Assembly: GCA_018814305.1 (NCBI GenBank) | Contig: JAHJAA010000072.1 | Location: forward strand, 1-35,121 | Length of the DNA stretch: 35,121 bases | Source of the DNA: Pseudomonadota bacterium | GTDB taxonomy: Bacteria; Desulfobacterota; Desulfobulbia; Desulfobulbales; JAGXFP01 | Reading direction: 5' to 3' | Shown: positions 1-35,121 of the stretch, piece by piece | Numbering within the stretch: position 1 is the first letter of the stretch | Layout of the letters: each line of letters opens with the position of its first letter | The notes under the pieces: generated by a model | Databases searched by the model: none | Told to the model about the DNA's origin: nothing | The model's input: the letters and a program-made list of their open reading frames with translations, nothing else | Translations under genes and position numbers: made by a program

Positions 1-534
1 CCACGGCAACTCTCTTTGCCGTTCGCGGAATAGGATCTCAAATAACCAAGCTTACTTCCCTGATGCTGAGGGGGCGTTGCCTCAACGTTCCCTCATTTTT
101 GGAGGATATACCTCCCTTAATTTGCGAGTTCGCTCTCAACAATGGACCTCGGATTTACCGATTCCGTCTGAAGCAAAACACATGGACCCGTTGTTTCAAA
201 CCGTTTCAAGTCTATCATTTGTCAAGAGGAAGTAAAAATCTCTGCAAATCTGATTTTAATTCAAATAATTCACAAAAAAGTCAAGAAGTCAATCCGATAC
301 CATGCAGAAGAGTTCAACCTGTAACCCCTGGATGATTAATGGAATAAATTCTAGTTCCTGTCCGGGGGACATGGGAGACCTTATGCTGTCTTTCCTTAGT
401 TTGCCAGGCCTTGTCCGTGTAGTCATGTCGTTATGTGGTCATCTCGTCTGGGCTCCGGTTAAAAAGAATCTTGACAATTCAAGGCTTCAAACGTAAAGAA
501 TGGTTTCGTCAGATAAAGACAAGATTGGACAAAA
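1..534. other. AT-rich stretch without a supportable gene
   Basis: No convincing coding region is seen here. The short open frames (for example 63-335 and 302-496) have no recognisable domains, low-complexity composition and no good ribosome binding site. The stretch is visibly richer in A+T than the operon that follows and probably holds the upstream control region of that operon. A sigma-70-like -35 hexamer (TTGACA) near its end is listed separately. A weak GG-N10-GC match (about 372-387, TGGGAGACCTTATGCT) also exists, but it matches the sigma-54 consensus poorly. Confidence 0.5.
471..499 (+). promoter_or_regulatory. candidate sigma-70 promoter of the hyf-like operon
   Basis: TTGACA at 471-476 is a perfect -35 hexamer. 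After 17 bases comes TAAAGA (494-499), which matches the -10 consensus in only three of six positions. It lies 35 bases before the ATG at 535. The -35 and spacing favour a promoter and the -10 weakens it. Confidence 0.35.
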
Positions 535-1221
535 ATGGACAGAATATTTATTTCATTGAAGGATGTTGCGGCAAACCTGGGTGTTTCTGAGAAAACCATC
601 TATCGGATGGTGAGCAACAATCAGATCCCCTTTGCCATCAAGATCGGCGGACAGTGGCGGTTCAAGGCGGATGAGATCGGTGGTTGGATCAATAGCCGAA
701 AGTCGGGGGGAGCTCCCCCCCTTGCGACGATCAACGATCGGATTACCCTGACCGAAGCGATTAACAATGGGGCGATTCTTTATCGACTCCACGGCAATAA
801 TCGGGATGAGGTCATCGATGAACTGCTGGCGGCGCTGCCGTACTCCCCGACCATTGATCCTGTCGCAACCAAGGTGTCGATCCTTTCCCGGGAGTCCATT
901 GCCTCGTCGTCATTGGACGGTATCGCCTTTATGGCAACGGCACAGGCCTTGCCAGTGTTTTTGGAGAGGACCATGATGATCCTGGCTTTTCTCGAAAAAC
1001 CGGTGAATTTCAAGGCCATGGACGGACGGAAAACCGAGGCGCTGTTTTTGGTGTTACCGGCCAATCCACCCGAGCAGGAGATTCTTGAACGACGCCTCCA
1101 GCGACTGACCATGGACCCGGAGTTTCGGGCCAGTCTGCGCAAGCAGATGACCCGCAAAAATCTCATTGATTTTATTGAGACCAGTGAGAAAGCGACCTTT
1201 CGGGGACCGGCGAAAAAATGA
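535..1221 (+). CDS. HTH (excisionase/MerR-like) regulator with degenerate PTS EIIA-like domain
   Basis: Predicted cytoplasmic DNA-binding regulator of 228 residues. Residues about 5-55 form the helix-turn-helix of the excisionase/HTH_17 family (SLKDVAANLGVSEKTIYRMV, then the GGQWRFKADEI wing). Residues about 70-220 resemble a PTS EIIA type-2 (PtsN-like) domain: the I-L-S-R-E-S-I-A-S-S-S-L-D-G-I-A run matches the EIIA segment before the active site, and the FLEKPVNFKAMDG segment also fits. Where EIIA has IPHGK with its phosphorylated His, this protein has FMATA (His replaced by Ala, about residue 134), so classical phosphotransfer is unlikely. The stop overlaps the start of the following membrane subunit (ATGA), so the regulator is translationally coupled to the complex and probably controls it. 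Ligand and DNA target are unknown. The start at 535 has only a weak Shine-Dalgarno sequence. Confidence 0.82.
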   Translation: MDRIFISLKDVAANLGVSEKTIYRMVSNNQIPFAIKIGGQWRFKADEIGGWINSRKSGGAPPLATINDRITLTEAINNGAILYRLHGNNRDEVIDELLAALPYSPTIDPVATKVSILSRESIASSSLDGIAFMATAQALPVFLERTMMILAFLEKPVNFKAMDGRKTEALFLVLPANPPEQEILERRLQRLTMDPEFRASLRKQMTRKNLIDFIETSEKATFRGPAKK

Positions 1222-3197
1222 ATCTGCTGTTTTGGTCATGGGGCATTCTGCTGGTCGGCGGTCTGGCGGCCCTGTTTCCTGGCCTGCCTCGACAATTCGC
1301 CCGGTGGCTCGGTTGTTGTTCCGCCGTGGCAGGTTGTATATTTGGCCTTGGGGCTACGATCGATTCCCTGGGCCATGGCCCGGCGACATACATGTATCCC
1401 TGGACCGTCCCTGGAGGGGCTGTCTCCCTGTCGATCGATGGACTGGCTGCCTTTTTTCTTGTGCCGATCTTCCTGATCGGCCTCCTGGGCGCGATCTATG
1501 GGTTCGGGTATTTAGCTGATTCATCTTCCCGGACTCCCGGGAAGATCTGGTTTTTTTATAACCTCCTGATCCTCTCCATGACCCTCGTGGTGACGGCGGC
1601 CAACGGGATGCTTTTTCTGGTGGCGTGGGAAGTTATGTCTTTGAGCTCATTTTTTCTGGTTATTGATGATCATAAGCAATCCGAAGTTCGCCGAGCCGGA
1701 TTGCTTTATTTGCTGGCCACCCATCTGGGCGGGGCCTGCCTCTTTGCCTTTTTTCTCGGGGCCGGCACTCTATGCGGCAGCCTGGAATTTTCCGTCTTTT
1801 CGAGGCTTGCAACCCTTCCACCAATTGCGGCATCAACCCTCTTTTGCTTGATGCTCCTTGGTTTCGGAAGCAAAGCGGGCCTCTTTCCCCTGCATGTCTG
1901 GTTGCCCGAGGCCCACCCGGCCGCGCCCAGCCATGTTTCGGCGTTAATGTCCGGAGCGATGGTCAAGGTAGGGATTTACGGAATGCTTCGCATGCTGTCA
2001 TTTTTTTCGGTGACCCCGGCCTGGTGGGGCTGGCTGATGATCGTGGCCGGCCTCGGCGGCGCCCTGTTCGGGATCGGGATGGCTGCCACTCAGTCTGACC
2101 TAAAACGGAGTCTGGGATATTCCACCGTGGAGAATATCGGGATCATTTTTTTTGCTTTGGGATTCTGGTTAATCGCCCGGGCCGAGGGACATACCCTGGC
2201 CGCGTCCCTGGCGCTGACCGGCGGTCTTCTCCATATCTGGAATCACGCCCTGTTCAAAAGTCTGCTCTTCTTTGGCGCCGGTTCGATCCTTCATGGCAGC
2301 GGGTCACGAAATCTGAACCGGATGGGTGGCTTGCTCGGCCGTATGCCGGTAACCGGCCTGACCCTGGTTGCCGGGGCCATGGCGGTGGGGGCGCTGCCTC
2401 CCATGAACGGATTAGTGGGGGAGTGGTTTATCTATCGGGCCCTAATTGAATCGGGGGGAGAGGCCCAAGGGATGGCGGGATTTTACCCGCTTGTTCTAAT
2501 GGGGCTCCTGGCCCTGGTCGGAGGCATGGTCATTCTCGTCTTTACCCGGCTGATCGGGATTGCCTTACTCGGTCAGCCCCACCACCACTCCGCGACTACG
2601 GCCCATGAGTCGGGGTGGCCCATGCTTGCTCCCATGATGGTTCTGACCGGACTCTGCTTGGTCGCAGGGGTGCTGCCGACCCTGTTGATGGGGCCGGTTG
2701 CCGCTGCCGGTGCAATCCTTGGCCATCCTCTGCTCCTGCCAAGGAAAGAATGGATTTCGGCAATGTGGCTAGGACTTGGCGGGGGTGGAATCATTCTGAT
2801 GATTGGAATGGTTGTAATCGTAACGAAAATATTTTCGCGAAAAGGTTCGGTGGGATCGGCCTCGACCTGGGGGTGTGGATTCCAAGTACCAACATTCCGG
2901 ATGTCGTACAGTGCCGAAGGCTATGTGGAACTGGCCCAGAAAGGATTGTTCTGCAGCTGTCTGCGTCCTCAAATCAGCGGAGGGCGAGCGATCAGCCTCT
3001 TTCCCGGGCCTGCAGAACTGTTCCATCGTTCAACCGATTTAGTCCTGACCAGATTGTATCACCCAGTCTTTGCCCGAAGCGCCGATCTCTGTAGCCGGTT
3101 ACGAAGAGTTCAGGCCGGGATCGTTCATCTCTATCTCTTCTATATCTTTCTGGCCACCATCCTGCTGTTGGGGTGGGTGGCTCACTTTCAAGGTTGA
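1218..3197 (+). CDS. hyfB-like: Hyf/Ehr-type membrane subunit, NuoL/HyfB-like antiporter module (first copy)
   Basis: A 659-residue polytopic inner-membrane protein of the proton_antipo_M (NuoL/MrpA/HyfB) family. It is expected to be a proton- or sodium-translocating arm of a respiratory complex. Seen in the sequence: many hydrophobic helices, the family signature LPEAHPAAPSHVSALMSGAM (about residues 229-248), DLKRSLGYSTVENIGII (about 294-310), the NHALFKSLLFFGAG block, and the HyfB-type C-terminal STWGCGF motif. The ATG overlaps the stop of the upstream regulator. A 110-base gap separates it from the next gene, with a candidate internal promoter. A second, diverged homologue sits at 8727-10709, so the complex has two NuoL-like subunits. 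Family assignment is firm; the transported ion is not known. Confidence 0.93.
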   Translation: MNLLFWSWGILLVGGLAALFPGLPRQFARWLGCCSAVAGCIFGLGATIDSLGHGPATYMYPWTVPGGAVSLSIDGLAAFFLVPIFLIGLLGAIYGFGYLADSSSRTPGKIWFFYNLLILSMTLVVTAANGMLFLVAWEVMSLSSFFLVIDDHKQSEVRRAGLLYLLATHLGGACLFAFFLGAGTLCGSLEFSVFSRLATLPPIAASTLFCLMLLGFGSKAGLFPLHVWLPEAHPAAPSHVSALMSGAMVKVGIYGMLRMLSFFSVTPAWWGWLMIVAGLGGALFGIGMAATQSDLKRSLGYSTVENIGIIFFALGFWLIARAEGHTLAASLALTGGLLHIWNHALFKSLLFFGAGSILHGSGSRNLNRMGGLLGRMPVTGLTLVAGAMAVGALPPMNGLVGEWFIYRALIESGGEAQGMAGFYPLVLMGLLALVGGMVILVFTRLIGIALLGQPHHHSATTAHESGWPMLAPMMVLTGLCLVAGVLPTLLMGPVAAAGAILGHPLLLPRKEWISAMWLGLGGGGIILMIGMVVIVTKIFSRKGSVGSASTWGCGFQVPTFRMSYSAEGYVELAQKGLFCSCLRPQISGGRAISLFPGPAELFHRSTDLVLTRLYHPVFARSADLCSRLRRVQAGIVHLYLFYIFLATILLLGWVAHFQG

Positions 3198-3261
3198 GGT
3201 CGAACCGGGATGATCATTTGTATTCTTATATCCTTGCAGAACAGGCTCCCTGCTCTACGCT

Positions 3262-3276
3262 GGGGACTGTGTTTGC
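3262..3276 (+). promoter_or_regulatory. candidate sigma-54 promoter (weak) before hyfC-like gene
   Basis: GG at 3263-3264 and TTGC at 3273-3276 have the exact -24/-12 spacing (ten bases between GG and GC). The -24 half (GGGGACT) matches TGGCACG only partly. The predicted start (about 3288) would leave a 20-base leader before the ATG at 3308, which carries an AGGAG ribosome binding site. GG-N10-GC is common by chance, so this is tentative. Confidence 0.3.
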
Positions 3277-3307
3277 CAAATAATTTTCTGCAATCAGGAG
3301 TTTCATC

Positions 3308-4219
3308 ATGATCCTTCGTCTGTTGCTCCATCTCCTGTTGCTCTTCATGCTTGCCCCGTTATTGGCGGGGATTATCGGCAAGACCAAAGCCACCTTTGCC
3401 GGACGAACCGGGGTGCCCTTTTTTCAGCTGTATTGGGATCTTGGCAAGCTCTTCAAGAAAGGGGTGGTGATCAGTCGGACAACTTCCTGGATCTTTCGGA
3501 CCGGACCGGTGATCGGACTGGCCGTTCCACTTCTAGCCGCTCTATTTTTACCCTTCGGACCAGTCGGGGCGGTATTCAGCTTCAACGGGGATCTGATTTT
3601 CTTTGTTTATCTTTTTGCCCTGGCCCGATTTTTCACGGCCACGGCGGCCCTTGATACCGGATCATCGTTCGAGGGAATGGGTGCCGTCCGGGAGGTCACC
3701 TTCTCCTGTCTGGTCGAGCCGACCCTCTTTTTTATCTTGATCGTCCTGGTGCGTCTTTCCGGCTCCTTGACCCTTTCTGGAATGTTCGGACCCACCCTGG
3801 TTGCCAGCTGGCATAGTGCCGGAGCCTCCTTGATCATCATCCTGGTCTGTCTTCTGGTGGTAACCCTGGTGGAAAATTGCCGGATCCCCTTTGACGATCC
3901 CAATACCCATTTGGAACTGACTATGATTCATGAGGTTATGGTTCTTGATCACAGCGGCCCAGATCTCGGACTGATTCTCTATGGGGCTGCAATGAAACTT
4001 CTGATCTTCGGGGCCATGTTGGTGCGCTTGATTTTGCCCTTCTCTCTGGGCAACTTCTGGCTGGATCTAATGCTGTTTATCGTCGGTCTCTGCGGACTCG
4101 CAGGGTTGATCGGGGTGATCGAATCGATCATGGCCCGGCTGCAGCTGCTGCGAATCCCGCAGTTGTTGATCGGCACCTCGTTGCTCTCTTTTTTCTCCGT
4201 GATTCTGCTGTTGAGGTGA
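3308..4219 (+). CDS. hyfC-like: Hyf/Ehr-type membrane subunit, NuoH/HyfC-like
   Basis: A 303-residue inner-membrane protein of the respiratory-chain NADH dehydrogenase subunit 1 family (NuoH/HyfC/HycD/EchB). In related complexes this subunit joins the Fe-S arm to the membrane arm. It has about eight hydrophobic helices. The charged loop after the first helix (KTKATFAGRTGVPFFQLYWD) and the acidic motif ENCRIPFDDPNTHLELTMIHE (about residues 189-209) are diagnostic. The latter corresponds to the NuoH loop that forms the quinone/cluster-side cavity. AGGAG lies seven bases before the ATG. The next gene follows after three bases. Confidence 0.93.
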   Translation: MILRLLLHLLLLFMLAPLLAGIIGKTKATFAGRTGVPFFQLYWDLGKLFKKGVVISRTTSWIFRTGPVIGLAVPLLAALFLPFGPVGAVFSFNGDLIFFVYLFALARFFTATAALDTGSSFEGMGAVREVTFSCLVEPTLFFILIVLVRLSGSLTLSGMFGPTLVASWHSAGASLIIILVCLLVVTLVENCRIPFDDPNTHLELTMIHEVMVLDHSGPDLGLILYGAAMKLLIFGAMLVRLILPFSLGNFWLDLMLFIVGLCGLAGLIGVIESIMARLQLLRIPQLLIGTSLLSFFSVILLLR

Positions 4220-4222
4220 TGG

Positions 4223-4861
4223 ATGGAAAATTTTGCCAATATTCTGCTGTTACTCGTGATCCTGCTCAATTTTTTTATCCTGGGTTCAGCCCGGCTCGGG
4301 GCCTGTATTCGGTCGGTGGCCCTGCAGGGGGCGATGCTCTCGCTGGTCCCGGTCCTCTTGCACCATGGCTCGCCCCACTCACTCATTTTGGGGGGAGCCG
4401 CCCTGCTCCTCAAAGGTTTCTTCATGCCCTGGCTCTTGTTCCGAGCCATTCGCCAGGTTCAGATTCGCCGGGAGATCGAACCAATGATCGGCTATGTCCC
4501 GACCCTGTTACTGGGGACCCTGGCCACGGCCGGCGCTTTTATTTTCAGTGATCAGCTGCCATTAATCGAGGCCCACAAAGGATCCCTTGCCATCCCCTGC
4601 GGACTGGCCACCCTGGCTGCAGGTTTTTTGATGCTCATCACCCGGCGCAAGGCTCTGACCCAGGCTCTGGGGTATCTGATCTTTGAAAACGGGATCTATA
4701 TTTTCGGGGTGCTCCTCTCTGAGGCCCTGCCCCTAATGGTTGAGGCCGGGGTCTTGCTCGATCTGCTGGCGGCAATATTCGTGATCGGCATTGTCATGAA
4801 CCAGATCAATCGGGAGTTCGCCTCCCTGAATGTCCAGAATTTATCGTCACTGAGGGAATAA
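4223..4861 (+). CDS. hyfE-like: Hyf/Ehr-type membrane subunit, HyfE-like
   Basis: A 212-residue hydrophobic protein with about seven transmembrane segments, matching hydrogenase-4 component E (HyfE) in length, hydropathy and genome position between HyfC-like and HyfF-like genes. HyfE resembles a NuoK-like (MrpC-like) subunit extended by extra helices. A conserved-looking acidic stretch (EAGVLLDLLAAIFVIGIVMNQI, about residues 174-195) sits in the last helix region and could take part in ion translocation. It lies three bases after the HyfC-like gene and two bases before the HyfF-like gene. The assignment rests mostly on context and hydropathy. Confidence 0.85.
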   Translation: MENFANILLLLVILLNFFILGSARLGACIRSVALQGAMLSLVPVLLHHGSPHSLILGGAALLLKGFFMPWLLFRAIRQVQIRREIEPMIGYVPTLLLGTLATAGAFIFSDQLPLIEAHKGSLAIPCGLATLAAGFLMLITRRKALTQALGYLIFENGIYIFGVLLSEALPLMVEAGVLLDLLAAIFVIGIVMNQINREFASLNVQNLSSLRE

Positions 4862-4862
4862 T

Positions 4863-6290
4863 ATGCAGTATCTCCTGGTCATAGTCCCTATTCTTGGCGG
4901 TCTGATTGCCCTGGCCCTGCCCTCAGACCGCTTTAGACCCTGGCTCCTGCCGCTCTGCGGTTTTATCCATCTCACCCTGGTTCTGACGATACTCATTCAG
5001 GGGGCACCCGATCCGGGGGGGCATTGGCTGGGAATTGATGCCTTAAGCCGGTTACTCCTGCTCCTGATCAGTCTGCTCTTTGTCAGTTGCGCGGTGTATG
5101 GGGTGGGCTATCTCCGTTTCCGTCTGGCCTGGGGTAACCGGGTCTTTGTCACGTGTCTGCTCTTCTTCTTGGCGGCCATGAGTCTTGCCGCCCTGGCCCG
5201 TCATTTAGGAATTCTTTGGGTTGCGGTGGAGGCCACCACCCTGGCCAGCGCGCCATTGATTTACTACAACCGCAACCGACTCTCCATTGAAGCCACTTGG
5301 AAATACCTGCTGCTCTGCTCAGTGGGGATCGCCCTGGCCATGCTCGGGATCCTTTTCGTGGCCTATGCCGCCATGCCCAGCGACCCGATCAGTCTGCAGT
5401 TCGATGATATGCTGCGAGAGGCTGCCGGTTATTCCCGGACCTGGCTTCGGGCCGGATTCGTCTTCCTGCTGATCGGTTTCGGCACCAAGGTCGGTTTTGC
5501 CCCACTCCATACCTGGAAGCCCGATGCCTACGGCGAAGCGCCGGGGATGGTCGGCGCCTTGCTGGCCGGAGGGCTGACCAGCGTCGCCTTTCTTGCCCTG
5601 CTCCGTACCATGCAGATCATGATTGCGGCCCATGAGGGGGTAGTAGCCCACCAGGCCTTCCTCATCATGGGATTTGTTTCGTTGTTCTTTGCGGCCGTCT
5701 TTGTCATCCGTCAACCTGATTTCAAGCGGCTGCTTGCATACTCCAGTGTGGAGCATATGGGAATCCTCGCCATCGGGGTGGGGATTGGGGGAATAGCTAC
5801 CTTTGGGGCCATGCTCCACATGATGAATAATGCTTTGACCAAGGGGGTGCTGTTTCTGTCGGCCGGCAATATCCACCGCAGGTTCAATAGCAAGGTGGCC
5901 AGCGAGGTGCGGGGGGCGGTATCCGTGGTGCCGCTTTCGGCCTGCCTGTTCCTCGCCGGTTTTCTGGCAATCACCGGTTCCCCGCCCTTTGGGCTTTTTA
6001 TCAGTGAGTTCACTATTCTTCAGGGGATCTTTGCCACCGGCCATTATGCCGCCGGGGCCTATTTCCTGACCATGCTTGCAGTCATCTTTATCGGAATGGC
6101 AACCACCATCCTGACGGTGGTCTTCGGCACCCCCCTGGAAGGGCGGAAGCAGACCGAATACCGGGATTCCTGGCTGACCGGGGGGGCGCCGCTTTTTCTT
6201 CTGGGCCTGGTTCTGCTGATGGGTATTGTTCTGCCGGAGCCGGTCCGGAGGATCTTTATCGATGCCGCCGCCCTGGTGGAGGGCCTGTGA
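4863..6290 (+). CDS. hyfF-like: Hyf/Ehr-type membrane subunit, HyfF/NuoN-like antiporter module
   Basis: A 475-residue proton_antipo_M protein, shorter than the two HyfB-like subunits and typical of hydrogenase-4 component F. Seen: about fourteen hydrophobic helices, the VEATTLASAPLIYYNR motif (E in helix 5, about residue 121), FGTKVGFAPLHTWKPDAYGEAP (about 208-229) with the conserved Lys, PDFKRLLAYSSVEHMG, and an MMNNALTKGVLFLSAGN helix. It is the third antiporter-like module of the complex. The stop codon TGA at 6288-6290 overlaps the ATG of the large subunit, so the two are translationally coupled. Confidence 0.93.
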   Translation: MQYLLVIVPILGGLIALALPSDRFRPWLLPLCGFIHLTLVLTILIQGAPDPGGHWLGIDALSRLLLLLISLLFVSCAVYGVGYLRFRLAWGNRVFVTCLLFFLAAMSLAALARHLGILWVAVEATTLASAPLIYYNRNRLSIEATWKYLLLCSVGIALAMLGILFVAYAAMPSDPISLQFDDMLREAAGYSRTWLRAGFVFLLIGFGTKVGFAPLHTWKPDAYGEAPGMVGALLAGGLTSVAFLALLRTMQIMIAAHEGVVAHQAFLIMGFVSLFFAAVFVIRQPDFKRLLAYSSVEHMGILAIGVGIGGIATFGAMLHMMNNALTKGVLFLSAGNIHRRFNSKVASEVRGAVSVVPLSACLFLAGFLAITGSPPFGLFISEFTILQGIFATGHYAAGAYFLTMLAVIFIGMATTILTVVFGTPLEGRKQTEYRDSWLTGGAPLFLLGLVLLMGIVLPEPVRRIFIDAAALVEGL

Positions 6291-7816
6291 TGACTGAATC
6301 AGTTTATTTGAAAAACGGCGGCATGACCCCAGTCGCCGCCATTCCCCGTCTAGAGTATGGCGATTTCGGTCAAGCCATCGTAACCCAAGTCCAAAAAGGG
6401 CAGGCCCGGGTGGCCGCCTATTTTGCCGTTCTTAGCGATGAGCCGGGGGCCGTTCTGGAGATCTTTGCGATCCTGGCCCGAGAACGGCATGGGGACCTGG
6501 CCGTCTTTCGAACCCTGGTGGGAGAGCGCTTTGAGTCATTGACCCCGAACTGTTCCCAGGTTCATCTGTTTGAGCGGGAGATTGCCGAACAGTTCGGGGT
6601 GATCCCGGAGGGGCATCCCTGGCTGAAACCGGTTCGCTTCCACCGTTCCTGGCGACCGGACCATGATGCCTGGGGCCGAGACCCCGCAGCCCATCCCCTG
6701 GTTGGGGACCTTGATTTTTACCGGATCGACGGTGACGGGGTCCATGAAGTAGCGGTGGGGCCGGTCCATGCCGGGGTCATCGAACCGGGTCATTTCCGTT
6801 TCCAGTGCTACGGAGAAACGGTTATGCATCTGGAGATCTCCCTGGGGTATCAGCATCGTGATCTTGAAAGGATGTTGCTGGGGGGGCCGCATCCCGCCAC
6901 CCCCTCACAGATTGAGACCATCGGCGGCGATAGCACTGTTGCCCATATGAGCGCCTACAGCAAGGTCATCGAGGGACTGACCGGCTGCCCGGCGCCAGCT
7001 CGGGCCAAGGCGATCAGGGCCCTTGGCTTGGAGCTTGAGCGATTGGCCAATCATGTCGGGGATCTCGGCGCCTTGTCCGGTGATGTGGGGTTCCTGCCCA
7101 CCGCGTCATACTGCGGTCGGTTACGGGGGGATTATCTCAACATGACCGCCCACCTCTGCGGCAGTCGTTTCGGCCGGGGGCTGGTTCGGCCCGGTGGGGT
7201 TTTGTTCGATCTGCAATCGTCGCTCTCTGCCCGGATTCTAGCCGCGCTGGAAGATTGTGAAGCCAATACCATCGGGGCTATCCGGCTCTTTTTTGACACC
7301 CCGTCAGTGTTGAGCCGTTTGGAGGGGATTGGTCGGTTATCCCGTTCCGCCGCCGAAGATTTAGGACTGGTTGGGGTGGCAGCCAAGGCCTGCGGGGTTC
7401 CCCGGGACTGTCGTTTCTTTTTCCCCACCGGCATCTATCAGCAGGAATTCGATGAATTGATTACCGATGAAAACGGTGATGTCTTTGCCCGGGCCCGGGT
7501 CAGAAGCCGGGAGGTGGAGGTCTCACTGGGGCTCGTCCGGCGGATTCTCGGCAATTTACCCAAGGGAGAGACCATGATTCCGATGGGGCCTCTGCCGCCG
7601 GAGAGTCTGGCGGTAACCCTGGTTGAGGGCTGGCGTGGTGAGGTAGTTCATGTGGGATTGACCGATGGGACCGGGTCTTTTCGCCGGTATAAGATCGTCG
7701 ACCCCTCGTTTCACAACTGGAGTGGCCTGGCCTTGGCCCTGCGCGACCAGCAGATCTCTGATTTTCCGTTATGCAATAAGAGTTTCAACCTGTCGTATGC
7801 TGGTTTTGACTTATAA
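6290..7816 (+). CDS. hyfG-like: NuoCD-fused, HyfG/EhrL-like large subunit lacking all Ni-binding cysteines
   Basis: About 508 residues. Residues 1-135 match the NuoC/30-kDa domain and about 150-508 match the NuoD/[NiFe]-hydrogenase large subunit of group 4 (HycE/HyfG). Group 4 enzymes bind Ni with CGIC near the middle and CxxC at the C terminus. Here the equivalents are IGGDS (Gly about 212, Ser about 215) and LSYAGFDL (Ser about 502, Gly about 505), so all four ligands are gone. There is also no C-terminal maturation peptide after the second motif. Surrounding family features persist (HRDLER, LELERLANHVGDLGALSGD, SFHNWSG). Hydrogen chemistry is therefore excluded, as in the Ehr (energy-converting hydrogenase-related) complexes known in Geobacter and relatives. 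The ATG at 6290 was preferred to the GTG at 6287 because it forms a TGATG overlap with the previous stop. Confidence 0.93.
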   Translation: MTESVYLKNGGMTPVAAIPRLEYGDFGQAIVTQVQKGQARVAAYFAVLSDEPGAVLEIFAILARERHGDLAVFRTLVGERFESLTPNCSQVHLFEREIAEQFGVIPEGHPWLKPVRFHRSWRPDHDAWGRDPAAHPLVGDLDFYRIDGDGVHEVAVGPVHAGVIEPGHFRFQCYGETVMHLEISLGYQHRDLERMLLGGPHPATPSQIETIGGDSTVAHMSAYSKVIEGLTGCPAPARAKAIRALGLELERLANHVGDLGALSGDVGFLPTASYCGRLRGDYLNMTAHLCGSRFGRGLVRPGGVLFDLQSSLSARILAALEDCEANTIGAIRLFFDTPSVLSRLEGIGRLSRSAAEDLGLVGVAAKACGVPRDCRFFFPTGIYQQEFDELITDENGDVFARARVRSREVEVSLGLVRRILGNLPKGETMIPMGPLPPESLAVTLVEGWRGEVVHVGLTDGTGSFRRYKIVDPSFHNWSGLALALRDQQISDFPLCNKSFNLSYAGFDL

Positions 7817-7825
7817 GGTGATTTT

Positions 7826-8575
7826 ATGATTCAGGTGTTGCTTGAACGATATCGACAGGGGTTTCGGACCGGGGCGTTTCCCAGGCTGGAGCCGGTTTTG
7901 CCGGAGCGTTTTCGGGGGTTGCCGATATTTGGAGGTTGTCCAGCCAACTGCCGGGAATGTGAGACCACCTGCCCGTTCGGGGCCTGCCAGGTTGTCGACA
8001 GTCAGGTGATCGTCGATCTTGGCCGATGTCTGTTCTGTGCCGATTGCCCTGCCTGTGTTCATGGTCGGCTATCGTTCTCCACTGAGTATCGTCTGGCCGC
8101 CGACCGTCGTGAAGGGTTGAGGTATGGCGGAGGGACCTATTCACCGGCTGAGGGCCTGGAACCAAAGCTCAAAAAGCTCTTTGGGCGCTCCCTTAAATTG
8201 CGCCAGGTTTCCGCCGGTGGATGCAATGGGTGTGAGGCGGACTGCAATGTTCTCGGCACCCTGGTCTTTGATCTGGGCCGCTTCGGCATCCAGTTTGTCG
8301 CCTCCCCCCGCCATGCCGACGGGATCCTGGTGACCGGACCGGTCAATGAAAATATGCGAAGCGCCCTCCTCGATACCTATGCGGCCATCCCGGAGCCGAA
8401 AATTGTCATCGCCTCCGGAGCCTGCGCCATCAGTGGCGGTCCCTACCAGGAGAGTACTGAAGGATGCCGGGGAGTCAGTGAACTAGTACCGGTGGATCTT
8501 TTTGTCCCTGGATGCCCGCCCCATCCCTATACCTTGTTGGACGGGTTATTGCGGATGCTGGGGAAAAGAAAATGA
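7826..8575 (+). CDS. hyfI-like: Fused two-[4Fe-4S] ferredoxin and NuoB/HyfI-like small subunit
   Basis: A 249-residue iron-sulfur protein that joins two functions usually on separate HyfH and HyfI polypeptides. Residues about 35-80 carry a ferredoxin-like pattern: Cys 38, 42, 45, 49 and Cys 68, 71, 74, 77, enough for two [4Fe-4S] clusters. Residues about 120-245 are NuoB-like, with the ligands of the proximal N2-type cluster preserved: CNGCE (133, 136), the Cys in SGACAISGG (200) and PGCPPHP (230). Electrons would run from the ferredoxin part to the N2-like cluster at the interface with the large subunit. AAGGTG precedes the ATG by six bases. A gap of about 150 bases follows before the last subunit. 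Confidence 0.92.
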   Translation: MIQVLLERYRQGFRTGAFPRLEPVLPERFRGLPIFGGCPANCRECETTCPFGACQVVDSQVIVDLGRCLFCADCPACVHGRLSFSTEYRLAADRREGLRYGGGTYSPAEGLEPKLKKLFGRSLKLRQVSAGGCNGCEADCNVLGTLVFDLGRFGIQFVASPRHADGILVTGPVNENMRSALLDTYAAIPEPKIVIASGACAISGGPYQESTEGCRGVSELVPVDLFVPGCPPHPYTLLDGLLRMLGKRK

Positions 8576-8667
8576 AAAGAGGGCCTCAAGTTAAAAGTTC
8601 ATAAAATACCTATTGTTGTGGAATCTTTTTTACAATCGGATAGGGGTGTTTGAAGCGGTATCCAGAG

Positions 8668-8682
8668 TGGCACGATGCTTCC
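8668..8682 (+). promoter_or_regulatory. candidate sigma-54 promoter before second HyfB-like gene
   Basis: TGGCACG-ATGC-TTCC: the -24 half is a perfect consensus and the spacing is right. The -12 half has TTCC in place of TTGC (one mismatch, in the conserved G). The predicted start near 8694 would give a 33-base leader before the ATG at 8727. Confidence 0.4.
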
Positions 8683-8726
8683 GTTCCTCCTTCCTGACTT
8701 CTTCCTTCGGATAACGAAGAGATCTT

Positions 8727-10709
8727 ATGTTTATGCAACTCTATCTCATCGCTGTTGTCATGACAGCCTTATCAGGTCTTCCGGCACTCATCGGGATGGG
8801 GACCGGTAAGGGGGAAAGGGTTGCGGCATATCTTCTGGCGGCGGGTTGTCTGGTGGGGCTGGGCGGGATCATTGGGGCGCTCTTTTTACCCCAACCGCCG
8901 GGGGTCGGTCTGCCCTGGGAGTTACCAGGAGCGCACTTGCTGTTGCGGCTGGATGGGCTGGCTGCGGTTTTTCTGCTGCCCGCTTTTTTGATTGGCGGTC
9001 TGGGGAGCCTTTATGGTCTGGGCTATTGGCCCGGATCACGATACGGTATGGGAGCTGGATGGCTCCGGGTTTTTTATGGGCTGCTGGTGGCGAGTCTCGT
9101 CGTACTGCCTGCCTGCCGCAACGGGATTCTCTTTCTGCTGGTCTGGGAGGTCATGGCAGTGAGCGGGTTTCTGCTGATCCTGGCCGAACATCTTTTACCT
9201 GAAGCCCGGCGAGCCGCCCTGATCTATCTTGTGGCCACCCATACCGGCACCCTGGCCCTCTTTGGGCTCTTTGCCCTCCTGGCCCAGGTCTCGGGGTCCT
9301 TTGATTTTCCCAGTCCCGGCACCCTTGCTGGTGGCACCGGATGGGCTTCGGCCATCTTCTTGCTGGCGCTCTTCGGCTTTGGAATCAAGGCCGGTCTGAT
9401 ACCGTTCCATATATGGCTGCCCGAGGCCCATGCAGCAGCCCCCAGTCATGTCTCAGCCCTGATGAGCGGGGTAATGATCAAGATGGGGATCTACGGGATC
9501 ATCAGGGTGGTTAGTTTCTTCGCGACCATCCCGGTATGGTGGGGATGGACCGTTTTGATCCTGGGCGCGGTCTCCGGGGTGATGGGGGTGGTTTTTGCCC
9601 TGGCCCAGCATGATATCAAACGGCTCCTCGCCTACCACAGCGTTGAGAACATCGGCATCATCCTGCTGGGCTTGGGTCTGGCCCTCCTGGGCCGGAGCTA
9701 TGACCTGCCGGAACTGACAGCTCTGGGTCTGGCCGGGGCGCTACTCCATGTGATCAACCACGGACTTTTTAAATCGCTGCTCTTTCTGGCGGCCGGTTCG
9801 GTGATCCAGGCCACCGGGACGCGGCGAATCGATCTTTATGGGGGACTCCACCGACAGATGCCGGTCACTGCCCTCTGTTTTCTCGGTGGCGCCGTGGCGA
9901 TCTGCGGGTTGCCGCCTTTGAATGGCTTTGTCAGTGAATGGTTGATCTATCTGGGGATTTTTCAGGGTCAGACCGCCCAGGCCCCGTTACCTCTTAGCTT
10001 AACGCTGCTCATCGCACCGACGCTCGCCCTGATCGGCGGTCTGGCTCTGGCCTGTTTCGTCAAGGTCTACGGGGTCACCTTTCTCGGCGAGGCTCGCCAT
10101 GAATGGCCGAAACCTGTGGGTGAGTCCCCTCTCAGCATGCGTTTACCCATGGTGGTGATTCTCGGCTGCTGTCTTGCCATCGGGCTGTTCCCGGCCTTGG
10201 TCCTGCCCCTGCTGCAATCGGCCGAAGCTGCCTGGCGGCCCGGGTCCGTGGTCAGTGAACTCTCCATCGGCCTGGCTCCGGTTGGCTGGATAAGTCTGAG
10301 CGCGGGGCTGCTCATTCTGATCTCCTGGTCCATTTTTATGAGGCAGCAGATATCCTGGCGGGAGAGTCTCCCGCGGCCTTCCACCTGGGGATGTGGTTAT
10401 CTAAAACCAACCTCGACCATGCAGTACACCGCCACCTCCTTTGCTGAGATAATCACCGGTCTTTTCCGCTGGGGACTGTGGAGCGAAATCCGCCAAGTCG
10501 GTTCCCGCCGTTTCTTCCCCGATTCAGCCAATTTCAGCATTCATACCCCCGATATCATCCTTGATCGGCTGATCTTTCCTCTCTCCGGCTTCGTCAGCCG
10601 CATCGCCTTCATGATCCGCTCCATCCTCCACCATGGCATCATCGGGATCTATCTTCTCTACATCTGCCTGACCCTGGTTTTTCTGCTCATTTTTGTACTT
10701 GGTTTTTGA
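8727..10709 (+). CDS. hyfB-like: Hyf/Ehr-type membrane subunit, NuoL/HyfB-like antiporter module (second copy)
   Basis: A 660-residue polytopic membrane protein of the same family and length as the 1218-3197 product. The two share LPEAHAAAPSHVSALMSGVM, DIKRLLAYHSVENIGII, NHGLFKSLLFLAAGS, LPPLNGFVSEWLIY and the C-terminal STWGCGY block, but they are clearly diverged paralogues rather than a recent duplication. It stands about 150 bases after the small subunit, with its own candidate sigma-54 promoter, so its amount may be set separately. With the HyfF-like subunit it gives the complex three antiporter-like modules. Gene function within the complex is inferred from context. Confidence 0.92.
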   Translation: MFMQLYLIAVVMTALSGLPALIGMGTGKGERVAAYLLAAGCLVGLGGIIGALFLPQPPGVGLPWELPGAHLLLRLDGLAAVFLLPAFLIGGLGSLYGLGYWPGSRYGMGAGWLRVFYGLLVASLVVLPACRNGILFLLVWEVMAVSGFLLILAEHLLPEARRAALIYLVATHTGTLALFGLFALLAQVSGSFDFPSPGTLAGGTGWASAIFLLALFGFGIKAGLIPFHIWLPEAHAAAPSHVSALMSGVMIKMGIYGIIRVVSFFATIPVWWGWTVLILGAVSGVMGVVFALAQHDIKRLLAYHSVENIGIILLGLGLALLGRSYDLPELTALGLAGALLHVINHGLFKSLLFLAAGSVIQATGTRRIDLYGGLHRQMPVTALCFLGGAVAICGLPPLNGFVSEWLIYLGIFQGQTAQAPLPLSLTLLIAPTLALIGGLALACFVKVYGVTFLGEARHEWPKPVGESPLSMRLPMVVILGCCLAIGLFPALVLPLLQSAEAAWRPGSVVSELSIGLAPVGWISLSAGLLILISWSIFMRQQISWRESLPRPSTWGCGYLKPTSTMQYTATSFAEIITGLFRWGLWSEIRQVGSRRFFPDSANFSIHTPDIILDRLIFPLSGFVSRIAFMIRSILHHGIIGIYLLYICLTLVFLLIFVLGF

Positions 10710-10728
10710 GACTGAAAGAGTGCCCGGA

Positions 10729-10747
10729 ACCTGATCATCAGTCAGGT
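10729..10747 (+). terminator. possible terminator hairpin after the hyf-like operon
   Basis: ACCTGA (10729-10734) and TCAGGT (10742-10747) form a six-pair stem around a seven-base loop, 20 bases after the last stop. No T run follows directly, though TTTAATTTT occurs about 15 bases later. Weak by itself. Confidence 0.3.
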
Positions 10748-10777
10748 GATAGCGGCGCTGGTCTTTAATTTTGCCGA

Positions 10778-10839
10778 TTCTGTTAAATATGACGTCTGTC
10801 TCCGACGGTTCTGTTAAATACGACAATTACCTCTGACGG
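10778..10839 (+). repeat. tandem 31-bp repeat, possible enhancer (UAS) pair
   Basis: Two adjacent 31-base units (10778-10808 and 10809-10839) both begin TTCTGTTAAATA and end GACGG, with differences in the middle. They start about 150 bases before a near-perfect sigma-54 promoter, in the position where activator binding sites usually lie. A related 13-mer (GTTATATTTGACG on the minus strand, 17059-17071) lies upstream of the second DUF3494 gene. A role as activator sites is inference; the units could also be remnants of an interspersed repeat. Confidence 0.55.
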
Positions 10840-10925
10840 TTTATCTCTAAACTCAGTTACCAGCCTTTATTTTATCTCGCACAATCAGAACCTTCCGCCC
10901 GTGATATTAATCCGCAGGTATCCTC

Positions 10926-10941
10926 TGGCACGGTAGTTGCT
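10926..10941 (+). promoter_or_regulatory. sigma-54 promoter of the secreted DUF3494 gene
   Basis: TGGCACG-GTAG-TTGCT matches the sigma-54 consensus at every defined position, with exact GG-N10-GC spacing. The expected start is near 10952, giving a leader of about 235 bases before the ATG at 11187. A sigma-54 activator gene lies 0.4-2 kb downstream on the other strand. Confidence 0.72.
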
Positions 10942-11068
10942 CAGTTACCCTCCCATAAAGTGGCCGACAAATGGTTTGCCACTAATCGCTTTTCAGTTGT
11001 AACAGTCCAGCTGCACCCCATCTCCGAGCCATTTGCACACCCAGCATACGGGGAGTATAGACTGGCCG

Positions 11069-11132
11069 CCCAGATGGCGCGAATCTGGGGCACATCTGAA
11101 CTGTTACGGTTCGGTGGTTCTTGTCCCCTCAG
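11069..11132 (+). promoter_or_regulatory. structured leader with two mutually exclusive hairpins
   Basis: CCCAGAT (11069-11075) pairs perfectly with ATCTGGG (11083-11089) around a seven-base loop. The same GGGG run (11087-11090) can instead pair with CCCC (11125-11128), enclosing an inner CTGAAC/GTTCGG stem (11096-11101 with 11109-11114). The two structures cannot coexist. They lie in the long untranslated leader, so they could control expression after transcription starts. No known riboswitch class was recognised. Confidence 0.35.
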
Positions 11133-11186
11133 TGCGATCATGCTGGATAGTTACTTTCAATTTTTAAAGCATCAAGGAGGAAAGAC

Positions 11187-11951
11187 ATGAGGAAAGACAT
11201 AATGAACAAATCCAAAGGATATTCAAAGAAAATGTTTCTGGCAGTACTCCTCGGTACTTTTGTAGCTGGCGGCGCAAGCGCTCAAGTCGGCAGCGGTCCG
11301 ATGCCGGTAGATCTTGGCAACGCGGATACTTTCGCGATTCTGAGCCAAACCGGAATCACCAACGTTTATCGCTCTGCTATTGTTGGGGATGTTGGCACGA
11401 GTCCCATAACCGGGGCAGCTCTCCTGCTCACCTGCGGGGAAGTGTCGGGGAAGGTATTCACCGTCGACGCGGCTGGTCCTCTACCCTGCGCTTGGACTGA
11501 CGCCACCTCCCTGACTGCGGCGGTGGGCGATATGGGATTCGCTTACAACGATGCGGCGGGTCGACTTTTCCCTGATTATTCTGAACTTGGCGCCGGTGAG
11601 ATTGGTGGGCTAACCCTCCCTCCGGGCCTCTACAATTGGATTTCAGGTCTTCTGATTAGTTCGGATGTCACGCTCTCGGGCGGCCCGGACGATGTCTGGA
11701 TCTTCCAGGTGGCGGGAACGCTGAACCAGGCCAACGCTACGCGGGTTACGCTAGCCAACGGAGCTTTGGCCAAGAACATCTTCTGGCAGGTCGCTGGCGC
11801 AGTGACTCTTGGAACCAATTCCCATTTTGAAGGGGTTGTCCTGGGTAAAACCATGATCGCCGTGAATACCGGCACATCGGTTACCGGCCGACTGTTGACG
11901 CAGACTGCGGTTACTCTTCAGATGAATGCGATTACTGAGCCCGCCGAGTAA
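11187..11951 (+). CDS. Secreted DUF3494 (ice-binding-like/adhesin) protein
   Basis: A 254-residue exported protein. A Sec signal peptide covers residues 1-32 (hydrophobic run MFLAVLLGTFVAG, cleavage after ASA). The rest is a single DUF3494 domain (Pfam ice-binding-like beta-solenoid). Seen: VDLGNADTFAILSQTGITN, the IVGDVGTSP turn, GLTLPPGLYNW, GPDDVWIFQVAG, and NIFWQVAGAVTLGTNSHFEG near the C terminus. Members are known as ice-binding proteins in cold organisms and as surface or adhesive proteins elsewhere; ice binding is not implied here. AAGGAGG at 11174-11180 with a six-base spacer supports the ATG at 11187. The second ATG at 11202 is possible. It has a perfect sigma-54 promoter and shares its C-terminal fold with the lipoprotein at 17473. 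Confidence 0.9.
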   Translation: MRKDIMNKSKGYSKKMFLAVLLGTFVAGGASAQVGSGPMPVDLGNADTFAILSQTGITNVYRSAIVGDVGTSPITGAALLLTCGEVSGKVFTVDAAGPLPCAWTDATSLTAAVGDMGFAYNDAAGRLFPDYSELGAGEIGGLTLPPGLYNWISGLLISSDVTLSGGPDDVWIFQVAGTLNQANATRVTLANGALAKNIFWQVAGAVTLGTNSHFEGVVLGKTMIAVNTGTSVTGRLLTQTAVTLQMNAITEPAE

Positions 11952-11994
11952 AGACGCCGACTTCAACCTTCAACTACCCTTCCCTGAGACCAAA

Positions 11995-12027
11995 GTTCGC
12001 CAGGTCCCATAAGCAGACCTGGCGAGC
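11995..12027 (+). terminator. strong hairpin after the DUF3494 gene
   Basis: A twelve-pair stem (11995-12006 with 12016-12027, one G-T pair) includes a perfect CGCCAGGTC/GACCTGGCG core and a nine-base loop, 44 bases after the stop. There is no T tract, so it may protect the 3' end or need Rho. Confidence 0.5.
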
Positions 12028-12148
12028 CTCTGGTTCACCGCTCGATCTCAAATCAGGCTCTGGGAGATTCCGGCTCAGGGTCAGCGCCAAGGGGCATTGC
12101 CGATAAAAACTTGACGACAATCTCATTCAACCACATGAAGATTATTTG

Positions 12149-12301
12149 ATGACGGACAAACGAAAGCTTCACGAAAAAAAACTTGAGGCGCAATGGCGGG
12201 AATGGAATGCGCAAATCGCTCGGTTCAAGACCAAGACAGAAAAAGCCAAAGCCGAGGTGAAGGTGAACGACACCCCCCCGGAAGACTTGCCCAACGACTG
12301 A
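12149..12301 (+). CDS. Small coiled-coil protein resembling the start of the sll1863 stress family
   Basis: A 50-residue, highly charged open frame starting MTDKRKLHEKKLEAQWREWN and ending ...TPPEDLPND. The LEAQWREWNAQIARFKTKTEKAKAEVKV segment (about residues 12-39) resembles the first helix of the sll1863-like small coiled-coil proteins, which normally continue with further heptads to about 90-100 residues. Here a proline/acid tail and stop follow at once, so it may be a shortened family member or the 5' remnant of one. The Shine-Dalgarno is poor. It stands alone, plus strand, converging on the regulator at 12375. Function is unknown. Confidence 0.5.
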   Translation: MTDKRKLHEKKLEAQWREWNAQIARFKTKTEKAKAEVKVNDTPPEDLPND

Positions 12302-12374
12302 GTTTGCCCGGAAGAAAAAGTGATCAAGGGACCTGCCCTGATTTGAGATCAGCTTCCAACTCGCCCTTTTTCTC

Positions 12375-13925
12375 TTATTGCCGCGAGATCTTTAATTTCC
12401 GCATCCGAGCGCGGAGGGTGCTGGGGTTGAGGCCCAGGATTATCGCCGCCCCTTTTTTCCCCTCGATTTGCCCCCCGGTTTTCTGGAGCACATTTTTGAT
12501 GTGGTCATGTTCCACATCGGCGATGGATTTATTTTCTTGTCCAGCCGTTTCCCCGGTCTTCTGCTGACCCGCCACAAATTGGTCCAACACCTGGAGTGCC
12601 TTCCCCTGGCTGATGATCACCGCCCGCTCAATAACACTTTCCAACTCCCGCACGTTGCCCGGCCAATGGTATTCCCGCAGGACATCCAGGGTGTCCGGAG
12701 AAACAGTCTCGACTTTCTTGCCCATTTTCTGGTTGAATTTGGCCACGAAATGATTGACCAGCAACGGAATATCCTCCTGGCGCTCCCGCAGGGGCGGGAC
12801 GGTGATGGGGAAGATATTGAGCCGGTAGAACAGGTCTTCCCGGAACCTGCCGTTACTGATCTCTTCCGCCAGATTGCGGTTGGTAGCCGCGATGATCCGC
12901 ACATCGATCTTTATGGTCCGGGGATTGCCCAGCCGTTCGAACTCGCCGTCCTGAATGACCCTGAGCAACTTGCCTTGCAGTGCCAGGGGCAGCTCGCCGA
13001 TCTCGTCAAGAAAGATGGTGCCGCCATCGGCCATCTCGAAGCGACCGATCTGCCGGGTGTCAGCCCCGGTGAAGGCCCCCTTTTCGCGCCCGAAAAGCTC
13101 GCTTTCGATGAGATTCGCCGGCAGGGAGGTGCAATCGACCGTTATCATCGACTTCTCCTTGCGAGTACTCCGACTATGAACGGCGCGGGCGATCACGCCC
13201 TTGCCGGTGCCGGTCGCGCCAAGAAGCAGGACGGTCGCATTCATCGGCGCTACCTGCTCGACCCGGAGGAACACCTCTGCTAGGGCCTTACTCTGCCCGA
13301 TGATCTGGCCAAAGTTGTAGTTCCGGGCATCCTCCTGCTGCAGGTAGATGTTTTCTGCCTGGAGGCGGGTTTGCAACTCTTCTATTTCCGAGCACTTGGC
13401 CAGGAGTAACTCTTTCGCTTTCTTGCGTTCCTCAATTTCTTTGGTGAGCAGCAGATTCGCCTGGAGCAGATCGCCGGTCCGATCCTGCACCGTCTGCTCC
13501 ATGACCTTATTGTAATTGGCTAGTTCGTTGTACAGCAGCCGCACTTCCAGCAGGTTATGGATCCGGGTTTCGACTTCGACCAGATCAAACGGTTTGCTAA
13601 TGAAATCCTTGGCACCGGTCTGCAGGGCCCGCAGCTTGTGGCCCGGTTGGGCGGTGATCACCAGGACCGGGAGATACTCGTCCGGCTTGTCACTCTTCAG
13701 CTCTTCCATGACCTAGAAGCCGTCCATACCGGGCATCTGCAAGTCAAGTAGGATCAGGTCATAATTATTCTGGCGGTGCAACCCGCAGACTTCCCGGGGA
13801 TTCATCGTTGCGGTCACGCAGGTGTAGCCGACTTCAGCAAGCAATTGCTCAAGCAGAATGACATTGGCCTCCTGATCGTCAACGATCAGGATATTGGCCT
13901 TAAGAATATCGGAGTTGCTCATCAT
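12375..13925 (-). pseudogene. Sigma-54-dependent response regulator interrupted by an in-frame TAG
   Basis: NtrC-type activator: receiver, coiled-coil linker, AAA+ sigma-54 interaction domain, Fis-type HTH. The receiver begins at 13925 (LIVDDQEAN, phosphoacceptor Asp about residue 61 in LLDLQMPGMDGF). Codon 71 is TAG (13713-13715), and the same frame continues directly with GTC ATG GAA through VLVITAQ and DFISKPFD. The residue expected in DGF-x-V-M is usually Gln or Glu, so one base change (CAG or GAG to TAG) explains it. The AAA+ part is intact: GATGTGKG Walker A, GAFTGA loop, GGTIFLDEIGELP Walker B, and REYHWPGNVREL. The C-terminal HTH is KGAAIILGLNPSTLRARMRKL. Translation could restart at the ATG at 13709 to give a 444-residue activator without the phosphoacceptor. 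Five bases separate it from the kinase gene upstream, so they form an operon. Confidence 0.85.
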
Positions 13926-13930
13926 TTTAT

Positions 13931-16900
13931 TTATTCCGTTTTGACGGCCTTGACCGCCGCCGTTTCGGCATGTTTCAGGGCCAGGTCCAGCGTATCCATG
14001 AACTCATCGATCTTAATCGGTTTGGTGAGATAACGGAAGAATCCTGCCGCCAGACCTTTCTCGATATCGCGCGGCATGGCGTTGGCACTGAGCGCAATGA
14101 CCGGGATATGCGCGGTGGCTGGATCTTTACGCAGGTTTTTCAACACCTCGATCCCGCTGATGCCGGGCAGATTGATGTCCATCAGGATCACCTCAGGCCG
14201 CCGACTAAGCGCCATGGCAAGGCCTTGCGGACCATCCGTTGCACCAACCAGGCACACATCTGACCGAAGCTCGATAAGTTGCTCGACCAGCAGCATGTTT
14301 GCCCGATTGTCTTCTACATACAGCAGGGTCCGCAGGGCTGAACCGGAATGAAACAGCGCCTGATTCTCCACCAGGTCTACCGTTGCCTCACCATTAAACA
14401 GGGGCTCTTCCGCCTTATTCAGTTCAAACCAGACCTCGGTGCCCACCCCGACAGTGCTGTCCACCCCGATATCGCCATCCATCAATTCAATCAGACGCTT
14501 GCTCATCACCAGCCCGATGCCGGTGCCTTCCTCACCACCATCCTCCTGGCCGAGACGATTAAACGGCTGGAAAAGTTGGGCAATTTTTTCGGCAGACAAG
14601 CCCTCGCCGGTATCCCGCACGCTGATGCGGATTCGTCCCGCCGCGTTCACGCTGCAGGTCACATCGACCACCCCCTCGGCGCGATTATATTTGATCGCGT
14701 TGGACAGCAGGTTAATCATAATCTGCTTCACCCTGGTTTGATCGGCATGCACAAAATAAGATTTTTCGAACGTGGGAAAATTCATGCGGATGCCGGTTTC
14801 CTGGGCCTGTGGTTCAATCATGGTTTGACATTCGCGAATGACATCGTCCAGCGCCATGGGTTCCAGCGACAGCGACATCTTGCCCGACTCGATCATTGCC
14901 AAGTCGAGAATTTCGTTAATCAACCTCAACAGATACCAGCCCGCCTTGAGAATCTGCTCAATGCTGGATTTTTGTTTGGGCGTGGTCGTTGACGAATTCT
15001 TTAACATCAATTGGGCGAAACCTAGAATCGCATTAAGTGGGGAGCGTAATTCGTGACTCATACTGGAGAGGAATTCCGATTTGGCGAGATTGGCTACTTC
15101 AGCTGCGTTCTTGGCATTTTCCAGCTCGATATTGTTTTCCTGGAGCACCTGTTCGAAACGTTTGAGTTCAGTCATATCGCGCGCGGCGGCGAACACGCCC
15201 TGGAGTTTCCGGTCCCGATCATAAAAGGTCACCGCATTATAGGACACCACGGTTTCCCGGCCGTTCCTGGCACGCGCGGTGAGCTCGTAATTGGTCACCT
15301 TCTTTTCTCTCAGCACCCGCTTGATACCAGCGGCGGCCCGCTTCGGATCGGTAAAGTAATTCTTGAAAGGGGCGCCGATCAGTTCGTCCCGGGTGCACCC
15401 GGTGAGCGCCTCCATCTGTTTATTGACGTCACTAATGATGCCGGCCGGATCGGTGGTCATAAGCGCATCGATGTTGGATTCGATCAGTGAGCGGGTATAA
15501 AACTGTTGGTCGCGCAGGAGCTGATCGAGTTGCTGCTGTTCGGCCTCGATCCGCTTCCGGGCGGTGTTATCGGTACCGATCAGCAGGTAACCGATGATGG
15601 CGTTATGCGCGTCGCGCAGCGCCGTGACCGAGACCACCGCCGGGAAGCGGCTGCCATCCTTACGGATATAGGTCAGCTCGTAGATATCCTCAATGCCGCG
15701 CGAGGCCTTGAAAACCAGGGCCTCGAAGCCCGGAGAAATCTTGGTTCCGAGTTCGTCGCTCAATTCCTCGGCCCGGGCGATCAATTCCTGGGGATCGGAA
15801 ATGTCGGCCGGGGTGATCTTGTTCACCACATCACCAGCCGTGTAGCCCAGCATCCGCTCGGCGCCGACGTTGAAGATCTGGATGACCCCCTCGGCATCGG
15901 TGGCGATACTCGAGAAGTTGGCGCTGTTGAAAATCGCGTTCTGCAGGGCTCCTGCCTCCAGCAGCGCCTCTTCCGCCTGCTTGCGGGCGGTGTTATCATA
16001 ACCAATCAGCAGGTAACCGATGATGGCGTTCTGGGCGTCACGCAGGGCTGTGACCGAGACCTCCGCCGGCAAGCGGCTGCCATCTTTACGGATATAGGTC
16101 AGCTCGTAGATGTCCTCAATGCCGCGCGAGGCCTTGAAAACCAAGGCCTCAAATCCCGGGGTAATTTCGGTTCCGAGTTCGTCGCTCAATTCCTCGGCCC
16201 GGGCGATCAATTCCTGGGGATCGGAAATGTCTGCCGGGGTGATCTTGTTCACCACATCGTCGGCTTCGTATCCCAGCATCCGCTCGGCACCAACGTTAAA
16301 GATCTGGATGACCCCCTTGGCGTCGGTGGCGATGCTCGAAAAGTTGGCGCTGTTGAAAATCGCGTTCTGCAGGGCTCCGGATTCCAGCAGCGCCTCTTCA
16401 GCCTGCCTGGCCCACGTACCATCAATGATTGAGCAAAGGATAGAACCATCCTTGTTTTCAGGAGTGTCCACCACGATGCTCTGCAGTTGGCCATTGATCA
16501 CGGTGCCGTCTTTGCCGGTAAGTCTGATTTCACATTTCTGCAGGCCCGCCTTTTGCGCAACAACTTTGAGGTGTTTGGAGAATATTGCCTTCCCCTCGTC
16601 ATCGGCAATAAAACGGCTGAAGGCGCTGTCAACCAGCCTGCGCCTCTTGCTTCCCAACATTTTCGCCCCGGTAAGATTTACCTCCCGGATCAAGCCGTGT
16701 GCATCAAAGGTGAAATAGCCGATGGGGGCAAAGTCATAAAGTTCCTGATGTTTATGTTGCGCAAAGCCAAACTCCTCCTGGGCTTGCCGCAGCTCTTCGT
16801 TTTGCATCTCCAGTTCGATCTGGTGGACCTGCAGTTCATGAATGAACTGCTGCGTCTCAGCCTCGGTCCGGACCACCATCGCTGCCGGTGCCTGGGCGTT

Positions 16901-16969
16901 CAGCCGCTCTTCCGCCTGTTGGTGCAGTTTGGCCGCGGCCGATTGCTTCTTGTTTTTGTCGATACCCAT
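13931..16969 (-). CDS. Hybrid sensor histidine kinase with four PAS-type modules and C-terminal receiver
   Basis: A 1012-residue protein with no clear transmembrane segment, so probably a cytoplasmic sensor. In order: an N-terminal coiled coil (about 12-75); PAS 1 (about 76-185); two almost identical PAS-PAC modules (about 193-332 and 335-472); a further PAS (about 488-603); HisKA with SHELRSPLN (His 639); HATPase with the N box QIMINLLSNAIKYN (about 749-762), DTGEG and GTGIGL; and a receiver (about 880-1000) with acidic pair E886/D887, phosphoacceptor D931 and K983. The upstream position and 5-base gap to the sigma-54 activator make them a cognate pair. The extra receiver suggests a phosphorelay or a regulatory brake. 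The signal is unknown; PAS cofactors cannot be told from sequence alone. Confidence 0.93.
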   Translation of the reverse strand: MGIDKNKKQSAAAKLHQQAEERLNAQAPAAMVVRTEAETQQFIHELQVHQIELEMQNEELRQAQEEFGFAQHKHQELYDFAPIGYFTFDAHGLIREVNLTGAKMLGSKRRRLVDSAFSRFIADDEGKAIFSKHLKVVAQKAGLQKCEIRLTGKDGTVINGQLQSIVVDTPENKDGSILCSIIDGTWARQAEEALLESGALQNAIFNSANFSSIATDAKGVIQIFNVGAERMLGYEADDVVNKITPADISDPQELIARAEELSDELGTEITPGFEALVFKASRGIEDIYELTYIRKDGSRLPAEVSVTALRDAQNAIIGYLLIGYDNTARKQAEEALLEAGALQNAIFNSANFSSIATDAEGVIQIFNVGAERMLGYTAGDVVNKITPADISDPQELIARAEELSDELGTKISPGFEALVFKASRGIEDIYELTYIRKDGSRFPAVVSVTALRDAHNAIIGYLLIGTDNTARKRIEAEQQQLDQLLRDQQFYTRSLIESNIDALMTTDPAGIISDVNKQMEALTGCTRDELIGAPFKNYFTDPKRAAAGIKRVLREKKVTNYELTARARNGRETVVSYNAVTFYDRDRKLQGVFAAARDMTELKRFEQVLQENNIELENAKNAAEVANLAKSEFLSSMSHELRSPLNAILGFAQLMLKNSSTTTPKQKSSIEQILKAGWYLLRLINEILDLAMIESGKMSLSLEPMALDDVIRECQTMIEPQAQETGIRMNFPTFEKSYFVHADQTRVKQIMINLLSNAIKYNRAEGVVDVTCSVNAAGRIRISVRDTGEGLSAEKIAQLFQPFNRLGQEDGGEEGTGIGLVMSKRLIELMDGDIGVDSTVGVGTEVWFELNKAEEPLFNGEATVDLVENQALFHSGSALRTLLYVEDNRANMLLVEQLIELRSDVCLVGATDGPQGLAMALSRRPEVILMDINLPGISGIEVLKNLRKDPATAHIPVIALSANAMPRDIEKGLAAGFFRYLTKPIKIDEFMDTLDLALKHAETAAVKAVKTE
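15557..16399 (-). repeat. internal 426-bp tandem duplication of a PAS module
   Basis: The segments 16399-15974 and 15973-15557 encode consecutive PAS-PAC modules that are nearly identical in DNA and protein (142-residue period). Differences are a few residues, such as EADD versus TAGD after the MLGY motif and IGYDNTARK versus IGTDNTARK. The high DNA identity points to a recent duplication or ongoing gene conversion. Confidence 0.88.
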
Positions 16970-17269
16970 TACTTAATACCCTTGGCCTCAAGCCTGCTCT
17001 GCAGTTTTGCGTTTTATCCGCGAAGTTCCTTCATAATTGCAATCAGTATAACAGAGCCCGTCAAATATAACCGAATTGATTTCAGACTAAAAAATCTTCG
17101 CATTCCGACCTCACATCGCCTCCTTTTCCAAACAAAACCTCAATATTTGGCGGTTCCGCTGGATGTTGAGGGTAAATGAATCGCCAGATTCTTTCCCCGC
17201 GGCGCTTCTATTGACCCAACCACCCGTTGTTACGGGAATTATTAATATACATAATTTAATCAGGTCAGT

Positions 17270-17285
17270 TGGACTGTTAATTGCT
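17270..17285 (+). promoter_or_regulatory. sigma-54 promoter of the Big_5/DUF3494 lipoprotein gene
   Basis: TGGACTG-TTAA-TTGCT has a perfect -12 half and the invariant GG at exact spacing; the CAC part of the -24 box is changed. The expected start is near 17296, leaving a leader of about 177 bases before the ATG at 17473. The same arrangement as the other DUF3494 gene (10926) adds support. Confidence 0.5.
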
Positions 17286-17401
17286 CTATAACTTCACATG
17301 ATTCTGATCATCCCATCTAAATGCCCCTACCTTTGGGAAAAGACGAACCAGGCTTGAGGATACATTCGGATTTAAAAACAGTAGCGGGAAAAGGAGAGGA
17401 A

Positions 17402-17431
17402 ATGCGGAAACAAAGGCTGGCAAAACAATAA
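17402..17431 (+). CDS. possible 9-residue leader peptide
   Basis: A nine-codon frame (MRKQRLAKQ, then TAA) follows an excellent Shine-Dalgarno (AAGGAGAGG, 17391-17399), about 40 bases before the lipoprotein start, which has its own AAGGAGA. It may be a chance purine-rich stretch or a translated leader. No codon bias typical of attenuators is seen. Confidence 0.2.
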   Translation: MRKQRLAKQ

Positions 17432-17472
17432 ATTGATTTTTTAAAAAAACGTACATAAGCAAAAGGAGATTT

Positions 17473-20190
17473 ATGAAAAGAATTAAGATACGGAACGCTT
17501 ATCTTGGGTTCACGTTAATGCTGACTGTTTTTATGGCCGGCTGTGGTAATGGATGGGATGAAGCCACTCCTGCGAATGATACGACCGCACCTGCCGTGAC
17601 ATTCACAATACCTGTTAATGGTGCAACAGGAGTTTCAGGCAACAACAAAATAAGCGCTACTTTCACTGAAGAGATGGACCCCCTAACGATCACCCCAGCA
17701 ACATTTATCGTAAAACAGGGAACAACGGCAGTTGAGGGTGCTATGGACTACACCGGTTTAACCGCGGTTTTTACCTCGAATGGCGACTTATTCGCCAGCA
17801 CCACCTATACCGCCATGATTACCAGCGGCGCCAAGGATCTCGCCGGGAATGCCCTGGCGGTTGACAAGGTCTGGACCTTTACTACCGGGGCGGTTCAGGA
17901 CACCATTGCCCCGACCGTGACGCTCACCGACCCTGCTGCCGGCGCGGGAGAAGTAGCCCTCAACAAGAAAATCGCCGCTACCTTTAGTGAGGCAATCGAC
18001 CCGGTTACGATCACTGCGGCGACATTTACTTTAACGCAAGGGGTAACGCCTGTAGCAGGTACAGTGAGCTATATCGGTCTGGTTGCGACTTTCTCTCCGG
18101 CAAATAATCTTGCCACCAGCACCACCTATACCGCCACGATTACCACCGGGGCCAGGGACCTCGCGATCCCAGGCAACGGTCTGGCGGTTGATAAGGTCTG
18201 GACCTTTACCACCGGTGCGTTTTCTGACACCATCGCTCCGACCGTAACCCTCACCGACCCTGCCGCCGGCGCTGGAGATGTGGCCCTCAATAAGAAAATT
18301 GCCGCTACCTTCAGTGAGATGATGGACGTCGCCACGATTACCACTTTGACTTTTACCTTGAAACAGGGGGAAACGGTTATTGATGGTACGGTAACCAATG
18401 TCGGTCTGGTTGCAACTTTTTCTCCGTCAGCCAATCTTCTCGCCGGTACCACCTATACCGCCACGGTTAAAACCGGGATCGAAGATCTGGCCGGTAACGG
18501 CCTGGCCGTTGATAAGGTCTGGACCTTTACCACCGGTGCGGCCCCGGACATCATTGCTCCGACCGTGACCTTCACCGACCCTGCCGCCGGCGCGGGAGAT
18601 GTGGACCTCAATAAGAAAATCGCCGCTACCTTCAGTGAGATGATGGACGTTGCCACGATCAACAATCTGACCTTTACCTTAAAACAAGGGGAAACGGTTG
18701 TTGATGGGACGGTAACCAATGTCGGTCTGGTTGCAACTTTTTCTCCGTCAGCCAATCTTCTCGCCAGCACCACCTATACCGCCACGGTTAAAACCGGGAT
18801 CGAAGATCTGGCCGGCAACGGTCTGGCCGTTGACAAGGTCTGGACCTTTACCACCGGTGCGGCCGCTGATATCATTGCCCCAATTGTAACTCTTACTGAC
18901 CCCGCTGATCTCGCCACCGGTGTCGCCCTCAACAAGAAAATCTCCGCAACCTTCAGTGAGGCGATGGACGCTGAAACCATTAATACGGCGACCTTTACCT
19001 TGAGCCAGGGAGCAAGGGCTGTCTCAGGCACGGTGGCCAATGTTGGCGTAACCACGGTCTTTACTTCAGTAAACGATTTCGAAGCTGAGACCATCTATAC
19101 CGCTACGATTACCACCGGAGCCCAGGATTTGGCCGGTAATACCCTGGCCAATGACAAGGTCTGGACTTTTACCACCGGTGCGGCCCCGGAAACCATTGCC
19201 CCAACTGTAACTCATATCGATCCTGCGTCCGGCAACTTTGACGTGGCTGTCAGTAAGAGAGTATCCGCAACCTTCAGTGAGGCGATGGACCCATTGTCGA
19301 TCACCAATCAGACATTCACCCTGAAGCAGGGGACAACGATTTTGGATGGCGCGGTGACCTATGTTGGTTTGGTTGCAGGCTTTACTCCAACATACTGGCT
19401 TGCCACGAATACCGTCTATACCGCTACGATTACTACCGCAGCCATGGATCTCGCCGGCAATCACCTGGAATTTGACAAAGAATGGACCTTTACTACCGTT
19501 GATTTGCAACCGAGGTATTTGCCACCGGTAGATCTTGGCACGGCCGGAGATTTTGTAATTCTGTCAAAAGCAGGGGTATCCACGACGGGAACCACCGCAA
19601 TTGTTGGAGATATTGGAGTTAGCCCATCAGCAGCTTCATACCTTACTGGATTTGGCCTGATCATGGATCCATCGAATGAATTTTCAAAGTCGGCTCTCGT
19701 GACCGGCAAGCTCTACGCAGCCGACTATGCGGTTCCAACTCCGGCGAAGATGACCACGGCAATCAGCAACATGGAAACGGCCTACACCGATGCCGCCGGT
19801 CGATCATTGCCCGATTTCACCGAACTCTACGCCGGAAATATCACCGGCCTTACCCTCGTTCCCGGCCTCTACAAGTGGGGTAGCGGGGTTTTAATCTCCA
19901 GTGGCGGCGTTACCCTTACGGGTGGTGCAAATGACGTCTGGATCTTCCAGATTGCCCAGGACCTCACCGTAGCCGATGGCGGAGCTATAGTAACCCTCGG
20001 CGGCAATGCTCAGGCCAAGAACATCTTCTGGCAGGTCGCCGGCCAGGCAACCCTTGGGACGACGGCGCAATTCAAGGGAATTATCTTGTGTAAAACCGCG
20101 ATCGTGCTGAATACCGGCGCCACGTTAGTTGGCAGGGCGTTGGCCCAGACCGAAACTACATTAATCGCCAATACCGTCACGGCCCCGTAA
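17473..20190 (+). CDS. Surface lipoprotein: six Big_5 Ig-like repeats plus C-terminal DUF3494 domain
   Basis: A 905-residue exported lipoprotein. The signal peptide ends in a lipobox (FMAGC, lipidated Cys 24). Six Ig-like SbsA/Big_5 domains follow, at about 37-139, 142-248, 251-356, 358-463, 465-570 and 572-676. Each begins (D/E)xxAPxVT and closes with K-x-W-T-F-T-T. The C-terminal 686-903 is DUF3494: VDLGTAGDFVILSKAG, IVGDIGVSP, GLTLVPGLYKW, GANDVWIFQIAQ, NIFWQVAGQATLG. The layout is that of a stalk that displays a binding head, consistent with a surface adhesin. AAGGAGA precedes the ATG by seven bases. It is transcribed away from the kinase gene and ends in a clear terminator, so it is monocistronic. 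The ligand is unknown. Confidence 0.92.
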   Translation: MKRIKIRNAYLGFTLMLTVFMAGCGNGWDEATPANDTTAPAVTFTIPVNGATGVSGNNKISATFTEEMDPLTITPATFIVKQGTTAVEGAMDYTGLTAVFTSNGDLFASTTYTAMITSGAKDLAGNALAVDKVWTFTTGAVQDTIAPTVTLTDPAAGAGEVALNKKIAATFSEAIDPVTITAATFTLTQGVTPVAGTVSYIGLVATFSPANNLATSTTYTATITTGARDLAIPGNGLAVDKVWTFTTGAFSDTIAPTVTLTDPAAGAGDVALNKKIAATFSEMMDVATITTLTFTLKQGETVIDGTVTNVGLVATFSPSANLLAGTTYTATVKTGIEDLAGNGLAVDKVWTFTTGAAPDIIAPTVTFTDPAAGAGDVDLNKKIAATFSEMMDVATINNLTFTLKQGETVVDGTVTNVGLVATFSPSANLLASTTYTATVKTGIEDLAGNGLAVDKVWTFTTGAAADIIAPIVTLTDPADLATGVALNKKISATFSEAMDAETINTATFTLSQGARAVSGTVANVGVTTVFTSVNDFEAETIYTATITTGAQDLAGNTLANDKVWTFTTGAAPETIAPTVTHIDPASGNFDVAVSKRVSATFSEAMDPLSITNQTFTLKQGTTILDGAVTYVGLVAGFTPTYWLATNTVYTATITTAAMDLAGNHLEFDKEWTFTTVDLQPRYLPPVDLGTAGDFVILSKAGVSTTGTTAIVGDIGVSPSAASYLTGFGLIMDPSNEFSKSALVTGKLYAADYAVPTPAKMTTAISNMETAYTDAAGRSLPDFTELYAGNITGLTLVPGLYKWGSGVLISSGGVTLTGGANDVWIFQIAQDLTVADGGAIVTLGGNAQAKNIFWQVAGQATLGTTAQFKGIILCKTAIVLNTGATLVGRALAQTETTLIANTVTAP
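18226..18867 (+). repeat. near-identical tandem Ig-repeat units (321-bp period)
   Basis: Units 18226-18546 and 18547-18867 of the lipoprotein gene (third and fourth Big_5 domains) are nearly identical in DNA, including synonymous sites (both contain AATGTCGGTCTGGTTGCAAC). The other four units are more diverged. This indicates recent unit duplication and a site where repeat number could vary between strains. Confidence 0.85.
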
Positions 20191-20222
20191 GCCATGACCT
20201 GTTAGGCAACAAAGCAGCATAG

Positions 20223-20275
20223 AAAAAGGGAAGCCGGGCTGATTTTAATATTCAAGCCTGTCTTCCCTTTTTTTC
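20223..20275 (+). terminator. Rho-independent terminator
   Basis: AAAAAGGGAAG (20223-20233) pairs with CTTCCCTTTTT (20262-20272). An inner CGGGCT/AGCCTG stem lengthens the hairpin, and the 3' arm runs on into a T tract (20268-20274). It lies 33 bases after the lipoprotein stop. Confidence 0.88.
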
Positions 20276-20474
20276 TTTTCACCGATACCAGGTTCTTTTA
20301 GCCCGGTACGGAAAAGATTCTAGCACGTTGCCCCCCCAAATTCACGGGCAGTTCGTTAAGCGGTATCTACCGAAACTTCGCATTTTACCGGGCTCATTGA
20401 ATCCCGCGTCCAGCAAGCTGGTTCCCCTTAGAAAACCCCTCAATATATTCGAAGATTACCCCTCTTGACTTTTG

Positions 20475-20514
20475 TTGAGTTGGTGCCCAAAAGAGGATAG
20501 GATATCCTCCCTCT
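20475..20514 (+). promoter_or_regulatory. candidate promoter/operator of the TonB-reductase operon
   Basis: TTGAGT (20475-20480) and TAGGAT (20498-20503), 17 bases apart, each match four of six positions of a sigma-70 promoter. A perfect palindrome AGGATATCCT (20499-20508) overlaps the -10 and is flanked by a further inverted pair, AGAGG (20492-20496) and CCTCT (20510-20514). A repressor site over a -10 would suit metal- or substrate-controlled uptake genes; no known box (Fur, NikR, DtxR) was recognised. The rest of the 370-base gap shows no riboswitch that I recognise. Confidence 0.35.
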
Positions 20515-20646
20515 ACCATTGCCCCCCTGCGGCAATTTGCCACATTTTCATCCATACCACCTTGTGATAGTATTCCCAGCCTAAACGACAGCCTGTTGGC
20601 TTCAAACCTCGATCAACTAACCGACTAGAAAACCAGGAGAGAGTCC

Positions 20647-22698
20647 GTGCGTTCAATTTTCCCCATACTTGTATTGACCTTATTGGCCCAGACGGCCGGT
20701 GCCCAGGAAGTCCGGCAGGAACTCGACGAGGTGGTGGTGACCGCCTCCCGGGTCTCCGAAAAGATCAAGGATACCCCGGTGAGTGTCAGTCTGCTCACCA
20801 ACCAGGAGCTTGAGACGATCAAAGCCAGAAACCCCGAGGAATTCCTCACCACCATCCCCGGCATCAACTCCCAGGGATTCGGCGGCGAATCGGAGTTAAC
20901 CGCCATCCGGGTCCCGACCCATTTCACCAATCCCTACACCATCGTCCTGGTCGACGGGGTCCCCACCGCCAGTTACGGCTCCGGCAGTTCCAGCCAGTTT
21001 CTGGGAATCAACAACGACAACATCGCCCGGATCGAGATCATCAAAGGACCGGCCTCAGCACTTTACGGCAGTAACGCCATCGGCGGGATCATCAATGTGA
21101 TCACCAAGGAGCCTTCCGCTACCCCCCAGGCCACGATTCGCAGCGAGATCGGCGATTATCATCAGGTCCGTTCATCCCTTTCCGGCAGCGGCGGCACTGG
21201 CCGATACGGTTTTAACGTCGATCTCAGCCAGGTGGACAGCGACGGCTGGCGCGAACACTCATCGCTTGAGAAAGAAGCCGCCTCGGTCAAGGTCAACTAC
21301 ACCCCCAACGACATCTCCCTGCTCTCCTTCAAGACCGACTTTATCCGCTCGGAAAACGATTCTCCGGGCTCCATTTCCGAAGCCGACTTCAAGTCCGACT
21401 GGCAGCACAGTTATCACTCCTTTGCCTATAACGAGTCCGACAAGCTCGCCCCGGCCCTCACCTATAACCTCTACCTGGACGAAGCCGAGTTCCGGGCCAC
21501 CCTGGCCATGCGGGATGTGGAGGAGAAAAGCATTCCCAACTACTCCATCCGGCAACTTACCTATGGCCGGCAGCCCCGGCCCTATATCGGCAGTCTGAAC
21601 AGCTCCGACGCCACCGACTTCAACCTGCAGCTGTTCTACAGCCATAACCTGAGCCTCGCCCGGGCCCGGATCAACACCGGCCTCGACCTGGTCAACGGCA
21701 CCAACGACTCCAAGTCCTATGACCTGGCTGTGACCATGGACCCCATCACCAATCGCTATGAATCCTATACCGTCGGCGATCTGGCCAAGTCATACGATAT
21801 CACCACCACGGTCCTCGCCCCCTATCTCCAGCTGGAATTCTCCCCCCTTACCAGACTGCGTTTGTCCGCCGGCGGCCGTTATGACGCCGCCACCTATGAA
21901 GTGGATGACCGTCTGGGCGGCGGCACCGGCGGCGACAAGGACTTTTCCCAGTTCAGTCCCAAGGCGGGACTCACCTACGAGATCAGCCCGGCCCTCAATG
22001 GCTACCTCAATTACTCCGATGGTTTCGTGGTCCCGACCACCAGCCAGCTCTGGACCTCACGGTACGGCAATCACCGATTGAGCCCGGAAAAGGCCAGAAA
22101 CTATGAAATCGGGCTACGCAGTTCCTTCTGGGAAAAACGGCTGCGGATCGACTGCTCGGTCTATACCATGGACATCAAGGACAAGATCGTGGTCAATGAC
22201 GACAGCACCCTCTACATCAATGCCGGCAAGGCCACCCAAAGGGGGATAGAATTTCAGGCAACCATCCTCCCCATCGACCATGTCCGCCTGAATCTGTCCT
22301 ACACCTATGCCGAAAACGAATATGACTCCTATGTCACCGGCGGTATCGACTACAGCGGCAACACCCAGCCACGCTCGCCGGCCAATCACCTGAATGCCAG
22401 ACTGATCATCGAGCCCCTCACCAACCTGGAAGTGGAACTCGAGCTGGATACCGTCAGTCACCAGTTCGCCGACGAGGCCAACCTCTACTCCTATGACCGC
22501 CCCGACCTCTTTCACCTGCGGACCAGCTACGACTGGCGGAGCTGGTCCGGCTGGGTGCATATCCTCAACCTGACCGACGAAGAATATGCCACCTATGTGA
22601 GCGCCAGCACCAGCGAGGACTTCATGTCCCTTTACTCCGGGGCGCCACGCACCTTCTATGCCGGTCTTTCCTACCATTGGGGAGGAGGATCAAAATGA
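20647..22698 (+). CDS. TonB-dependent outer-membrane receptor
   Basis: A 683-residue outer-membrane beta-barrel. The start is GTG, chosen because AGGAGA lies six bases before it and the signal peptide begins there (cleavage near residue 18-20, TAGA/QEV). A TonB box DEVVVTASR follows at about residues 27-35. The plug covers about 40-155 (NPEEFLTTIPGINSQG, IVLVDGVPTASYGS, RIEIIKGPASALYGSNAIGGIINVITK). The barrel ends in the canonical aromatic-rich C-terminal strand (TFYAGLSYHWGG). It is the first gene of a nine-gene operon that also supplies its own TonB, ExbB and ExbD. Its resemblance is to the vitamin B12/siderophore class (FepA/CirA/BtuB-like). The imported ligand is unknown. Confidence 0.95.
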   Translation: MRSIFPILVLTLLAQTAGAQEVRQELDEVVVTASRVSEKIKDTPVSVSLLTNQELETIKARNPEEFLTTIPGINSQGFGGESELTAIRVPTHFTNPYTIVLVDGVPTASYGSGSSSQFLGINNDNIARIEIIKGPASALYGSNAIGGIINVITKEPSATPQATIRSEIGDYHQVRSSLSGSGGTGRYGFNVDLSQVDSDGWREHSSLEKEAASVKVNYTPNDISLLSFKTDFIRSENDSPGSISEADFKSDWQHSYHSFAYNESDKLAPALTYNLYLDEAEFRATLAMRDVEEKSIPNYSIRQLTYGRQPRPYIGSLNSSDATDFNLQLFYSHNLSLARARINTGLDLVNGTNDSKSYDLAVTMDPITNRYESYTVGDLAKSYDITTTVLAPYLQLEFSPLTRLRLSAGGRYDAATYEVDDRLGGGTGGDKDFSQFSPKAGLTYEISPALNGYLNYSDGFVVPTTSQLWTSRYGNHRLSPEKARNYEIGLRSSFWEKRLRIDCSVYTMDIKDKIVVNDDSTLYINAGKATQRGIEFQATILPIDHVRLNLSYTYAENEYDSYVTGGIDYSGNTQPRSPANHLNARLIIEPLTNLEVELELDTVSHQFADEANLYSYDRPDLFHLRTSYDWRSWSGWVHILNLTDEEYATYVSASTSEDFMSLYSGAPRTFYAGLSYHWGGGSK

Positions 22699-23747
22699 GC
22701 TGGCCCGTCGGGCAATTTACCCTCGCCCTCCTAGTGCTGGCGGGAACCGGCCTGGTGGATATGTCCGAGGTCGGCGCCACCCCTTCGTCACGACTCCCCC
22801 CTCTGCGCCTGCAACTGGCCCCCGCCACTCCGACTGGTGAAGTCTGTGATTCCCATGGCCCTGCCGCCCCCCCCAACCCTGGGAAAAAGGGCCGGGGGGG
22901 GAAAGGTGGAGGTCGTCCGGTCAGCGAATCCGAACATCAGCCGCAACCCGAGCGGACCTATTACCTGAGCAATCTGCGGCGACTGGCCCAGGTCACCGCC
23001 CTGGTTCGCCGCCCCGACGGTTCCCTGCTGGAACCCACCCTGCAACTGGGGGTGGATCCCAAGCTCTCCTTTGCCACCCCCATGGGCGATGGGCCGATTC
23101 ACGGGGCCAATACGGTCTATGTGATGGAGCAGGGCGTCGAGGAGGGAACCCTGGTGGTGCGGATTGCCCAATGGATTACCATGCATCATAACTGCGGTTG
23201 GGGGCACGAACATAAATTCGACGAACACCGGACCCAGCCCCAACCCCTGAGCGAGATTCCTCTCGAAATCGTGGCCAATGATCTCTGGGATACCAACTTC
23301 CATTCAAAGGTCACTTCCGGCCAGGCACTCGCCATCCGGGTCCTCCACAATGGCCAGCCGGTGGAAGGAGCCCGGATTACCGTAACCACCGAACAGCAAT
23401 GGCGGAAAGAAGTCACAACCGATGACGTCGGCCGGGCCACGGTCCAGCTGATCAGGGATTATTACCCATCCAGCTGGACGGACTTTAACCGCACCAAACG
23501 CTCGAGTTTTCTGCTCACCGCCACCTTTGAAACCAACCAGCCCGGCACCTTTCAGGGTGTCCCTTACGAGCGGGCAACCTATGTCACCACCCTCCCCTGG
23601 CATTACAGCCCGGCCCAAGCGGATTATTCATCGCGCCTGGCCGGGCTAACCATCTCCCTGGTCGGCCTGACCCTCACCGGCGGCGGGGTCTTTTTCTACC
23701 GGGAACGCCGTAAAAAACCCTCAGCCAGGATTGTCTTTGATGAATAG
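22695..23747 (+). CDS. Periplasmic membrane-anchored protein with His cluster and Ig-like (DUF4198-like) domain
   Basis: A 350-residue protein with an N-terminal signal sequence (about 1-28), a Gly/Lys-rich linker (about 62-74) and a C-terminal transmembrane helix (about 314-335) followed by a basic tail. The bulk is therefore expected in the periplasm. Residues 164-178 hold a striking His/Cys cluster (HHNCGWGHEHKFDEH), likely a metal site. Residues about 207-262 resemble the Ig-like part of DUF4198/NikM-type metal-uptake proteins (GQALAIRVLHNGQPVEGARI, then TTDDVGRATV). ATG at 22695 overlaps the receptor stop (ATGA) and follows GGAGGAGGAT. It could pass a metal or metal complex from the receptor to inner-membrane parts; that is inference. 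No close family was recognised. Confidence 0.78.
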   Translation: MSWPVGQFTLALLVLAGTGLVDMSEVGATPSSRLPPLRLQLAPATPTGEVCDSHGPAAPPNPGKKGRGGKGGGRPVSESEHQPQPERTYYLSNLRRLAQVTALVRRPDGSLLEPTLQLGVDPKLSFATPMGDGPIHGANTVYVMEQGVEEGTLVVRIAQWITMHHNCGWGHEHKFDEHRTQPQPLSEIPLEIVANDLWDTNFHSKVTSGQALAIRVLHNGQPVEGARITVTTEQQWRKEVTTDDVGRATVQLIRDYYPSSWTDFNRTKRSSFLLTATFETNQPGTFQGVPYERATYVTTLPWHYSPAQADYSSRLAGLTISLVGLTLTGGGVFFYRERRKKPSARIVFDE

Positions 23748-24726
23748 GTTCCGAGACTTCATCAACACCATCAGGATCAGCCGCCTGCGCTTCTGGACCC
23801 AGATCGTAGCCTTTTTGTTGCTGGTCTACGGCGGCTACCTGGCCGTCAACATCGGCAACGAACTGCCGACCTTTGCCTGTGTCTTCACCGACCAGCGCGG
23901 AGGTTCCTGCTACCTGATGGGATTTCAGCACCAGATGTCCCTCCCCTGGAATCGCCTCTTTTCAGGACGCGGCATCGGCGTGGTCATGGGGTTCCTCACC
24001 TTTGTCGGTATCTTTATGCTGCTCAACAAGGCCTGGTGCGGCTTTCTCTGCCCGCTGGGCACCATCCAGGACTGGCTGACCGCCGCGCGGCGCAAGACCG
24101 GCCTCATGTACGCAACTTACGGCGAAGGGGTCTTTCAGCGCCTCAGCACCATCAAGTACATCCTCCTGGCCTTATTGATCCTGCTGCCCATGGCCATCGG
24201 CAACTCCTTTTTTGGGCTACCCAAACTCAACCACGACTTCGGGGTGCCGTTCTGCATGATCTGCCCGGGCCGGACTCTCCTCCCGATCTTTCAAGGCGAT
24301 CTCTCCCAACTGGCCATCGATTTCAGCTCCACCACCAAGATGGTCCTCACCACCCTCGGCCTCTTGGTCACCGGGCTCTTCCTGGCCGGGGCCTTTTACA
24401 AAAAGCGATTCTTCTGCCTGTTCTGCCCGATGAGCGCCCTGCACACTATCTTTCACCGGGCCGGACTGCTGCGACTGACCAAGAACGGCACCAAATGCAC
24501 CCGCTGCGGCAACTGCTATCGGGTTTGCGATGTGGGAATCAGGGCCATTGCCGACGATCTGGACCACCATAATATAGTGAAGGATGACTGCATGATGTGC
24601 TTCAAATGCGTTGAGATGTGCCCCGAGGAAGGGTGCTTGAAGATCACCTTTCTGGGCCTGCCGATCTACCAATCGACGGAAAAAGGATTTTTTACCCGGA
24701 TGGGGAGGCGGACCCATGGAAAATGA
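23740..24726 (+). CDS. NapH/CcoG/NosR-like polytopic 4Fe-4S membrane protein
   Basis: A 328-residue inner-membrane electron-transfer protein. About five hydrophobic segments surround cytoplasm-facing Cys pairs: C100-x3-C104-P (WCGFLCPLG), C172-x2-C175-P (CMICPG) and C226-x2-C229-P (CLFCPMS). The C-terminal domain has two [4Fe-4S] ferredoxin motifs (Cys 253/256/259/263 and 284/287/290/294). Family members (NapH, RdxA/CcoG, NosR C-terminus) move electrons between the membrane or periplasm and cytoplasmic partners. Directly followed by an ATP-driven reductase pair, it is a plausible electron source or partner for it. ATG 23740 (AGGA upstream) overlaps the previous stop by eight bases; the in-frame TTG at 23731 is less likely. 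Confidence 0.9.
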   Translation: MNRFRDFINTIRISRLRFWTQIVAFLLLVYGGYLAVNIGNELPTFACVFTDQRGGSCYLMGFQHQMSLPWNRLFSGRGIGVVMGFLTFVGIFMLLNKAWCGFLCPLGTIQDWLTAARRKTGLMYATYGEGVFQRLSTIKYILLALLILLPMAIGNSFFGLPKLNHDFGVPFCMICPGRTLLPIFQGDLSQLAIDFSSTTKMVLTTLGLLVTGLFLAGAFYKKRFFCLFCPMSALHTIFHRAGLLRLTKNGTKCTRCGNCYRVCDVGIRAIADDLDHHNIVKDDCMMCFKCVEMCPEEGCLKITFLGLPIYQSTEKGFFTRMGRRTHGK

Positions 24727-25993
24727 ACGCTTCGCCCGAATGCAGAAGACCACCCGCCTTCACCTGGGTATGGAGGCAACCGAGACCCTCCAGCGCCTCA
24801 CGGATTTCCCCGATCAACCCAAGGCCATGGATTATTTTTACGATTTTTTCCGCCGGACCTTTGCCGATGGACTCACCCTGCCACCCCGACCGGCAGAACA
24901 AAAGGTCATCGGCACCATGTGCCTCCAGGTTCCCGATGAACTGATCGTGGCCGCAGGGGCCAAACCCTTGCGACTGTGCAGTGGGGCCTATGCCTTCGAC
25001 CAGGTGGGGGCTGAAATGTTACCCGCCAAATCGTGCCCTTTAGTCAGGGCCACCACCGGTATGCTCCACGCCAACCACCCGGACTGGGGCCGCGAACTCG
25101 CGGCGGTGGTCATCCCGACGACCTGCGACCAGAAAAAGAAATGCGGCGAGATGATCGCCACCATGCCCTACCCCGTTTACAACCTGGAAATGCCTTCCAC
25201 CAAGGACAGTGAAGCCTCCCGCCTCTACTGGCAGGAATCGGTCAAGCAGTTCACCCTTGATCTCCAGGGAATCACCGGCCGCAAGATCACCGCCAGGAGC
25301 TTGCAAGCGGCCATTACCCAGGGGAGCGCGGCCAGCGCCCTGTTCCGCCGGCTGGATGACCTGCGGAAATCGGGGGGGCCGGTGATCTTCGGCAAGGATA
25401 TCTTCCTGGTGACCAGCGGCTATTTTATTGATGACCCCGAACGCTGGGGGAATGCGGTCCACCACCTGATCACTGAACTCGAGGAGCGAAAACAGGCCGG
25501 GTTGACCGTCGGCAACCGGGCCGCCCCCCGGCTGCTGCTGACCGGATCACCGCCGATCTTTCCCAACCTCAAGGTCCCGATCCTGGTGGAGCAATCCGGC
25601 GGGGTCATTGTGGCCGACGAGGTCTGCTCCTCCAACCGCCTGCTCTCCGATGGAGTGGCCTATGACCAGGTCACCTTGAACGACATGGTTCCGGCAGTGG
25701 CCGATCGCGCCCTGAAACCATGCACCTGCCCATGCCTGACCCCCAATCACGACCGCAGTCGGCGCCTGGTGGAGCTCATCAGGGACCGGGGAATCGAAGG
25801 GGTGGTCTACCAGGCCTTTTCCGGATGCCTCCCCTACGAGATGGAACAACGCCAGATCAATACTACCCTAAGCGGAATCGGAGTCCCCATGCTCTACCTG
25901 GAAACCGATTACAGCCCCGAAGACCAGGGGCAACTGGCCACCCGGATCGAGGCCTTCATTGAATCAATCATCGCCCGCAGGAGGAAAAAATGA
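24716..25993 (+). CDS. 2-hydroxyacyl-CoA dehydratase D-component / double-cubane cluster protein-like reductase
   Basis: A 425-residue protein of the HgdB/BcrC/FldB superfamily. Members take electrons from an ASKHA ATPase at extremely low potential; stand-alone members include the [8Fe-9S] double-cubane cluster proteins (DCCP). Seen: MCLQVPDELIVAAGAKPLRLCSG (Cys 69, 88), KSCPLVR (107), PTTCDQKKKC (137, 143), DEVCSSNRLL (304), CTCPC (336, 338, 340) and FSGCLPYE (371): enough Cys for one large cluster or two small ones. There is only one such subunit and no CoA-pathway gene nearby, which favours a DCCP-like homodimeric reductase over a dehydratase. It lies inside a TonB-system operon, which is unusual. 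The substrate is unknown. Confidence 0.88.
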   Translation: MENERFARMQKTTRLHLGMEATETLQRLTDFPDQPKAMDYFYDFFRRTFADGLTLPPRPAEQKVIGTMCLQVPDELIVAAGAKPLRLCSGAYAFDQVGAEMLPAKSCPLVRATTGMLHANHPDWGRELAAVVIPTTCDQKKKCGEMIATMPYPVYNLEMPSTKDSEASRLYWQESVKQFTLDLQGITGRKITARSLQAAITQGSAASALFRRLDDLRKSGGPVIFGKDIFLVTSGYFIDDPERWGNAVHHLITELEERKQAGLTVGNRAAPRLLLTGSPPIFPNLKVPILVEQSGGVIVADEVCSSNRLLSDGVAYDQVTLNDMVPAVADRALKPCTCPCLTPNHDRSRRLVELIRDRGIEGVVYQAFSGCLPYEMEQRQINTTLSGIGVPMLYLETDYSPEDQGQLATRIEAFIESIIARRRKK

Positions 25994-26805
25994 GTTTTTT
26001 TACCGGTATCGATATGGGCTCGACCACCATCAAGATCGCCCTGATTGATGACCACGAACACTGCGTTGCCCATAGCGTCTGCCCCAGCGGCAGCCATTTT
26101 CACAACAACACCAGGGAGGCCTACCACACCCTCCTGGACCGCCACCGGATTCGACCAGACCAGGTCACCGCCATGGTCACCACCGGATACGGCCGTAAAT
26201 TATTTAAAGAAGCGGACGCCTCCATCAGCGAAATCACCGCCAATGCCGCCGGCGCCCGCCGGGCCGGGGGTGAGGACCATCACATTCGGACCATCATCAA
26301 TATCGGCGGTCAGGATCTCAAAGTGATCCTCCTTGATGACCAGGGCCAGGTCAAGGACTTTGCCATGAACGATAAATGCGCCGCCGGCACCGGTCGCTTC
26401 CTGGAGATGACCGCCCGAAACCTGGAGATGGAGGTTGACCAACTGGGCGACTGCCACCGGCGTTCGCAGAAGGTTCCCCTGACCATCAACAGCACCTGCA
26501 CGGTCTTTGCCGAATCGGAGATCATCAGTCTGCTGGCCCACGGCCACGGCAAGGAAGAGGTGGTGGCCGGTATTCATTATTCCATTGCCCGCCGGGTTGC
26601 CCGGATTGCCAAACGACTGGGGGTTCAAGACACGGTGCTCTTCGACGGTGGTCCGGCCCTCAATCCCGGCCTGATCGAGGCCCTGGAAACCGAACTGATG
26701 CGCGAAGTGGTTGTCCCGAAACAACCGCAAATCACCACGGCCCTGGGGGCCGCCGTCCTGGCCCGGGAGAGCTTTTACGACCGCCGGGAGATCGCCAATG
26801 GTTGA
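25990..26805 (+). CDS. ASKHA-type ATPase activator of the 2-hydroxyacyl-CoA dehydratase/DCCP family
   Basis: A 271-residue BadF/BcrA/HgdC-like activator. In the family it is a homodimer with one bridging [4Fe-4S] cluster that uses ATP to push an electron onto its partner. Seen: ATP-fold motif GIDMGSTTIK (about 6-15), TTGYGR, INIGGQDLKV (103-112), the cluster ligands Cys 130 in NDKCAAGTGRFLE and Cys 170 in NSTCTVFAESE, and FDGGPALNPG plus the TTALGAAVLA end. All catalytic motifs appear intact. GGAGGAAAAA precedes the ATG, which overlaps the stop of its partner gene (ATGA), so the two are made together. Confidence 0.95.
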   Translation: MSFFTGIDMGSTTIKIALIDDHEHCVAHSVCPSGSHFHNNTREAYHTLLDRHRIRPDQVTAMVTTGYGRKLFKEADASISEITANAAGARRAGGEDHHIRTIINIGGQDLKVILLDDQGQVKDFAMNDKCAAGTGRFLEMTARNLEMEVDQLGDCHRRSQKVPLTINSTCTVFAESEIISLLAHGHGKEEVVAGIHYSIARRVARIAKRLGVQDTVLFDGGPALNPGLIEALETELMREVVVPKQPQITTALGAAVLARESFYDRREIANG

Positions 26806-27436
26806 TGGCGCCACCCTGTTCACCCTGGGGCTGATCTCCGGGGTCACGGTCTGTTCGTTGACCTGTTTGCCCATTATCGGCCCCTATCTCCTGGCCACCG
26901 GCAATGGTTTTAAGGACGGAGTGCTGGGCGCCCTCTCCTTCGGTATCGGGAAAATTGCCTGTTACGCCACCCTGGCCGGGCTCGCCGCCGCCCTCGGTCG
27001 TGAACTGCACCCTGGCGCCGAACTGAAACTCGTGATGGGGCTTGTCCTGATCCTGGTGGCCCTGGCCATCCCCTTCACGGCTCGCCACCGCTGCCGGAGC
27101 AAATGTCGCCCGGCAACCCGACTGCCTCTGATGGCCGTGGGGGCAGCCACCAGCATTATCCCCTGCCCACCGCTGGCGGCTATCCTGGTCCTGGCCAGCG
27201 GGCAGGATTCCATTCTCCAGGGGATAGCGTTGGGGTTTTACTACGGGCTGGGGCTGACCCTGTCGCCACTGCTCATTGCCGGCGGCGGTCTGGCCCTTAT
27301 TTCACAAAAATTGAACCGTGAGGTCAGGGGACTCACCCCCTACCTTCAGGGAGCGGCCATGCTCATCATGATACTGCTCGGGGTTCAGATGATCTACGGA
27401 GGATTCGGCCATGGAATGGCTCAAGTATGCAATTGA
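26798..27436 (+). CDS. DsbD/CcdA-like (DsbD_2, TauE/SafE-annotated) membrane protein with Cys pairs
   Basis: A 212-residue protein with six predicted membrane helices, of the cytochrome c biogenesis/DsbD transmembrane type (often labelled sulfite exporter or UreH-like). Helix 1 has VCSLTCLP (Cys 19, 23) and helix 4 has IIPCPPL (Cys 123), the layout used in DsbD/CcdA to carry reducing equivalents across the membrane. A loop HRCRSKC (about 97-103) could bind metal. Related UreH/NiCoT-like proteins move nickel, so metal transport is the other possibility. ATG at 26798 was chosen because it overlaps the activator stop by eight bases; the upstream extension to 26711 would lie inside that gene. Confidence 0.82.
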   Translation: MVDGATLFTLGLISGVTVCSLTCLPIIGPYLLATGNGFKDGVLGALSFGIGKIACYATLAGLAAALGRELHPGAELKLVMGLVLILVALAIPFTARHRCRSKCRPATRLPLMAVGAATSIIPCPPLAAILVLASGQDSILQGIALGFYYGLGLTLSPLLIAGGGLALISQKLNREVRGLTPYLQGAAMLIMILLGVQMIYGGFGHGMAQVCN

Positions 27437-27845
27437 TTACGGCATCATCGGCCTGCTGGTGACCATGAGTGTGGTCGCTCTGGCCATCGGCGTTGAACGC
27501 TATCTGGTGATGAAAAAACTGCGGATCGAGGACTATGGCGACCGCAAGAGCCTGGAACTGGAACTGACCAGAAAGATTCACCTGATCGCCAGCATCGGCA
27601 GCAATGCCCCCTATATCGGTCTCTTGGGCACGGTACTCGGCATCATGCTGACCTTTTATTCCATGGGCCAGACCGGCTTCATGGATACCGGCAAGATCAT
27701 GATCGGCCTGGCCCTGGCCTTAAAGGTTACCGCCGTCGGTCTGGTGGTGGCGATCCCGGCGATCACCAGCTACAATCTGCTGCTGCGCAAGGCCAAGGTC
27801 TTACTGTTGGAATGGGAGATCCGTGATGGACGAGAAAGGGTTTGA
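27411..27845 (+). CDS. exbB: ExbB/TolQ-family proton channel subunit
   Basis: A 144-residue MotA/TolQ/ExbB-type protein, shorter than E. coli ExbB (244). Three membrane segments are visible: about 10-30, the helix starting YIGLLGTVLGIMLTFYSMG (about 68-86) and the one around LALALKVTAVGLVVAIPAI (about 98-117). The last two form the proton pathway in the family (GLLGTVxG and the Thr/Ala-rich helix). GGAGG lies eight bases before the ATG. It overlaps the genes on both sides. With ExbD and TonB it energises the receptor at the start of the operon. Confidence 0.93.
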   Translation: MEWLKYAIDYGIIGLLVTMSVVALAIGVERYLVMKKLRIEDYGDRKSLELELTRKIHLIASIGSNAPYIGLLGTVLGIMLTFYSMGQTGFMDTGKIMIGLALALKVTAVGLVVAIPAITSYNLLLRKAKVLLLEWEIRDGRERV

Positions 27846-28206
27846 AACTATTAATGTCATCCCCCTGGTGGATGTGATGCTGGTCCTGTTGACCATTGTT
27901 TTAACCACCTCGACCTTTATCGCCGTGGGCTCAATCCCGGTGGAACTGCCCAAGGCAACCGCCGGCGGGATGGCCGCGCCCGCTGCGATCACCATTACCA
28001 TCGACCGCCAAGGCACCCTCTTTCTCGATGCGGTTGCCGCGCCCATTGAGCACCTTGCCACCACCTTAAAGACCCACAACAAGACGACCCCGGTTCTGAT
28101 CCGGGCCGACCAGGCCCTTGCCCTGCAACGATTCGTTGACATCATGGACCTGGTCAAGGGACTCGGCTTCACCAAGGTCAGCCTGCAGACGGAGAGCCAA
28201 TCATGA
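27826..28206 (+). CDS. exbD: ExbD/TolR-family energy-transduction protein
   Basis: A 126-residue single-pass inner-membrane protein. The family signature INVIPLVDVMLVLLTIVLTT (about 9-28) contains the membrane Asp (VDV, about residue 16) that carries protons in ExbD. The rest is the periplasmic domain, ending in the TPVLIRADQALALQRFVDIMD region typical of ExbD. The ATG at 27826 (the GTG at 27823 is an alternative) lies within the end of exbB. The stop overlaps the start of tonB. Confidence 0.93.
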   Translation: MDEKGFETINVIPLVDVMLVLLTIVLTTSTFIAVGSIPVELPKATAGGMAAPAAITITIDRQGTLFLDAVAAPIEHLATTLKTHNKTTPVLIRADQALALQRFVDIMDLVKGLGFTKVSLQTESQS

Positions 28207-29003
28207 CTCACCGGGGCCTCAGCTATGGCTTTTCACTCCTGGTCCACGGGACCGTACTCTGGTCCGTTCTCTCCATGGGTGGGCTGCTACCCAAGATTGA
28301 TACCCCCCTAGTGATCGATTTCAGTATCACCGAGCGCTGTGCCGTTAAGGCTCCCCCCTCGGCCCAACCTCCCCGAGCCACTAGAGCCAGACCACTCACC
28401 GCCGACGCCACGATCACTGCCATGCCATCCCCCGTTAAACCCATGAACAAGATCACCGAACCGCTGCCGGAATTACCCTCGGCCCCACCCCTGATTCCTC
28501 AGGAAGTAGTGGCCATGGCCCTACCCAGACCGGTCATCCACCCAATACCGCCCCAGCCGATCCGGCAGGAGGAACCTCTTCCAAACCAAGAACCTCAACG
28601 GGCTCAAACGGTAACGGCCGAAACCGATGAATTGGTGGCCGCAGAGTCATCGGCGATCATTGCCGATAATACTTTAGCCGCAAACGGTATCATCAGGACC
28701 GGGGAACCCACAGCCGAGGCCAGCGCTGTCTACCTGAAGAGCCAATTCGTCCATATTACAACCTTGATTCAGAGCAGCATTCACTACCCGCAGATTGCCC
28801 GAAAGATGGGTTGGGAGGGCAAGGTAATAGTCCGTTTCGTGATCAGTGAACAGGGTGAAATCATCACCATGACCCTGGTGGAGAGTTCCGGCTTCCCGGT
28901 CTTGGATAACAACGCCCTGGCTACCATCAAGAAGGCCGCTCCCTTCCCCTGTCCACCAATTCGCGCCGAACTCATTGTGCCGGTGACCTATCGTCTGGGT
29001 TGA
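28203..29003 (+). CDS. tonB: TonB energy transducer
   Basis: A 266-residue TonB. Residues about 8-28 are the N-terminal membrane anchor (YGFSLLVHGTVLWSVLSM). About 52-125 is a Pro-rich periplasm-spanning stretch with many PP and KP/RP pairs. About 185-266 is the TonB C-terminal domain, with YPQIARKMGWEGKVIVRFVI, then ESSGFPVLDNNALATIKKA and a VPVTYRL end. It is the last gene of the operon, overlaps exbD by four bases and has no obvious terminator behind it. Encoding a dedicated TonB with its own receptor suggests that the system runs separately from any housekeeping TonB. Confidence 0.93.
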   Translation: MTHRGLSYGFSLLVHGTVLWSVLSMGGLLPKIDTPLVIDFSITERCAVKAPPSAQPPRATRARPLTADATITAMPSPVKPMNKITEPLPELPSAPPLIPQEVVAMALPRPVIHPIPPQPIRQEEPLPNQEPQRAQTVTAETDELVAAESSAIIADNTLAANGIIRTGEPTAEASAVYLKSQFVHITTLIQSSIHYPQIARKMGWEGKVIVRFVISEQGEIITMTLVESSGFPVLDNNALATIKKAAPFPCPPIRAELIVPVTYRLG

Positions 29004-29264
29004 AAAAAAATGGTCGAGATCGTCGATACACCTTACTGATCCCAAATTTCTCTGATTGCTCCAGATAGAACAATCCAGAAAGGGGTGGCAAATCTTTGCT
29101 TACCCCACCTCCTCTTCAAACCACTAGGCGGCAAAAAAAGATATCCGTTCGTAAGGTTTTTCCTACAAAAAAATCAGCAAATTCCCTACAGACACGAAAT
29201 CAATTAAGTTGTAAGGTTTTCTTTCACCAAAGCCCAAAAGCACATCAACCTATGAAAGATCATT

Positions 29265-29579
29265 ATGAAAAAAAGAACAAACTGTTGGGAGTACAAGAAT
29301 TGCGGCCGTGAGCCGGGAGGCCGAAAAGCCGAAACAGAAGGGGTCTGCCCGGCGGCAATCAACCAGGAGTTCGATGGTGTAAATGGTGGTCAGTGCGCCG
29401 GTAGATTCTGCTGGATGATAGAAAACACCAGCTGCAACAAACTGAACATCATCGCCTTGAAATTTATCAAATGCACCGAATGCGAATTCTATCAGCTGGT
29501 GGAAGAAGAGGAAAATCGGTCTCTGGTGCTCACCAAATGGGACCATGAGCTAGACCGTTCGAGAGTGAAATCAGGATGA
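29265..29579 (+). CDS. Small two-CW-domain protein (Cys-rich)
   Basis: A 104-residue, probably cytoplasmic protein. It opens with NCWEYKNCGREPGG (about 6-19) and holds a second CW element in RFCWMIENTSCN (about 47-58). VCPAA (27-31) and the CTECEFYQLVEEEE end (about 70-83) complete the pattern of the two-CW family common in Desulfobacterota. The regularly spaced Cys suggest metal or Fe-S binding; the function is not known. A GC-rich hairpin directly follows the stop. It is separated by about 260 bases from the TonB operon and is probably transcribed by itself. Confidence 0.8.
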   Translation: MKKRTNCWEYKNCGREPGGRKAETEGVCPAAINQEFDGVNGGQCAGRFCWMIENTSCNKLNIIALKFIKCTECEFYQLVEEEENRSLVLTKWDHELDRSRVKSG

Positions 29580-29645
29580 CCCCCTCAAAGGGGGGCCCAG
29601 GGGACGGGGGGGCCCAGGGGACGTTGGGGGGGGGCCCAGGGGACG
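29580..29645. repeat. G-rich hairpin and three copies of a 16-bp REP-like unit
   Basis: CCCCC (29580-29584) pairs with GGGGG (29590-29594) right after the two-CW stop. Then the unit GGGGGCCCAGGGGACG occurs three times (29591-29606, 29608-29623, 29630-29645), the last two followed by TT. The unit contains a GGGCCC palindrome and leads into the left inverted end of the RAYT element. Several G runs could also form a quadruplex. Confidence 0.75.
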
Positions 29646-30713
29646 TTGTTTAACTGTTTAACACTTAAGCCGTTTGTCTGTTTAAAATTTTATCAATCAT
29701 ATCTGCATCTTTGGTAGTTATTAACTGTCCACGTCGGACAGCATGACTTACCGCCGAGCGTTGAATATTCAGAATTTTTCCAACTTCAGTTCCGGGATAC
29801 AACAGTTTCCGAACTGCAATGAAACAAAAGGTATCCCGCGCCTTAATATGGTTTGAATTATTACTCCGGAAGGCGAGTTTCCCTGACTCTACACCAAAAT
29901 ATTGCTCCACCCGTTGAAATAGCTCAACAAGAGTCATTCCTGAGGACAGCACCTCTCTAAGTTCATTCTCTTGGTGAAGTTGATCTACAAAAGATCCGCA
30001 ACCAAGCACACGTGCATCATATGATTCAGGTTCGTCGACTGGTTTCAAGAGACCAGTTGTACTTCTTTGTAATCCTCCCCCGACCAGTTCATCTCTTCTT
30101 CCTTGCGAAACCCCATCAACAACAAATTTGAAATATTCATTGCGGGCAATATCTTCAAGGTTTCCGAATCTGCGCAGAACTTCGTCTGTCGATTGCCCCT
30201 CAAAAGTTTTAGTACCCATCAATACAGAATGGCCACTCCATTGATATGTGTTTAGAGAATCAAGAGAAGGAACAATTTTGGCCCGAAGGGGGTTGAGATG
30301 AATATAGCGGATCAATTCGAGGAGATACGTCTCTTCTTCGCAGACTATTGATTTATAACGATTCTGGAAAACATGTCCGGCTCGGCGATGGCGTCTGTTA
30401 AAAGTTACGGCGTAACCAGTCAGCAGTCGCCGCATGAATTCTTTAAGTTCTATTCTGTTGGTCCGGATAAGTAGGTGGAAATGATTGGGAATAAGAGCCC
30501 AGGCGAAACAATCTGTCTCTGTTTCAAGTAATAGTCTGGAAAGACGTTCGCAGAATGCTTTGCGGTCGGTATTGTCACGAAAAATATTGCGTCGTTCAAT
30601 TCCACGAACAATTACGTGTTGCAGGAGACCTGGTATGTCTAAACGGGCTTGACGGGGCATAATTCGTTTATAGCAAACAGAAACATTTTATTCAACAATT
30701 AAACAACGTCCCC
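29639..30713 (-). mobile_element. RAYT element: REP-associated transposase gene bounded by inverted REP-like ends
   Basis: The 23-base segment at 29639-29661 and the reverse complement of 30691-30713 match at 21 of 23 positions; both begin GGGGACGTTGTTTAA. They enclose a Y1 transposase gene, the usual layout of a RAYT with its REP/BIME sequences. Extra copies of the right end and a partial copy of the gene lie beyond it (to 30966), so the element has been involved in local duplication. Confidence 0.75.
29665..30660 (-). CDS. REP-associated tyrosine transposase (Y1, IS200-like) with C-terminal DnaA-like HTH
   Basis: A 331-residue RAYT/TnpA-REP protein. Residues about 1-135 form the Y1 HUH nuclease: an RQARLDIPGLLQHVIVRGIE opening, the HUH pair in NHFHLLI (His 60 and 62) and the nucleophile Tyr about 119 in RYIHLNP. 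YAVTFNRRHRRAGHVFQNRYKS (about 83-104) is also typical. Residues about 255-325 resemble the DnaA C-terminal DNA-binding domain (KARDTFCFIAVRKL, then GKILNIQRSAVSHAVRRG), as in a known long RAYT subgroup. Such proteins cut and move REP sequences. The reading frame is intact, so it may be active. Base composition is more AT-rich than the operons to the left. Confidence 0.92.
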   Translation of the reverse strand: MPRQARLDIPGLLQHVIVRGIERRNIFRDNTDRKAFCERLSRLLLETETDCFAWALIPNHFHLLIRTNRIELKEFMRRLLTGYAVTFNRRHRRAGHVFQNRYKSIVCEEETYLLELIRYIHLNPLRAKIVPSLDSLNTYQWSGHSVLMGTKTFEGQSTDEVLRRFGNLEDIARNEYFKFVVDGVSQGRRDELVGGGLQRSTTGLLKPVDEPESYDARVLGCGSFVDQLHQENELREVLSSGMTLVELFQRVEQYFGVESGKLAFRSNNSNHIKARDTFCFIAVRKLLYPGTEVGKILNIQRSAVSHAVRRGQLITTKDADMIDKILNRQTA

Positions 30714-30720
30714 CTTTGCA
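30660..30720 (+). repeat. 61-bp repeat, copy A
   Basis: This segment directly abuts the transposase start codon. It runs from TAATTCGTTTATAGC to CCCCCTTTGCA and is identical to copy B. It holds the right inverted REP-like end and probably the transposase promoter region. Confidence 0.92.
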
Positions 30721-30725
30721 GCCCC

Positions 30726-30786
30726 TAATTCGTTTATAGCAAACAGAAACATTTTATTCAACAATTAAACAACGTCCCCCTTTGCA
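30726..30786 (+). repeat. 61-bp repeat, copy B
   Basis: Exact copy of 30660-30720, five bases (GCCCC) further on. It leads into the duplicated 5' fragment of the transposase gene. Confidence 0.92.
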
Positions 30787-30789
30787 TAT

Positions 30790-30912
30790 GGAAAGACGTT
30801 CGCAGAATGCGTTGCGGTCGGTATTGTCACGAAAAATATTGCGTCGCTCAATTCCACGAACAATTACGTGTTGCAGGAGACCTGGTATGTCTAAGCGGGC
30901 TTGACGGGGCAT
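30790..30912 (-). pseudogene. Duplicated 5' fragment of the RAYT gene
   Basis: This 123-base segment matches 30538-30660, the first 41 codons of the transposase, with three base changes and no gaps. It includes the start codon and the RQARLDIPGLLQHVIVRGIE region, then breaks off at copy B of the 61-bp repeat. It cannot give a working enzyme. The small divergence indicates a fairly recent duplication. Confidence 0.9.
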
Positions 30913-30966
30913 AATTCGTTTATAGCAAATAGAAACATCTTATTCAACAATTAAACAACGTCCCCC
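30912..30966 (+). repeat. 61-bp repeat, copy C (shortened)
   Basis: 55 bases matching copies A and B except for two changes. It stands upstream of the duplicated transposase fragment exactly as copy A stands upstream of the full gene, then diverges after CCCCC. The whole promoter-plus-5'-end block was therefore duplicated together. Confidence 0.88.
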
Positions 30967-31020
30967 AGCCCCTCCTAGGATGTCCCCCTTTGCCTACATT
31001 TCCCACTCAAACAAAGAGGC

Positions 31021-33195
31021 TTAATCCTGAATACACCGAACACTGAAGCCGTAGGAACGGTTGTAAGAAACCCTGTCAGCGAGGCTGCTGCTGAAGCTCA
31101 AGTCGCGTGCGTCGCTGCCATACACCGAGCTGCTCCAGTAGTGGCCGACGATGCCTGCATTGCGGATCGTACCATCAAGGCGACCGCGATCACCTGCCCA
31201 AACAAGCTTTAAGGGTGAGGTAAAGGCACCAGCTGAATTGTTACTGTTCCATGATACTCTTTCAGTTTCAAATTCTGTTTCCGTGGGCAGTCGGAAACCG
31301 GCAGGACAGGGATTGTTGGGACTTGATACCCCCTGCCAGAGAGTATCATTCTGGGGACTACGCCAATCATACGGGCTAATCGCATTTAAAATAAAACTTC
31401 CGTGCCCTGGTGTATCAGATAAACTGAGTGTTGAAGTGGATGGACTATCCCGTTTTTCATGTCCATCTGTTCCCCGGCCCCACTGGTAGAGATCACCATA
31501 GGCCTCCGAATCGTTAGAGTTTGTAGCGACTTGAGAAGCACCTAGATTCCGATCCATCCATACCTGCCCGACTGAAGTTACGGTTCCAAAAGATATAGTT
31601 GCATCAGACCCTGAGCAATCCTGATCAATGCCATCACCAGGGACATCAGTTGCACCAGGGTGAATCGTGGAATCACCATCATCACAATCACCCTGACTCA
31701 CAGTAAATCCATCACCGTCATAGTCATAGACAAAAGCGTCATCCTGAATGCACCGGATGCTGTAGCCAACCGAGCGACCTAGATAATTGTCCATGTATGC
31801 ACTGCCACTGTTGAAGCTTAAGTATTGTGCGGTGTTACCATTGGCCGTGCTGCTCCAGTAATAGCCCCCGCTTCCTACCTGGTCAATACTGCCATCCTTA
31901 CGATCACGCAAACCCGGCTGAGTATGCTTTAAAGGTGATGCATAAGCCCCTGCTGAATTCTGACTCCCCCAAGAGACTCTTTCCGTCTCCAATTCGGTGT
32001 GCGTTGGCATTCTGAATCCGGCAGGACATGGATTGTTGGTCCCGAATACACCTTGCCATAGGTTATCGTTCTGCGGAAGCCTCCAATCAAACGGGGAAGT
32101 ATTTGAAATTATAAAATCGCCATGACCGGGAACATCGGTATTACTATTTGTTGGTGTTGTCAGACTGGTACGTTTTTCATGCCCGTCAGTCCCCCTGCCC
32201 CACTGGTAGAGATCACCATACGCGGTTTCATCATTTTCACTGGTAGCAACTTTTGAAGCACCAAGGTTTCTATCTAGCCATATTTGACCAGCTGATATCA
32301 CTGAGGCATAACCTGAACAATCCCTATCAATTCCATCACCTGCAATGTCGGTGGCACCAGGATTTATCGTATCATTAAAATCATCACAGTCACCCTGGCT
32401 CACGGTGTATCCATCCAAGTCGTGATCTATATCGCTCAGGCAGAGTTCATCTCCTCCAGAACAATCTTGGGCAATCCCATCACCACAGATCTCAATAGCA
32501 CCTGGGTAGATCGTGTTATTATGGTCACTGCAGTCACCCTGATTTTCCGTATAGCCGTCGTAATCATCATCGATATCATTGGGGTCTGTCGATCCTCCTG
32601 GATCAGCACCACAAACCGCATCACTTCCCGAGCAATCTTGGTCTACACCGTCTTCGCAGGTGTCAAAGGCGCCGGGGTAAATGGAACTGTCGGTGTCATC
32701 ACAGTCGCCTTGGATTTCGGTATAACTATCACCATCATTATCTACATCACTGGAATCGGAAACATTCACCGCGGTCATGGTAATGGTCCCGCAATCGTAA
32801 GGCTGACCTGAAACCAATGTGATCCCTGACTGGCCACCTTGGTAGATGATGTTCTGGCTGCTATCGAGCCCCTGAACAGACAAAACTCGGGCTGTCCCAA
32901 CCGGAACTTCGGGAATTACCCCGGAACCGGCCGAAGCAGCAAAATCACTGACTATCTCGTTCATACCAGAACCGGTCACCCGGCAGCTCACCGTGACAAC
33001 TCCGGACGGAGCAGAGCGAGGGGTGGTGACTGCGCGAGACAACGATCCTCCGCCATCCTCCCAGACCAATCGCATGGTCATGCCAACGGTTTCCCCTGAT
33101 GAAGAAGAGTGTTCGACTCCGCCACCACAGGAGGAAAGAAGCAGGCTCAAAAAAACGATTATGAGTTTCGCGCTCATTGATAGTGTCTTATTCAT
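31021..33195 (-). CDS. Lipoprotein alternating MopE metal-binding repeats with two FISUMP domains
   Basis: A 724-residue exported lipoprotein (lipobox LLSSC, Cys 23). After a beta-rich segment (about 35-145) come three MopE-type putative metal-binding repeats (each DxDxDGYT-x-GDCDD-x-YPGA-x-GDGIDQDCSG; about 150-300). Next is a FISUMP domain (Fibrobacter succinogenes major paralogous type; GQIWLDRNLGA through YSIRCIQD), a fourth MopE repeat (about 497-540) and a second FISUMP domain to the C terminus. The Asp/Cys-rich repeats would bind Ca or other metals outside the cell. The two FISUMP copies share long stretches (AYGDLYQWGRGTDGHEKR), pointing to internal duplication. GAGG lies eight bases before the ATG. 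It is the last gene of a three-gene minus-strand cluster; the role is unknown. Confidence 0.9.
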   Translation of the reverse strand: MNKTLSMSAKLIIVFLSLLLSSCGGGVEHSSSSGETVGMTMRLVWEDGGGSLSRAVTTPRSAPSGVVTVSCRVTGSGMNEIVSDFAASAGSGVIPEVPVGTARVLSVQGLDSSQNIIYQGGQSGITLVSGQPYDCGTITMTAVNVSDSSDVDNDGDSYTEIQGDCDDTDSSIYPGAFDTCEDGVDQDCSGSDAVCGADPGGSTDPNDIDDDYDGYTENQGDCSDHNNTIYPGAIEICGDGIAQDCSGGDELCLSDIDHDLDGYTVSQGDCDDFNDTINPGATDIAGDGIDRDCSGYASVISAGQIWLDRNLGASKVATSENDETAYGDLYQWGRGTDGHEKRTSLTTPTNSNTDVPGHGDFIISNTSPFDWRLPQNDNLWQGVFGTNNPCPAGFRMPTHTELETERVSWGSQNSAGAYASPLKHTQPGLRDRKDGSIDQVGSGGYYWSSTANGNTAQYLSFNSGSAYMDNYLGRSVGYSIRCIQDDAFVYDYDGDGFTVSQGDCDDGDSTIHPGATDVPGDGIDQDCSGSDATISFGTVTSVGQVWMDRNLGASQVATNSNDSEAYGDLYQWGRGTDGHEKRDSPSTSTLSLSDTPGHGSFILNAISPYDWRSPQNDTLWQGVSSPNNPCPAGFRLPTETEFETERVSWNSNNSAGAFTSPLKLVWAGDRGRLDGTIRNAGIVGHYWSSSVYGSDARDLSFSSSLADRVSYNRSYGFSVRCIQD

Positions 33196-33220
33196 TCGAA
33201 TATCCTCTCGTCCTTTCCTT

Positions 33221-33562
33221 CTACCAACTGACGCTCATTGAAGTCGTTCCGCTATTGCTGCTTCCACCGCCACCACCACCACCGCCACCGCCACCAGCTG
33301 CAGCCGCGACACCGCCAACAGCCAGGACACCGAGGGTCCACCTGAGCCAGTTGGAGCCACCATCATCTTTTTTTGCATTTTGGGCCACGGGGGGAGGCAG
33401 CTCTTCTTTTAGAAAGGAAGGGGGGAGTTGATTTTCAGGCTGCTTTTTGAGAAGACCTTTTTCCACGGCTTCAAAATCTTCATCAAATTCCGCCACGGCC
33501 GGGGACGGCAAAAAAGTGGCAAGTACCAGCCAGCAGCACATGCATGAGAGGAGTTTTTTCAT
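33221..33562 (-). CDS. Small exported Gly-rich membrane protein
   Basis: A 113-residue protein. A Sec signal covers about 1-24 (MKKLLSCMCCWLVLATFLPS, cleavage after AVA). An acidic/Pro-rich middle follows (FDEDFEAVEKGLLKK, PPSFLKEELPPP), then a hydrophobic segment (NWLRWTLGVLAVGGVAAAA), a run of eleven Gly and a Ser-rich tail. I chose the ATG at 33562 because AAGGA sits just upstream and the signal peptide begins there; the longer frame to 33697 would overlap the caspase-like gene. It lies between that gene (46 bases) and the lipoprotein (25 bases), so it probably belongs to the same operon. No family recognised. Confidence 0.75.
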   Translation of the reverse strand: MKKLLSCMCCWLVLATFLPSPAVAEFDEDFEAVEKGLLKKQPENQLPPSFLKEELPPPVAQNAKKDDGGSNWLRWTLGVLAVGGVAAAAGGGGGGGGGGGSSNSGTTSMSVSW

Positions 33563-33608
33563 GTGTTTATCCTTAAAAAATGGGAAGTATGCAGTTGACC
33601 GCAAACTA

Positions 33609-34868
33609 TTATTTTGCTGCTTCCACCAACACAGTATCCAACTTGCCGACAATCTCAGGGGTCTGCTCCCGTTTATAAAGTCGGAAGGCATATTCATTCA
33701 CAATGCTGGTATCCAGCATGTTTGCCCGAATGTCTCCCACGGTCAGGGACTTCCCTTTCTTCACAGTGTCCTTGATGCTTTTCAGGAAAAAATAGGTGAA
33801 TAGACCATGTTGTTTTTCTTTATACCAGGAACTGATCTGGTTCCCGGATGAACTGGTGATGACCGTCGCATTGGGCAGGGAAAAGACCGGGAGCCTAGGT
33901 CTGATCCCGAGGGAACTGGCGTTGGCAATGACCGGCGCAGAATTTGAAAGACCACTGAAACAGGCATCAAAAACCACGGTCATGCTTTGTACATCCTTGG
34001 CCTCACCGATTTTCGCCAGATTGGCATACAACAGGTCAAGGGAAAAGCCGGTAATCTTGATGGATTCGGGATCGGCGTCGGTGGGCAGCAGAAAGACCTG
34101 ATTGGTGTTTGGATCCGGGGCGCCATGACCGGAATAGAAGAGAAAGACATCAGACTTTCCCTGTTTGAGCCGGGAGTAGAGCTCACCCCGGTAATCATCC
34201 GATACTCCAAAAACTTTGGATAAATCCATCTTGCTGGCGTTCTGGTAATAGATGATATTTCGCTCGTTGAACCCCATGGTCTTGATCAGGTACTGACGGA
34301 TAACAGCGGCATCGTTTGCTGCATAATCAACGGCCGGAACATGGGAATTTTTATAATCCCGGTTACCGATGACCACCGCCACAGCGTTGGGTTTGAATTG
34401 GCCAGTAACCGGAGGATCATCCACATTAATTATTGACTTGGCCAGGGTGTCCTGAAATTTCGGGTTGGATGGTTCCAGCGCCACCGCACGCCGGGCCAGT
34501 TCCTCTGCCCGGGCCTGATCGCCGTTCTCATCGGCCAAAATCACAGAGGCCAAGGCATTCAACGCCTTGGCAAACTGAGGATCCATACGCACGGCTTTTT
34601 CAAGCTGGTATTGTGCGTCCGGAAATCGACCCATCTTGTAATAGGTTACGGCCAGGTTATAGAGCAGGGCCGTACTCTCGGGACAGATTGCGACAGCATC
34701 AGATAATTTTGTCTCCGCGCCGGCAGGATTGGTTCTGACAATTTTACCCGCCTCTGAAGCAAGCCGGTTGGCAGTATCGCAATCCGATGAATATCCCACC
34801 CCTGTGCTCAGTGTCAGCATGAGGAAGGAAATCCAAGACAACATTGAAATCTTTCGTATTCTTTTCAA
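33609..34868 (-). CDS. Exported TPR protein with caspase-like (peptidase C14) domain
   Basis: A 419-residue protein. A signal peptide (about 1-27, ending GVGYSS) precedes TPR-like repeats (about 35-140; NLAVTYYKMGRFPDAQYQLEKAV, then ALNALASVI). A caspase-fold protease domain follows at about 160-385: AVVIGNRDYKN, DAAVIRQYL, the catalytic His 248 in FYSGHGAP and Cys 303 in VFDACFSG, then HGLFTYFFLKSI. Both catalytic residues are present, so it is probably an active cysteine protease of the orthocaspase/metacaspase type working outside the cytoplasm. TTG at 34868 is preferred because AGGAGG stands four bases before it; the next ATG (34844) is 28 bases from that site. It heads the minus-strand cluster with a Gly-rich membrane protein and a metal-binding lipoprotein. 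Confidence 0.9.
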   Translation of the reverse strand: MKRIRKISMLSWISFLMLTLSTGVGYSSDCDTANRLASEAGKIVRTNPAGAETKLSDAVAICPESTALLYNLAVTYYKMGRFPDAQYQLEKAVRMDPQFAKALNALASVILADENGDQARAEELARRAVALEPSNPKFQDTLAKSIINVDDPPVTGQFKPNAVAVVIGNRDYKNSHVPAVDYAANDAAVIRQYLIKTMGFNERNIIYYQNASKMDLSKVFGVSDDYRGELYSRLKQGKSDVFLFYSGHGAPDPNTNQVFLLPTDADPESIKITGFSLDLLYANLAKIGEAKDVQSMTVVFDACFSGLSNSAPVIANASSLGIRPRLPVFSLPNATVITSSSGNQISSWYKEKQHGLFTYFFLKSIKDTVKKGKSLTVGDIRANMLDTSIVNEYAFRLYKREQTPEIVGKLDTVLVEAAK

Positions 34869-34895
34869 CTTTCCTCCTGTGCACTTTCCCAGAGG

Positions 34896-34979
34896 GAGCT
34901 ATCACCTGCGGCAAAATAGGTAAGTATAGTAATTAATTACAAAGAGATTCCTTACAAAACCCGCAGGAGGCTATAGCTC
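34896..34979. repeat. imperfect inverted repeat upstream of the caspase-like gene
   Basis: GAGCTAT and CCTGCGG (34896-34902, 34905-34911) pair with CCGCAGG and ATAGCTC (34961-34967, 34973-34979), two seven-pair stems separated by a small internal loop. It lies in the presumed promoter or leader of the gene starting at 34868. It may be an operator pair or an RNA hairpin. Beyond it, 34980-35121 is AT-rich and shows no gene. Confidence 0.4.
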
Positions 34980-35121
34980 ATAACAGCAATTCCCGAAGTG
35001 TTTATAACCCCAATAAAATCAAGGTTTGTTGTTAGTGGCTTCGCAAACTTTGGACATTAAGAATGAGGCACAAAAATCAATAACACTTTGTTTTCACGGT
35101 TATAATTTATTTTAAAGCGGC

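Follow-up and report, generated by a model that had tools for sequence, protein, structure and literature searches.

A complete operon for an energy-converting hydrogenase-related (Ehr) complex with a conserved pocket in place of the Ni ligands

The stretch of DNA analysed here (the window), a whole contig of 35,121 bases from an assembly of 4.15 Mb that is 97% complete, carries a complete Ehr (energy-converting hydrogenase-related) operon at positions 535-10709, whose large subunit, EhrL, is a NuoC+NuoD-like fusion without Ni ligands. The complex is confirmed as an ordinary member of an already described family, to which some comparative detail is added; the small points that are new are the exchange of a cysteine for alanine at position 504 of EhrL (C504A) and the loss of the phospho-histidine of the operon regulator in the window's subclade. 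Ehr complexes without NiFe ligands are already known (PMC6349859, PMC10284858, PMC3569383), one EhrL with such ligands having been noted (PMC3569383), and they have been regarded as hydrogenase relatives that may couple redox chemistry to charge translocation (PMC6349859). The literature consulted contains no biochemical study of an Ehr complex. The relevance of these complexes lies in their frequency in the phylum and in their position between the hydrogenases and complex I.

The gene ehrL is an intact reading frame on the forward strand (6290-7816), running from an ATG at 6290 to a stop codon at 7816 and encoding 508 amino acids, and its start overlaps the stop codon of ehrD by one base. Both domains are recognised above the Pfam cut-offs, Complex1_49kDa (3e-36) in the NuoD part and Complex1_30kDa (2e-6) in the NuoC part, and a phmmer search against solved structures gives HycE of the E. 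coli formate hydrogenlyase first (7z0s, 2e-42), followed by Nqo4 and MbhL. An AlphaFold2 model of EhrL, made from a two-row alignment, was discarded (pLDDT 32.5).

Homologues were sought in 297 genomes from the phylum and in 58 closer relatives. In a quick tree, whose rows come from the sampled genomes and not from named reference Ehr sequences, the groups Ehr1 (59 rows), Ehr2 (9), Ehr3 (5) and NuoD (14) receive SH-aLRT values of 99, 98, 100 and 100, respectively, and the hydrogenases are not resolved as a single group. EhrL of the window is nested inside Ehr1, the main Ehr clade, apart from hydrogenases and NuoD, with L094 and L063 as its nearest rows. Counted by match strength (E up to 2.4e-69), Ehr1 or Ehr2 is present in 62 of the 297 phylum genomes, and a single-protein search of genome contigs with EhrL gave one relative, a Desulfobulbus MAG with 54% identity. 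As this is the only relative with a name, the order of the bacterium is taken to be probably Desulfobulbales. Besides Ehr, the window's own assembly encodes NuoD, several NiFe hydrogenase large subunits and DsrA.

The first-pass annotation of this DNA had placed the gene at 6290-7816, had read its former cysteine motifs as IGGDS and SYAG, and had concluded that all four Ni ligands were replaced by Gly or Ser. Coordinates and letters are correct, and the replacement is borne out by a common alignment in which the 74 sequences of the EhrL alignment are joined by 20 further same-phylum sequences: the four ligand columns are occupied in EhrL by Gly212, Ser215, Ser502 and Gly505 (C1 and C4 changed to Gly, C2 and C3 to Ser), versus CCCC in seven of seven same-phylum group 4 hydrogenase large subunits. 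The former first motif, G212-G-D-S215, is located at 6923-6934 and the second, S502-Y-A-G505, at 7793-7804 (both on the forward strand). No ligand column of EhrL holds a Cys in this alignment, and the two CxxC motifs that ligate Ni-Fe in group 4 [NiFe] hydrogenases are both missing, so that the normal binding of a Ni-Fe centre is predicted to be impossible. The replacements are common to the whole Ehr1 clade. Cysteines kept at shifted positions were also sought, and EhrL has none; for the family, one residue merits thought, Cys504 ('SYCG', between former C3 and C4), which is found in 57 of the 59 Ehr1 rows, the window (Ala) and L099 (Ser) being the exceptions. In Ehr2 this position is mostly Ser, with Ala in L093. 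The Ala504 codon of the window, GCT (7799-7801), lies at least two bases from both Cys codons, and thus one wrongly read base would not account for the Ala. Taking into account that the position varies in the window and in L099, Cys504 is not essential across the family.

The pocket emptied in this way is not in decay. In 58 non-redundant Ehr1 sequences, the loop GPVHAGVIEPGHFRFQ (residues 157-172; 6758-6805, forward strand), which contains Glu165, has a mean entropy of 0.08 versus 1.29 for residues 150-508, and the C-terminus (490-508) one of 0.12; only 5 of 344 windows along the protein are as conserved as the loop and 6 of 341 as the C-terminus, the former first motif being less exceptional (79 of 349). 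Asp214, Asn496, Lys497, Ser502 and Tyr503 form a near-invariant set in Ehr clades 1 and 2 which, as a set, is absent from the hydrogenases, NuoD and clade 3 of the alignment. The idea of a decaying hydrogenase remnant without function would agree with the disappearance of the four ligands and of the clade-conserved Cys504, and with one paper in which the Geobacter Ehr was called non-functional because it is unable to oxidise H2 (PMC13194489), but it is hardly credible, taking into account that all reading frames are intact, that EhrL of the window has zero changes at the sites invariant across all other Ehr1 members, that conservation in the former active-site segments is among the highest of the protein and that the whole clade has these replacements in common. 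Judged by residue conservation, the pocket argues against that published inference of non-function; being nearly unchanged across the Ehr family, it probably retains a specific function.

The identity of the acceptor was approached through the quinone-site residues of complex I, which the earlier annotation had proposed as a guide. Where the HMMER alignments are free of gaps, and with residues counted by hand, His38 and Tyr87 of Nqo4 correspond to Ile164 and Gly213 of EhrL, so that neither equivalent is present. The hydrogenase proton-gate Glu is kept, E21 of MbhL corresponding to Glu165 (HMMER alignment to 6cfw_L, residues counted by hand). Among the same-phylum rows, NuoD sequences keep THG and DY, hydrogenases show EEP or PEP, and Ehr1 and Ehr2 show IEP. 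Thus, four elements of the earlier reading fit the sequence (the Ehr identity, the absence of a normal NiFe site, ion pumping and a donor of the ferredoxin type), and its quinone acceptor is unsupported by the residues proposed for it. Complex I (NuoD/Nqo4) resembles Ehr in fold, in lost Ni ligands and in antiporter-type pumps, but has the quinone His/Tyr and the tandem-Cys N2 site, both absent from Ehr. The membrane-bound sulfane reductase (MBS) of Pyrococcus furiosus lacks equivalents of the quinone His and Tyr and also of E21 (PMC7684303), and therefore the Ehr combination, with its Glu, is its own. The pocket conforms to neither the complex I nor the MBS pattern, and the comparison names residues that can be tested (Glu165, Asp214, Lys497 and Tyr503).

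It is possible, although somewhat unlikely, that the pocket reduces something other than a quinone (a soluble organic molecule, for example) as ferredoxin is oxidised, in which case the Asp/Lys/Asn-rich Ehr signature would bind a polar substrate; the near-invariant set of Ehr1 and Ehr2 and the missing quinone residues speak for it, but the neighbourhoods of the operons contain no conserved partner gene that would hint at a substrate. A broader proposal, which we consider unlikely, is that Ehr1 and Ehr2 have, where the Ni-Fe site was, a polar pocket that is conserved and free of metal (GD[TS] plus NKS-x-N-x-SY-x-G) and in which an acceptor is reduced that no characterised relative of complex I uses, the protons arriving via the old hydrogenase Glu. 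Against a quinone acceptor, a full quinone pathway was not found in the Riflemargulisbacteria, which carry Ehr (PMC6349859). In its favour, a match to the UbiA family of prenyltransferases occurs in 62 of the 62 Ehr1/Ehr2-bearing genomes among the 297 (P = 0.07, a weak test), and UbiA was dropped as a discriminator of Ehr genomes because it is too common.

The wiring of the small subunit, EhrS (7826-8575, forward strand), is of the hydrogenase type as judged by its cysteine columns. An N-terminal ferredoxin domain with eight Cys (38, 42, 45, 49, 68, 71, 74 and 77), which would hold two ferredoxin-type clusters, is fused to a NuoB/MbhJ-like domain (Pfam Oxidored_q6, 2e-27; matches to MbhJ and MbhN) with four proximal-cluster Cys (133, 136, 200 and 230). 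Cys 49, 68, 71 and 74 are found in all EhrS rows with the ferredoxin domain and the other N-terminal Cys vary, so that one cluster has probably been lost in part of the family and kept in the window; Ehr2 lacks this domain. The proximal spacing, C133-x2-C136 (C133-N-G-C136), is that of hydrogenases, and EhrS has neither the tandem Cys-Cys found at cluster N2 of complex I NuoB nor the shortened motif of MBS (PMC7684303). This bears on the proposal that polysulfide is reduced at the proximal cluster, as in the Pyrococcus MBS, a hydrogenase relative that likewise has neither a NiFe centre nor the quinone residues (PMC7684303). Common superfamily membership and the DsrA of the host would suit it; nevertheless, it is very improbable, since MBS keeps two of the four Ni-site Cys and, its motif being shortened, provides no Cys for one iron of its proximal cluster (PMC7684303), neither of which is seen in the window, where EhrS has the CxxC spacing and four Cys, and since the E21 equivalent absent from MBS is kept in Ehr.

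The genes are closely packed and all on the forward strand, in the order regulator, EhrA1, B, C, D, L, S, EhrA2, which is also that of relatives' ehr loci. EhrA1 (1218-3197) is a HyfB/NuoL-like antiporter subunit (NCBIfam hydrogenase 4 subunit B, 2e-161, below the curated cut-off) with the lysines of GFGSK and HALFK kept, EhrB (3308-4219) a HyfC/NuoH-like membrane anchor (Pfam NADHdh, 7.5e-30), EhrC (4223-4861) a HyfE-like membrane subunit (NCBIfam hydrogenase 4 membrane subunit, 2e-22, below cut-off) and EhrD (4863-6290) a HyfF/NuoN-like antiporter subunit (NCBIfam hydrogenase 4 subunit F, 8e-94, below cut-off). Thus, as first annotated, the NuoC domain and all membrane subunits remain, and together with EhrL, a group 4 homologue without NiFe Cys, and EhrS, they make up the set that characterises Ehr. 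A second HyfB-like antiporter subunit, EhrA2 (8727-10709; NCBIfam and motifs), lies downstream; it is 38% identical to EhrA1, so the duplication is not recent, and it is found in the window's nearest relatives and L071 and missing from most other Ehr1 loci examined. The pump lysine motifs, GFGxK and a later [FT]K, are present in EhrA1, EhrA2 and EhrD.

The regulator (535-1221, forward strand) joins an excisionase-type helix-turn-helix to a PtsN-like EIIA domain (Pfam HTH_17 and PTS_EIIA_2). Its homologues in an alignment of 20 entries from ehr loci of both Ehr clades, two of them copies of one gene, in many cases carry a phospho-His motif (GIAIPH, GVALPH); in the subclade of the window this reads GIAFM/GIAWM, and the phospho-histidine is lost. 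Neither a flavin/NAD module nor a formate dehydrogenase is encoded in the ehr operon. Beside the ehr operons no recurrent neighbour was found except the regulator, Ehr subunits and one promiscuous signalling-type group, the flanking genes otherwise varying between genomes. In L074 and L075, Ehr1 and Ehr2 operons stand head to head in one genome, with a regulator between them in L074.

Taking into account the Cys clusters of EhrS, the kept proton-gate Glu and the pump lysines, a complex that oxidises ferredoxin and pumps ions is plausible, the role of ferredoxin being one that we infer from the EhrS domain only. The reading that is tentatively preferred, with somewhat less than even confidence, is that reduced ferredoxin would dock on EhrS and its electrons would pass to the proximal cluster, a two-electron acceptor being reduced in the polar pocket formed by Asp214, Ser215, Asn496, Lys497, Ser502 and Tyr503, while Glu165 would deliver protons and the energy would be coupled to H+ or Na+ export. 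The best candidate acceptor would be menaquinone, reached via the membrane-facing chamber common to the superfamily, with binding residues unlike those of complex I; this is a reasonable but unproven guess. It has also been considered that the complex runs in reverse, an ion gradient driving electrons uphill, for example from menaquinol, to a ferredoxin that would serve CO2 fixation or biosynthesis. Intact antiporter modules, an own assembly without RnfC above cut-off and the reverse electron transport proposed for the Geobacter complex (PMC7894505) are in line with this, but direction is not readable from sequence and Rnf and Ehr are not alternatives in the 58 relatives (Rnf in 13 of 29 Ehr-positive versus 4 of 29 Ehr-negative genomes), which makes it rather improbable. 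The idea that Ehr takes the place of Rnf was rejected, as the two, if anything, co-occur (P = 0.02, not corrected for kinship).

Among known systems, the Ehr of Geobacter sulfurreducens (GSU0739-0745) is likened to that of the window by published description, sharing the names EhrA-1, EhrC, EhrL and EhrS and the missing NiFe ligands (PMC7894505, PMC13194489, PMC6349859); the window differs in Ala504 and a His-less regulator, Geobacter being known here by description only. Levels of the GSU0739-45 proteins are higher on formate than under conditions that include hydrogen (PMC7894505). Formate hydrogenlyase and hydrogenase-4 (HycE, Hyf) share with the window the fused NuoC+D large subunit and a HyfB-, HyfC-, HyfE- and HyfF-like membrane arm, but the window has neither Ni ligands nor formate dehydrogenase, and its small subunit carries the fused ferredoxin domain.

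Rfam gave zero matches within the window. Outside the operon, two ice-binding-like (PF11999) proteins are encoded at 11187-11951 and 17473-20190, the latter with Big_5 repeats. A single run at 20647-29003 comprises a TonB receptor, a ferredoxin-type membrane protein, HGD-D with a BadF-type ATPase and a TonB protein, and resembles an uptake system combined with a reductase of the double-cubane type. The gene at 29665-30660 combines an IS200-like transposase domain with a weak match of the DnaA C-terminal type, and a caspase-like (Peptidase_C14) protein with TPR repeats is encoded at 33609-34868. In addition, a NiFe hydrogenase large subunit (G000:C86, L103) contains one in-frame TGA, possibly encoding selenocysteine.
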